From Odontesthes bonariensis (taxonomy: Eukaryota > Chordata > Actinopteri > Atheriniformes > Atherinopsidae): 64,000 nt of DNA. This document shows positions 1 to 64,000 of this stretch, piece after piece. Position 1 is the first letter of the stretch; each line of letters begins with the position of its first letter. The DNA is taken from positions 36,447,711-36,511,710 of the forward strand of contig NC_134507.1 in NCBI RefSeq assembly GCF_027942865.1, written 5' to 3'. Below the pieces are notes generated by a model. That model saw nothing but the letters and a program-made list of their open reading frames with translations. It did no database searches and was not told the origin of the DNA. The position numbers were made by a program, and so were the translations under genes.

Positions 1-1124
1 GGGCGAGCCAGATGAAGCGTTGGTTCGAGGCTTGTATCGTTTCCATAAAAATCACGTGACTGATGACAAAGGAGGCCTCGAATTCAGTGTACACGTCACT
101 GATTCATTTTGAGCGTCACTATCGCATAAAAAGGGTTTGAACCTTGCGGCACTTCGAGGGTTTTGCGTTGGTTGTATCAGAGTTAGTGGTTAAGTTCAGT
201 TATTATATCAGTCATATCATCTATTATTATTATTATTATTATTATACTGCTGAATATATCGTAATTAGGTTAGAATAGTGTTAGAATAGTTATATAGGAT
301 ATGAACCCTCGTTTTCCGCGGGGGTTAAGTTCCACAAAGAACCCGTGATAGGCAAAATCCGTGAAGTAGTAACCTTTATTTTTTTTTTTTTTACAAATAA
401 CTACTGTACTGTAAAATAATAATTTGAATCATCAATACGAACTGAAGGCTTCAAATTGCGGAGATCAGCACCGCCCCACCGCGACCCGAGTCATTGGATT
501 AGAACGGGAGAAAATGAAAAATGATTATGAAAAAAAAAAATACAAAGTACAGTAGGACAAATAGTGACTCACGTGTATTTCACTGCTCTTCTGACTGAGC
601 CGCTGCATCCTGACTCCGCTCTGTAGCGTTTTTTTTCTTCTAAAGCCCGCGGTGCAGGTGTGTTTTTTCTTCTGGGCATATTAAACCGCAACGTTATTGA
701 CACACATTTTTTTAAATAAAAAACAATAACTTATATTTGTCTTGTTGCCCATGCTGCTCGGTTGCAGTTTATTCCTGACTCCCGGTCCCATAAGCACTTT
801 CATACTCCCAGTTCCATAAGCACTGTAGTCAGTGTACATCATTAATATATTTCATTTGAGTGATCAACACCATAGCACTCAATAATACTTCCATATATGC
901 AGTTTTCACACGTTTATTTTCATTGAGACACAGTGACAACAATTGTTTATTTTATATTGCAGGATGCTCTTACTCAGGGTTAATTTAGTCTGTCATATAT
1001 TCCTTTTGCACAGCAGGTGTCACTAGAGAGACCGTTTCAATGAGGCTTCGGGTAATGAACCTTTTGGCGAACCTTTGGGCTGGAAAGCCTCATTGGTTCA
1101 TGAAGCCTCGTTTTGCCATCACTA
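1..1124. mobile_element. hAT transposon, right-hand part (left end outside the window)
   Basis: The stretch ends with GCCTCGTTTTGCCATCACTA, whose reverse complement begins TAGTGATGGC, a typical hAT terminus. The last 90 bases (GGCTTCGGGTAATGAACC onwards) match the right end of another hAT at 7741-7824, and both are preceded by a related 'AGgTGTCAC' block. Repeated GAGGC/GAAGC-TTCG motifs near both ends fit subterminal hAT repeats. The left terminus is not seen, so no target duplication can be checked. No transposase reading frame is visible. A short (TAT)n run lies near 222-245. Confidence 0.55.
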
Positions 1125-1139
1125 CCTATAATCACTAAA

Positions 1140-2225
1140 ATACCAGCAAAAACAAATCCACACAACTCACTCCAAGCCAACTCACCCAAAATGGCCGCCT
1201 GGTTTCAAAAGGATCACATGTGCCAAACCCTCCACTTAAATAGCTTGAACTTCTTCTTTGCTTTTTCAAAAGTCTGTTTACCCTAAGTGCTCCCCCTGCT
1301 GGGCCCCCAGCTGCTATTGCATCTTCTAATCCAAATCCACTGGCTGGATTGTAATGCTTTATCTGAAACCTCCTGCACTATTTTTCTCACACTCTGTCCA
1401 GTTACACCCAGCTCCCTCAACAATGAGACAACAGACTTTGCAACAAATCCTCTACATCCTACTTCCACTGGACAGATTCTAACCTTCCATCCTCGCTGCT
1501 CTGCTTCTGCCCCCAACTCCACATATCTAAGCTTTTTCCTTTCATATGCTTCCTCTACCAATTCCTCCCAAGGAACAGTCAGCTCTATGAAATAGACTCT
1601 CATTCTACTCCTAGACCACAAGACTATATCAGGCCTTAAGTTTGTAGAGGCTATTTTCTGGGGAACAACAAGCTTATTTCCTAAATCTACCTGCATCTCC
1701 CAATCACAAGCATCCTCCAAGCTGCCGTGCCTCCTTATCGTCTTTTTAACTTTCTCCCCCTCTTGAACAAACTGAATTGCAATTCTCTGTACCTTGGACC
1801 CTCCTAAGTTTACCTGCCTTCGTTTATCTTCAATACCTGCAGCTAAACTTCTTAATACTTGGTCATGTCGCCATGTATACCGGCCTTGTGACAGACTAAC
1901 CTTACAACCTGACAAAATATGCTTTAGAGTTGCAGTACCTGAACATAACGAACATAATGGGTCTCCATTTACCCAGAGTTTTAGGTTCTGGGGAGTAGGC
2001 AATACATCATATGTTGCCCCTATCAAAAATCTAATACTCCTTTCCTCCATACTCTACAGTTCTTTCCAACTAAGCTTTTTCTTTTCTACACCTTCCCAAT
2101 TCACCCACCGTCCCTGCTTAGCCTGAGCCACTGCCTTTGCACCCCTTAACATTTCCTCCTGTCTACGAATCCGCTCAACAACTAGCTTTCTCTTCTCCTT
2201 GGGACCTACTCTACTCTCTGAAAAT
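1140..2225 (-). pseudogene. C-terminal fragment of a LINE with a restriction-like endonuclease (R2/R4/NeSL type)
   Basis: The minus-strand frame 2050-1283 encodes 255 residues with the layout of the C-terminus of early-branching LINEs. A Cys-rich knuckle (CSLCSGTATLKHILSGC) comes first, then YTWRHDQVL, then RPDIVLW followed by FIELTVPWE, which resembles the PD-(D/E)xK endonuclease core. The same frame continues upstream (RVGPKEKRKLVVERIRRQEE, near 2220-2160) after one stop codon just before the Met at 2050, so the reading frame is broken. The reverse transcriptase domain is absent, so this is the 3' end of a 5'-truncated insertion; 1140-1282 would be its 3' UTR. Rex6 (R4 clade) is a teleost LINE with this kind of endonuclease; I cannot decide between R4, Hero and NeSL by eye. 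Confidence 0.6.
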
Positions 2226-4884
2226 ATATTGTTGATTTGTGGATAAAAGAAAATATTGGATATGTAAAGGAAAGTGAATAATGAAGCTTTCATGAGACAC
2301 TTCTGAAGAGGACAGTCAGACTGTCTTTTAATGGGCTTCTGAGTGTAAATCTGAGAAATCAGACACTGATACCAGTGTTCGAATTACGGGGGGTACCGGG
2401 GGGGTCTGACCCCCCCGATTGAGACTTGATACCCCCCAAATGGGACTAAATTACACTTTTGGGGGGTACTGAAAAAATGGATCTATTATTAAAATCAGGT
2501 GTTGAAAATGTCCTGTTACTTAGTATTTTTCAATGTGTACTATGAATAACCAAATAAAATGCGTTTTGGAACACCCCTTCAATGGACTGTACACCAGCGG
2601 GCGTTTCGCATGTTCGCAGGCAGCTCGCGCAGAGTCCAAAACATCGGCAGCACTGAGATGCAGGGTTTTGTTGCCCGTTAAAAAGATGTTTGAGATGCGA
2701 GCGCGTGGATTTAAGGTGTCAAGGTGGAGGTTTCCCGTGATTTGTTTAATGAAACTAACAAATCAGACTAATATTATCTCAACTTTAAAGCACTGAACTT
2801 ACAAACACTCAAGACAGGTGACCGCCCTTCCCTTTCTCCCATGAGAAAAAAGTTCGCCTAGGACTAGGCCTACATCAGAGGAATTCCATCGAGTCAACAT
2901 GCACAAGTAGTCTCAGTTCAAAGACAGAGGCGGACTGCTCTAATCCAGAATACACCAACCAACATACATGATGTCAGAAAATAAAGTACAAGGCTTATCA
3001 TGTGTTTAAAGCACAATTGGAATAATATCCTTTAACTAAGTAAGAAGAAGGCAAATGGATAGTGTGACTCCACCAAGCAAGAAGCAAGGATAGCTGTGTC
3101 GAGCAAGGAGGCAAAAAGGCTAGCATGGCCACAAAGAGGTAGGAAAAATGGGATTCCTTACCGTATGTCCGCCGTGACAAATATAGGATTAATCATAATT
3201 TTGACTCTGTTTGAAGCCATTTCATGTAGCAGCTAGCAGTATACCATGACTACTAGCACCACGGGGCTGTCTGATAGCACTTTTCAATCTCAAGAAAAGC
3301 GCACACTTTACAGCGGACATTACAAGCTATGTTGAATTTGGTAGTTGTAGTCTGATAATTTACAGCTTGATTCTGTATGCATCATTGGGTTCACTTTGCT
3401 GATTGACATTTCTTGATTGCGTCTCATGGGCACTACATAATGTAGGCTAGTTGCTAGTTTGCTAGTGGGCTTTTGGTAAGCCATATAGCTGTTTGAAGTT
3501 GGGTCGTTGCTAGGTTTAATATTTATGTATTATTCTGCATGTGTTGGTTCTGCTGCTGTGCTTGTTGCTAACTGGAAAGTTAGCAACGTCCTGCTGCAGC
3601 AACGTGTGTGAGACAAACTTTGGCTAGGTGGTTGAACTTGACAGTGCTGCGTGCAGATTTGAGCTGAATTCACCTGCGCAGCGCGGATTTTGCAGGGTTG
3701 CCAGATGATTTCCAAACATGCTCAAACCCCGCCTGGAGGCACTAAATCTAAACTAAACCAGTCTAAACTGAATTCTATTTATTTATATGGCCATAGAGCC
3801 ATATACAGATACAGAAAAACTCGCCCAATACCCATTTTTACCCGCAGACGGTCAAAACAGCCCAATCTGGCAACACAGAGTTTACGGAGACGAGTGCTTT
3901 GATGTGATCTTCCCGCGAACGTGGTCACTTGATTCATCTGAGGCTCTAGCAGGGAGTTTGCAAATGATAACGTATTGTTGTGTTTGCATATCATGATATT
4001 ATCATGATTTTTTTTTTTTTGGGGGGGGGGGGGTGACGTCATCAATTGATCCGCAAAAAGTCCGACCCCCCCCAAGCCTGGTGGATAATTCGAACACTGA
4101 CTGATACTGAGGAGAACTGTATTTCTACTGCTCCTGTGACACTTTCCTGGATCACCCACAAGTCTTTATAATAATGCTATGACTCCTCTTCACACAACTT
4201 AAACTCTTAATGTAATTAAAGTATTTATATTGACCATAAGTAAGTCCTATTTTAAGATCTAATCATGAAATATGGCATATTGTGTACGTTAAACACATCA
4301 AACACATCGCTGCACACTTCTATCAAAAAGCCAAATGATACTCAGATAAGTCTGGAAAGAACCATTCTACATTTTACATTGATCATCAAACTTTTTAAAT
4401 CACAAAAGATTTCAGCAAAACTACAGAAAGAAGTTAAGAAAACTGCAGCTGTAGTGGAAAATGTGTCAGGATGGTCAAAAAGTGCCCCAAAAGGTTAGAA
4501 AAGAGGAAGAAAAGGGCCCAGAAGTATGTTTCACACACAACTAAATGGATAAAGCTCCATTTTATTTGGCCATCTGGCCGGCTTATTGAAAGGTTGTGTT
4601 TCTGGGATCTTTAACGCTTTAACGGTTAGCGTTAGCATTAGCAGGCCGGGCTAACTGTGAATAGCAGCCAGGTTATCTGACCATTTTACTCTCTGCTGCA
4701 TGTTCTGACTGCCCGTGTCCAGGAGCAGGAATCAAACCAATGACACAGAGCACTTTGTAGACATTTCTGCTAACGTCTGACCGCTAAATTCTTTCTTTTC
4801 TGGACTCACCTGCATGCAGCTTTCTGTTGCTAACTACCAGATGTTCCGAGATGAGCCGAGATGAGCCGAGGCTTCGCAGCGTGT
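2226..4884 (+). repeat. Inverted-duplicate segment, copy 1 (interrupted by a hAT)
   Basis: Outside the hAT at 2373-4099, this stretch matches the reverse complement of 14095-18650 almost base for base. Shared landmarks are GTGGATAAAAGAAAATATTG, CATGAAATATGGCATATTG, GGCCATCTGGCCGGCTTATT and AGATGTTCCGAGATGAGCC. Both copies contain a 74-77-codon frame starting MKYGILCTLNT, which I do not recognise and do not regard as a gene. A sub-block near 4440-4530 is weakly similar to the stretch just before zinc-finger exon 1 (18970-19035), which suggests an origin in that gene's 5' flank. Confidence 0.7.
2373..4099. mobile_element. hAT transposon, non-autonomous, with 8-bp target duplication
   Basis: The 14-bp termini CAGTGTTCGAATTA and TAATTCGAACACTG are perfect inverted repeats. 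The flanks carry ACTGATAC at 2365-2372 and again at 4100-4107, the 8-bp duplication expected of hAT. The homologous position in copy 2 of the host repeat (near 18500) is uninterrupted, which proves insertion. G- and C-runs (GGGGGGTACC) lie inside both ends. No transposase frame is evident. A possible smaller nested hAT-like element lies near 3694-3880 (GGGTTGCCAGAT... ATCTGGCAAC). Confidence 0.85.
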
Positions 4885-5277
4885 GTCAGGTAATGGGCCG
4901 TTTCTCAATGTGCGTATTTGTCTGTAATGATGTTTCCAACAGGTAGTGATGTTTCCAACAGGTAGTGATGTTACCTCCAACCCCGTCGATAACCCCGAAG
5001 CTCCGAAGCACGCTTCAAACTCGACAGGGTAGTTATAGTGAAGCAGTGCGCCGGAGCTTGCTTCATGTGACGTCACTGATGACGTTTGAACCACTTCACT
5101 GCTTCATTCAGACCGAGTCAGCTGACTGCTTCGAGTTGATAGCAGAGCTTTGAACATTTGCTGTGATTCAGTGTATTCAAGATGGCTGAAGCCCCGGTTC
5201 ATGTCCCCGTTCTACACGTATAATACGTTACGAACAGCTCTCGTTTTTTGACATTCGGAGTTTTGGATTATTCTCTC

Positions 5278-5427
5278 ATGGAGCAACCATCGAGGAAGCG
5301 TTCTAAAGTGTGGGAATATTTCGACCCAAACAGTTCCTCAGCACACCAGCCTCCTCTGTTCCCTGTGACAGAGTATTTTCCAAAGCTGGAGAAATTGACT
5401 AAAAAAAAAAAAGAAACCGTTTGAGTC
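5278..5427 (+). pseudogene. hAT transposase N-terminal remnant (BED-type)
   Basis: Starting at ATG 5278 the frame reads MEQPSRKRSKVWEYFDPNSS and continues for about 50 codons through an A-rich run. The 'SKVWEYF' motif is the usual start of a BED-type zinc finger in hAT transposases. The zinc ligands, RNase H core and dimerisation region are all missing, so this is a stub left in the outer hAT element. Confidence 0.5.
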
Positions 5428-5761
5428 CTTCTACTGTGCAAACACACTTTTCTTTAATAAAAACACCTGAAGTAACACAAGCACCCTCTTTATTACACCA
5501 AGCACACTCCCAAAGAAAATATGAATGACAAACCAAAAATTTCACATTGTTTTTAAATTATTCCATCCATCCATCCATCATCTTCCGCTTCTCCGGGGGT
5601 CGGGTCGCGGGGGCAGCAGCTTAGACAGAGAAACCCCGGCTTCCCTGTCCCCGGCCACTTCCTCCAGCTCTTCTGGGGGGACCCCGAGGCGTTCCCCTGC
5701 CAGAGATCCAACGTGTCCGGGGTCTTCCCCGGGGTCTCCTCCCAGTGGGACGTGTCTGATG

Positions 5762-7467
5762 CAGGGCCGTAACCAGGATTTTTCAAATACTGAGGTCAAA
5801 TATTGCGATAAATCTTATTTGACAAAAAAACATCCTAACATGGTGACTTTTTAAAATACAGTTTGGAAATGTGAATAAACAGAGGTAAATCACAAGCCCA
5901 TCAAGGAGGTGAATATGTAGGTGAACAAGTTTATTATAACAATGTGATCACAAAAGTAGAGTATTTGAGTGAGTGAGTGAGTGAGTGAGTGAGTTAGTGA
6001 GAATGAATGTGAGTGAGTGAGTGAGTGAGACTCAGTTCTTCCCCTTTCTTCCTCTACTGACTCTCTCTCTTCAACTCCCTCATTCTCATCCTCTCCTGTG
6101 TCATCTGTTTTAAAATATCATCATCAGCATCACCATTAATATTATTGTTATTATTAATATTACATTATTATTATTATTACTATTGTCACCATCATCACCA
6201 TGCATGTGCATGACCCACTAAAAGGTCAAATGAATGAGTTGGGTTATTGGTCTAACCGATGTGCAAAATTTTAGACACCATTTGCAATAAAATCCAAATG
6301 GTTCATTAGGGAAAATGCAATCATTTTACCTAAGTAACTGGTTGAATCCACCCACTAAATTAACATCGTAGAATGTGCCAAACAGACCACAAGATGTTGG
6401 CTGTATTTTAGATGTATAGTCTCAATTCAATCCATTCACTCAACACAGAGAAGACAGAGGTATCATGCTGGGCCTGACAACTAGCTAAATGCTGGTAAAA
6501 CTTGGCTTCATAATGCACCATGAGCAGCACAACTAACCTCAAGATTGTGTCATATGAGAGAGTACACGGGGTATTTCATTCTGTTATTTTGCCCCGTGTG
6601 CATCATCAATTGTTTTAAGTAAAATGAATAATATAAGTTTCTGACCCAGTTTCTATTAGTCTGCTTTATTTACATGTAGGAAGCCATATAGCACTGAACA
6701 AAACTGTAGCTAGTGAGGCTGAATGACCACTAGCCACAGTTGGCACAAAACTGTCAAGCCCTGATTTAAAAAAAAAAAAAAAAAAAAGTTAGCTTAACAG
6801 CCCAAGCCGTGTCACGACTCCCAACAATTCCATTACAGGTCGCTACTTTTTTTTTTGGAAAATCGAATTGAGAGAGAGATTTGTGTGCAGTGTGTTTGTG
6901 CCGACTGGAAAACGAAATCCTAACCAAGGGGCTTTGTGACTGTTGCTTGAAATGCTGAGGACAATGATCTAGCATCCTCCTATTCCTAGCCGCGCTTTGA
7001 ACGCATATGAACATTATGAACTGTCACTCATTCTCACTGGCGATTGGCGAAATGAACTCACCTCCTTCTCTCTTTCTTTTCCCCTGGCCAGTTGGCTTTC
7101 CAAAGCTGAGTTTAGTTGTTTTAGTAGATTTCCTCATCTTGCTTCCATTTCCCAGCTGACTTTCGCGTCGAAGCTGTGTAATATGATAAACATGTTTCCA
7201 ATGTCTGGTGGCGTAAAAAAAAAAAAGAAAAAAAAGTCGGGTGGCGTTTTTCCGCTCAGTTTTAAAATATAACGTGATGATAAAGGGATTATGTGGACTT
7301 TATTTTCAGAAAAACAAATGAGAATGCATGCTGATCGTTCCACCAATCAAAGTCAGAACGATTTTCATCTCTGAATAAAAAAAATAAAAAATAAAAAAAA
7401 TTTAAAAAAAAACGGGGAAAATACCGAGGTCGTGACCTCTGTGTCCTCAATGCTGGTTACGGCACTG
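5762..7467 (-). mobile_element. hAT-A, 1.7-kb non-autonomous hAT (copy A)
   Basis: The termini CAGGGCCGTAACCAG and CTGGTTACGGCACTG are inverted repeats, and GTCTGATG flanks the element at 5754-5761 and 7468-7475. A second, inverted copy occurs at 12100-13757 and is nearly identical. In minus orientation the element keeps transposase 5' exons: a start MKKSTKQTKLSFG-like peptide ending at a GT donor, then an acidic exon. It lacks the RNase H-like core, so it depends on an autonomous relative. Contains poly(T/A) runs and a (GTGA)n microsatellite. Confidence 0.85.
5961..6028. repeat. (GAGT)n microsatellite
   Basis: Runs of GAGTGAGTGAGT interrupted by a short GAGTTAGTGAGAATGAAT stretch. The mirrored hAT copy has the complementary (CACT)n run near 13528-13553, shorter by several units, so the array length differs between copies. 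Confidence 0.8.
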
Positions 7468-7983
7468 GTCTGATGGCGCACTGATCCGCCCGTCAACCTC
7501 CTGCTGCATTCGTCCCTCACTCGTGAACAAGATCCCGAGTTACTTGAACTCCTCCACTTGGAGAAGGATCTCATTCCTGACCCGGAGAGGGCAAATTATT
7601 ATTTCATGGGTAAATTAATCAATCTTTAATGAGGTACTACAAACCCATATGTACAACACACATACATACGTGTTATTATTGCTGGGCTTCTTTTGGTGCA
7701 ACAATCGCTACACCAGTAGATGTCACCCAAGGGAATTGAAGGAAGCTTCGGGTAGTGAACCACTTTATGACACAATGGTTCAAAATGATTCAATGCTTCA
7801 AAAAGCCTTGTTTTGCCATCACTACCGATTGCTACATCCACAAAACTGAGGCATTTTGGGCAAAAAAGTGGCAGACAAAACACAGTATTTTCAATGGGCT
7901 CCAGCTCAGGTTGCCCACCACTAAGGTTCGCGCACTTAGAAAATACGGAAGTGACGTCAAGTGAAACCCTCCTATTCTGTCAC

Positions 7984-8490
7984 ACCCAGAGAATGGAGGA
8001 CGCAGATGCAGGAGGTTTAATTCCAAGACTTTTATTGGAGGGCAGCAGATCAACCAGTTCCTCGTGAGGGAAGCTAAATGGGCTATGAAATATTAATCTA
8101 AGAATATACTTTTCAAAAGTGGAGAAGTATATCTATAAAAATTATCAAACTCAAAATCGCTCCACTAGCGGAGGAGAAAACAAAAGACCATGAAACTTTA
8201 CTTTAAACTAAATGTCACTCCTACTGAGGAGGAAAAACCAAAGAGCCTCTCCTAAAAATCGGAGGAAATATACTATGAAAGATTTATAAACAAAAGCCAC
8301 TCCATCTAGGAGGGAAAACAAAAAGGCTATAAACAAAATTAACACTGTAACTCTTACAGGTTCTATTTTATCAAAACTTACTCTGGGAAACAAAAATCCC
8401 TCTTACGAGGATAAGGATAAGGATCTCAGAAGTTTCTAGATTAAATTGCCTTTCCAAAAAAGTCCTTGATGTCTGAAAAAAGCAAATATC
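7984..8490. repeat. Unclassified interspersed repeat with degenerate internal units
   Basis: Begins near GAGAATGGAGGACGCAGATG and contains several imperfect units in which CTCC and GAGGA face each other around a short loop, followed by A-rich spacers (near 8157, 8218, 8250, 8303). No open frame of note. This looks like a dispersed repeat rather than a gene; I could not assign a family. Confidence 0.35.
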
Positions 8491-8522
8491 TGTATTAAGT
8501 GTCGTGTGTGTTTATTTTTTAG

Positions 8523-8636
8523 GGGGCTGGAACAACAATCCCACCGCAGGCCAATTGCAGGGTACCTTCCGCCGCCTCATGGTCCGATGCGGTGTCTCTC
8601 CGAGCGCTTCAGGAAACGTGGCACCTCAGGATGAGA

Positions 8637-8670
<34 letters not shown>

Positions 8671-8895
8671 AATTGAGATGTCCTCTGCCTCTGAGACGGA
8701 AGAGCTTCAATCGCCTTTCGTGAACGTATCTGCTCTGATATGTGACCACAGCTACCTCCCAGCCCGCTTTGGTGGCCTGGTGGAAAACGCACTGGTTTAC
8801 ATCACAGGGTTTGTGGTGCGGCAGATTGTAAGAAAGCTGTCCTGTAGTGTGTGCCGTGCTAGCCTGGTGACAGATGCTTATGGAGTAAAATATCT
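8523..8895 (+). pseudogene. P-element (THAP9-like) transposase exon fragment
   Basis: A splice-acceptor-like TTTATTTTTTAG ends at 8522 and is followed by an open frame reading GGWNNNPTAGQLQGTFRRLM, the conserved GGWNNNP block of P-element/THAP9 transposases. Further on comes ALVYITGFVVRQIVRKLSCS followed by CRASLV, a Y-I-x-G-x-V-V-R-K plus CxxC motif near the C-terminus of the same family. A (CCCTGT)n expansion at 8639-8666 inserts a Leu-Ser run. The THAP domain and most of the catalytic region are absent from the neighbourhood, so this is a fragment. Confidence 0.65.
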
Positions 8896-8904
8896 GTTAA
8901 AAAT

Positions 8905-9183
8905 GTTTGTGTGCATAAACTAGAAATGCATGCATATGTTTTGATGTTCGTGAACCTACTCATGTCCAATCGTACTCGGTCGAGTGTGAGTCCAACCTAT
9001 GAGGCTATAAATGCAAATGATACCCGGAAATCGGGGCTCAGTCTGACGGATTTCCTGTGGGAGCTCTGTTCCACTGAGCCCAGCGCTGATATGCTTTGAC
9101 GTGTGACTACCAATAAATACTCTATTTAACTTGAGATTCCTCCGGCTTGTTATTGAGCTGCCATTGAACGAATCGATCTAACA
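8905..9183 (+). mobile_element. Possible solo LTR fossil
   Basis: The stretch has a TATA-like GGCTATAAATGC (near 9002), a polyadenylation-type CAATAAA (near 9111) and T-rich sequence after it, starts TGTTTG and ends AACA. This resembles an LTR, but no target duplication or coding part is seen, so the call is tentative. Confidence 0.3.
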
Positions 9184-9852
9184 GGAGGCAGATTTAGTTT
9201 TCAGGCAGCTCAACTCTGCAGGTTTTTTACCTCTTCTTAACTCCAACAGCTGTACGAGAGTTCATGTCTCATGTCATACACTTACTCTGCTCTCAGAGTG
9301 CAGGTAATGTCTCCGGGCGGGCGAAGGTGGATCAGAGCTGAGCTCAGAGGTCTTATCTGTGCTCAGCTGGGATCCGTGTCCTGTGTTGTCTGTGTCTGTA
9401 AACGAAAAGCAAATCAACAATTGGTCATTGTACAGATCATGCTCCAGTGTACATGTGTAGAATAGCACCAATGCACAAGTACCATTTAGTATATAGTATA
9501 AAGTGTCTTTTAAGCTCACTTTGGTACCGTCACAATACAAAAGTAGTGACCTGCCCTTTGTTTTAGCGTGCAGGCACAGACACTGCTTAGCACGTGTACA
9601 CAGCATTGTATTTGGGGAGCTAGGGCACTGTAGCTTCGTTTAGCTTTAATCAAACTCAAAACAAAGGGCTTTGGCGCCATGTTCACCAAACATTAGCTAG
9701 CGTCAGCACTAGCTACAATGAGCAAAGCGGCAGTGATAGTACATGTGTTACGGATCACAGCTATCTGTGAGATGCAGCTCCACACTGCCGTTGCTTCTAC
9801 ATATCACAGACGACGACCAGGTGGATTATGGGGTGTTTATTACAGCTCTTTT
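9184..9852. other. No gene recognised
   Basis: Unique-looking sequence with no convincing reading frame on either strand. On the minus strand, the part near 9700-9852 would be the continuation of the spliced-looking copy at 9853-9943, but I find no coding potential in it. Confidence 0.4.
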
Positions 9853-9943
9853 CCTGTAACACAGCATATAGCACCGCAGTGGTGTGGGAAAGTTAGCGTC
9901 TCGGGACAATCAATAACACCACAGTAAAGTCCTCTTTCCACTG
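9853..9943 (-). repeat. Spliced-looking short duplicate (intron absent)
   Basis: These 91 bases equal 10213-10278 joined directly to 10481-10503. The 202 bases between those two blocks (10279-10480) are missing exactly. Read on the minus strand, the missing segment begins GTAAGACG and ends GTGTCAG, the signature of a GT-AG intron. The duplicate is therefore best explained as a copy made from spliced RNA, or as a pre-joined exon. On the minus strand it is preceded by TTTATTAG, which could act as a splice acceptor. Confidence 0.6.
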
Positions 9944-10212
9944 TGCCTAATAAACATAAGTAAAATAAAGAAACCAATTCTAATGTGATCGTATAGTGCA
10001 TTTGTTACTCCATATATCCTAAATGAATAATCCCTCAATCTTTATGTCACATGAAATATCTTTTAGGAACACATTCAACATCTTACATTAAATTCAAGAT
10101 TAAATGAACAAAGGTGAGCTATTTATCCGGACAAATAAAAAGGTTGCTCACATGGGCTGATATACAAAATAAAACGTCATAAAAACTTACACAACAGTAC
10201 ACAAAGTATTAC

Positions 10213-10503
10213 CTGTAACACAGCATATAGCACCGCAGTGGTGTGGGAAAGTTAGCGTCTCGGGACAATCAATAACACCTGACACGAGGGAAAATATTTA
10301 AGGTAGTTAGCAATATTAACAACTCTAAACATACTTTTATGGTCTAATAACTCTCAGTAAACTCTCAGAAAATTTAAGAAAGGTCCCAGTTAGTACATGA
10401 CACAATAAATTATAAAGAATAAACATCTGAAACGTAATATAAAATAATTAATTATCCTGGACCATAAGAGGACGTCTTACCACAGTAAAGTCCTCTTTCC
10501 ACT
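10213..10503 (-). other. Unspliced counterpart: two exon-like blocks with a 202-bp GT-AG interval
   Basis: On the minus strand the first block ends CTTTACTGTG at 10481, followed by GTAAGA. The next block begins GTGTTATTG at 10278 after CGTGTCAG. That second block ends TGTTACAG at 10213, followed by another donor-like GTAATA. The blocks have no long reading frame, so they may belong to an untranslated or non-coding transcript. Function unknown. Confidence 0.45.
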
Positions 10504-10904
10504 TTGCAGTACCCAAACCAACCACTACGCCAATCGATGCTGCGGTGTTGCACCTCTTTTGCCATCATTTAATAGGCACAAATCTACTCTGTTACACATG
10601 TTCACTCACGTTAGCAAGCAAGCTAGCTCCTGACTAGGCACATGGGTAGGGTTGCCTAGCCTGGGCGAAAGCCGACTGTTGACTCTGTCAAACAGTCTGG
10701 GAAAACCCAAGAGGAATCCGTTTCCATGGAGGGCGGGACCTTACCCAGCAACTTAAATTCATTGGAGTAACGGAGTTCCCTTAACCAATCATAATGTTTA
10801 GAAATGACGTTGGTTATGCGCCGAGGTTCATGCTTACTCTCGCGAGGCTCTAGCTCGCGAATCACGCTTCCCACATCCGCTTTCATTATACCGGTACCAT
10901 TTGA

Positions 10905-11063
10905 TAAATCAAACTTTTCCCAAAGCCAGTTGGAAGGAGAGCTTCGACATCCTTGCCACTAACAAAATTGACGAGGCATTCCTCTTGCTCTCGTTTTAAT
11001 TGTGTAATGCTCTCCAGAGTTGAGACAACTTCATGGATAGCTTCTAGCGTTCTTCCGTCGCCA
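10905..11063 (-). pseudogene. RecQ-like helicase N-terminal fragment
   Basis: A minus-strand frame reads TLESITQLKREQEECLVNFV and then SGKDVEALLPTGFGKSLIYQ. This matches the motif 0 / Walker A (motif I) region of RecQ-family helicases, where the usual pattern is R-x-x-Q-x-x-x-x-x-x-x-x-x-G-x-D followed by P-T-G-x-G-K-S. A stop follows a few residues after the Walker A lysine, and motifs II-VI are not found downstream. It is an isolated piece, either of a decayed host gene or of a repeat carrying such a helicase. The 76-codon frame at 10886-10656 shows no further helicase motif. Confidence 0.5.
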
Positions 11064-11258
11064 TGTTTATTTCCGCTGCGGTTGAACTACAATTATATGG
11101 ACTACAATGGACTCCGCGCGTGAGTTCTGCGTCACCACTCGCAACTGTTTGCTGATTGGCAAAACACTGAGCGAACCGAGGTAGGAGGATTTGGCCAGAC
11201 TATGTGCGGAGCCAAAATCTCTGGGCGGAAGTACGTAGGATGGCGTCGCCAGGCTAAG

Positions 11259-11781
11259 GGTAGGCGTCCACTATTCCGGCACGTCAACGTAACTCGCCGG
11301 ATTGGATGCCTAGTTGTCGCCGTGTTGCTACTACAGTGGGTGTGTACAGAGGGGCGTGTGAAATGGCTCCGGGGGAAAGTAAATAACTTGTAATTTTAAC
11401 CAACCGAAGTTTCTCCCTCTAAAAATTTGAGTTTTGGAGGGAAATGAATGTGTATAAATCGTCAGCAATGGAACATTATTTCATATTGTACCATGGATCC
11501 GGATCTGCGAGCGAGGAGAGCTGCTGTGCTGCTGCTGCTGCTGCTGCGACACAGGAGAACACATGATCTACTGCCATTGGATAACGCACTCCGTCTGCCG
11601 TGGCAAATTTGCATAAAGTTTGGCCGAGCCCAACTTTTTGACGTGCCGCAGGTCCGCCGCTCGCCGTGCCGGAATCCCAGCATGCTTTGCGAGCACGGCG
11701 ACAACGATCGGCCGGATTTCATTGAAAATGAATTGAATGCGTTGGATACGGCTTGACGTGCCGGAATAGTGGACGCCTACC
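11259..11781. mobile_element. MITE with 27-bp terminal inverted repeats
   Basis: The left end GGTAGGCGTCCACTATTCCG is repeated in inverse at the right end (CGGAATAGTGGACGCCTACC), and the match extends through GCACGTCAA-like sequence. Inside, a frame starts MDPDLRARRAAVLLLL with a (CTG)n run, which could be the N-terminal stub of a transposase (PIF/Harbinger transposases often start this way), but it has no catalytic motif. I see no clear target duplication, so the superfamily is left open. Confidence 0.65.
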
Positions 11782-11783
11782 TT

Positions 11784-12099
11784 CAGGGTTGCCACCCGTC
11801 CCTTGAAATACGGAATCGTCCTTTATTTGGCAACAAAATGTTGATTTGTTCCGTATTTTCACAAATGTCCAATACACTTGTCTGTCCCACACGCATCCAC
11901 ACAAAGCCCCGCCTCCCCAGCTGCGCTCTTCTGTGAGTCTGGTTCTCTGCACGCGGTGCTGTCACTCACAGTTGCTTAGAGACACACACCAGCGCGGCAC
12001 AAAACCTGCGCATTTTTAATAATGCCCACTACACCCGACGCAAAAGTACAGGCGTGAATGGGAAGAGGCACATCTATGGCTGGACAGAGTCAGTGGCGA
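11784..12099 (+). mobile_element. hAT left end and transposase start, cut by hAT-B
   Basis: Begins CAGGGTTGCCACCCGTCCC, a common hAT terminus. Near 12020 a broken frame reads MPTTPDAKVQA, stop, then a peptide around WLDRVSGD, which recalls the start of a BED/TTF-type finger in hAT transposases. The element is interrupted at 12100 by hAT-B, and its continuation is not found to the right, so the rest was lost or rearranged. Confidence 0.5.
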
Positions 12100-13757
12100 C
12101 AGTGCCGTAACCAGCATTGAGGACACAGAGGTCACGACCTCGGTATTTTCCCCGGTGTTTTTTTAAATTTTTTTATTTATTTATTTTTTTTATTCAGAGA
12201 TGAAAATCGTTCTGACTTTGATTGGTGGAACGATCAGCATGCATTCTCATTTGTTTTTCTGAAAATAAAGTCCACATAATCCCGTTATATTTTAAAACTG
12301 AGCGGAAAAACGCCACCCGACTTTTTTTTCTTTTTTTTTTTTCCGCCACCAGACATTGGAAACATGTTTATCATATTACACAGCTTCGACGCGAAAGTCA
12401 GCTGGGAAATGGAAGCAAGATGAAGAAATCTACTAAACAAACTAAACTCAGCTTTGGAAAGCCAACTGGCCAGGGGAAAAGAAAGAGAAAAGGAGGTGAG
12501 TTCATTTCGCCAATCGCCAGTGAGAATGAGTGACTGTTCATAATGTTCATATGCGTTCAAAGCGCGGCTAGGAATAGGAGGATGCTAGATTGTTGTTCTC
12601 AGCATTTCAAGCAACAGTCACAAAGCCCCTTGGTTAGGATTTCGTTTTCCAGTCGGCACAAACACACTGCACACAAATCTCTCTCTCAATTCGATTTTCC
12701 AAAAAAAGAAAGTAGCGACCTGTAATGGAATTGTTGGGAGTCGTGACACGGCTTGGGCTGTTAAGCTAACTTTTTTTTTTTTTTTTTTTAAATCAGGGCT
12801 TGACAGTTTTGTGCCAACTGTGGCTAGTGGTCATTCAGCCTCACTAGCTACAGTTTTGTTCAGTGCTATATGGCTTCCTACATGTAAATAAAGCAGACTA
12901 ATAGAAACTGGGTCAGAAACTTATATTATTCATTTTACTTAAAACAATTGATGATGCACACGGGGCAAAATAACAGAATGAAATACCCCGTGTACTCTCA
13001 TATGACACAATCTTGAGGTTAGTTGTGCTGCTCATGGTGCATTATGAAGCCAAGTTTTACCAGCATTTAGCTAGTTGTCAGACCCAGCATGATACCTCTG
13101 TCTTCTCTGTGTTGAGTGAATGGATTGAATTGAGACTATACATCTAAAATACAGCCAACATCTTGTGGTCTGTTTGGCACATTCTACGATGTTAATTTAG
13201 TGGGTGGATTCAACCAGTTACTTAGGTAAAATGATTGCATTTTTCCTAATGAACCATTTGGATTTTATTGCAAATGGTGTCTAAAATTTTGCACATCGGT
13301 TAGACCTATAACCCAACTCATTCATTTGACCTTTTAGTGGGTCATGCACATGCATGGTGATGATGGTGACAATAGTAATAATAATAATAATAATGTAATA
13401 TTAATAATAACAATAATATTAATGGTGATGCTGATGATGATATTTTAAAACAGATGACACAGGAGAGGATGAGAATGAGGGAGTTGAAGAGAGAGAGTCA
13501 GTAGAGGAAGAAAGGGGAAGAACTGAGTCTCACTCACTCACTCACTCACTCAAATACTCTACTTTTGTGAACACATTGTTATAATACACTTGTTCACCTA
13601 CATATTCACCTCCTTGATGGGCTTGTGATTTACCTCTGTTTATTCACATTTCCCAACTGTATTTTAAAAAGTCACCATATTAGGATGTTTTTTTTGTCAA
13701 ATAAGATTTATCGCAATATTTGACCTCGGTATTTGAAAAATCCTGGTTACGGCCCTG
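12100..13757 (+). mobile_element. hAT-B, 1.66-kb non-autonomous hAT (copy B)
   Basis: Inverted second copy of the element at 5762-7467, with termini CAGTGCCGTAACCAG and CTGGTTACGGCCCTG. In this orientation the transposase 5' exon is readable: from ATG 12420, MKKSTKQTKLSFGKPTGQGK to a donor GGTGAGTT near 12495. A second acidic exon follows the acceptor TTTTAAAACAG near 13453. The flanks AGTGGCGA and CCGAAGCA do not match, unlike copy A, so one side has been rearranged since insertion. Confidence 0.8.
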
Positions 13758-14094
13758 CCGAAGCACTCTGCTTCACGAAGATAAAACAAACGCCGAAGCG
13801 TCCGTGTCAAACGGGGAAAAAAGAAAAAAGATGGTTGTTGTGACATAAAACACTCATACACAGAATAACATATTTATTATGTTGATATTTCTACAGTCAA
13901 CACCACAAATATCTGTACAATGTTTTGTATGCCATGCTTTTTGTACATTTACATAGAACAATAAAGTTTATTGAGAAAAAAAACCCTTCCGAAACCAGTC
14001 ACATGGTACGGCCGGTTCGAAAGGCCTCTGACGTCACCACATAGTCATCGACACGCGCCGCTTCACAAAATACATCCGAAGTTACCGCACACAC
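13758..14094. mobile_element. Remnant of a GAAGC-rich hAT
   Basis: The stretch starts CCGAAGCACTCTGCTTCACG and ends near CACTGCGAAGCCTCGGC, with several CGAAG/CTTCG motifs like the outer hAT at 4963. It contains AT-rich sequence with an AATAAA-like signal (near 13960) but no frame. Both termini have been lost or overprinted. Confidence 0.4.
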
Positions 14095-14376
14095 ACTGCG
14101 AAGCCTCGGCTCATCTCGGTACATCTCGGAACATCTGGTAACAGCAACAGAAAGCTGCAGGCAGGTGAGGCCAAAAAAGAATGAATTTAGCGGTCAGACG
14201 TTAGCAGAAATGTCTTCAAAGTGCTCTGTGTCATTGGTTTGATTCCTGCTCCTGGACACGGGCAGTCAGAACATGCAGCAGAGAGTAAAATGGTCAGATA
14301 ACCTGGCTGCTAGTCACAGTTAGCACGTCCTGTTGATGCTAATGCTAATGTTCTGCAAACCATTAAAGCTTTAAAC

Positions 14377-17300
14377 CAGGGGTAGGCAACCCAAAATGTT
14401 CAAAGAGCCATATTAGCCCAAAAAAACAAAAACCATACCTGTCTGGAGCCGCAAAAATCTAAAAGCCTTATAAGGCAACATAGACTGTCAATACATAAGC
14501 TGTATGCCTACTATTAAAATGACTAAATAGGCTACAAAAACAAAATGAACTTTCATGATTAAATGTTTATTTTCCCTGCAGCGCATCCTGGAGAGAATTA
14601 CACACCACGTAACTACTGATGTACGATAGGCCTATTTCTGCTTCAAGTTTAGCCTAGCTTCCATTACAATATTAATGTGTTATGTTGTGTTGATTAAATT
14701 ATAGTGTAGCAACTATAGAGGCGTAGATAGTATAAGTCTCAGTCCAGACTTTATTGTGCAACCAGCACTTTTATTTTGACAGGCAATTCGCAGGAAACAA
14801 CAGTGAATTACGTTCACATCACACTACTCAAACAAGTGGGTCTAACCCTCCGTCTCACCACTTATAGTCATGGTGCAAATTTAGTCAAAATGGAACACAA
14901 ACAAAAACCATGTACCACACCGTCACTGCGTACAGAACACAACATAAACACACAAACTCCACCACAGCCCCAAACACAGCACACAAACGGGGAACAGAGA
15001 GCACCCACAATGCAATGCGGCAACACCCCCGCAGCAATAGATATACAAGAAGAAATACATATTTTTGGTGCCATCTTTTTTTATTTTGAGGTCTCCAGAA
15101 CAAACAAGTACATAGCCTCAGGCTATTTTCGGACCTTGTGGAAATGAAATGTTCTCTTCAAACGTCAATAACAATAGAACTCACTGTTCAATAACAATCA
15201 ACAGAGCGCAAAAAACACGCAGCCTGTCGTTAAAATGCAGTTTGCAACTATAAAAATAAAACGGCAGCCTTTTGAAAAGGTAAGTGCCAAGTTAAGTAGC
15301 CTGAGTCAGTGCAAATGAGTAAAATAAATAAAACAATCTTTTAATTCTCCCCCTTACTCAGCGTCATACATTAAATAAATTGGTTACAATCGCAAAGGAG
15401 TAGCGCAGCCTGCAATTAAAAGGCAGCTTGCTTAAAAATTCAACAGTCAGTCGAAATTAACAAAATCAAAATGAGACGGATAAACTTTGATTTCTGTGCA
15501 TTATCCTCTTTTCTTTAGTTCGCAAATGCCACGCAGTCAGTGCAACTGTCAAACTGCATCCTTCTCTTCCCCCCTCAGCACAAATAGGCTACGTCATCGG
15601 ACCTGAGTGACAAAACACAATAATTGTGTCATTCCAAATACATATAGGCCTACTGACAAAATCAGAAACCCATTCATAAAAACAGCCCCTTTGTTAGGCC
15701 TAAATATGTGCCCTGACGGGATTGTGTTCTCACCTGTTCAATGCGACTTCTGTTTTCGGACATCACTGGACAGCTTCTCAACATCGGGCATGTAAGATGT
15801 AACTTTAATCTTGACGCAGGACTGCAAGCTGTCATCTGTGAGGCGGGTGCGGTATTTGGATTTGATATAGTTCATGTTTGAGAAGATCTGCTCGCACATA
15901 TATGTTGATCCAAACATGGATAATGCTGCAAATGCGTATTTCTTCATGTTACTATAAGTGTCGGGAAGAGCCTTCCATGTTTCAAACACAAGTTTCTCTG
16001 GTGTTTGGAGGCTTTCCATTTCGCTCCATTTGTGGCTTTGGGCAGCATGGGCTTTCTGGCGGCTGACGTCTTCAAGCTCTGCTGTCAGACTTTTGAATTT
16101 GGCAACCCACAAATCTTTGTCAGCTATATCGGCCATTTCCATTTCGAGGTCAGCTTGATTTACTCCTGGGAATGTTTTCAGCAAGGAAGGGTCAATTTCC
16201 AGGGGTGCGACGGGGAAAGACAGGGTCACTTTTTCCTTTCGGAACTCACTAAATCTTCTCCCAAATGCAGCTTGCATGTCAACGATTGCACCTTGCAAAT
16301 AATCACTGTTGAGTGTGTGATCGTGATGGGCGTCTTTGAACTCTCTCAGGGATGAGAAGTGGGAGAGCGTGCCTCGCTCTACATCCCTGGCGAATACTGT
16401 CAGCTTGCGCTCGAATGACAAAACGGCTTCCAGCATTTGAAGCGCAGTGTTTCCCCGCTCCTGGAGACTTTTATTGAGCGTGTTTAGGTGATGTGTCATG
16501 TCAACCATGTAGTGCAGTTTTTCAAGCCACTTGGTGCCATTACTCGATCCAACCAGGGTAGTTCATGTCTTTGCTTTTCAGGAATGTTTTCACGTGTTCT
16601 AAACACGCAACAAAGCGACGCAAAACTTCGCCCCTGGATAGCCAGCGGACTTTGTTGTGCAGCAGAGATCCGCATATTCGCTGTCAACTTCATCTAGCAA
16701 TTCACGGAACTGGCGGTGGTTTAATGCTTTTGCGATTATTTTGTTCACAATCTGGATGACAAGGTTCATCACCTCCATACACTCCGGTGGGAATGTTTGC
16801 GCGCACAGCGCCTCTTGGTGCAATATGCAATGGAATGCAAGCAGATTCCGATCCAATGCTTTCTGTAGTAAAGTCACAACCCCCTTTTGCGACCCTCTCA
16901 TTCTCGGTGCACCGTCTGTAGCGACTGAAATCAGGTGGCCAGTGTGTATTCCTTTGTCATTTAAACACTGCAGCACAGCCTCACAGATGTCCTCCCCCCG
17001 TGTTTGGCCTTTTAGTGGTATCAATTCGATCATTTCTTCTTGCGGCCCATCAGAGTTCACGTACCTGCATAGCAGAGCTGTCTGTTCGATATCGGTCACG
17101 TCACACGACTCATCACAGGCAATTGAGAAAGCTGGAGTTGAATTGATGTCCTTGATTTGCTGATCTGTGATATTGTTTGCCATTTTAATTACGCTTTCCT
17201 TCACTGTTTTTGCGGAGAGAGGCATGTCTTTAATTTTCTGAATGATCTCGGTTTTGTTTTTGAAGTCCGAAAATAGGCACTCTGATATTTTAATGAATGA

Positions 17301-17979
17301 GTCCTTCATGTACTCGCCATCGGTGAATGGTTTTTCTCGCTTTATTATCTCCCGGGCTGCAACATAACTTGCAGCAGTAGTAGCCTAGAGTTTGTAGATG
17401 CAATCCACTTCTTCAAACTGTTTTTTCGGCCCTCAAATTTCTCCACCAGTACTGCAATTGCACCTTTCCTCTCAGTTCCAACTGGGTGATCGGCAGCAAA
17501 TTTAGCATGATTTAGCTGGAAATGTCGTTCCAAGTTGCTCTTCTTCTTATTTGACAACTTCTCATTGCAAATCAAACATGCAGGCAATCCTTCAGCATTG
17601 GCAATGAAAGCAAAGAGTTCAGTCCATTCTTCCTTAAACCCTCTGTTCTCATCAGCAATCTTTCTCTTTTTGCCTTTTGAATCCATGGCTCATCACTCAC
17701 TCACTCACACACCCGTTTACAACTCGCCTGTGCTGTTTCTCCGGCTGACGCAGTTTTGCTATTTGGCGCCATTCTGAAATTCGTTTTTTTTAAATATATT
17801 TAAAGTTACATACATTTTTACAGCATAAGAATATTTGTGTCATGTTTACCCCCTAAGAAACCATATTGAAAAAAATAAAAAAAATAAAAAAATATCTTTT
17901 TCCATTTTTTTCACATTTTTGCCAAAGCTCCAGGGAGCCACTAGGGCGGTGCTAAAGAGCCGCAGGTTGCCGACCCCTG
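14377..17979 (-). mobile_element. hAT transposon, 3.6 kb, nearly complete
   Basis: The termini CAGGGGTAGGCAACC and GGTTGCCGACCCCTG match as inverted repeats with one difference. CTTTAAAC is repeated at 14369-14376 and 17980-17987, a perfect 8-bp duplication. Subterminal AAGAGCC/GGAGCC motifs are present. It carries a transposase gene on the minus strand with both catalytic motifs recognisable, but the frame is broken, so this copy is not autonomous now. By protein it belongs near the hAT group that gave rise to GTF2IRD2-like genes. Confidence 0.9.
15738..17686 (-). pseudogene. hAT transposase (GTF2IRD2-like), frame-broken
   Basis: Starting at Met 17686 the product begins MDSKGKKRKIADENRGFKEE and has a zinc-finger pattern CLICNEKL...ERHFQLNH, which should bind terminal DNA. 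The next frame (17309-16599) holds IACDESCDVTD, with the first catalytic Asp, then VATDGAPRMRG, with the second, then FHCILHQEAL. The last frame (16508-15738) has the C-terminal dimerisation region (ALSMFGSTYMCEQIFSNMNY). Three open pieces lie in at least two frames, with breaks near 17340-17310 and near 16690-16600. The summed length of about 600 residues is normal for the family, so decay is recent. Confidence 0.8.
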
Positions 17980-18650
17980 CTTTAAACGATCCCAGACACA
18001 CAACCTCAGCAAGATTTCAATAAGCCGGCCAGATGGCCAAATAAGATGGAGCTTTATCCTTTTAGCTGTGTGTGAAACATACTTCTGGGCTCTTTTCTTC
18101 CTCTTTTCTAACCTTTTGGGGCAGTTTTTGACCATCCTGTCACATTTTCCACTAAAGCAGCAGTTTTCTTGACTTCTTTCTGTAGTTTTGCTGAAATCTT
18201 TTGCGATTTAAAAAGTTTGATGATCAATGTCAAATTTAGAATGGTTCTTTCCAGATTTATCTGAGTATCATTTGGCTTTTTGATAGAAGTGTGCAGCGAT
18301 GTGTTTAACGTACACAATATGCCATATTTCATGATTAGATCTTAAAATAGGACTTAATTATGGTCAATATAAATCCTTTAATTACATGAAGAGTTTAAGT
18401 TGTGTGAAGAGGAGTCATAGCATTATTATAAAGACTTGTGGGTGATCCAGGAAAGTATAACAGGAGCAGTAGAAATCCAGTTCTCCTCAGTATCAGTGTC
18501 TGATTTCTCAGATTTACACTCAGAAGCCCATTAAAAGACAGTCTGGCTGTCCTCTTCAGAAGTGTCTCATGAAAGCTTCATTATTCAGTTTCCTTTACAT
18601 ATCCAATATTTTCTTTTATCCACGAATCAACAAGGACTGAGCACATGATA

Positions 18651-19096
18651 AAAAGGTTCTGGAAATGAGAACAGGTTTAGAAACGGAGAGAATCTGAACC
18701 TCAGTCTTTGGGATGATATTGGGACCCTTTCCTCAAACAGGATCATTGTCTTAATGTAGTAAAATGTTTTAAGTTGATGGTGTTCCACTGACTCAGATGA
18801 GATTTATGGGATATTGCACACAGTGGGTGTCAGTTTACAGAGTATATTATTACATTTTTTTCTGAATTTGATCAAAAAGCTACAAATATTTTGAACCTTG
18901 ACCTTAGTGGGTCTTTAAAGAAGCATTTTAAAGTTCACAGGGATTTCAATAAAAAGCACAGTAATGAGTTTAATGGAATGTGACTGGATGGTTAAAAACT
19001 GTGCAGAAAGGTTATCAAGAGAAGAAGAAAAGTGGGTGTGGTTTAACACGCTGCACGCCACAGCTGGATCTTATCGTATGTGCTGACTGTTACAGA
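18651..19096. other. 5' flank of the zinc-finger gene
   Basis: No independent gene. AT-rich sequence leads to a pyrimidine-poor but usable acceptor (CTGACTGTTACAG, ending at 19096). The block 18970-19035 is weakly repeated near 4460-4520. An upstream non-coding exon is likely but cannot be located by eye. Confidence 0.4.
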
Positions 19097-19119
19097 CAGA
19101 GACCATCAGTCAGACCAGA

Positions 19120-19401
19120 ATGGAGCAGCAGAATCAGGAGCCGAAACAGGAGCAGAACCAGGAACAGAACCAGGAGCTGAAGCAGGAACAGAACCAGGAG
19201 GTGAAGCAGGAGCTGAAGCAGGAACAGAACCAGGAGCTGAACCAGGAGCTGAACCAGGAGCAGAACCAGGAGCAGAACCAGGAGCAGAACCAGGAGCTGA
19301 AGCAGGAGCTGAAGCAGGAGCTGAAGCAGGAGCTGAAGAAGGAGCTGAAGCCCTCCACCAGGAACAGTGCCGGCTCATCCTCTGGGTCCACCGGGCCACA
19401 G
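19120..19401 (+). CDS. C2H2 zinc-finger protein, coding exon 1 (Gln/Glu-rich)
   Basis: The exon starts at ATG 19120 (MEQQNQEPKQEQNQEQNQEL) and consists largely of a 6-codon-type repeat of Gln, Glu, Asn, Leu and Lys, followed by a Ser/Thr/Gly tail ending GSTGPQ. It is preceded by an acceptor at 19096 and followed by a GTCAGT donor at 19402. The exon ends on a complete codon (phase 0), which matches the phase of the zinc-finger exon at 31098. Joining them gives ...GSTGPQ-KHRPQEGSRW..., a linker style typical of fish zinc-finger genes. The repeat is probably disordered and may be length-variable. That these two exons belong together is inference from phase and layout. Confidence 0.6.
19134..19350 (+). 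repeat. Coding minisatellite (CAGGAGCTGAAG / CAGGAGCAGAAC units)
   Basis: About 36 six-base half-units built on CAGGAG alternating with CTGAAG, CAGAAC, CTGAAC or GTGAAG. Because the unit length is a multiple of three and lacks stop codons in most frames, open frames appear in several frames on both strands; only the MEQQNQ frame is supported by splice sites. Confidence 0.85.
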
Positions 19402-19629
19402 GTCAGTGTGGAGGAGGTTTTTATTTTATTTCTTATTTATTTGGTTAGGACACTGCACATTAATCAACATATCAGCAAAGCATCTATGTAAATATGCCGG
19501 AGTTAGCACAGTTGCTAAATTTTATATGTTGTCCTCAGGCAGGTATCATAAAAATATACAGACAATACACCATGACAAAAAACTAAAGAACAAACAAACA
19601 GAACATATTTTCAAAGATTCACATCAAAG

Positions 19630-20033
19630 TTAAAGGGATAGTTAGCCTCTTTTGACATGAAGCTGTATGACATCCCATGTTAGCAATATCATTTATGAAC
19701 ATTGACTTACCCCCTGCTGCGTCCTGTGAGCAGAGTTCCAGCCTCGTTTTGGTGTTGAGGAAAGTAGTCCGGCTAGTTTGCTAGGGTTCTGAAAATAAAG
19801 CGTTTTGCTTCTCAAAACAATATGCGTTCAAAAGAGTAATACATTTGCATCACAAAATCCTCCCTCCAGAAAAGTCAGTCCTCACATCGCTTGGCGCTAT
19901 TTTCTCTCTCCCTTCGTATCACTGCCTGCCGTGTAAACCGTGCAGACCGAAGTGCAGACCGAGCACTCCCCTGCTTCCGAGCAGCAAACACCGTAACAGG
20001 TGCAGCTATCGCTAGGTGGCTGTTCGCATTGAT
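19630..20033. mobile_element. TTAA-type MITE, second copy (right end changed)
   Basis: Starts TTAAAGGGATAGTTAGCCTC and matches the left two-thirds of the 368-bp MITE at 28189-28556 (shared ATGACATCCCAT, GTTCCAGCCTCGTTTTG, AATATGCGTTCAAAAGAG). The right inverted repeat is not present; other sequence (CTCCCTTCGTATCACTGCC...) follows. Confidence 0.6.
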
Positions 20034-20440
20034 ATTAAAGTGATAGTTTGGAGTAGATTCACCCTATTGTCATTTGAACTGTGACATCCTGCCAAGTAGC
20101 CCACCCGAAGTTTTTTCGATATTGGCTGAACATCAGCTGAGTTACTGAGTTAACCCGAATAGCTTAGTACAAGCGCTAATGGAACCTAGCAGTATCTCCA
20201 AAATTACCACACTAAAATCACATGCCATGACACCAAACTTCTACAGTAGTACAAATATGGTCTGTACTCACAAAACTATGCATTTGGAAGTTTGAAAATA
20301 GTCCAGGAGTTTATTATTATCAACACAAGCCTAATAGCTTCTCTGCTGCTAAAGCTGCGTCGACGTCACTTCTGGGAGCTTCAAAGTAAGATGAGGGTTG
20401 ATCTACTACTATAGACAACAAAGTATATGCTATATTCTAC
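20034..20440. mobile_element. Possible second TTAA-type repeat
   Basis: Begins TTAAAGTGATAGTTTGGAG, a start similar to the MITE just upstream, then runs through unique sequence with no frame. The right end could not be found, so the extent is a guess. Confidence 0.3.
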
Positions 20441-20738
20441 ATGGTTTTTTATGAATTTTTATGTTGTAGAGTTGTGAATTTATTTTATCAATGGAGAAAT
20501 TGAGCAGCCTTGCTCTTCTGTTTGCACATACTCAGACAGCCATTCCATCCTAAAAGAACCGCATTTCTTTTTTACTTTGGCTTGGTGAGTGGATGTGTCG
20601 CTGGTGCTGCCCGTTCGTTTCACCATGATAAGGGGTTGCGTGTCACTGTTAGCTAGCTAACCTGTACGGCGCGTATGGGTAGGGCACATATGCAAGCACT
20701 ATCAATGGCTGCCTAGCGTAAGTTAGCCGTATCGTATC

Positions 20739-21011
20739 CAGTGTTTCCCGCAGGAAAATACTTAGTCAAGGTGGTGAGTCGTCGGCCAGCACCAGGGGTT
20801 TTGCGCGGATAGCGTTCCATCGGGTGGCGGGTACTTGGAATGGGACGGGGGCTGTTAGAGCAATAACGAAGCTGTTTAAAAGCTGAAACACTTTTTTATT
20901 TACATTATTAACTATTTACATTAACAACCAGTAGGTGTCGCAATTCAATGTTATCAATGCTGTCTTTTAATGTCTGAGCATGGCAAAGCATTATTACTTC
21001 GATTTAAAAAA

Positions 21012-21053
<42 letters not shown>

Positions 21054-21126
21054 TTTGGGGAACGTTGGCAAGGCGGCAGTGCGAGTTTGCTAAGGCCTTA
21101 ACTATAATGCGCTGCGGGAAACACTG
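20739..21126. mobile_element. hAT-like MITE with CAGTGTTTCCC termini
   Basis: The termini CAGTGTTTCCCGCAG and CTGCGGGAAACACTG are perfect 15-bp inverted repeats. Flanks share only GTATC and not a full 8-bp duplication. It contains a (TA)n run at 21018-21050 and no frame. Confidence 0.75.
21018..21050. repeat. (TA)n microsatellite
   Basis: About 16 TA units inside the hAT-like MITE, followed by a T run. Confidence 0.9.
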
Positions 21127-21289
21127 GTATCATTGGCTGAACACCTGTCACTCACTGCGTTACATTGAAAAATGGTACAGAAAAACACATTATTGGTCTA
21201 ATTAATTAGATTAGGTCTAGAATTAGATATTAATTAATACGTTTATGGTGAATTTTATTTTATGCACTGCATAGATTTTCTTGTGCGCT

Positions 21290-22797
21290 GAGAATGTGCG
21301 AGCAGCTTAGAGGGAACATTGCTTACCTGCACAATCAAAGACGACGCATACCTTTCCAGGCTTGCGTGGATGAGTCACTGGGTGATGTGGGAGGTACCAG
21401 ATCTTGCTATCGCTGCGGTCAAGTGACGAAGCTGAGACCTCTTCTGCATAACCTTTGTCGATGGTCGACTCCATCGCCTCCACATACTTCTCATTCAGGT
21501 CTGCGTTCTTTCTTAGTCTGCGTTCCAGTAATCGTAGTCTGTGTTGCTAAGTTGATATTGTTTGGTAATCTCACTGTTTCATTTTTGAAAGGTATGTCTA
21601 AGCTATAGTGTAAGCCTTCTTTGGAGAATGAATTTTCCCACAGTTTAATTACTTTGTGGTCATTGATCGATAGATTGTTCTTGTGTGTGGGGTCATCAAG
21701 TTTCCAAAACCTTTCTACCTGAGTTTGCAGGCTATGATCGGACTTGAGGAAGTAGGCCCTGTTCTTCCTTCTTTCCTTGTAATCAATTGGTCCATTTATG
21801 GCCCAGCCAAGCACCGTTCTGGTAGCATATGGGTCATTATCTATATATTCTTCAGCTCTGAGAAGACGTGGTGCATCTTGTCCAATAACAAGGTGCACAT
21901 CTTTGGAGTTGACACTGGGAATAGGGATGTCCGCTAAGTGATCCCATCAGGTGTAGCTAGACGGATAAGTCCTATGTTTAACTTATTTAGTGTTCTCACA
22001 CCATTAAGTGTGTACATTCTGCCATCGTGCAGTGAGTCTATCTCCACACATCGAGTAAATATTCCTTCTTGACTGCCTCCTACTGTATCAAGGTCTAACC
22101 TGGCAGGCTTGCCCTTAACCTTGAGTTTCTTGGTGAGTTCTTCCGACTCTAAACTGGTGTTGGCTCCTGGATCGAGTAATGCATACGTGACAGAACTGAT
22201 GCTGCTAGCCTTGCTTCTAACCACAACAGGAACAATAGGTAAGCAAACCTTACCATTTCCAGCTCCAGCAAATCCACAAGTGACATTAGGTGATCTGGTA
22301 GGTTGTGTTTGTTGGGTAGTTTTACTGTCATCAGTGGCGTCCTGACTTGCTGTAGTATTCTGTTTGCTCGTGTGGTTAGGATGCGACCATTTGTTATGTT
22401 TCTGTCCGCAGCCATGCACATTACATACCCAATTGCGTGTGCAGACCTCAGCGTTGTGTCCCATCATGAATCAGTTTTGGCACAGGTTTTTCTCCTGAAC
22501 GAACACGAGTGGATCTGGCACAGTTAGTAAGCGGAAAGCTGGACACTGGTTCAAGAAGTGGCGCTCTAAGCACTTCAGACACTTTAGATTAACTGGTTGC
22601 TTGGTACGTGTAGACTTGTTCTCCTGAACAGCAGCTGCCTTAACACTTGTGGGGTAGTTTTGAAAGTTTTTGTTTGGTTTCTCCTGTTTCTTACAGCTAA
22701 CTAACCCACCAAAGACTGGATCAGACCTCTTTTCAGCCTCTGTCTCTACGAAGCTGACAACGTCGTCAAGTTTCGGAAGATGTTCTTCTTTTGTAAT
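21290..22797 (-). mobile_element. BEL/Pao LTR retrotransposon fossil, main part
   Basis: Two minus-strand frames are recognisable. One (22467-21934) has a Cys/His-rich gag-end region and then YALLDPGANTS, the aspartic-protease site of BEL/Pao elements. The other (21898-21491) has HLVIGQDAPRLL, typical of the region following the protease in this family. Reverse transcriptase, integrase and both LTRs are not seen here. The element is broken in several places and is old. Another gag piece lies at about 27540-27800, separated by the L2-like LINE. Confidence 0.7.
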
Positions 22798-22941
22798 TTA
22801 ATAATAATAATAATACATTTTATTTCGAGGCGCCTTTCAGGTCACCCAAGGTCACCTTACATTAAAATTTGAGAGCATTAAGAAAAATAATAAAAGCATA
22901 AAAACATGAGACAACATAAAACAGAAGTGCACACAGTCCAG

Positions 22942-24551
22942 TTATAAGGAGAATGCCAGTTTGAATAGGTGAGTTTTAAGTTGGGATTTGAATGATGTGA
23001 TGGAGTCTGACTGTCTTATGAGTGGAGGGAGGGAGTTCCAGAGCCTGGGTGCTGAGCAGCTGAAGGCTCGGTCACCCATGGTCTTGAGGCGTGACGTGGG
23101 GATGGTTAGCAGTCCAGCAGAGGTTGAGCGGAGGGTGCGGGAGGGAGTGTGTTGGTGAAGGAGGTCGCTGAGGTAGGTGGGGGCTAGGTTGTGGAGAGCT
23201 ATATAGGTGAGGAGAATATTTTTGTAGTGAATGCGGTATTGTACTGGGAGCCAGTGAAGTTGGATGAGAACAGGGGTGATGTGGTCTGAAGATTTGGTAC
23301 CGGTGATGATCCGGGCGGCTGAATTCTGGATGATTTGCAGTCTGTTAATGAGTTTGGTGGGGAGTCCAGTGAGCAGGGCATTGCAATAGTCAATGCGGGA
23401 TGTGACAAATGAATGAACCAGGATTTCAGTGCTGGATTGGGTTGGTGATGGGCGGAGTCTGGAGATGTTGCGGAGGTGGAAGAATGTGGTTCGAGTGATA
23501 TTTTGAATGTGGGGTGCAAATGAAAGGGTGCTGTCCAGAATAACGCCGAGGCTCTTGACTTGGGGTGAAAAGGGTACAGAAAATCCGTCAATGATGATGG
23601 ATGGAACTGGGTTGTGATGTGATTTGGTGAGGATGGATTTGGAGCCGATGAGCAGGGCCTCGGTTTTGTTGCTGTTAAGTTTAAGGAAGTTCCTGCTCAT
23701 CCAGCTCCGGATGTCTTCAAGAAAGATGATGAGGGAGGGGGGAGGGATGGCGGCGGTGGGTTTGGAAGAGATGTAGACCAACAGCGAAACAGTGAAAATG
23801 GACTCCATGGTGACGGAGGAGTGTGCCCAGGGGGAGAAGGTAGATGATGAACAGAAGTGGACCCAAGACTGACCCCTGGGGGACACCCAGTGAAACACCC
23901 GAACACCCAGACTTGTGGTTCCTTAGTTGCACGAATTGTTGGCGGTCAGTGAGGTATGATGTGAACCAGGAGAGTGCAGCACCAGTGATCCCAATGCCAG
24001 CCAGGCGGTCCAGGAGCAGAGGGTGGGAGATGGTGTCGAACGCTGCACTGAGGTCGAGGAGGATGAGAATGGTGAGTAGTCCAGAGTCAGCTGCACGGAG
24101 TAGGTCGTTGGTGATTTTGACCAGGGCTGTTTCAGTGCTGTGTTTTGGACGGAAGCCAGATTGGAACGGTTCGTGGAGGTTGTTTGTGTCGAGGTGGGAC
24201 TGTAGTTGTGCTGCAACCACCCTTTCAAGTGTCGTGGAGATGAAGGGGAGGTTGGAGATGGGCCGGTAGCGGTTGAGGACAGCTGGGTCAGCACCAGGTT
24301 TTTTCAGGATGGGTGTGATTGGCAGCCAGTTTGAGAGTGGGGGGTACAATACCAGTGGTGAGGGAGGAGTTAATTATGTTGGGGATCATGGGAGAAATGG
24401 AAAGCAGACAGGCTTTGACAAGCGAGGTGGGAAGAGGATCAAGCTGACAGGTGGTGGTTTTGGCTTTATTGATGTATTCCGAGATGGTGTGTTCTGATGC
24501 TGGGGTGAAGTCAGAGAGAGAGCTGATGAGAGGTTGTCCAGTGGTGATCAT
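22942..24551 (-). pseudogene. L2-like LINE reverse transcriptase (3' part of ORF2)
   Basis: The frame 24349-23717 carries [12 protein letters not shown], then RPISNLPFISTTLERVVAAQ, FQSGFRPKHSTETAL and LILLDLSAAFDTISH (RT motif A, with the catalytic Asp), followed by GVPQGSVLGPLLFIIY (motif B). The frame 23898-22942 carries LNSNKTEALLIGS, LGVILDSTLSF, IDYCNALLTGLP and LHWLPVQYRIHYK, the usual C-terminal blocks of the L2 group. The YADD region (motif C) falls at the overlap of the two frames and is damaged: the FADDTQLY-type box is not readable in one frame. This order is normal; the frame change near 23800 breaks the protein. Confidence 0.75.
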
Positions 24552-24604
24552 CCAGGGTGGATCTTTTGGGGAGGTGCAGGATGAGGCCAGTTGTTGGTGA
24601 CTAG

Positions 24605-25366
24605 TAGTGATGCTCCGATCGATCGGCCAATAATGCCCAAAAATAGCCTGATCGGCGATCGGAAAAATATGCCGATCAAAAAAACGATCACGTGACGTAA
24701 ATTAGGCTTCTAGCGACCACTTTCTAATGTGTTACGTGACGTGTGTACAGAACCGAACAGGCAAAACCTCTACAGTGCATCTCGACAACATGACCTCTCC
24801 TGTCTGGAATTTCTTCAAAGTGTGTCAGAAAGATGTGAAACTTACTGCGATCACGCTATCTGCGCTTCGGAGAGGCACGGTCGCGCTAGCTACACTTGAA
24901 AATCGAGTGCCCGTTTACATCACGTTGTACGGTAAAACGTGTGAGCGGTTTCATGGTGCATTCAAGTGCACCCCGTAAACTCAGAAATCTATATCGAAGT
25001 TGATTTTTCATTTGTTGGAATACATACACCTGTCATTACTTGGTTGTTTTTTTACTACATTCTTTTTAATGATTAAAACAAAATGATAGAACAAAATTAT
25101 TGAAGCATATTCAGAATCAAACTCATTTCTGCATAGTCAGATTTGAAAACTTCATTTAGAACCAAATCAAAATGTTCTCTGCCGACTCCACCAGATTCTT
25201 GTTCTACATGTCCCCAGTTTAATTTCTATAAATGGTGCACTCTCTGCTAGATGAAAGGCATGGAAATGTCCGATTCCTTCCGTGATCGGCAGTGATCGGC
25301 AATCGGGCAGATCATGATTTTGGTGATCGGTGATCAGTCCAAAAAATGCTGATCGGAGCATCACTA
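24605..25366. mobile_element. hAT, 762 bp, inserted in the L2-like LINE
   Basis: Termini TAGTGATGCTCCGATC and GATCGGAGCATCACTA are perfect inverted repeats, with further GATCGG motifs subterminally. Flanks are GTGACTAG (24597-24604) and GTGAATAG (25367-25374), an 8-bp duplication with one mismatch. A short frame (near 24790) reads MTSPVWNFFKVCQKDVKLTA, the BED-finger start of a hAT transposase, but the rest of the gene is missing. Non-autonomous derivative. Confidence 0.9.
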
Positions 25367-25497
25367 GTGAATAGTGTTGATTTTGGAGTTGAAGAAGTCC
25401 AAGAAGGCAGTACACTGATCGGTGGAGATGTCAGGAGGGAGGGTTTTAGGCGGTTGAAGCAAGCGGCTGACAGTTGAGAAGAGGACTCTGTTGTTTC

Positions 25498-26571
25498 CTA
25501 TACCAGTGTTGATGAGGTTGGAGTAGTATGAAGATTTGGCAGTGGTGAGGGCATCCTTGTAGTGATGGAGGTGGTCTGAGTACGCTCCAATCGACGGCCA
25601 GTGGCTTTGAGCTGGCGAAGCTCAGGGGTGAACCAGGGAGTAGTGTGGGTAAATGAGACTGAGCGTTTTTTCAGGGGGGCCAGGGTGGTGAGAGAAAAGG
25701 AGAGGCAGTTGTTATAGTGAGTCACCAGGTCAGCCGGGGAGGATTCTGGGTGAGGGCTGGGGTAGGAGCTGATCAGGGTGGAGAGATCTGTGGTGTCGAT
25801 GTGTTTGATGTTTCTGAAGAAGATGGTCCGTTGTTCTTTGGCTTTGTGTAGTTGGGTGTGAATGTCAAAAAGTACAGCTTTGTGGTCGGAAATGGGGAAA
25901 TCAGTGACATTAAGGTTAGTGGGGGTGATGTCAGTACAGCAGATTAAGTCCAGTATATGACCTTTGTTATGGGTTGGGAGGTTGACATGTTGTGTGATAC
26001 TAAGACAGTCCAGGAGTGATGTGAAGTCTTTAGCAAAGATACTAGATGGGTTGTCAATGTGGATATTGAAATCACCGAGGAGGATAACAGTGGGGGACAT
26101 TGCACATACAGATGTTAATAGTGATGAGAATTCAGTGAGGAAGACAGCAGAGGGTTTTGGTGGTCTGTAGATAGTCACAATGATAGTTGGTTTGGGGCCT
26201 GTGAGTTTTATAGCTAAACATTCAAAAGAGGAGTTATGGGGGATTGTGACAGCAGTGACTTTGATGTTATCACGGTGAAGGAAAGCGAGACCACCCCCCC
26301 TTCCAGTTGCACGGGCTTTACTAATAAAAGAAAAACCAGGCGGGACAGCGGCGTTGAGATGGGAGAAGTCATGTGGTTGTTGCCTGGTCTCAGTGAGGCA
26401 TAGAATATCCAGGTTGTGGTCAGCAATAAAGTCGGCGATCAACAGAGCCTTGTTACTGAGGGATCTGATATTAAACAGACAGAATTTCAGACAGGTGAGT
26501 GGTATGTAATTGGTTGCTTTGAGCAGCGGGGACAGTACACAGTGATTTTGGCGGAGGGCGGGGCTACTCAT
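25498..26571 (-). pseudogene. L2-like LINE apurinic-type endonuclease
   Basis: The 357-residue frame contains FCLFNIRSLSNKALLIADFI (start of the endonuclease), DILCLTETR with the metal-binding Glu, GGGLAFLHRD, TIIVTIYRPPKPS, VILLGDFNIHIDNPSS (the GDFN catalytic box) and FPISDHKAVLFDI (SDH box). All catalytic motifs are intact. It nicks target DNA to prime reverse transcription. The frame stops before the reverse transcriptase because of the hAT insertion and a frame break. Confidence 0.8.
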
Positions 26572-27539
26572 CGTGTACTCTGTGGCCGCCGTGGCAACGC
26601 GTACAGTGCTGGGAAGGGGACGGAGCCTAGTGGATCAGAAGGAGCGGATGTTTGTATTGCTGTTGTGTTGAGTGTAGTGAAAGTTCTGTCCAGAGCCTCG
26701 GTGGATGTATCTTGGTCGTTTGAGAATGTAGTGATGGGATACAAGCTGGGGTGGGGGGGTCCTTGAGAAGGTCCAGAGATGTAACACCTCCGCTGCCGAG
26801 TAACGGAGCGGCGGAGATGCGCTCGCGAGAGTCAAGCACAGCGCAATCCAGAGGAACAGATTAAAAATCCACATGGTTTGAGATCGGCAGCAACGTAATC
26901 CAACAGTGGATGGTGAAGCCACAGAGCCAGCGCAACGGAGGCAGATGAGTGGGGCGTGCTGGTTATAGCTTCGCTGGAAACGGGGGGCGGCGTTGGGGAT
27001 TATCAGCAGCAGGCTAGCCGGCCGGCAGGTGGACACCGTCGGTGTTACAGGGAGGCGGCGTCCCCCGCACTGACAGCAATCCACGGGAGCAGACGGGCTC
27101 CCAGGAGAGCCGGCAGGTTGGCAACGGACCGGCCCGAACCGGTGTGCTTCGAGGGGCACACCAGTACAGATTTATCCAGCCACAGAGTGCGGAGAGGAGC
27201 CACAGGAGTCCCATACAGGTGAGCCCTGTACTGATGTAGCTAGCTGCTGGCTAACGAGTGGCGAGGCAGTGGCAGCAAACAGGTAAAGACTGTTTGCTGC
27301 TGATTCGGTGTCACAGAGTGCTAGGTCCCGCACTCTGGACTTTCTCAAGCAAGCCAGTTCTAGTAGATGTGTTTAAAATCCAACGTTAAAACTAGACTTA
27401 AAAATAAAAATAGCGAATACAGCGGGGAGGCGCGGCAGCAGCTTGCCAGCGGTCCCTCCACCTGTCACTAATTAACTAGTTTAACTACTCTCAGTCAATG
27501 ATGGACAACAGCAGGAGAAAAAGACAGAGAGAGAGGGTG
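26572..27539 (-). other. 5' region of the L2-like LINE
   Basis: GC-rich sequence with CpGs. A 174-codon frame (27159-26635) has no known domain except a hydrophobic stretch (IFNLFLWIALCLTLASA). I read it as 5' UTR or an unrecognised leader of the LINE rather than as a host gene. The junction with the BEL/Pao gag sequence is near 27540. Confidence 0.4.
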
Positions 27540-27800
27540 AAGAAAAAGACACGTTTGTCAGCATGATTGTCATAGATCTTATTTAACCATTTGGCCCTGA
27601 GGTCTGATGGTAGCTTGCCAATGATCTCAACCAATGTGCGGTGACCACTGAGCTCTTCCTCACACTTCATGGCAGCAAGCGTATCCTCACAGCCTCTCAG
27701 TTGGTCTGCGAAGTCTCTGAGTTGCACATTGTCACTTATCTCCTTAAAGTTCAAAACCTTTCCAACCCAAGCTTGTGAGATGGAATGAGGATTTCTGAAT
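27540..27800 (-). mobile_element. BEL/Pao fossil, separated gag piece
   Basis: The minus-strand frame holds LRDFADQLRGCEDTLAAM and ELSGHRTLVEIIGKLPSDLR, matching the gag region of BEL/Pao elements. By family order it belongs upstream of the part at 21290-22797; the LINE now lies between. Broken, and no LTR was recognised on this side. Confidence 0.65.
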
Positions 27801-28188
27801 CTTGTTCTTCGTCACTAGAGGTTGGGGGAGGGACCTGAAAATTGTATCAGTTCGAATATTCCGACTTTAGACTCAGAATTTTGAAAACCTGCCAACGGCA
27901 GCTTTAATGCTAATCTGCCAAACAGCCCATGCAGAAAAAACACATTTCTCGATGGTTTACAACGTTCAAAATGAATTTGCCGCGTTGGGCAATGTATCAG
28001 AATGTAAGTCAAAGTATTGAGTTTCATGTCGTTGGTATGCTTCTTTTAATGACAGCAAAGAAGTTCCCGTTTTATCCTGTTTTTATTTTCTTAACGACAT
28101 CACTTCCGGTTTTTGTCAAGACCCAAATCGATGCGATCTAAACAAAATATACAACCTCCCGGGAGGAGTGAAAGGAGTGAACAGAACA
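27801..28188. other. No gene recognised
   Basis: Unique-looking intronic sequence without a convincing frame. Confidence 0.4.
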
Positions 28189-28556
28189 TTAAAGGGATAG
28201 TTTCCCTCTTTTGACATGAAGCTGAATGACATCCCATATTAGCAACATCATTTATGAACATTGACTTACCCCCCGCTGCGTCCTGTGAGCCGAGTTCCAG
28301 CCTCGTTTTGGAGTTGACGAAGTTAGTCCGGCTAGTTGGCTGGGGACACAAAAATAAAGCGTCTCGCTTCTCAAAACAATATGCGTTCAAAAGAGTAATA
28401 CATTTGCATCACAAAATTGTTGTCCAGGATAAAGTCAGACCTCACATCGCTTGGCGCTATTTTTGCCTCCAGGGGGTAAGTCAATGTTCATAAATGATGT
28501 TGCTAATATGGGATGTCATACAGCTTCATGTCAAAAGAGGCAAACTATCCCTTTAA
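28189..28556. mobile_element. 368-bp MITE with about 88-bp terminal inverted repeats, TTAA ends
   Basis: The left end TTAAAGGGATAGTTTCCCTC and the right end, read in reverse, agree for about 88 bases (including TTTTGACATGAAGCTG, ATGACATCCCATATTAGCAA and ATTGACTTACCCCC) with only a few differences. Ends in TTAA on both sides, the target of piggyBac and Kolobok elements. No frame. A second, altered copy is at 19630. Confidence 0.85.
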
Positions 28557-28689
28557 TATTAGTATCAAAGATTACCCCAAGGTACTTCAAGTGTTCAACC
28601 ACATCAAGTGTCTCTGCATCCACCATGACTGATGGTTGCTGTCCCTCTGTTGGCTGCCGGGAGTAAAACATACAGACTGTTTATTTTTT

Positions 28690-30290
28690 TATTCAAATGT
28701 AAACAGTTTTGGAGCCAATAGGACACTGGCACCATGGCTCCTGAGAGAATTGCAGCAGCTTTAAATAAAGAAATACAGCAGCTACAAAGCCACCCTGATC
28801 CAACAAGCTCTTTAAGTTTTCTAGGAAATAACAGGTAGCTGTCTCTGCTGAATGGAATTTCCTAAATCCAAACTGCATTGGATGAAGAGTGGCATGGCCA
28901 TTATTTCAGTGTTCAGTCAGTTCTGTGGTAACCCATTTCTCCGCTACTTTGGAAATTCTAGGTAAAATACTTATGGGTCGATAGATTTTGTCGGTCTTAA
29001 AGACGGGGGTGACCCAAGCAATCTTCCATGTCAATGGTACCGTTCCTTGTTTTATGGATAGATTTACAAGATGTGCAACTGGGTCAGCAAGAGCCTGTTT
29101 ATTGGTCTTTAAAAGGTCACTAGTAAGACCAAATGAATCTCTGGCCTTTTTAGAGATGAAATATGTGAGCATTTAAAGGGCTTCGCAAGTTCCTCAACTG
29201 AGCGAATGAAAAATCTATTGATAACTCACAGTTTTCCCCAGATTGTCAGTTAGCTCATCATTTACCTGGAGCTGTAGATCACTAAAATGGGGAGATAACT
29301 CATTTAGATTGTTCCATATTAGTTTTTAATTACCATTTGCCCCATTTATGGCCTCGATATAGAATCTGCTTTCACCTTACGGGTCATCCTTAAGACTTTA
29401 TCTCTATTTTTCATTTATTTTATAATTTCATTGTTCAACCAGAACAGATTATTTCTATGTTGCTTGGATTTACCTTTTTTTTGTGAAGTGTGTTATAATA
29501 TCATTGACTTTTTTAATAAAGTTATCTGAGCTAGCCTCAATGTCGTTATTTTCCAGAATATTAGACCTTCTAGATTTTGGATTTCCTCATTCAGGAATTG
29601 TTTCTGGCTTTTGGGTATGAAGTAGAACTGGTGACCTCTGGTGGATGCCATTAAATGCTTCCTCTTAATTTTCCATGAGCACAAGATAAAATTGGGATCT
29701 GACAGGCCAGATAATAGATTGAAAGTCTTAGAGATTCTTTCAGGATTATTAGTAAATATTAGATCAATTGTTGTATTTGACGTATTAGTTATTCTTGTCT
29801 GTCCTTTCATGATTTGTGTCAAATTGTATTCATCCATCAGCTGTTTAATTTTTTTCCTAAATTGATGTCCCAGTTGATATTAAAATCACCGAGTTGGATG
29901 ATTTCCTTTTTTGAGTTGCAGTGATTTAAGATTGTCTGAAGGTGATCATAAAATACATCCTTTGCTGAGGTGGATCTACTCGCAGTAAAATACATTGCAG
30001 AGCAGAGTGATGCATTTAGACCAATACACTCAGTGTTAATGTCTTTAGGCCACCTTATAAGTTCACGTTGAAACTTCTCTCTGACATAGATTAATACTCC
30101 CCCACCTCGCCCTGCTTCTCTAGCCTTTCTAAATACATTATATCCTGGAATGCTGGTAGCTGCTGTAGATGATGATGAATGTGTCAACCAACTTTCAGAT
30201 ATTCCAAGTATATCAATATTAGAGTCACTTAATAAATGTTCAATTTGCTCAGTTTGTGTTTTTCCTGGTTAAAAACAGCAAAGTGTTTCC
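28690..30290 (-). mobile_element. Rex1-like LINE, decayed
   Basis: Minus-strand pieces in order: endonuclease (30187-29837: GYNVFRKAREAGRGGGVLIY, then IIQLGDFNINWDINL), further endonuclease/linker (29837-29493: TTIDLIFTNNPERIS), RT start (29172-28906: YRPISILPRISKVAEKWVTT) and RT continuation (28878-28693: MQFGFRKFHSAETATCYFLE). These blocks fit the Rex1/CR1-type group of teleost LINEs. Both ends are missing and several frameshifts and stops separate the pieces. Clearly older than the Rex3 and Keno copies. Confidence 0.65.
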
Positions 30291-31090
30291 TGGTTTCATA
30301 TCCTCTCTCTGAGCTGCAGATCCAGATTTGCTAAGACTCAACATATGCTGCAGGCTGAATGATCTGCTGGAAGAAAATCAGTGGGTAGATTGTTGTGGTG
30401 GGATGTTTTCTGGCTCCCAGTCTGCAGATTTGAGAGGTTCAGGAGCTAATCTTCATTATTTGTGTTTAAAGTCTCTGGGTTACATGAATTGAACCTGGTG
30501 GTGGTAATATTCTGGGTCTTTAATGGTTAGATGACAGGTTTGTAGAGTTGTTTTAACAAAGAGAAACAAAGGTTGAGTTAAAACGGACTGTGTTTCCCTG
30601 GTGGCTGTTGATCTGAATGGCTGCAGACCTCTGAGTTGTAAGCTGGAACAGAAGGTTAGTGTAAAGAATGTCATGTAATACCACCACCGTTATTTGTATT
30701 CCTTTAAACCAGTGGTCATCAACCTTTTTCAGCCCAACCTCTACATGGTGTTTAAGTGAACAACTTGGACAAGACTCTGGTTCCTTCCATCATTTAGAAA
30801 TATTGTAGCTCAAGTTCCTTTTCAGAGTTTCATCATGACAAAAAGAATTAGTAAAAGAGCAAAAAGCAAGAGTTTACTGCTTAAAAAGCTGAACGTGTGC
30901 AGAACACATCAGAGCACAGTGCTGATAGCTGAGGGCACTTATAAACGCACCCTCAGCGTTCACGTTTGATCTGTGATATTGAGACCTGTGTGGCTCGGCC
31001 TGTCCAGGTCCAGTTAGAATATGTTGGTTAGCTTAGAACAAAATCTTTTTTGTGAACTTCAAAAGGATCTAAGTCTTCATCCTCTCTATC
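30291..31090. other. Intronic sequence, no gene recognised
   Basis: No family or frame recognised. Ends in the splice acceptor CTCTCTATCATTGCAG of the zinc-finger exon. Confidence 0.45.
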
Positions 31091-31097
31091 ATTGCAG

Positions 31098-32216
31098 AAA
31101 CATAGACCCCAAGAGGGATCCAGATGGCACTGCTGTAAGGACTGTGGGAAAGTTATCAAACGATCTCGTCTGAGGTATCATCAGAGGCTTCATACTGGAG
31201 AGAAGCCATACAGCTGTGACCAGTGTGGGGCAGCTTTCACTGAATTAGGTAGTCTAAAGACGCACCAACGTATTCACACAGGAGTGAAACCTTTCATCTG
31301 TGGTCAGTGTGGGGCAGCTTTCAATCAATTATCTAATCTAAAGAAACACCTACGTATTCACACAGGAGAGAAACCTTTCAGCTGTGGTCAGTGTGGGGCA
31401 ACTTTCACTGCATTAAGTAGTCTAAAGACACACCAACGTATTCACACAGGAGAGAAACCTTTCAGCTGTGGTCAGTGTGGGGCAGCTTTCACTACATTAT
31501 CTCATCTAAAGCGACATCAACGTATTCACTCAGGAGAGAAACCTTTCATCTGTGGTCAGTGTGGGGCAGCTTTCACTGAATTAGGTAGTCTAAAGACGCA
31601 CCAACGTATTCACACAGGAGAGAAACCTTTCATCTGTGGTCAGTGTGGGGCAGCTTTCAATCAATTATCTAATCTAAAGACACACCAATATATTCACTCA
31701 GGAGATAAACCTTTCATCTGTGGTCAGTGTGGGGCAGCTTTCACTGCATTATCTCATCTAAAGACACACCAACGTATTCACACAGGAGAGAAACCTTTCA
31801 GCTGTGATCAGTGTGGGGCAGCTTTCACTGCATTATCTCATCTAAAGACACACCAACGTATTCACTCAGGAGAGAAGCCATACAGCTGTGATCAGTGTGG
31901 GGCAGCTTTCAGTCAATTATCTCATCGAAAGAGACACCAACGTATTCACACAGGAGAGAAACCTTTCATCTGTGGTCAGTGTGGAGCAGCTTTCACTGTA
32001 TTATCTCATCTAAAGACACACCAACGTATTCACACAGGAGAGAAGCCTTACAGCTGTGGTCAGTGTGGCGCAGCTTTCACTGAATTATCTAGTTTAAAGA
32101 CGCACCAACGTATTCACACAGGGGAGAAACCTTTCATTTGTGGTCAGTGCGGGGCAGCTTTCACTGAATTATCTAACCTAAAGAAACACCAACGTAGTCA
32201 CACTGCAGAGAAATGA
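31098..32216 (+). CDS. C2H2 zinc-finger protein, terminal coding exon (13 fingers)
   Basis: The exon follows the acceptor ATCATTGCAG and is open to TGA at 32214-32216. It encodes 13 tandem fingers of the Kruppel type. The first is atypical (HCCKDCGKVIKRSRLRYHQR). The rest follow the pattern F/Y-x-C-x-Q-CGAAF-x(5)-L-x(2)-HQRIH, joined by TGEKP linkers (SGEKP, TGVKP and SGDKP in a few places). All zinc ligands are intact. Variation is concentrated at the base-contacting helix positions (ELGS, QLSN, ALSH, TLSH, VLSH), although many fingers share helices, so the array probably grew by recent tandem duplication. The product should be a nuclear DNA-binding protein. No KRAB-like or BTB domain is visible; the N-terminal part would be the Gln/Glu-rich exon at 19120. 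Target and role unknown. Confidence 0.85.
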   Translation, partial: KHRPQEGSRWHCCKDCGKVIKRSRLRYHQRLHTGEKPYSCDQCGAAFTELGSLKTHQRIHTGVKPFICGQCGAAFNQLSNLKKHLRIHTGEKPFSCGQCGATFTALSSLKTHQRIHTGEKPFSCGQCGAAFTTLSHLKRHQRIHSGEKPFICGQCGAAFTELGSLKTHQRIHTGEKPFICGQCGAAFNQLSNLKTHQYIHSGDKPFICGQCGAAFTALSHLKTHQRIHTGEKPFSCDQCGAAFTALSHLKTHQRIHSGEKPYSCDQCGAAFSQLSHRKRHQRIHTGEKPFICGQCGAAFTVLSHLKTHQRIHTGEKPYSCGQCGAAFTELSSLKTHQRIHTGEKPFICGQCGAAFTELSNLKKHQRSHTAEK

Positions 32217-34592
32217 TTGGCTTAAATCAACAACAATTTTCACGGCAGATAAGCAAACATTCACCTGAGAGCAGCAACAGGAACTACCAATCAGAAGCCT
32301 TGCCTATGTTCAGATTAAAAAATCTTCTTTGTGGATTACCACCTTCTCTTGTCAGGACTTTAGTTCTGAATGTTGTGTGGGGAGCACATGTTTGAAGAAC
32401 GATTGAAAGTGCTTTATAATTTGTTGGGATTGCTTTAACTGGGGACGGATCTCCCGACGTTCAAGACAAACATGGCATCAATTGTGAGTTGATGGAGAGA
32501 ACAAAATGCAGTCTGTTTGAAACTAGAAACATGTTTATTCTGTTATACTGAACATATTTGTTTTGTTTAAAGTTAAGATCCACAAAGTAGCTTTGCACCA
32601 GCTTTGTTTATTTATGTAAACATCTGAAGAAGCAATATATCATTTCAGTTTGATGTGAAGTCGAGCTTTACACTCGTCTGTATTTCATTGTTCATTAAAG
32701 GTCAGATGTTAACTTTTCTCATGCTTTTCTTGTTCTTGCTACACAGATATTTTTGAAGAAAATGTGTGTTTGGTTACGAGGAAAGTTGACCCTTATCATC
32801 TTCCCCAAAGACCCAGAAATCTTTAACGCAGTCTAAAAAAGGTTTGGAGTTGTTCCCTGTACTTCCCAGACAGCTGTATGATGCTCATGACTGAAGCTGA
32901 AAGTTAAGGCTGTTCCAACACTAAAAGGGCACGAGCCTCAACTTCAAGCTGTGAAACTCTTTCAAATGTCTGTTTTGTTGGACTCAGACATGTGAACGGA
33001 TTTTAGTCCAAACGTCATGGCTGCACTGAGGGAAAAGGCAGCTAAGCAGGCTAACGGTACTTTGAATTGAACCGTTTAACACGAGAAAACTGAACTGATC
33101 TGTTTGTTGCTTCTACAACTGCTCAGTTACTCACACAATCAGGTGCTGAGCAGATTTACCAAACAGACATTCTGCTGTAATCTCAGATGCTCTGTCGCGC
33201 TGCTCACATTGTTTTAGTCCACAACTCTTCTTCTTTTTCTTCTTCTGCCCCGACGGCTACACAACTTACCCAGAACACCCGGTGGCAGAGTGTGCACACG
33301 ACACCCTTATACTTTATTGGATTGTATCTACAAACTCAAACGCTGATGATTTAAACCTGCTTCAGGCTGTTTTTGTTCCCTTTAGTTTTAAGCTGACTGT
33401 GTTTGGCGTACCCTGAGCATTTCAGTGGAAAATGTTCAGCACAGACTTGGAGTTGTATAGTGTTCTTGTGGTAACTACGTCCCCACAGCTATTATGTCCT
33501 TAAGAGTTTCTTAGAAAGCGCTTTGTGCCGCTCACAGTGGGAGAATCTCACTGACAAATCCCACTTTGGCCTAAAGATGTGATCAGCGGTGACTTTTGTG
33601 TGTTAACGACTGGCGCTACGGTCCTGGCTGAACAGGAAGTAGCCACCAGAAATGCAAGACAGTCGCTGTAGCGACTGAATGTTACGCAGGACTGTCTTCC
33701 TGTATGCAGATGGTCATCAGTGAAGTCACCTCCCCCGAATGAACCCCGTCATGTTGTGTATATGTGGCAAAACATGGCGAGCCAGCCGGGGGGGCTGTTA
33801 GCGGGACAGAGACAGTCCCTCAGTCAGAGATGAACCTCAGAAGTTAAACCCAGTTTGTAACTGAGCTGACTCACAGTGGAAGTCACACGTTAGATCTGGT
33901 TCTCAGGGAGTGTTTCCTGTTTAGATCCAGCCGTGTCTGATCAGTGCTGCAGTTTCTTGTTTTGCATTATTCTCTCCTCTTACTCAGACTACACCTGAAA
34001 CTAATCAAAATCAGGAAGCAGCATGAAGAATTGTCTCATCAGCCAATTCAAATAAGTAATAACAAGTGCTTGAAAAAGGCAAATGAATGAAGGGACGTAA
34101 AAATGAGGAAAATGCCCTCAGTCCCCAGAAGTCTTTCTGGGGTTCCTGCTCCGAAAGCACACTGAGCGCTGCTTCTGTGCTTCAGTGTTTTTCAGTAGTT
34201 TGTGTTTACTTTTTCCACCTCCGTAATGATCTGTAAAACTGAAGGTTGTTGAAGAACACAGTGCTTGATCCAAACAATAGTATAATGTTCCAATTTGACC
34301 TCCTGGTGGCAGTGTCATCTCACTGGTAGGGATTTCTAATTGATTATTTTAAAAGCAGGAATCAACGTCAGATATTCATAATCTGAAGGGGATGACCTCC
34401 TGTGCTTCTGCAGAATACCTGAGTTTCCTCCAGTGCGACCATGAAGTAAGTGTTTTTCGCCATATATATTTATATTCACACTAATTTATAGATTTAATCT
34501 GCTGTAACTCGTGGTTAAATGGAGGTTTTCCTCTTTCTTTAACTGCAGAATTCCACCGTAATATAATTCTAGTTAAAAAAATAAAATAATAA
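32217..34592. other. 3' UTR of the zinc-finger gene and intergenic sequence
   Basis: A plausible polyadenylation signal ATTAAA lies at 32694-32699, with T/G-rich sequence after it. I see no further gene to 34592. Confidence 0.45.
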
Positions 34593-34603
34593 ACTCATAT
34601 GTC

Positions 34604-37600
34604 CATCCATCCATCCATCCATTATCTTCCGCTGGTCCGGGGATCGGGTCGCGGGGGCAGCAGCTTGAGCAAAGAGACCCAGACGTCCCTGTCCCCGGCC
34701 ACTTCCTCCAGCTCTTCTGGGGGGACCCCGAGGCGTTCCCAGGCCAGCCGAGAGACATAGTCTCTCCAACGTGTCCTGGGTCTTCCCCGGGGTCTCCTCC
34801 CAGTGGGACGGGCCCGGAACACCTCACCGGGGAGGCGTCCAGGAGGCATTCTCACCAGATGCCCGAGCCACCTCATCTGACTCCTCTCGATGCGGAGGAG
34901 CAGCGGTTCTACTCCGAGCCCCTCCCGGATGACCAAGCTTCTCACCCTATCTCTAAGGGAGAGCCCAGACACCCTGCGGAGGAAACTCATTTCGGCCGCT
35001 TGTATTCGCGATCTCGTTCTTTCGGTCACTACCCACAGCTCGTGACCATAGGTGAGGGTAGGAACATAGATTGACCGGTAAATCGAGAGCTTCGCCTTCT
35101 GGCTCAGCTCCTTCTTCACCACGACGGGCCGGTGCAGAGCCCGCATCACTGCAGACGCCGCACCAATCCGTCTGTCAATCTCCTGTTCCATTCGTCCCTC
35201 ACTCGTGAACAAGACCCCGAGATACTTAAACTCCTCCACTTGGGGAAGGATCTCATTCCCGACCCGGAGAGAGCATTCCACCCTTTTCCGGCCAAAGACC
35301 ATGGTCTCAGATTTGGAGGTGCTGATGGTCATCCCAGCCGCTTCACACTCGGCTGCGAACCGCTCCAGTGAGAGCTGAAGGTCACGGCCTGACGACGCCA
35401 ACAGAACCAAATCGTCCGCAAAAAGCAGAGACCCGATTCTGAGGTCGCCAAACCGGACCCCCTCGACGCCCTGGCTGCGCCTAGAAATTCTGTCCATAAA
35501 AATTATGAACAGAATCGGTGACAAAGGGCAGCCCTGACGGAGTCCAACCCTCACAGGAAACATGTCCGACCTACTGCCGGCAATGCGGACCAGACTCTGA
35601 CACCGGTCATACAGGGACCGAACAGCCCATATCAAGGAGTCCGGCACTCCATACTCCCGGAGCACCCCCCACAAGAGTCCCCGAGGGACACGGTCGAACG
35701 CCTTCTCCAAGTCCACAAAACACATGTAGACAGGTTGGGCGAACTCCCATGCTCCCTCCAGGATCCTGCGGAGGGTGAAGAGCTGGTCCACTGTTCCACG
35801 GCCAGGACGAAAACCACACTGCACCTCCTGAATCCGAGATTCGACTATCCGGTGGATCCTCCTCTCCAGTACCCCCGAAAAGACCTTACCAGGGAGGCTG
35901 AGGAGTGTGATCCCCCTATAGTTGGAACACACCCTCCGGTCCCCCTTTTTAAAGAGGGGGACCATCACCCCGATCTGCCAGTCCAGAGGCACTGCCCCCG
36001 ATGTCCACGCGATGCTGCAGAGGCGTGTCAACCAAGACAGCCCCACAACATCCAGAGCCTTGAGGAACTCAGGACGGACCTCATCCACCCCCGGGGCCTT
36101 GCCACCGAGGAGTTTTTTGACCACCTCGGCAACCTCAGCCCCAGAAATGGGAGGTCCCACGTCCGAGCTCGCCAACTCTGCTTCCTCATCGGAAGGCGTG
36201 TCGGTAGGATTGAGGAGGCCCTCGAAGTACTCCCCCCACCGACTCACGACGTCCCTAGTTGAAGTCAGCAGAGCCCCGCCCTCACCATACACGGTGTTGA
36301 CGGTGCACCGCTTCCCCCCCCCGAGCGGCCGGATGGTGGACCAGAATCTCCTCGGGGCCGTCCGGAAATCGTTCTCCATGGCCTCCCCGAACTCCTCCCA
36401 AGCCCGAGTTTTTGCCTCAGCAACCGCCGAGGCTGCGTTCCGCTTGGCCTGTCGGTACCCATCAGCTGCTTCCAGAGTCCCACTGGCCAAAAAGGCCCGA
36501 TAGGACTCCTTCTTCAGCTTGACGGCCTCCCTCACCACTGGGGTCCACCAGCGGGTTCGGGGATTGCCGGCACGACAGGCACCGACCACCTTGCGGCCAC
36601 AGCTCCGGTCGGCCGCCTCAACAATGGAGGCACAGAACATGGCCCATTCGGGCTTAATGTCCCCCACCTCCCCCGGGACATGGTTGAAACTCTGCCGGAG
36701 GTGGGAGTTGAAACTCCTCCTTACAGGGGATTCCGCCAGCCGTTCCCAGCAGACCCTCACAATACGTTTGGGCCTGCCAGGTCTGACCGGCTTCCTCCCC
36801 CACCAGCGGAGCCAACTCACCACCAGGTGGTGATCAGTTGACAGCTCCGCCCCTCTCTTCACCCGAGTGTCCAGGACATACGGCCGCAAGTCCGATGATA
36901 CGACTACAAAGTCGATCATCGAGCTGCGGCCTAGGGTGTCCTGGTGCCAAGTGCACATATGGACACCCTTATGCCTGAACATGGTGTTCGTTATGGACAA
37001 TCCGTGACGAGCACAGAAGTCCAACAACAAAACACCACTCTGATTCAGATCGGGGGGGCCGTTCCTCCCAATCACGCCCCTCCAGGTCTCACTGTCATTG
37101 CTCACGTGAGCATTGAAGTCCCCCAGCAGGACGAGGGAGTCTCCCGGAGGAGCACTCTCTAGTGCCTCCTCCAGGGACTCCAAAAAGGGTGGGTACTCTG
37201 AACTGCCGTTCGGTGCATAAGCACAAACAACAGTCAGGACCCGTCCCCCCACCCTAAGGCGGAGGGAGGCTACCCTCTCGTCTACCGGGGTGAACCCCAA
37301 TGTACAGGCGCACAGCCGGGGGGCAATAAGTATGCCTACACCTGCTTTACGCCTCTCACCGCGGGCAACTCCAGAGTGGAAGAGAGTCCAACCCCTCTCG
37401 AGGAGGCTGGTTCCGGAGCCCAAGCCATGCGTCGAGGTGAGTCCGACTATATCTAGCCGGAACCGCTCAGCCTCGCGCACCAGCTCAGGCTCCTTCCCCA
37501 GCAGAGAGGTGACGTTCCACGTCCCAAGAGCCAGCTTCAGTAGCCGAGGATCAGACCGCCAAGGTCCCTGCCTTCGGCTGCCGCCCAGCTCACATTGCAC

Positions 37601-37971
37601 CCGACCCCCATGGCCCCTCCCACGGGTGGTGAGCCCGTAAGAAGGGGGACCCGTGTCGTTTCTTCGGGCTGTGCCCGACCGAGCCCCACGGGCACAGACC
37701 CGGCCACCAGGCGCTTGCCGGCGGGCCCCACCCCTGGGCCTGGCTCCAGGGGGAGGCCCCGGTGACCCGCGTCCGGGCAAGGGAACACGGCGTCCAAAAG
37801 TATCACTCATCATAGGGGTCTTGTGAGCTGTTCTTTGTCTGGTCCCTCATCTAGGATCTGTTTGCCATGGGTGACCCTACCAGGGGCTTAAAGCCCCAGA
37901 CAACATAGCTCCCAGACTCATTGGGGCACGCAAACCCCCCCACCACGGTAAGGTGACAGCTCAAGGGGGAG
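34604..37971 (-). mobile_element. Rex3 (RTE-clade LINE), full length
   Basis: Flanked by ACTCATATGTC at 34593-34603 and again at 37972-37982, a perfect 11-bp target duplication. The 3' end has the (GATG)n tail typical of Rex3. The 5' part (37814-37971) is a short UTR. Length is 3.37 kb. The long open frame, lack of obvious damage and perfect duplications point to a recent insertion. Most Rex3 copies in teleost genomes are strongly 5'-truncated, so a full-length copy is less usual. Confidence 0.9.
34622..37813 (-). CDS. Rex3 endonuclease-reverse transcriptase polyprotein
   Basis: One open frame of 1063 codons. An Arg/Gly/Pro-rich leader of about 90 residues is followed by the apurinic-type endonuclease: [14 protein letters not shown], a region ending [31 protein letters not shown] (GDFN box), and [14 protein letters not shown] near residue 330. 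The reverse transcriptase follows from about residue 590: [56 protein letters not shown] (motif A), [15 protein letters not shown] (motif B), [12 protein letters not shown] (the FADD catalytic box). The C-terminus has [15 protein letters not shown]. The second endonuclease residue region (usually E-T in 'L-x-E-T') reads 'TSTHG' here, so activity is not certain. The protein acts in cis on its own RNA by target-primed reverse transcription. Confidence 0.9.
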
Positions 37972-37982
37972 ACTCATATGTC

Positions 37983-38223
37983 AGCTTTAGTTATTTAGAA
38001 ATGTAGATTGATGATACAAATTGGATGGAAGCTTTTGGCTCCGGATGAAATGTTTTGGGTTCAGGTGGAACCGAACCAGGTCAGCACCATTATTCCAGAA
38101 TTCTTTGCATCTTCTTCAGATTTTCTCTGTGAAAACAGAGACTTCTAAAACATGTTTCTGAGCTGGTGTGGATGCTGCTGGAAGGACTTCTGCTGGTCAC
38201 TCTGGTAGTTTTTCACATCTGTT
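37983..38223. other. No gene recognised
   Basis: Unique-looking sequence between Rex3 and the next LINE fragment. Confidence 0.4.
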
Positions 38224-38481
38224 ATGATGTGTAACCGTAGCAACGGGAAAGTTGTTCACCTATTGGTGCAGCTAACTGAGCTTCACAAAAGCCCAAGAAA
38301 TGGCTGGAAAAATACCCTGAATCTGGATGAGCTGAAGAGGAGACGTTTAGGATGCAGAGCAGGAACAAACTGGAGGAAAAGGAGGAAGTTTAAAGCATTT
38401 CTTACCTCGATCATCAGGGGAAATGTGAGGTCACTGGTGGATAAGACAACTACATGGATCAACTACACACTGAAAGGTTGA
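38224..38481 (+). pseudogene. LINE ORF2 N-terminal fragment
   Basis: The 85-codon frame contains ELKRRRLGCRAGTNWRKRRK followed by TSIIRGNVRSLVDKTTTW. This recalls the basic leader and first endonuclease motif ('GNVRSL-x-NK') seen in several teleost LINE ORF2 proteins. Nothing further of the endonuclease or RT follows. Clade not determined. Confidence 0.4.
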
Positions 38482-38700
38482 ATCCTAAACTTTCTATTTT
38501 CATTTTCTTTTCATAGGGACTGAGTTCAAGCCTATTCCAGGTTCCACTCAATTTTTCTCAGTCTTCAAAGTTTGAAACCAACAAGTCGGAGACTTTATTG
38601 GGATACAGAGCATGAGACAGAACACCAAGCAGCTGAACAAACCAGAGACAGTTGATGAGCAAAGCTGCTTCACAGGAAACATGTTGGAAGACTAAAACAT

Positions 38701-39260
38701 AGTGGCCCTCATTTATCAAACTTGCGTAAGACGAAAAACATGCGTAGGTCGTGTGTACGTTCTTTTCTGCGCAAAGGTTGGCATTTATCAAATCCATCGT
38801 GAGCGCAGGAAAGATGAAATCGCCACGACAGGTCTGAAGCCGTGTACGCATTTTCCATTTTGACTTGCGTTGACTGCAATAGCATACATAAACAGCAGCG
38901 TCACTAGTGCGTGCCTCATGAGTCGCAACAAACCCATTGGTTAAAATTACAGACTTATCACTTCAAAGAAGGCCCATGTTTTAATTTACTTCAACATAAA
39001 TATAAACATAAACGCAAATTAAATAAATAAAAAAATTAAACAAGTACAACTCCGTAATTGGAAGAGTGATGGCTCATTATTCAACCGCCTATTTAAGAGG
39101 TGATTGTAGTGGCGCGGTAATGGCGAAACGATGGCAGATCTGGCTTTGTGAATCTCTTTCGGGAAAATGATGAGTGGCTCATGAGCCGTACAGGAGAGGC
39201 GCTTTAACACTGCGCATACGCAAAGACGTGGCTCCGATCAGGCCAGCCACCCTCTCCTCC
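38701..39260. mobile_element. Possible MITE remnant
   Basis: Starts GGCCCTCATTTATCAAACTT with an inner repeat of 'ATTTATCAAA', a start I associate with PIF/Harbinger-like MITEs. The opposite terminus is not found in the window. No frame. Boundaries approximate. Confidence 0.35.
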
Positions 39261-40719
39261 AAGGCACTCAAATCCAGCCGCCCCAGCTGTCAACAGCGTT
39301 GACAGCGTTTCTCTGCCGAAAGGTGGAAAGTTTCATCCTCTGATTTAATTACTCAAACTGGTACCTGAGCAGCTTTTAGTTTGTCAGGATGAGGGATGAA
39401 AGCTCCTAAAGAAATAAAGTCTGCAGTTCAGCATCCCAACAGAAGAATGGGAGCAGCTCAGAAAGGAGGCTGAAGCTGTGATTGGGTGGTTCAGGCAGAT
39501 GCAGAGCAGCTTCTGGAAGCAGAGGGAGGGGCTTCAGCTCCTGTGGATGCTGGTGGCTGTTAGGAAAGGAAGGGCAGGTTGTTCAGCTCAGAGCCGGCTG
39601 GGATTTATCAAGCCAAAATGAAAAGAGAAACTTTAGGATTCAACCCTTGAACAGCTCAGGCTGTCGGCTGAAAGCTCTGAGCCTCAGAGAACGTGGAAAC
39701 TACGACCAGACGACTTTTAAAGTTCAACAACACTGCTCACAAGGAGCAGCTCAGGATGATGGGATGCTGCCTGGGGTTGGACTCATCATGGGTTCAGTTC
39801 CCTCAGATGCTCTGAGTCACAGCTGTCTTTCAGCTCGCAGCCCAAGCCGTGCGTCCAGATGCTCAGTTATACATCAGTTAAAGGTAGATGATTTATCTGA
39901 TCTGATTATTTACAACATGTTCATTCAACTTTGGACATATTTCTGGAATTAATGGTTTATGGCTTGTATCTTTAAAAACTTTGCCCCCTGGTGTATGAAG
40001 AGAAGAAGAAACCACAGGGACCCACTCAGGAAGAGGGCGGGCTTTATTTGGGGCTTCAACAACCAGCTCAAACTGGCCAAATGAGTGAGAGACACAACGC
40101 TGGAAACAAGTGTTCAGCAGCTGCTCTGTAAGTAGAGAAGCTGTGTTTTTCTGCTTCAGCTGAAATCCTTTAACTGTTCCTGCGCTGTGGAGAACTTCTG
40201 ATAGTGGAGGGGACATTAAAACAGCTCAGGCTGAGGTCGGATGGAAAACACATGATGATGAGCTGCTTCAGGAGGAACTTTACACAACTCAGAGCGGACA
40301 GAAACTAAGTGAAAAGAATGCAAAATAAATGCTCAGTTTGATCCAAACTCCTGCAGCTGAGCGTGTAAAGAATAAACGGTGTGAGTGGTCTGTGGGGGGG
40401 GGGGGGGCAGCAGGGCTTTACCACTGCTCGCCCCACCTTGTTTCAGCTCAGGTGTTTTCTGCTAAAGTCGACAGCAGGAAATGTTTGAGGAACTCTAAGA
40501 GACGGTGGTGTCAGATAGAGATGGGCTTTAGGCCACGCCCACACAGAACCTTATCAGAAAGTAGAAATGGACTGTTCCTGTACAGCACTTTTCTGATCTT
40601 AATGAGCACTCAGAGCTTCAACACTACATGCCACATTCAGCCACACTCACACAGCACGTCTTAGTCTGTAAATCATGCTTTCTACTCGCCCTCATGACGT
40701 CACACTCAGCACCTCTCAC
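39261..40719. other. No gene recognised
   Basis: Mixed sequence with many 'GCTCAG/CAGCTC' words but no family that I can name. The 156-codon frame at 39482 has no domain and atypical composition; I do not call it. Confidence 0.4.
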
Positions 40720-40900
40720 AGGATCCCTCGGGGGACGTGGTTATACGCCTTCTCTAAGTCAACAAAAACATGTGGACTGTGTGTTCAAACTCCCACGACC
40801 CCTTCAGTAACTGCGTTGATGAATATCTGGTCCGTTGTTCCTCTGAACCGCAGGATCAACAGTGGGCTGGAGGCTCCTGGAGTAAACCTTCCTGGGAGGT
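40720..40900 (-). pseudogene. Diverged RTE/Rex3-like reverse transcriptase fragment
   Basis: The sequence aligns by eye with 35677-35850 of the full Rex3 (shared words CTCGGGGGACGTGG-like, TACGCCTTCTCTAAGTC, AACAAAAACATGT, then GATCAAC). It covers motif A of the reverse transcriptase on the minus strand. Divergence is much higher than for the other Rex3 copies, so this is an old or sister-family copy. Confidence 0.55.
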
Positions 40901-41059
40901 GAGCTCCTTCTCTAGGCCTGACCTGATTATCCCCCAAAGTGCTGCAACACTTCATTTCAGTCATTTCAGAGGGGGAACATGTCAAGGTTGGCCCGTTCCA
41001 GGTGTTGTTTCCAGAGGTGCATCTTTGGGCAGAATCCACTGTCGGTACTTGTGAGCGGG

Positions 41060-41500
41060 TTTTCATGTCAGTGTTCAGTTCATTCAGATGCTCTAAAACT
41101 CCGTCTGAAACTGTGTTCTCTGACGGAGGAACTTTAGCTGCTTGTTAAGCAGCGTTAGGCCCGAGCATCTCATTACAAAGGCTCTGCAGGCAGGTAGTAT
41201 TCACGCCTCTGCTCCTGTGTGGCTGCTTTTATTTGCTTTGAGTTCAGCTTCCACGTAGCAAACATTCAGAGAAACCTCAGAGGTTTTTCTCATGAAAGTT
41301 GCCTGTTCCTCAGTGTGTTGATGCAGGCAAACCAAATACTTGGTGTTCTTGTTCTGAAGTGACGGATGTTTAGTTTGGAGATGAAGTTTGAGCTGGTTTG
41401 GGACCATGTTAGACGGTTTATTTCCACACAACAAGCAAATGTTACTGTATTGCCTAAAGTTGTATTCTGAACTTTGCCAGAATAGTCCTGTGGAGTTAGA
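41060..41500 (-). pseudogene. hAT transposase fragment, ZBED5/SCAND3-like
   Basis: The minus-strand frame reads [20 protein letters not shown] and [15 protein letters not shown], a BED-type zinc finger (CLLCG...H...KH). It is followed by [20 protein letters not shown] and [13 protein letters not shown], matching the region after the finger in ZBED5/SCAND3-type (Charlie/Buster hAT) proteins. A stop follows, but similarity may continue to about 41060. Catalytic core absent. Confidence 0.6.
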
Positions 41501-43187
41501 AAGTGTGCATGTGAAAGCACAGCTGCAGCTTCCTCCTGCAGATGCCTGTCTGTTCTCTGATGCTGAGACTTCTCTCTGCACAGAGCTCTGCTGTGGTTGC
41601 TGATAGTGTGACAGCAGATCTGTTTTCCACCCTGTGCTCAAAGCTGTTCTCTTGTAGAAACAGAAGCTGCAGCTTCGTGGTCGTCCACTCTCCGCTTTCA
41701 GGCTGATTCTCACCATCTATATTTGGTTATTTACTGCTCTCAGCAGAGGTGTTAAGAAGAGGAGCAAACTGTGCAAAAGTGTTGCTGTTTGTCCCGTCTT
41801 CTTCATCCTGCTGCAGGAGGAAAATCTAATGTTTTCCCCAGCAGCAGTGACGTTAAAGTTTTACCTGCAGGGATATAATCTGGATGTATTTCATGTTGCA
41901 GAAAGCCATCCAGCTGCAGTCTACTCTGCAGTCAGGACAGACCAGCTCACTTCTGGACAAACAGTCATCAGATCCAACAGGACCAGAGGTACAGCTGCTC
42001 TTTATTCCCAACTCTGCACAGAAGCAGCTCAGCTGTTCACCCTGCTTCCAGCCTCTATGCTCAGATAACCCAACCGGACTCCAGCTCTGCTGCAGCTCCA
42101 CTGCTGGACGTGTCCCACTGCTTTATCCACCATCAGTGCATCATTTTCACACTCACCAGGTTCCCAGGACTTGGGATGGGAATTGTTAGAAATTGACCAA
42201 TTCCGGTTCCATTATCGATGTCGCTTATCGATTATCATCCAGTTATATAAAGTGCAAATATAGTACAAATGTCTTTGGCTGCAGAAACACTTTCATTTCA
42301 AGTATGCAGCAACATCTGATGTGTTTTGGCCTCAGTCCTTTGACTTTTCCTGCTTGGATGAAAGGGGGAGCTGCAGGTATGCGGGAGCCTCTGATCCTGA
42401 ACGTCCCAGAGATAATCAGCTTCAATCCTTTCTCCTGGAGTTGTGTTTCCTGCAGCTGGAACTGTGTGTGTTTGTTTTCAGAGTCTCCAGCAGAGCCAGA
42501 TGGCCTCTACTCTTCACTGAGGTAGTCCACCAGTCCAACCACTGATGTCCAGCTGCTGGGACCAGTTTGCTGCACCAAACCACCAGTTTAGCTTCATGAA
42601 TGGATCCGAATCTGACAACAAGCCAAAGCTGTTTAATGTCCTCAGAGACTTTCCTGTTATTCATGTTGTGTTAATGAGTTCTGGACTCAGCTGCTGTTAT
42701 CTCAGCAGCACTCTGCTTTCTTTGTTGTTTCTCTTGTGCAGAAGCAGAAGGCAGAGAGAATATTTGTCTTGTTCCGCTTTAGCTATATCCCAGACCATAA
42801 TTATCCCTACTCAATAATTCCACTTTGCATTCCATATTTTGAAAATACTGGCACCTAAAGATTTCAAATTTGGGCTAAAAAGTTCAAATTGGCATCTAAA
42901 GGGTTCATTTTCTTTAAATAATTGAAAACTTGGTAGTTATGATTAGAACTGAAGTGGAATAAAAGATTTATGAAAAATAAAGTGGAAAAAATATTAATAT
43001 ATGATGTTTTTAGGTGGTTTTAAAAGGGGACAAAAATGTCCCTTTTCAGAAATTAAGTTGTGTTTTAAATCAGGTATGAGGGTTATATTATAAGTATTAT
43101 ATTAGCTGTCAATAATATTTTATGAGGAGAAACGTCCGATATTGAGAAAAAATAAAGTATTTGGAAAAAAGTCATTATCCGATTCAG
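41501..43187. other. No gene recognised; one hAT-like end
   Basis: I find no gene. At 42173-42240 GGGATGGGAATTGTTAG, followed by TCGATGTCGCTTATCGATT, resembles one end of a teleost hAT, without a partner. Confidence 0.35.
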
Positions 43188-43229
43188 TTAAATATCAATA
43201 GCATATTTCAGCTCTTCAGATTTTGTGAT

Positions 43230-45960
43230 AAAACTTTTCTTATACTTTTCTGAAGAAAACATTATTATCTCTTCACCAAAACTACGAACTTCAGGCAGTA
43301 ATTGTTTACATTTGTCATGATTTTTAAGACTCAGCGACCTCTTCATGGTTCCCTGGTGGACAGGACACAGAACACTGGGTTGTGATAGCTGTAATACGTT
43401 CTCATGACACCTGAGTGGAGACATCGCTGTGGCTGGGAAATGAAAATAAGGTCAAGCAGCGTGTTCCTGTCTGTGGTGGCAGAGGTGATCAGCTGTACAT
43501 ATCCCTTAGACTGAAACACATCTACAACTGGCTTTGTTGACCTGAGTACCTGATTCTCATTGAAGTGTCCACACACAATAACAGGGTGACAGTCCATCCA
43601 AAAGGCTTCCCAGGTTCTCCAGGAACGGTGTCAGACTGTAGTCAGGAGGTCTGTACACAGCTGCAATCACTGCACAGACTGGAGCCTCAACCTTCAAAGC
43701 CACAAACTCCAGATCAGTCACATTATGCAAATACTGTCTCTCACGCACCTGAATGTGCTTTCTCACATAGACAGCAACCCCGCCACCTGCTCTGCTGGCC
43801 ATCTGAGGATACTGAGTGTAGGACGTGTGTCTGTTGCGCTTGAACATGTTGTAGCCGTCCAGATGCAGCCTGTCTGCAACAAAGGAGCCCTGCAGGTGAG
43901 TTTCTGTCAGACACAGGACATCTGCCAGGCACAGCTCATGATGTCTCCTGATGTCACAGATGTGAGATGGCAGTCCCTCTGTGTTGTGCTGAACAAGGCT
44001 CAGAGTGTCGGGCCTGTGTACTGTTTCTCTCACCTGAAGAAGAGGCATCATGTGATCCACATCGGCTCGTCTCATGGTCTGGAGCGCTGCGCTCACTTCA
44101 GCATTGGCGTATATTTTCTTTTCATCCAAATCCAGTAAATCCAGCCCACTGAGAGACGTCCCCCTGCTGAGAGCTACATAAGCCATACCTGCTTCAGAGA
44201 CTTTCTGCAGGGACACCACGGCTGCATGTGTTGTGAGGCCCTGGGTTTTATGGACAGTGCAGGAGAACGCCAGCCTCACAGGAAACTGTCTGCGTAGCAC
44301 TCCGTTCTGTTTCAGCTTCTCCTCTGCTCTCTCCATGTAAACCAGATTGGCAGATTCTGGAGCTCCACTCTGGATTCTTGCTACACCTGTCTGATTATCC
44401 ATCCTCAGGCCCAGCTTAGTGATGTGTTGATCATCCTCAGAAGTCACTATGCACATCAGTGTGGCAGAAGCCCCGTTAACCAGACCGTTCTGAATGTCAA
44501 AGTTTCTGGTGAGCATGACACGAGCCCCTTCAGCAGCTTTCAGAGTGTGGGCGAAATCATTTCGGCCTCCCTTACATGGTGTGTCTTTACGGGCCATTCT
44601 GCCTGTTCGGGATCTTTCTGGAAGTCATCTGCATCCATCGTGATAATGTTGGAATGGAACAAAGCCAGTGTTGCTGAGTTGTGTTCATCAACCAACTTAT
44701 TGGTGGGGAAAATGTGCAGAAGCTCAGTGGGACAAAGAGCTGGTTCAGTGATGGCCTGTGACAACAAATCTCTGTCAGCCTGAGACAGCTCGTCTGCCTT
44801 TGGTTTCACCCCGATCCTGTTCAGCACGTCTGCAAAGGCAACATCATCCTTCTGTCTCATGATCTCAGTCAGAGTGATCATCTGAAAATGTTCCTGCCAC
44901 AGGTCAGTATCTGCTGGGTCGTGTACACACAGAGGTTTAGACTGGCGCACAGGCGGCAGCTGATAGAAATCTCCAACAGCTAAAACTGACATTCCACCAA
45001 ACGCTCTCTGATTGCCTTTGATCTGTTTCAGTCCTGCGTCCACATAAGCAAAAAGAGGCTTTGAAACCATGGAGATCTCAGCGATAATGATGATTTGAGC
45101 ATTAAAAGGTTCAGATGTGAGTTCATCCAGTTGGTTAGCGAGTCCTTGGATTGGTGCTTTCAGACTGCGTGGCAGCTTCAGCAGAGAGTGCAGTGTTGTG
45201 CCACAGATGCTGAAAGCTGCAGTTCCAGTGAAAGAAGAGAGTAAAACAGTTGGCTTTGACACTTGGTATTTCATACTCGGATCGGTGAGGAAGGTACAGT
45301 CTCAGTAATCTGGCATAAAACTGCTCGGGGTGTTTCTCCTTGGAACATTGGTAATATCTGATGACAGAGGGCTTATCATTTTTCCGCCTTTGGACAAATC
45401 CCAGCTCATTCAGAAGTGGTGAAACACCATCACGCTTTGAGTGGTCTGCACTGACAAACCTGCAGCTAGCAGCAAAATCAGCCGAGCACATCTCCTCATA
45501 CTCTGGGGTCTCGGGTCTGGCTTTGTATTTGTCACTCAAACTCGTCATCCAGACATTACGAGACTCTGACGGGGTGTCCTCCAAGAATGACATGGGGCGA
45601 CTCATTTTCACTGGACTGTCATCAGTAGGAATGAACACAACACTGCGTGAGCACTTCTTCATCTTTATTCCACATGCACGAGTCACACACTCCTGAGCAC
45701 TGATCTCTCTCTTTCTGGAGTGAGCCTGCATGACAGCTCTCATCTCATCACACTCATTAACTCTGTCCATGTTGGAATTCTCCATGACAGTTTGCAGGTA
45801 CTCTGACAGACCACTTTCCTTCTTTGGGATGTATTTAGTCAGATACTGTACACACGAGTAAGCAGCTGCCCTGCAGTGAACATCATGTGCTGATTGGCTG
45901 CTTTATCTGTCAATCACAGACACTGCCCACAGGAACAGGACAGTATATTCAGCAATAAGG
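43230..45960 (-). mobile_element. Helentron (Helitron2-type) remnant
   Basis: On the minus strand the order is: a Helitron-type N-terminal helicase part, helicase core, and a fused apurinic-type endonuclease. That fusion is the hallmark of the vertebrate Helentron group. The upstream Rep (HUH) nuclease region is not present, and neither hairpin nor TC/CTRR-type termini were recognised, so the limits are approximate. Several defects make it inactive. Confidence 0.75.
43343..45785 (-). pseudogene. Helentron helicase-endonuclease, broken
   Basis: The first piece (45785-45135) ends with FYARLLRLYLPHRSEYE, which normally precedes the Pif1-like helicase by several hundred residues. The second (45274-44540) begins almost at motif Ia (LSSFTGTAAFSICGTTLHSL), so the stretch containing Walker A (GKS) has been deleted. 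Motif II reads IIIIAEISMVS where the family has DE, so the Walker B Asp is Ala. Motif III is intact (VLAVGDFYQLPPVRQ). The third piece (44597-43557) has [38 protein letters not shown], then the endonuclease: [37 protein letters not shown] frameshift near 43590 follows; the last piece has [13 protein letters not shown] (GDFN changed to GHFN) and LLDLIFISQPQ. Confidence 0.8.
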
Positions 45961-46489
45961 TAATACTTTCTGCTAACATGGCAGACTCGCTTTAACTGGA
46001 AACACTTGAGATATTTATATTACATTTACATTATATTACAACAACAGATATTTAGATATAAATATAAATGTATGTTTATCCGTCAAGTTAAGCAGTTATA
46101 GAAGTTTGTTGAAATTTTGTTAATAGTACAAAACAAATTTGTGACTTACAATGAAATCAAGTGACAGGTTTAGGATTATTACAACTTCCATCTTTCAAAG
46201 TGTTTTTCAGCTGAAATCCTGTCAATTTTAGCCCTGTTATATGTGTAACCTGGACGTCTTGTAGCTGTTGTACTGTTATTTAAGAGTCGTAACCTTTAAT
46301 TTTATCACAATAACATGGTGTGTTAGACTTAAATGTTATAAAATGTAATGTCAGCAAGAGACATTCTTAAAACTTTAATCAGAGTTCCCCAAAATGACTA
46401 ATACGGTGCATGATTCTATCATAAGTTCAATGGATACAGTCAAATTTGCATGAGATATATACTGACCGAGGGATCGGACCTGTCCTGCA
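45961..46489. other. No gene recognised
   Basis: AT-rich sequence without frames. Confidence 0.4.
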
Positions 46490-47045
46490 TAATGTTAATC
46501 TCCCCCTTTTGTGTAAATGGCAGAGCAGAGCCTTCCGTTATCAGGCCCCTCTCTGTGGAACCAGCTGCCAGTTTGGCTTCAGGAAGCAGACACCCTCTCT
46601 ACTTTTAAGATCAGGCTCAAAACTTTCCTTTCTGATGAAGCTTATAGTTAGGGATGGCTCAGCTGAGCCTGAAACATCCCATAGTTCTGCTGCTGTAGGC
46701 CCAGCCTGCTGGGGGAGCTCCCATGATGCACCTCTCCTCTCCATGTACATGTGACATCATTGTTGTCATTAACTTGTTCCTCTCTCTCAGCAGGTGTCCC
46801 TGGCCTGGTGTTACGCTGCTTGTTGTCCCCTCTTTTCTGTCCTCTCAGCCCCAGCTGCTCCAGGCAGATGGCCGCCCTTCCTGGTTCTGGTTCTGATGGA
46901 GCTTTCTTCCTGTTAAAACTCAGTTTTTTCTTCCCACACTTCTGTGCGTGCTCGGGATTGAACAGAAGTTACGGTGCATTTTGTAGGATTCCTTAGCTAA
47001 GCTACTTCTTTTAATTGTGTCTGTGTTAATAAAACTGAACTGAAA
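46490..47045 (+). mobile_element. LINE 3' end with AT-rich GAACTGAA-type tail
   Basis: A short coding end reads LWNQLPVWLQEADTLSTF followed by KIRLKTFLSDEAYS and a stop, the usual last residues of CR1/L2-type LINE ORF2 proteins. A 3' UTR of about 380 bases follows (CCAGCCTGCTGGGGGAGCTC is a familiar block), ending AATAAAACTGAACTGAAATG. Strongly 5'-truncated. Confidence 0.55.
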
Positions 47046-47774
47046 TGACAAATAAATGAACATGTGCATCTGTACTGTTATATGTTACGTTAAAACAGAG
47101 TACTGAAATATATCTTTATTGAATAGATGAATAAATCTGAAGTCTGATTGTGTCCAGGGTTTCTTCAGGTGTCCTCCCTCTGTCACCATCTCACATCTGA
47201 AATTCCTGTCAGTAGTATTTCAGAGCTGAGCCTTGGTTGGGAGAGTTTTTATCTTCACTTCATCTTCACAGACTATATTACCACAGCAATACAACTGAGC
47301 CAAATGCTGGATTTAAATTCATTTTTATTAGATTTTCAAAGAAACGTCATTAATAAAAATAGAACATAAAACAATATTAACTATGTGTAAACTATATACA
47401 TATATATGAAATGTATTCTGCCAGAGGGCAGGGTCTTTCCACTGCCTCAATGTTAATGATTTTTGTCCCAATATATTTTATATTTAGAAAGACTTTACCC
47501 TTTTTAAGGGCTCCCACAAGTCCTGGGAAATATAAAAGACTTCGGTGCTGGACATGAGGAGCTCCAGCACCCCCCCTGTGCTGCTCTCCATCACGCCCAT
47601 CACCTCCACTCCAGCTGCCTCATCAGTCACAATCAGCACCTGCCAAAACAAACAGCACTTATGTCCCATAATACCTTGCAGCTAGATATTAAACCCCTTT
47701 CTTACTCCTTGTTTATTTCTTTAATCTCTTTCTCAATTGTGTCAGATCATTTGCCATTTTATGTCTGTATAATA
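47046..47774. other. No gene recognised
   Basis: No frame supported. A 61-codon minus frame at 47669-47484 has no known motif. Confidence 0.4.
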
Positions 47775-47776
47775 TA

Positions 47777-48200
47777 CACTAGATTGCCAACAGTATTCAC
47801 TCACTCATCCAGATAATTAAATTCAGGGGTTCCCATCACTTCCATGGCCACAGGTGTAGAAATGCAAGCCCCTCGGCATGCAGACTGCTTCTACAAACAT
47901 CTGTGAAAGAATGGCTCGCTCTCAGGAGCTCAGTGGGTTCCAGCGTGGTGCCATGATAGGATGCCACCTGTGCAACAAGTCCAGTGGAGACATTTCCTCG
48001 CTCCTAAATGTCCCACAGTCAGCTGTCAGTGGTGTTAGAACAAAGTGGAAGCGACTGGGAACGCCAGCAGCTCAGCCACCAAGTGGTCGGCCACGTAAAA
48101 TGACAGAGCGGGTTTGGAGGTCTGTAGCAATGGACTCTGCAGAAGGTTGGCGACCTTTCTGCAGAGTCAATTGCTGCAGACCTCCAAACTTCATGTGGCC
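47777..48200 (+). mobile_element. Tc1-like transposon, 5' part
   Basis: The element follows a TA target (47775-47776) and begins CACTAGATTGCCAACAGTAT. The transposase frame from 47911 reads MARSQELSGFQRGAMIGCHL and SSGDISSLLNVPQSAVSGVR, then SGRPRKMTER, the paired-like helix-turn-helix and GRPRK AT-hook of Tc1 transposases. After TER the sequence turns into a local inverted duplication (48115-48189), and the DDE catalytic domain is missing. The 3' end with its inverted repeat is absent. Confidence 0.75.
48115..48189. repeat. Perfect-arm hairpin inside the Tc1-like element
   Basis: TTGGAGGTCTGTAGCAATGG ... faces ... CAATTGCTGCAGACCTCCAA, with arms of about 33 bases around GGTTGGCGACC. One arm equals normal Tc1 transposase sequence (TCTGCAGAGTCAATTGC), and the other is its inverted copy, so the hairpin arose by a local inverted duplication. 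Confidence 0.7.
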
Positions 48201-48214
48201 TTTTACATGTTTAA

Positions 48215-48285
48215 ACCAGAGAAAACAACTCCTTGTATGTGCCTACCGACTTGGCAAATAAAGCTCATTCTGATTCTGATTAGAA
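48215..48285 (+). mobile_element. Short LINE/SINE 3' tail
   Basis: ACCGACTTGGCAAATAAAGC followed by TCATTCTGATTCTGATT is a common teleost retroposon tail with a (TGATTC)n end. Only about 70 bases are present. Confidence 0.5.
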
Positions 48286-48289
48286 TGTG

Positions 48290-49111
48290 TTTTTAGATTA
48301 GATGAATTAGAATGCTTTTTACTTCTACATTGCTGTAGGGTGTTGTGTGCAGGAAGTCCCCTCCTGCATCCATGTTGGACTTTAAGTGGGTAATCCTGCA
48401 CTGGCTGCCGAGGTCCAGCTCCTGGACTGCAGCTTCCCGCCACAGCGTGAGGGAGGCAGAAGCTTTATCCTGTACAGAACACAGTATGAGATGTCAGAAC
48501 TATAAAGGCACCAGAGATTACTCTGTAATGTGCAGCCTACAAGTGACCACAGTAAACATAGAAACAACCAGCGCCACAGAAAGAGACAGTTAGCACACTC
48601 CCATAGACTACTAAGGTACTCACAGAATATGAAAGTTGTCTTATTTTATCTTCCCTTAGCTAGAAACTACAGAGGTTGTCCCTCCTCTCCAATCCTCCCG
48701 TTCTCTGGTCTTACCTGCTGCAGCTTCACCTCACGCAGCGGGACCTCCTCTCTCCCACTGCGGACCTTTTTCACAGCTGAGAGCTAAATAAGAACAAGTT
48801 CAATCACTTAGTGATCTAATTAGACCTAAACATGTCATTGCAACAGCTTTTCTGTAATAAAACATTTCAAATACTGGTAGGCATTACTTTGTCTACCTAA
48901 AATGTTTGTATCTCTGAATTACAATTAAGCACGGTCATTTATCTGAGTGTATTAGTGTGTTCTTCTGATGAAGACAAATCAACATACCTGAACAACTTTG
49001 CCCTCCGGTGTGAGGAGGCCCTTTGTCCCCTTCACATTCTTTATAGTTGTGTGTAGGGACGGGGGACAGAGGAGGGCTTTCCTGCAAAGGGGTCCATCCT
49101 GCAAACCTTGC
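48290..49111. other. No gene recognised
   Basis: Possibly the interior of the same hAT whose C-terminus is at 49112, but no readable domain was found. Confidence 0.35.
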
Positions 49112-49306
49112 AGCACCAACCCCGCTCCATGCTGTCAGAGGTGGAGAAGATCATTAGGCTTTCCCTGGCCCTGCCCATATCTGTCACAGCATCTGAGCGC
49201 TCTTTCTCAGCCTGAAAACCTGGCTGCGCAGCACCATGACGCAGGAGAGACTAACACATTTGGCCATTATGAACACTCACAGTGACCTTATGGATAAATT
49301 GGCTTA
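49112..49306 (+). pseudogene. hAT transposase C-terminal (dimerisation) fragment
   Basis: One frame reads LSEVEKIIRLSLALPISVTA then SERSFS. After a one-base frame change near 49209 another frame reads SLKTWLRSTMTQERLTHLAI followed by MNTHSDLMDKLA and a stop. This is the C-terminal dimerisation block of hAT transposases (S-x-ERSFS-x-L-K-x-x-LR). The rest of the gene is not readable here. Confidence 0.75.
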
Positions 49307-49553
49307 AACAATTTATCAAGAACACATCTTCAATTTGGAACTTCATACCGAATTTAATTTTCTCTAAATTAGGAGGCCTAAATTTCTTTTTACTTTGTAA
49401 TTATAATGTTGAAAAAATCCCCTCAAAACTATCCTACTCTCATAAACAGATGCTTCTTTCTTGGTCATTGATCTACAAACATAATTTTCCCCCACATAGA
49501 TACTACATATGGAGCAATATTGGTATGAAGTTCCAAATTTAAAATGGGTTCTT
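49300..49553 (+). mobile_element. L1-like LINE scrap between inverted repeats
   Basis: The plus frame from 49309 reads WLKQFIKNTSSIWNFIPN then KLGGLNFFLLCNY and SHKQMLLSWSLIYKHNFPPH, resembling the region after the reverse transcriptase in teleost L1 elements. The outer 43 bases (AACAATTTATCAAGAACAC.. and its inverse at 49511-49553) form an imperfect inverted repeat, and the second arm is the inverted copy of the first coding bases, which points to a local fold-back rearrangement. Confidence 0.5.
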
Positions 49554-50937
49554 GATAAATTGTTGCCAATTGCCAATTTATTTTGAAAATATTAATACCA
49601 CCTCAAACCAACTGGGTTATGTGTCGCACACGGAGCAAGACACCTGAGCTCAGCCACTCTGCTGGGAAATAATATGGGCACGGAGCGCAAAAAGAGCGAG
49701 ATGAGGAGGTAACTGGGCTATATAGTCCATCCCACCTGCAGTCTATGGCTATTTACCCTTATTGCGGTGTGCAATTAGGGCCGTCATGACTCATAGGATG
49801 CGAAAGCATCTATGCTACTACACCAGCCTTCACCATTTCCCCAAGGAAAGACAGCGCCAGTGCATTATGAACCTCATTTATCCTCCTCTCTGCATCAAAC
49901 ACATTCATGCTGCCTTAACTGAAAACCGTAATTTCCACGTTGCAAATTTGAAAGTCAGGCCAAAATGCCATCGCTGTCAATTTGGGGAAAACGGAAAACT
50001 CATGCTACAACATTTCAAATGTGAGACTTTCAAAGTAATTAGGCTTTGGAACTGTTCAAAGGTTTTAAGATAATCACAGGACTATGGTGGGAAACCGCCC
50101 AAACTCGCCTTAACCATGGCCTGAACAGGCTAACGTTATCCCTGTTTGGTTCGTTAGCTAGCTAACTAATGCTAACGTTAGCTAGTGAACGCTAACTGTC
50201 AGAGCAGTAATTAAAACATATTAACAAACATACTTGCTTGATAACTTACCTTATTTATTCTTCTTCAAAAGAATTAAAAAAAGTGGACTCAGCAGGCTGC
50301 CCTCAGTGCCCCGGCCTGTGTGCTGGACTGCTGCGTTGCTGACATAGACCTAATATACTTTGCTGAGCGGGAGAGACTGAATGTTGCACCATGCACACTT
50401 CTTCTTCTTTGAATGCGCAGTGGGAGTGAGACTGTGTTGCTACTTATTGTTGAATGAGCTTCACTCTAAATAAAGTCATCTTCACTCTAAACACTAAGTT
50501 TTTTGCATTTTTCACCATGCAACTATCTTTTACTTCATAAAAATCAGTCATAAGTGCATATGGTAATTAACCTAGTAAAGTTAAAGAATGTATGTATGTC
50601 AGGGCAGCTATTGGACTTTACAGTCAAGATGTATTGTATATAGATAATCCATGAGCCTAGTCAAGCGGTGAAGTTGTAAAGCAATGAGATTGCTGAGATT
50701 TTCTCATGAGAATGAGAAAAAAGTGATCAGAGCTTCATCCTCTGTGGCTGGTTGACTGTTAGAGCTTCCAGCTGCCTCTAACTCCCACACCTCAAAAAAC
50801 AAATGTCCCTCACAGGGTAGACATCTCAGGTGATGTTCTGACTGGGGTGGTTTATATAATCTATGTGTAGAAGTGTTTGTGTTCTACCACCCAGGTATAA
50901 ACAATAGTGATCCCTCAGCTACTATTTATAACACTCT
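49554..50937. other. No gene recognised
   Basis: Contains GCTAAC/GTTAGC-rich repeats (50150-50210), common in fish non-coding DNA. A 103-codon frame at 49762 has a weak THAP-like start but no complete motif. Confidence 0.4.
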
Positions 50938-51129
50938 CATGCTCTCTCCTTCACAGTGACGGTGCTGCTGTCAACACAAATAATTATTAACTTCCGTCAC
51001 AGAAATGGATGTTAATGACATGATTTTTATCCACAAGGACAATTCTTTCCAATTCTTCAAAAAAATACAGTTATATTTACTTCTGCGTCCTGCATGTCTT
51101 TTGTTGAATAATCTGCCGATCACCCTGTG

Positions 51130-51161
<32 letters not shown>

Positions 51162-51395
51162 ACAGACACGAGGAAGTTAACCTGCTTGGGCTGCTGCTGA
51201 TTGGTTGGCAGACACCTCTGTTTCTATTGGCCCTCAGTCTCCATGTTTCTGATCCTGGACCTGCTGAGATGTCCCAGGCCATTGTTGGTTTTGATCCTCA
51301 TACATTTAACTTTGTCCTGAGCGGGCGGGAGTGCAAAGTTGTACCATCTGAAACGGCTGAAGAGTGCTCACTGCAGCGGGTGGGCGGAGGTGCAA
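50938..51395. repeat. snRNA-cluster spacer unit, copy 1
   Basis: This block recurs at 60887-61333 with about 98% identity by eye (TCATGCTCTCTCCTTCACAG, a (CA)n run, CGAGGAAGTTAACCTGC, ATGTCCCAGGCCATTGTTGG, GCGGGCGGGAGTGCAAAG). A weaker copy of its centre is found after the 5S gene (58505-58630). It is a shared spacer of the U2/5S/U1 cluster. No gene in it. Confidence 0.8.
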
Positions 51396-51421
51396 AGTGA
51401 CGCTTTGTAGGCAAAAAAAGA

Positions 51422-51440
51422 GCACCGCCACAAGTGCGCA
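51422..51440 (+). promoter_or_regulatory. Proximal sequence element (PSE) of the U2 gene
   Basis: GCACCGCCACAAGTGCGC lies 43-61 bases upstream of the U2 start, the position at which vertebrate snRNA genes carry the SNAPc-binding PSE, and it resembles the TCACC-N-T... AAGTG pattern. No TATA box follows, as expected for a Pol II snRNA gene. Confidence 0.5.
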
Positions 51441-51482
51441 TTGTGCCAGGAAGGGCTCTCGGACGTGAAAGAGTGGAGGGTT

Positions 51483-51533
51483 ATCGCTTCTCGGCCTTTT
51501 GGCTAAGATCAAGTGTAGTATCTGTTCTTATCA
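51483..51533 (+). ncRNA. RNU2: U2 snRNA gene, 5' part (nt 1-51), separated by Keno insertions
   Basis: ATCGCTTCTCGGCCTTTTGG and GTGTAGTATCTGTTCTTATC match vertebrate U2 nt 1-51, including stem-loop I, the U6-pairing 5' end and the GUAGUA branch-point recognition sequence. The gene then stops at ...TTATCA, exactly where a Keno LINE begins. The remaining 135 nt lie at 57875-58009; with this part they add up to 186 nt, a normal U2 length. The split copy cannot give a functional U2. Confidence 0.9.
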
Positions 51534-53058
51534 ACCACTGGCACAGAGCTTGAGAAGGGACCACCGAATCAATGGGGTGAGAGTCCCGGGGAGCGGGGGA
51601 CTATCGACAAAGTGTGTTTTATATATGGACGACGTAAACATTTTATGTACAGACCTAATATCCATCAATAGGACTCTGGACTTCACTGACTGGTATGGAC
51701 GGGCCTCGGGGGCAAAACTAAACAGAAACAAGACCCAAGCCCAATTTTACGGGCCATGGACAGCGACTGAGACTGCAGGACTCCCCGTGACTATAACCCA
51801 GACAAAACAGAAAATACTGGGGATTAATTTTGACAAGGAAGGGGGAGGGACATCAAACTGGCCAGACGTGGTAGGGAAAGTAAAGCAAAGACTAGGATAC
51901 TGGGGACTTAGAGGACTGACCATTGAAGGAAAGGTTTTAATCATCAAAGCCGTGATTTTACCTTTGCTTTTACTAATCAGTTCTGTTTTTATCCCACCTA
52001 GAAAAGTGCTTTTAGACCTGGACCGAGCCATTTTTTATTTTCTGTGGGGCTCCAAGTGGGAAAGACTGAGGAGAGATGTAATGAAGAAACAAAAAGAGAA
52101 AGGAGGAAAAGGAGTGCCTGATTTTTATTTGTTTTTAGGAAGCAGATACACTACACTGCACATCCTACAGGCCACAGACCCATCCGGAAACCCCAAAACT
52201 AAAGCAATGACACGATTCTGGATGGGTTCTTACCTCAGAAGACTGAAGATTTTACCCACCGACCTAAAAGTGCCCGTGTCTTTTAGCCTGCCACCATCCT
52301 ATGCTTTTATCCAGACGTTCTTAAAGCATTTTAACTTGGAGGCAGAGGAGTTGCATGTTTTAACAAACCACCGCTCTTTGATTTCTGTTGTGCAGGAGCG
52401 GGAACCAGTGAGTCCAGTGCGTGGGCTCGCGTTCGGCGAGCCCTCAACAGTTTGGTGCAACGTCAACCATTCCGCTCTCCCAAACAGACTCCGGGACCTG
52501 TCGTGGATGGTGGCTCATGAGATCCTCCCAGTCAGGTCCGTTATGCACTCCCGGGGCATGTCAGCGATCTCAACCTGCCCGCGACCTGGTTGTGGCGCGC
52601 CCGAGTCGGTGAGGCACCTGCTCTGGGAGTGCAGCGCTGCTGCAGACCAGTGGGCAACAGCCGGCTCCTTGCAATTCCCGTACTTGCCAGCAAGGGAGGT
52701 CCTCACAGCACAACTCGTGCTCTATGGGGTGAGCCAAACAAAAATAAAAAAGAATGACTTTGCCAAGCAGTGGCTCACCCTAGCCGCTATGAAAGACGCC
52801 ATGTGGACCTCCAGGAACTTGCTGGTGAGGAAGCGCATGCAGATCCCCCCCGTGGCTGTGATCCGGATGGCCGCAGCGGCGGCTCAAGCGGCCGGAGCTG
52901 CAGGCGGCGGGCCTAGGACACATCCACAAAGAAGAATCGCCTCTGTGCCCATTCGGATGAAGGAGCCGGAGCTACACACAAAAAGGTCAAAGCAGCGACG
53001 GCCTGGCTCTCCGGGTGAGGCAGGTGGGAAGGAGCAACAGGGTGGGGATCTCCTCTGA
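51534..53058 (+). pseudogene. Keno copy A ORF2, C-terminal half
   Basis: The frame is open from the truncation point to TGA at 53056. It keeps RT motif C ([11 protein letters not shown], the Y-M-D-D box), then [25 protein letters not shown], and the C-terminal zinc knuckle ([19 protein letters not shown]), followed by a basic tail. The endonuclease and RT motifs A/B are missing because of 5' truncation. Unlike copy B, this copy has no frameshift near its C-terminus. Confidence 0.8.
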
Positions 53059-53440
53059 GCACCACGACAGGATCCCGAGAGACCTACTGTTTGGGGGAGC
53101 GAAATGAGTTTCCCTGGGTAGGGACTCACTGCGCTCCTGCACAAAAAATGGACTTGGAAGAGAGCATTTTAACTAATGCACTCCTTTTTAAAGACACTCA
53201 ATAAAAAACTGCTACTCGCATGAGAACTACTTCACATGTAACTTTTACCTTTAGACAACATTGACCTTATCTGTAATATCCCATGGAAAACTTGTTTTAT
53301 TGTTGTTGTTTTAAATGTGGTTATACAGATTACACTTATTTATTGATGTTTTTATTCATAGGTAAAACATATGTCTTAAATATGAAGTTTTTATGAAAAT
53401 GTGATGTATTAGTGTCAATAAATTTTTTCAAAAGAAAAAA
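51534..53440 (+). mobile_element. Keno LINE (Tx1 clade), copy A, 5'-truncated
   Basis: The sequence is 5'-truncated at the position equal to 55954 of copy B and is nearly identical to it for 1.9 kb, including the 3' UTR (GATGTATTAGTGTCAATAAA) and A-rich end. It is preceded and followed by ATCTGTTCTTATCA from the U2 gene, i.e. a 14-bp target duplication. Keno elements are known to insert in U2 snRNA genes of fishes; the insertion site and Tx1-like protein fit that family. The assignment by name is by target and type, not by a database match. Confidence 0.85.
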
Positions 53441-53454
53441 ATCTGTTCTTATCA
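53441..53454 (+). repeat. U2-derived 14-bp target duplication between the two Keno copies
   Basis: ATCTGTTCTTATCA, equal to U2 nt 38-51, lies between the end of copy A and the start of copy B. It also occurs at 51520-51533 and 57861-57874. The middle copy shows that the second Keno used the target regenerated by the first. Confidence 0.9.
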
Positions 53455-53482
53455 GGGGGAGGGGCCTGCTACACCCCCACCA

Positions 53483-53899
53483 ATGGAGAGTTCTGGAGAG
53501 GAGGAGGTGGTGCAGGCAGAAGGCGGAGCTAGTTCAGAATGTGAAGAAGTCCAATCACACGATGACAGCGAGGATGCCTCCCTCCCAGATGCCCAGCAAA
53601 CAAAGAGGCTTGCATCAGAATTGTCCTCTGATTCTCCTATAGTCTCAGAGAAGAGGGGAAGAGCTGGGACTACCTCAGACAGTTCATCTGTGGAGGAGCC
53701 CAGAGTCTTCCCCTCCAATTCACCAAATGAGGTCTCTTTTTTAAATGTAGTTCTGCAATCAACCCCTAGAGACTCAAAGTTTAACAAAACCTTGCAACAG
53801 AGGCCAACCCCCAGAGTCCGACCGGGGAATAGAGCTCAACACCCTCGCCTCTCACCTGTAGAAGTGAAGGAAGAGCTCCGTTCACAAGAAATTACATAA
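53483..53899 (+). pseudogene. Keno ORF1, C-terminal part
   Basis: 138 codons from the first Met; the open frame extends upstream to the junction (PATPPP before MESSGEEEVVQ). The peptide is acidic and Ser-rich, then basic (RPTPRVRPGNRAQHPRL). No CCHC knuckle is present; in Tx1-clade elements that would lie upstream. ORF1 proteins bind the element's RNA. Stops 49 bases before ORF2. Confidence 0.6.
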
Positions 53900-53948
53900 C
53901 TGCTTTTAAGACATTTTAAATGTTTTAACCCTCATTTAGTCTTTTAAG

Positions 53949-56900
53949 ATGTCATACCTGTTGTTTTTAACCATACTCATGACACTCACTCTCTCAACTA
54001 TTAATGTGAGAAGTGTAAAGTCGAAAGTTAGAGCCCAGAGTGTTTTATCCTTTCTTAGTTCTTTTAAGTCAGATGTTCTTTTAATACAGGAATGCGGCCT
54101 ACCGTTTTTAAAGCACTACAGACAGTGGGAGGAGATGTGGCCACAGACATCATTGTGGAGTGGATCCAACCAAAACAAAAATGATGGAGTGGCCATTTTA
54201 ATCAAAAACCCTCAGGTTCTGGTGAAGGGCAGCACTGTGGTGAGAGACGGACGGGCACTTTTAGCACATTTGACTTTTATGGGACAAGATTTTAACCTCT
54301 TAAATATTTATGGCTTTAACGAAAAAAATGACCGGTATGACCTTTTAGAAGACCTGCAGTCCCACATGCTAGGTAGGGCACCACTAGTTTTAGGGGGTGA
54401 TTTTAACTGTATTTTAAGCAGGAGTGACAGAAAAAGAGCAGGGGAATTTTTTAAAGTTGACAAAACATCGGTTTTATTACAGGGCATATGCAAGGATTTT
54501 AAACTTCAGGACTGTTTTAGGACCATGCATCCCAGAGAGGAGGGCTTCACCTGGTTCAGTGGTGATGGCACCAAAGCCTCTCGTATAGACTACCTTTTTA
54601 CACGGGACTGCCCACCAACCAATGCTAGATTGACCCCCGTTTTCTTTTCCGATCACCTGATGCTTTCCTGCACCCTATCACTCTCTTCGGGTGTGACTTC
54701 CGGAAGTGGTCTGTGGAAACTAAACTGCTCCCTTTTAAAAGAAAATGAAATAGTTAGTCAGTACCGGGAGCAGTACCACGAGTGGCAGACCCTTCAAGAC
54801 TTTTACGATACACGTGCACACTGGTGGGAAATGGTGAAGGAAAAGACCCAGACTTTCTTTAGACAGGCAGGTAGGAGAAAAAAGAATAGGGAAAACAGAC
54901 GCATGATGGGACTGCAGAAGCGACTACAGCGCTATTTTAAATTAAACCAACAAGGGATGGATTTTAATGATGAAATTAAACAAGTGAAAACAGAGATGTC
55001 GATTTTAGCAGATATTAAAAGTAAGGGTGTCATTTTAAGAAGCAGGGAACGAGAAATAGAGGAAGGAGAGAAGTGCACAAGGTATTTTTTTAAGAAAATT
55101 GTGAATAAAGGGGGGGCCATTTTAAAGCTAACAAAAGAGAACGGGTGCACAGTTGATTCAATGGAAGAAATTAAACAAGCTGTTGAACAATTTTATCGTG
55201 AATTGTACGAACAAAAACCTGTTGAAATGGACACCATGACAGAAGTTTTAAATTTCATAGAAAAAACAGTAAAAGACAGTGTGCTTTTAACCCAAGATTT
55301 TACAATTTCAGAGTTAAATAAATGTTTTACAAATTTTAAGAAAGGGAAGTCCCCAGGACAAGATGGACTTCCCTTGGAATTTTATTTGACCTTTTGGGAT
55401 ATTTTAGCACCTGACTTGTTTACTGTTTTTATGGAATTTGAGCAACTTGAGCGACTTCCTGACAGTTTTAGAGCAGGGATAGTGACTCTTCTTCACAAAA
55501 AAAAAGACAAGACTGACTTGAAGAATTGGAGACCGATTACACTTTTAAACTTTGACTGTAAACTTTTTAGTAAACTTTTAGCTTCACGTATGTCCTTGTT
55601 TTTAGAAGACCTGATTCACCCGGATCAAGCCTGTGCCATCCCGGGGAGGAAGATAACCGACAGCCTCGTACTGATCCGAGACACCATCTGTTATGCGAGA
55701 GACAGAAACATTCGGCTAGCAGTACTAAATTTAGACTTTGAGAAAGCCTTTGATCGGGTCTCGCACCAGTACCTTTTCCAGGTACTGCAAAAAATGGGGT
55801 TCCCAGAAAGGTTTATAGCTTGGGTGGGTCTGCTGTACCGGGGCATTACCAGCAAATTCCTTGTTAACGGGCATCTGACAAAAGCAGTAAACATCCACTG
55901 CGGTGTCCGTCAGGGTTGTCCGTTATCTGCCCTCCTCTACATCATCTGTGTGGAACCACTGGCACAGAGCTTGAGAAGGGACCACCGAATCAATGGGGTG
56001 AGAGTCCCGGGGAGCGGGGGACTATCGACAAAGTGTGTTTTATATATGGACGACGTAAACATTTTATGTACAGACCTAATATCCATCAATAGGACTCTGG
56101 ACTTCACTGACTGGTATGGACGGGCCTCTGGGGCAAAACTAAACAGAAACAAGACCCAAGCCCAATTTTACGGGCCATGGACAGCGACTGAGACTGCAGG
56201 ACTCCCCGTGACTATAACCCAGACAAAACAGAAAATACTGGGGATTAATTTTGACAAGGAAGGGGGAGGGACATCAAACTGGCCAGACGTGGTAGGGAAA
56301 GTAAAGCAAAGACTAGGATACTGGGGACTTAGAGGACTGACCATTGAAGGAAAGGTTTTAATCATCAAAGCCGTGATTTTACCTTTGCTTTTACTAATCA
56401 GTTCTGTTTTTATCCCACCTAGAAAAGTGCTTTTAGACCTGGACCGAGCCATTTTTTACTTTCTGTGGGGCTCCAAGTGGGAAAGACTGAGGAGAGATGT
56501 AATGAAGAAACAAAAAGAGAAAGGAGGAAAAGGAGTGCCTGATTTTTATTTGTTTTTAGGAAGCAGATACACTACACTGCACATCCTACAGGCCACAGAC
56601 CCATCCGGAAACCCCAAAACTAAAGCAATGACACGATTCTGGATGGGTTCTTACCTCAGAAGACTGAAGATTTTACCCACCGACCTTAAGGTGCCTGTGT
56701 CTTTTAGCCTGCCACCATCCTATGCTTTTATCCAGACGTTCTTAAAGCATTTTAACTTGGAGGCAGAGGAGTTGCATGTTTTAACAAACCACCGCTCTTT
56801 GATTTCTGTTGTGCAGGAGCGGGAACCAGTGAGTCCAGTGCGTGGGCTCGCGTTCGGCGAGCCCTCAACAGTTTGGTGCAACGTCAACCATTCCGCTCTC

Positions 56901-57155
56901 CCAAACAGACTCCGGGACCTGTCGTGGATGGTGGCTCATGAGATCCTCCCAGTCAGGTCCGTTATGCACTCCCGGGGCATGTCAGCGATCTCAACCTGCT
57001 CGCGACCTGGTTGTGGCGCGCCCGAGTCGGTGAGGCACCTGCTCTGGGAGTGCAGCGCTGCTGCAGACCAGTGGGCAACAGCAACGGCTCCTTGCAATTC
57101 CCGTACTTGCCAGCAAGGGAGGTCCTCACAGCACAACTTGTGCTCTATGGGGTGA
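53949..57155 (+). CDS. Keno ORF2: endonuclease-reverse transcriptase (C-terminal frameshift)
   Basis: The frame opens [20 protein letters not shown] and has an apurinic-type endonuclease: [26 protein letters not shown] (E), [16 protein letters not shown] (GDFN) and [13 protein letters not shown] (SDH). Then comes the [79 protein letters not shown] (motif A), [15 protein letters not shown] (motif B) and [11 protein letters not shown] (motif C, YMDD). All catalytic residues are intact. Near 57082 two extra bases relative to copy A shift the frame after the C-terminal knuckle [19 protein letters not shown], so this frame ends at 57155. The original C-terminus continues in another frame to 57481. 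Confidence 0.85.
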
Positions 57156-57860
57156 GCCAAACAAAAATGAAAAAGAATGACTTTGCCAAGCAGTGGCTCA
57201 CCCTAGCCGCTATGAAAGACGCCATGTGGACCTCCAGGAACTTGCTGGTGAGGAAGCGCATGCAGATCCCCCCCGTGGCTGTGATCCGGATGGCCGCAGC
57301 GGCGGCTCAAGCGGCCGGAGCTGCAGGCGGCGGGCCTAGGACACATCCACAAAGAAGAATCGCCTCTGTGCCCATTCGGATGAAGGAGCCGGAGCTACAC
57401 ACAAAAAGGTCAAAGCAGCGACGGCCTGGCTCTCCGGGTGAGGCAGGTGGGAAGGAGCAACAGGGTGGGGATCTCCTCTGAGCACCACGACAGGATCCCG
57501 AGAGACCTACTGTTTGGGGGAGCGAAATGAGTTTCCCTGGGTAGGGACTCACTGCGCTCCTGCACAAAAAATGGACTTGGAAGAGAGCATATTAACTAAT
57601 GCACTCCTTTTTAAAGACACTCAATACAAACTGCTACTCGCATGAGAACTACTTCACATGTAACTTTTACCTTAGACAACATTGACCTTATCTGGAATAT
57701 CCCATGGAAAACTTGTTTTATTGTTGTTGTTTTAAATGTGGTTATACAGATTACACTTATTTATTGATGTTTTTATTCATAGGTAAAACATATGTCTTAA
57801 ATATGAAGTTTTTATGAAAATGTGATGTATTAGTGTCAATAAATTTTTTCAAAAGAAAAA

Positions 57861-58009
57861 ATCTGTTCTTATCAGTTTAATATCTGATACGTCCTCTATA
57901 TGAGGACTACATATTAAATGGATTTTTAGGCACAGGGGTTGAAAAAGGGGCTTGCTCCGTTCACTCCACGCATCGACCCGGTACTGCAGTGCCGCCGGGA
58001 ACGGTGCAC
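57861..58009 (+). ncRNA. RNU2: U2 snRNA gene, 3' part (nt 52-186) with duplicated target at its start
   Basis: The first 14 bases repeat U2 nt 38-51 (target duplication); from 57875 the gene resumes with GTTTAATATCTGATACGTCC. The Sm-type site ATTTTTAGG, preceded by TTAAATGG, and the terminal stem-loops (GCTTGCTCCG, CCACGCATCGACCCGGTA, GGAACGGTGCA) are recognisable, with several differences from the mammalian sequence in stem-loop III. Ends at about 58009. Confidence 0.88.
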
Positions 58010-58378
58010 TCTTCCCAACTCTTGTGAAATAACAAAACCAGCGGTACATGGTGGTAGTTTCAGGGAGCCATTGTATTCTGACTTCTAAAATGGAACTATA
58101 ATCTTTAGAAAAGACGCAGTTTATGAGCACGTCGTGGGATTGAGCTTCCCTGGTTTCTCTGTATGACCATGAACACCAAACTACACACAGAGAACAGAGG
58201 AGCTTGACAGACACACACTAAGTTATCTGAGAGTCCCATTTTCAGCTGCAGAAAACAATCACATCAGGGAAGTCGACGTGCAGGCTCAACATCAGCCTCT
58301 CAAGCCAACTCTCTGGTAAAATAGGGGCAACGTATGGTTCCAGCACCTATGTAACACATATTTGTCACGGGGACTGTG
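58010..58378. other. Spacer between U2 and 5S
   Basis: No gene recognised. A U2 3' box may lie in the first 30 bases (CTTGTGAAATAACAAAACCA) but is not clear. Confidence 0.4.
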
Positions 58379-58498
58379 GCTTACGGCCACACCGCCTTGA
58401 ACACGCCCGATCTCGTCCGAACTCGGAAGCCAAGCAGGGGCGGGCCTGGTTAGTACTTGGATGGGAGACCGCTTGGGAATACCAGGTGCTGTAAGCAT
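58379..58498 (+). rRNA. RN5S: 5S ribosomal RNA gene (divergent)
   Basis: GCTTACGGCCACACCGCC to CCAGGTGCTGTAAGC matches vertebrate 5S over 118-120 nt, followed by a T run (ATTTTTCTC) as Pol III terminator. The internal control region is recognisable (GGAAGCCAAGCAGGGG ... CGGGCCTGGTTAGTACTTGG ... GATGGGAGACC), but has changes against the usual vertebrate form: GAAGCC for GAAGCT, GGGGCGG for GGGTCGG, and CCTTGAACACG for CCTGAGAACG. It could be an expressed variant or an early pseudogene. Confidence 0.85.
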
Positions 58499-58699
58499 TT
58501 TTCTCTCTGCATGTCTTTTGTTGAAACATCTGTTGATCACCCTGTGATCCATCTTGCTGATCCTGGATCTGCTAAGGTGTCCCAGGTCATGGTTGCCTTT
58601 GATCCTCATACATTTAACTTTGTCCTGACAAAGGAGCAGTTCCAAAAAGTCAAACAGGGACTGCCTTTGCAAACTGCATGCGCCTGGAGAAGCCAAAAG

Positions 58700-58774
58700 G
58701 CTTACAGCACCTGGTATTCCCAGGCGGTCTCCCCATCCAAGTACTAACCAGGCCCGACTCTGCTTAGCTTCTGA
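58700..58774 (-). rRNA. Partial 5S rRNA gene, inverted (pseudogene)
   Basis: On the minus strand the sequence reads CTCAGAAGCTAAGCAGAGTC, then CTGGTTAGTACTTGGATGGG, then TACCAGGTGCTGTAAGC, covering about nt 45-119 of 5S. The first 45 nt are missing. It differs from the plus-strand 5S and is closer to the standard sequence in the A-box region (GAAGCTAAGCAG). It lies head-to-head with the 5S at 58379, only 200 bases away. Confidence 0.8.
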
Positions 58775-59017
58775 GATAAAACTCTGGCTTTTAGTCTGCG
58801 AAAAGAGAGTGAAAGTGAACTCCAATTTGAGATGGCTCTGGGATTGGGCCGACTGGGAGAATTGCTTGAAAAAAACCTCTACACCCAATGAGCAGTCAGA
58901 ACAAAGCCTCAAGACCCCTAGTCTTTTGCACAGAGTAAAAGACAAAGCAGCCATTGAATAGGGCCCGATTGTTCCTACCTGGTCGGCCGAGGAGCCAGCG
59001 TCTCAACCAAGCAAAGC

Positions 59018-59036
59018 TCACCGTGGGGAAGGTGGC
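59018..59036 (+). promoter_or_regulatory. Proximal sequence element (PSE) of the U5 gene
   Basis: TCACCGTGGGGAAGGTGGC lies 46-64 bases before the U5 start and fits the vertebrate snRNA PSE (TCACC-N-T...AA-N-GTG). Confidence 0.6.
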
Positions 59037-59081
59037 TATGCCAACTAGCCTGATGCACTGCTCCTGCGGTGTCAAATACTC

Positions 59082-59201
59082 GTACTCTGGTTTCTCTTCA
59101 TAACGTACAAGTCTTTCGCCTTTTACTAAAGACTTCCGTGGAGAGCAGCATTAATGAGTTGTTTCTATTTTTGGAAGGCTTTACCTTTGCGGGTGAAGCC
59201 C
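59082..59201 (+). ncRNA. RNU5: U5 snRNA gene
   Basis: TACTCTGGTTTCTCTTCA starts the gene. Loop 1, which aligns exons in the spliceosome, is intact (TCGCCTTTTACTAAAGA). The Sm site is CTATTTTTGGA, followed by a terminal stem-loop GGCTTTACC...GGTGAAGCC. Length about 119 nt is near the usual 116. Variation is mainly in the stem (CATAACGTACAAG) and in the segment before the Sm site. A PSE lies at the right distance, so the copy looks functional. Confidence 0.88.
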
Positions 59202-59449
59202 ATTCTGTCTGTGCAAAGGAAATCTTCTTGCTGTGCCATGTGACTTCTCGGAGTAGAGTCACCTTATTTCTTGAGACCGTGCCCATGTTCAAAGCTGGAG
59301 CGCTAAATTGTTGTTGTTTGAATGGTGCTCAGTGGAGCGGGCGGGAGTGCAAAGTTGTACCATCTGAAACGGCTGAAGAGTGCTCACTGCAACGCCAGGA
59401 CAAAAACCAAGGTAGAGTTGCCCAGGGATATTTACGTTATATATTAAAT

Positions 59450-59613
59450 CAGGGGAGAGCGCGAATGCAGTCCCCCACTACCAGAAATTATGCAGTCGAG
59501 ATTCCCACATTTGGGGAATTCGCAAGGGTCAGTACAGCCGGTGTGCAATGGCTGAGCCTCGTCCTGGGTGAACCACCTTCTTGATCATTGTATCTCCCCT
59601 GCCAGGTAAGTAT
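59450..59613 (-). ncRNA. RNU1: U1 snRNA gene, copy 1
   Basis: On the minus strand the gene starts ATACTTACCTGGCAGGGGAG, the sequence that pairs with 5' splice sites. Stem-loop I contains GATCAAGAAGGTGG (U1-70K site) and stem-loop II contains ATTGCACACC (U1A site, close to ATTGCACTCC). The Sm site reads AATTTCTGG and the 3' stem-loop ends GCTCTCCCCTG. Length 164 nt equals human U1. In stem I this copy has GATACAATGATC where copies 2 and 4 have GATACCATGATC. Probably functional. Confidence 0.92.
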
Positions 59614-59650
59614 GAGTTGGAACTGTCAGAGGCTGACACCTCTTTTCCAG

Positions 59651-59675
59651 GTGCCTCACTCGGCCGGACGGTGCA
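59651..59675 (-). promoter_or_regulatory. PSE of U1 copy 1 (same element at the other U1 copies)
   Basis: On the minus strand GCACCGTCCGGCCGAGTGAG lies about 40-60 bases upstream of the U1 start and resembles the U1 PSE (ACCGT...GAGTGAGGC). The same sequence occurs at 60362-60386, 61590-61614 and 62302-62326, always at the same distance. Confidence 0.6.
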
Positions 59676-60160
59676 GCAAATTCAACTGTCTGCAGTGCCA
59701 TGCCAGCAGCTAACCTGAATCTGAAAAGCTTGCAGATTAAAACAGTCCGGCTTTTCTTCATCTTTCTGATCAGTTCTTGTTTCAACAACCAAGGAACTTG
59801 GAGCACAAATTGATTTAGTTTTTCCACTCTCCCCATCTCTAGAGCCACACCCACCCACACTGGGAAAATTCTTAGTTGAGGCAAACCCTCACGGCTTAAT
59901 ATCTCCAGTGCAGAAATGCTGCCGTATTCTCATCTCGTTGTTGCCATCACTAAGGCAACGCCCACCTGCCTGGGGTGACTGCACCGTATGACCTCACCTG
60001 ACAACTGCGCAGCTGCATATCAGCTGTGCAGACCTGCCGCAGCATTCAGCAAACCTTGCAAAACATGGGTTTTAAAGATGGAAAGGTGTCGTTAAAGCAG
60101 CAACGCCAGGACAAAAACTAAGGTAGAGTTGCCCAGGGATATTTACATTATATATTAAAT

Positions 60161-60324
60161 CAGGGGAGAGCGCGAATGCAGTCCCCCACTACCAGAAATT
60201 ATGCAGTCGAGATTCCCACATTTGGGGAATTCGCAAGGGTCAGTACAGCCGGTGTGCAATGGCTGAGCCTCGTCCTGGGTGAACCACCTTCTTGATCATG
60301 GTATCTCCCCTGCCAGGTAAGTAT
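60161..60324 (-). ncRNA. RNU1: U1 snRNA gene, copy 2
   Basis: 164 nt with intact 5' end (ATACTTACCTGG), stem-loop I with GATACCATGATCAAGAAG, U1A loop ATTGCACACC, Sm site AATTTCTGG and 3' end. It agrees with copy 4 in stem I and with copy 1 in the 3' half (GCATTCGCGC). Looks functional. Confidence 0.92.
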
Positions 60325-60872
60325 GAGTTGGAATTGTCAGAGGCTGACACCTCTTTTCCAGGTGCCTCACTCGGCCGGACGGTGCAGCAAATTCAACTGT
60401 CTGCAGTGCCATGCCAGCAGCTAACCTGAATCTGAAAAGCTTGCAGATTAAAACAGTCCGGCTTTTCTTCATCTTTCTGATCAGTTCTTGTTTCAACAAC
60501 CAAGGAACTTGGAGCACAAATTGATTTAGTTTTTCCACTCTCCCCGTCTCTAGAGCCACACCCACCCACACTGGGAAAATTCTTAGTTGAGGCAAACCCT
60601 CACGGCTTAATATCTCCAGTGCAGAAATGCTGCCGTATTCCCATCTCGTTGTTGCCATCACTAAGGCAACGCCCACCTGCCTGGGGTGACTGCACCGTAT
60701 GACCTCACCTGACAACTGCGCAGCTGCATATCAGCTGTGCAGACCTGCCGCAGCATTCAGCAAACCTTGCAAAACATGGGTTTTAAAGATGGAAAGGTGT
60801 CGTTAAAGCAGCAACGCCAGGACAAAAACCAAGGTAGAGTTGCCCAGGGATATTTACGTTATACAGTCAAAT

Positions 60873-61078
60873 CAGGGGAGAGCGCGTCATGCTCTCTCCT
60901 TCACAGTGACGGTGCTGCTGTCAACACAAATAATTATTAACTTCCGTCACAGAAATGGATGTTAATGACATGATTTTTATCCACAAGGACAATTCTTTCC
61001 AATTCTTCAAAAAAATACAGTTATATTTACTTCTGCGTCCTGCATGTCTTTTGTTGAATAATCTGCCGATCACCCTGT

Positions 61079-61115
<37 letters not shown>

Positions 61116-61388
61116 ACAGACACGAGGAAGTTAACCTGCTTGGGCTGCTGCTGATTGGTTGGCAGACACCTCTGTTTCTATTGGCTCTCAGTCTCCATGT
61201 TTCTGATCCTGGACCTGCTGAGATGTCCCAGGCCATTGTTGGCTTTGATCCTCATACGTTTAACTTTGTCCGGAGCGGGCGGGAGTGCAAAGTTGTACCA
61301 TCTGAAACGGCTGAAGAGTGCTCACTGCAACGCCTGGACAAAAACCAAGGTAGAGTTGCCCAGGGATATTTACGTTATACAGTCAAAT
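60873..61388. repeat. Truncated U1 unit joined to a second copy of the cluster spacer
   Basis: CAGGGGAGAGCGCG at 60873-60886 is the 3' end of a U1 gene (14 nt) at the expected 712-bp spacing. The sequence then switches to the spacer known from 50938-51395, with its (CA)n run at 61079-61110, and at 61273 back to the U1-array spacer. This marks an unequal exchange or insertion inside a U1 gene. Confidence 0.8.
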
Positions 61389-61552
61389 CAGGGGAGAGCG
61401 CCAACGCAGTCCCCCACTACCAGAAAGTATGCAGTCGAGATTCCCACATTTGGGGAATTCGCAAGGGTCAATACAGCCGGTGTGCAATGGCTGAGCCTCG
61501 TCCTGGGTGAACCACCTTCTTGATCATTGGATCTCCCCTGCCAGGTAAGTAT
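61389..61552 (-). ncRNA. RNU1: U1 snRNA gene, copy 3 (variant, possibly defective)
   Basis: 164 nt with the 5' end ATACTTACCTGG intact. Differences from the other copies: GATCCAATGATC in stem I, TATTGACCC after stem-loop II, ACTTTCTGG instead of AATTTCTGG in the Sm site, and GTTGGCGC near the 3' end. The Sm-site change is likely to weaken Sm-ring assembly, so this copy may be a pseudogene or a variant U1. Confidence 0.88.
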
Positions 61553-62100
61553 GAGTTGGAACTGTCAGAGGCTGACACCTCTTTTCCAGGTGCCTCACTC
61601 GGCCGGACGGTGCAGCAAATTCAACTGTCTGCAGTGCCATGCCAGCAGCTAACCTGAATCTGAAAAGCTTGCAGATTAAAACAGTCCGGCTTTTCTTCAT
61701 CTTTCTGATCAGTTCTTGTTTCAACAACCAAGGAACTTGGAGCACAAATTGATTTAGTTTTTCCACTCTCCCCGTCTCTAGAGCCACACCCACCCACACT
61801 GGGAAAATTCTTAGTTGAGGCAAACCCTCACGGCTTAATATCTCCAGTGCAGAAATGCTGCCGTATTCTCATCTCGTTGTTGCCATCACTAAGGCAACGC
61901 CCACCTGCCTGGGGTGACTGCACTGTATGACCTCACCTGACAACTGCGCAGCTGCATATCAGCTGTGCAGACCTGCCGCAGCATTCAGCAAACCTTGCAA
62001 AACATGGGTTTTAAAGATGGAAAGGTGTTGTTACAGCAGCAACACCAGGACGAAAACCAAGGTAGAGTTGCCCAGGGATATTCACGTTATACAGTCAAAT

Positions 62101-62264
62101 CAGGGGAGAGCGCGAACGCAGTCTCCCACTACCAGAAATTATGCAGTCGAGATTCCCACATTTGGGGAATTCGCAAGGATCAGTACAGCCGGTGTGCAAT
62201 GGCTGGGCCTCGTCCTGGGTGAACCACCTTCTTGATCATGGTATCTCCCCTGCCAGGTAAGTAT
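62101..62264 (-). ncRNA. RNU1: U1 snRNA gene, copy 4
   Basis: 164 nt, 5' end and stem-loop I as in copy 2 (GATACCATGATC). It has GATCC instead of GACCC after stem-loop II, GCCCAGCC in stem II, and GGGAGACTGC for GGGGGACTGC in the 3' stem. The Sm site AATTTCTGG is intact. Probably functional; it is the first gene of the array in transcription order. Confidence 0.9.
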
Positions 62265-62653
62265 GAGTTGGAACTGCCAGAGGCTGACACCTCTTTTCCA
62301 GGTGCCTCACTCGGCCGGACGGTGCAGCAAATTCAACTGTCTGCAGTAACATGCCAGCAGCTAACCTGAATCTGAAAAGCTTGCAGATTAAAACAGTCCG
62401 GCTTTTCTTCATCTTTCTGATCAGTTCTTGTTTCAACAACCAAGGAATTTGGAGTACAAATTGATTTAGTTTTTCCACTCTCCCCATCTCTAGAGCCACA
62501 CCCACCCACACTGGGAAAATTCTTAGTTGAGGAAAACCCTCATGGCTTAATATCTCCAGTGCAGACATGCTGCCGTATTCAGCAAAACTTGCTAAACATC
62601 CACTTCATTGTTCACATGTGCTCTTTTTTTCATCTTTTTGCTGCCATCTCTAA

Positions 62654-63055
62654 TAGTGATGTGTCGGTCGCGAACGATCCGGCTCTAAGAGCCGGCTCTT
62701 TGAAGTGAACGACAGGAACCGGCTCCATAATGGGAGCCATTTTGGGATCCTATTTGGGAGACGTTTCTTTTTCTTTCAGTATCTCGCTGTCTCTCTGCCT
62801 CCCTGTCAGTGCCACAGAGCCGACAGTTTTTTTCCCACGTCATTTGTTTTGTCCTTCGGACCGGTGCCTCGCTGTCTCTCCCATCTCCCTCCCCCTCACT
62901 CTCACTTTCCCTCTCCTTGCGCGTTTTTCTCTGCTTCTGCCAGTGCTAGACGGGGATATATGGGGAGCCGTTGTGGAGCCGAAAAAGACGGCTCTCCACA
63001 GTAAGTCGAGCCATTAGAGCCGCATCTGGAAAAAGACCCGAAAATCCCATCACTA
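62654..63055. mobile_element. hAT MITE, 402 bp
   Basis: Starts TAGTGATGTGTCGG and ends CCCATCACTA. ATCTCTAA is repeated exactly at 62646-62653 and 63056-63063, the 8-bp duplication of hAT. Subterminal GAGCCGGCTC motifs lie near both ends. No frame with a domain. It lies at the junction of the U1 array with the antisense Keno scrap. Confidence 0.9.
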
Positions 63056-63065
63056 ATCTCTAAGA

Positions 63066-63721
63066 TCCCAGAGCAGGTGCCTCACCGACTCGGGCGCGCC
63101 ACAACCAGGTCGCGGGCAGGTTGAGATCGCTGACATGCCCCGGGAGTGCATAACGGACCTGACTGGCAGGATCTCATGAGCCACCATCCATGACAGGTCC
63201 CGGAGTTTGTTTGGAAGAGCGGAATGGTTGACGTTGCACCAAACTGTTTAGTGCTCGCCAAACGCGAGCCCACGCACTGGACTCACTGGTTCCCGCTCCT
63301 GCACAACAGAGATCAGAGAGCGGTGGTTTGTTAAAACATGCAACTCCTCTGCCTCCAAGTTAAAATGCTTTTAGAACGTCTGGATAAAAGCATAGGATGG
63401 TGGCAGGCTAAAAGACACAGGCACTTTTAGGTCGGTGGGTAAAATCTTCAGTCTTCTGAGGTAAGAACCCATCCAGAATCGTGTCATTGCTTTAGTTTTG
63501 GGGTTTCCGGATGGGTCTGTGGCCTGTAAGATGTGCAGTGTAGTGTATCTGCTTCCTAAAAACAAATAAAAATCAGGCACTCCCTTTCCTCCTTTCTCTG
63601 TTTGTTTCTTCATTACATCTCTCCTCAGTCTATCCCACTTGGAGCCCCACAGAAAATAAAAAATGGCTCGGTCCAGGTCTAAAAGCACTGTCCTAGGTGG
63701 GATTAAAACAGAACTGATTAG
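63066..63721 (-). mobile_element. Keno LINE, copy C, internal fragment in antisense
   Basis: The minus strand matches 51972-52632 of copy A at about 97% by eye (residues [25 protein letters not shown]-type blocks; the [13 protein letters not shown] knuckle at its left end). It lacks both the 5' part and the 3' end with UTR, and no U2 sequence borders it, so it did not arise as a simple targeted insertion. It ends where an LTR-like sequence starts. Confidence 0.85.
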
Positions 63722-64000
63722 TGTCACAGCCCCTGGGGCTTGTGCTGGGCATGTCTCTCTCCTCCCTCTTTCTTTGTCTCCTCCCTCAGACCAGGAAGCT
63801 GATTGGAGTATGCAGCAGTGATTCCGGCAGCTCGTACACCTGGCCGTCCGTGGGAGTGGTTTTAAGCCGCCTTATTTTGTTAATTCTTCCCTTTTGGTTC
63901 CTGGCTGGGTTTGTGAGAACAGCATTGTGTTTTGGGTTTGTTTGGTTTATCCTTTTGTTATGTTTCGTACCATACAACACCTTTGCCGTACATTTATGCT
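63722..64000. mobile_element. Possible LTR start (Ty3/Gypsy-like fossil), runs off the window
   Basis: After the Keno match stops, the sequence begins TGTCACAGCCCCTGG, a start seen in many fish Gypsy-type LTRs. No coding part or second LTR is in the window, so neither family nor completeness can be judged. Confidence 0.3.

What the first reader, a model, noticed from the sequence alone, without database searches (positions are those of the whole stretch)
51483..58009. U2 snRNA gene split by two successive Keno insertions at the identical base
U2 nt 1-51 is followed by a truncated Keno, then the 14-bp target, then a near full-length Keno, then the target again and U2 nt 52-186. Three exact copies of ATCTGTTCTTATCA (51520, 53441, 57861) show that the first insertion regenerated the target and the second used it. 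This records strict, repeated site choice in one gene copy. The two LINEs are nearly identical, so both events are recent.
Basis: partly seen in the sequence, partly recalled or inferred. Interest (0 to 1): 0.85.

Follow-up and report, generated by a model that had tools for sequence, protein, structure and literature searches.

The report
U2 gene hit twice by Keno
In this animal genome a small-RNA gene needed for splicing has been broken at the same spot by two copies of a site-specific jumping gene, probably one after the other, and the same arrangement arose independently in at least two other copies of that gene.

Summary
U2 nt 1-51 (51483-51533), a 5'-truncated LINE (K1, 1907 bp), a 14-bp target copy, a second LINE (K2, 4406 bp), another target copy and the rest of U2 lie in the stated order. 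ORF2 is L1-like (APE endonuclease plus RT) and the site is the published Keno site, so I call them Keno. K2 is not near full-length: it lacks the first 1212 bp of a 5628-bp relative.

The window's assembly answered two searches. A pattern of Keno 3' end plus target matched 46 places, all on one contig; 42 run into U2, 4 into another Keno. One relaxed match (L021) makes three independent doubles: window; L021; L029-L031 (probably copies of one). L023 carries L021's right-hand Keno alone, so there the left element probably came second. K1 is closer to locus L009 than to K2, which argues against tandem duplication.

R1 is published doing the same (tandems spaced by the 14-bp TSD), and Utopia is noted in tandem in U2, so this is a new member of a known kind. 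A bonus: complete Kenos follow U2 nt 1-26, truncated ones mostly keep the TSD, as in melanogaster-type R1.

The parts
51379..51482 (+). immediate upstream (presumed promoter) region of the split U2 gene
   Evidence: found at 96-99% before U2 in 16 of the 20 fetched loci L009-L028, one of them partial; promoter elements not demonstrated
51483..51533 (+). U2 snRNA gene nt 1-51, last 14 nt are the first target copy (51520-51533)
   Evidence: Rfam U2 match; exact target
51534..53440 (+). K1: 5'-truncated Keno, 1907 bp, ends in an A-run
   Evidence: 99.2% to the 3' part of K2; starts at 3721 of the 5628-bp element of L018
53441..53454 (+). second target copy (U2 nt 38-51) between the two Keno elements
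   Evidence: exact match
53455..57860 (+). K2: Keno, 4406 bp, 5'-truncated in ORF1
   Evidence: starts at 1213 of the 5628-bp element of L018; ORF1 frame open across the junction
53456..53899 (+). C-terminal remnant of Keno ORF1
   Evidence: open frame from the junction; no Pfam match up to E 0.1
53949..57155 (+). Keno ORF2 frame (APE endonuclease, reverse transcriptase, zf-RVT), shifted by 2 extra bases at 57083-57084
   Evidence: Pfam PF03372, PF00078, PF13966; LINE-1 ORF2p best solved relative, E 2.9e-87; frame
57861..57874 (+). third target copy (U2 nt 38-51)
   Evidence: exact match
57875..58014 (+). U2 snRNA gene nt 52 to 3' end
   Evidence: Rfam U2, 119.5 bits
58379..58497 (+). 5S rRNA gene downstream, in the order of the U2-5S-U5 units
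   Evidence: Rfam; same order in L018
59082..59194 (+). U5 snRNA gene downstream, in the order of the U2-5S-U5 units
   Evidence: Rfam; same order in L018

Best explanation
Two independent target-primed retrotranspositions of the U2-specific LINE Keno hit one U2 gene of a U2-5S-U5 cluster. From the junctions, each time the bottom strand was nicked between U2 nt 37/38 or 38/39 and primed reverse transcription, and the top strand was cut near nt 51, leaving a 13-14-bp target duplication. The duplication leaves a usable target at the 5' side of the resident element. I infer that K2 came first and that K1 later inserted into the left target copy, whose 5' side is U2 nt 1-51 and whose 3' side is Keno. 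If so, U2 sequence 3' of about nt 51 is not needed for recognition. Both elements are 5'-truncated and the U2 gene is split. Shown: structure, element type, recurrence of the arrangement in the genome, different 5' ends. Inferred: TPRT chemistry, separate source copies, and the order in the window.
For: Three exact target copies. Different 5' ends, each flush with U2 nt 51. APE plus RT, LINE-1-like ORF2. Of 46 exact Keno-3'/target places (all on C2), 42 continue into U2 (one with a changed base) and 4 into another Keno; L021 is added by a relaxed scan of the stretches held. Three doubles with different element pairs. L021 and L023 share the right-hand element, with the same truncation point and 99.76% over 3674 bp; L023 has it alone after U2 1-50. 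K1 is nearer to L009 (4 substitutions) than to K2 (11). 6 of 8 ORF2 substitutions are synonymous (P 0.003-0.010 against neutral). Published precedent: R1 tandems spaced by a 14-bp TSD, explained by insertion into the 5' TSD (PMC2718515, passages); Utopia occasionally in tandem in U2 (PMC4640811, passages).
Against: No locus with K2 alone or K1 alone was seen among L009-L028; the genome-wide searches for one did not complete (K2: first, last; K1). K2's nearest copies are L021 (10 substitutions), K1 (11) and L009 (11), so K2's separate lineage rests on K1's closer tie to L009, with tree support of only 0.78. L021 and L023 share only about 110 bp of upstream flank before U2 and differ beyond, so L021's left part could have come by recombination. 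Units with Keno in neighbouring U2 genes exist (L022, L025), so a deletion between them could leave the same structure. No reads were available.
Confidence: 0.84

Rival explanations
1. Two neighbouring U2 units each carried one Keno, and a deletion between their 14-bp target copies (microhomology repair, or the element's own endonuclease cutting both) removed the DNA between, leaving Keno-target-Keno.
For: U2 genes sit in 1706-bp tandem units in L018, and neighbouring units that both carry Keno occur in L022 and L025. The end product would be identical.
Against: Needs exact pairing of 12-14 bp while kilobases of Keno homology are beside it. It would have to happen separately for the window, L021 and L029-L031. 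R1 shows the same product and is explained there by insertion into the TSD.
Confidence: 0.1
2. Tandem duplication or unequal crossing-over of one Keno insertion, followed by a deletion.
For: The two elements are 99.2% identical, and K1 is among the three copies nearest to K2.
Against: K1 is closer to L009 than to K2; its 5' truncation is flush with U2 nt 51, which a later deletion would hit only by chance; differences lean to synonymous sites.
Confidence: 0.03
3. Assembly artefact joining two alleles or two U2 copies.
For: 1.9 kb of near-identical direct repeat in a repeat-rich region; reads not available here.
Against: A false join would rest on only 14 shared bases. The same kind of junction occurs in four other loci with other element pairs, though those come from the same assembly.
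Confidence: 0.03

Closest known systems
Keno (Tx1-type, U2-specific non-LTR retrotransposon of fish, frogs and other animals)
   Same: APE-type endonuclease; 3' flank TCTGTTCTTATCAGTTTAAT, as quoted for Keno in PMC6136364 (passages); same U2 site (PMC4640811, passages)
   Different: tandem double insertions of Keno were not described in the passages that I read or in the rows listed (25 of 56 shown; 10 of 17 shown)
R1 of Drosophila (28S rRNA genes)
   Same: tandem copies separated by the 14-bp TSD at the normal site; in melanogaster-type R1, 5'-truncated copies with TSD against full-length copies with a target deletion (PMC2718515, passages)
   Different: 28S target; R1 arrays average two to three copies per inserted unit in some species, here two; the R1 tandems are of the ancestral type, whose full-length copies keep the TSD
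Utopia (U2-specific, restriction-like endonuclease)
   Same: same 3' junction in U2; Utopia-1_NVit occasionally inserted in tandem in U2 genes (PMC4640811, passages)
   Different: Utopia has a PD..D/ExK endonuclease; here an APE endonuclease
Dada-U1 DNA transposons of zebrafish
   Same: target-specific for an snRNA gene; tandem insertions named in a supplementary figure title (PMC3706591, passages)
   Different: DNA transposon in U1

Membership tests
Keno | non-LTR retrotransposon with APE-type endonuclease and RT | tested here: met
   PF03372 and PF00078; LINE-1 ORF2p best solved relative
Keno | insertion in U2 snRNA with 3' flank TCTGTTCTTATCAGTTTAAT | tested here: met
   window junction at 57861; 41 further junctions in the genome continue into U2, one with a changed base; the pattern itself contained TCTGTTCTTATCA
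Keno | strict target specificity, no insertions elsewhere | not tested
   the genome searches contained U2 or target sequence, so off-target copies would be missed; one piece outside U2 lies at 63066-63722
Keno | Tx1-clade position and sequence match to a Keno reference | not testable with these tools
   no reference Keno sequence was available; the Tx1 label comes from PMC6136364
Utopia | restriction-like endonuclease | tested here: not met
   APE endonuclease domain and no restriction-like one among the Pfam matches
R1-style tandem insertion into the TSD of a resident element | same-strand elements with complete 3' ends separated only by the target duplication | tested here: met
   window, L021, L029-L031
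R1-style tandem insertion into the TSD of a resident element | second element enters the 5' (left) target copy | tested here: inconclusive
   supported for L021 by single-insert L023; untested for the window, no K1-only or K2-only locus seen
melanogaster-type R1 5'-junction behaviour | full-length copies: fixed target deletion; 5'-truncated copies: TSD | tested here: inconclusive
   12 of 12 U2-joined copies with a complete 5' end follow U2 nt 1-26 (nt 27-38 missing; one base changed in L028); truncated copies follow U2 to nt 40 (L009, 5-nt microhomology, so hardly a TSD), about 48-51 (L014, L023, L025, window) and 52 (L029-L031); independence of the 12 is only partly shown

The most novel reading that the evidence does not exclude
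Keno transcripts start at the U2 transcription start and carry the first 26 nt of U2 as a 5' tag. On insertion the tag's cDNA anneals to nt 1-26 of the new U2 gene. This deletes nt 27-38, puts the new full-length element back under a U2 promoter and perpetuates the junction, while truncated copies without the tag take the TSD route. That would be an R1-like, host-promoter-borrowing cycle in an L1-type element, with the TSDs of truncated copies serving as landing sites for further elements. Evidence: 12 of 12 U2-joined copies with a complete 5' end share the U2(1-26) junction although their 5' 700 bp fall into four groups 23-56 substitutions apart. In L017, L020 and L024 (probably copies of one event) U2 1-26 plus a Keno 5' end sits 77 bp downstream of a U2 gene with no U2 promoter before it.
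Probability: 0.5. Interest if true: 0.62.

Novelty: new member of a known kind. Interest (0 to 1): 0.45.

Why it matters
It suggests from natural insertions that a Keno target copy with U2 sequence on only one side is still used. This narrows what the endonuclease must recognise and gives a testable prediction (U2 beyond about nt 51 dispensable). The wider survey places 46 Keno-target junctions on one contig and points to an R1-like two-way 5' junction in an L1-type element.

Tried and rejected
Tandem duplication of one insertion: disfavoured on the different 5' ends and on K1's closer relation to L009. Template jumping between RNAs: not favoured, because the 14 bp between the elements is U2 sequence ending at nt 51; not tested further. 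Gene conversion between K1 and K2: the longest identical run, 422 bp, is unremarkable (P 0.36). HDV-like ribozyme at the Keno 5' end: none among the 10 Rfam matches up to E 5 in L018 3600-4150. Promoter comparison: the best U2-U5 16-mer had 12 matches and the U2-U1 ones 9; shuffled U2 against one U1 reached 12 in 2 of 200, and no control was run against U5. K3 (63066-63722) as outgroup: K2 differs alone at 4 sites, K1 at 1, K3 at 17 of 657 columns; too few to order the insertions. Private substitutions over 1.9 kb: K1 2, K2 5; taken as uninformative. In one search two of 24 rows (L017, L024) hold only about 1.36 kb of Keno before unrelated DNA; they were left in and explain the largest distances. 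In one search the flank comparison included rows in which the flank is another Keno (L021 left, K1).

Not obtained: count of intact U2 genes genome-wide, single-K1 or single-K2 loci, off-target Kenos. The search machine answered only.

Full report
What is in the window. The U2 gene starts at 51483 and is interrupted after nt 51. The order is U2 1-51 (51483-51533), K1 (51534-53440), target copy (53441-53454), K2 (53455-57860), target copy (57861-57874), U2 nt 52 to end (57875-58014). The 14-mer ATCTGTTCTTATCA has exactly three exact matches in 64 kb. K1 matches the last 1.9 kb of K2 with 11 mismatches and 3 gap openings in 1908 columns. Downstream lie a 5S gene, a U5 gene and four U1 genes. Linkage of U1, U2 and U5 is described for soles (PMC3464664, passages, whose reference list also names a Solea paper on 5S, U1, U2 and U5).

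What the elements are. ORF2 of K2 has an APE endonuclease, a reverse transcriptase and a zinc-binding RT-associated domain; the closest solved protein is LINE-1 ORF2p, E 2.9e-87. The endonuclease type separates it from Utopia, which uses the same 3' junction in U2 (PMC4640811, passages). The 3' flank is the one quoted for Keno in Characidium (PMC6136364, passages). I therefore accept the name Keno, although no Keno reference sequence could be compared. K2 is not near full-length: the element of L018 is 5628 bp and K2 begins at its position 1213, K1 at 3721. K2's ORF2 frame is shifted by two extra bases that K1 and 22 of 22 other aligned copies lack. The 7343-bp copy in L025 has about 1.96 kb between its positions 141 and 2103 that is missing from the matches of the other 5'-complete copies.

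The genome around it. The window is C2:36447711-36511710 of a 945-Mb assembly. That search, with Keno 3' end plus U2 as probe, listed 42 matches, all on C2; only 40 of 584 candidates were scored, so this is a lower bound. An exact pattern for the Keno 3' end plus target gave 46 places, all on C2: 45 between 32.2 and 40.1 Mb and one at 45.3 Mb. Because both queries contain U2 sequence, they do not test whether Keno also inserts elsewhere. I read the next bases at all 46: 42 continue into U2 (41 exactly, one with a changed base) and 4 into another Keno: the window, L029, L030 and L031. A relaxed scan of the stretches held adds L021. U2 genes sit in units 1706 bp apart in L018, two of them with whole U2 genes by Rfam (185.9 and 181.7 bits) followed by 5S and U5.

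Three doubles. In L029-L031 a Keno of about 80 bp and one of about 470 bp sit with the target between them; the three loci share both truncation points and are probably copies of one event. In L021 a copy with a complete 5' end precedes a copy truncated at the motif TAGTCAGTACC. L023 has that same truncated copy alone, after U2 1-50. L021 and L023 match at 99.76% over 3674 bp of right-hand element and downstream flank, but upstream they share only about 110 bp before U2. The simplest history is that the right-hand copy was there first and the left-hand copy entered the left target copy. The same order is the published explanation for R1 tandems in Drosophila, which are separated by the 14-bp TSD (PMC2718515, passages).

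Why not a duplication. K1 differs from L009 by 4 substitutions and from K2 by 11 in 1.9 kb. Against this, K2's nearest copies are L021 (10), K1 (11) and L009 (11), and the tree is poorly resolved (K1 with L009 0.78; K2 unplaced). Of the K1/K2 differences in ORF2, 6 of 8 substitutions are synonymous, against a neutral share of 0.24-0.29 (P 0.003-0.010), and four of the differing sites are variable among the other copies. So part of the divergence arose in source elements, and private substitutions are few (K1 2, K2 5). This supports young insertions but gives no date. Pieces of the joined U2 halves still fold into hairpins, though the predicted fold of the whole joined gene pairs distant parts; the base after AUUUUU in the 3' half is A where the Rfam consensus has g, and no functional meaning is claimed.

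Two kinds of 5' junction. Of the 20 stretches L009-L028, 12 have a U2-joined Keno with a complete 5' end, and in 12 of 12 it follows U2 nt 1-26 (one base changed in L028), so nt 27-38 are gone. Four (L009, L014, L023, L025) are 5'-truncated and follow U2 to nt 40-51. In four (L015, L017, L019, L024) the left end of the U2-joined copy was not seen next to U2 in the stretch. The 5' 700 bp of the 12 fall into four groups 23-56 substitutions apart, so one recently amplified insertion does not explain the shared junction; an old one kept in step by exchange is not excluded. In L017, L020 and L024 a Keno 5' end with U2 1-26 (one base changed) abuts position 77 downstream of U2, with no U2 promoter before it and 2 bases of ambiguity. 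Melanogaster-type R1 shows a similar pattern and is explained by a 28S tag on the RNA (PMC2718515, passages). I propose the same for Keno; it is an inference.

Novelty. Tandem insertion of a site-specific LINE at its own target is known for R1 and noted for Utopia in U2. For Keno I saw no report in the rows listed (25 of 56 shown; 10 of 17 shown) or in the passages read; the original Keno paper (Kojima and Fujiwara 2004, cited in PMC6136364) was not seen.

Noticed in passing
63066-63722 (-): Third Keno piece, 97% identical, not at a U2 gene. It starts at about the position where the U2-tagged Kenos of L017 and L032 end (around 5872-5877 of the L025 copy), so it may be the 3' part of the same interrupted lineage; its 3' end is next to a hAT-like insert with TTAGAGAT on both sides, by eye.
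   Followed up: partly
50937-51378 and 60887-61332: The DNA upstream of the split U2 gene is repeated at 98% between U1 genes, a sign of rearrangement within the snRNA cluster.
   Followed up: no
59450-62264 (-): Four U1 genes on the minus strand, in two pairs with 711-712 bp between starts and 1228 bp between the pairs.
   Followed up: no
31056-32216 (+): Open frame of 386 aa that reads by eye as a C2H2 zinc-finger array, with an 84-bp repeat.
   Followed up: no
34622-37846 (-): A 1074-aa open frame that reads as the ORF of another LINE, with endonuclease-like and RT-like motifs by eye only.
   Followed up: no
L017, L020, L024: Keno 5' end carrying U2 nt 1-26 sits 77 bp downstream of a U2 gene without a U2 promoter, probably one event copied.
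   Followed up: partly
L054 (C2:45338960-45339154): The single Keno-target junction outside 32-40 Mb lies in a U2 gene of a different sequence type.
   Followed up: no
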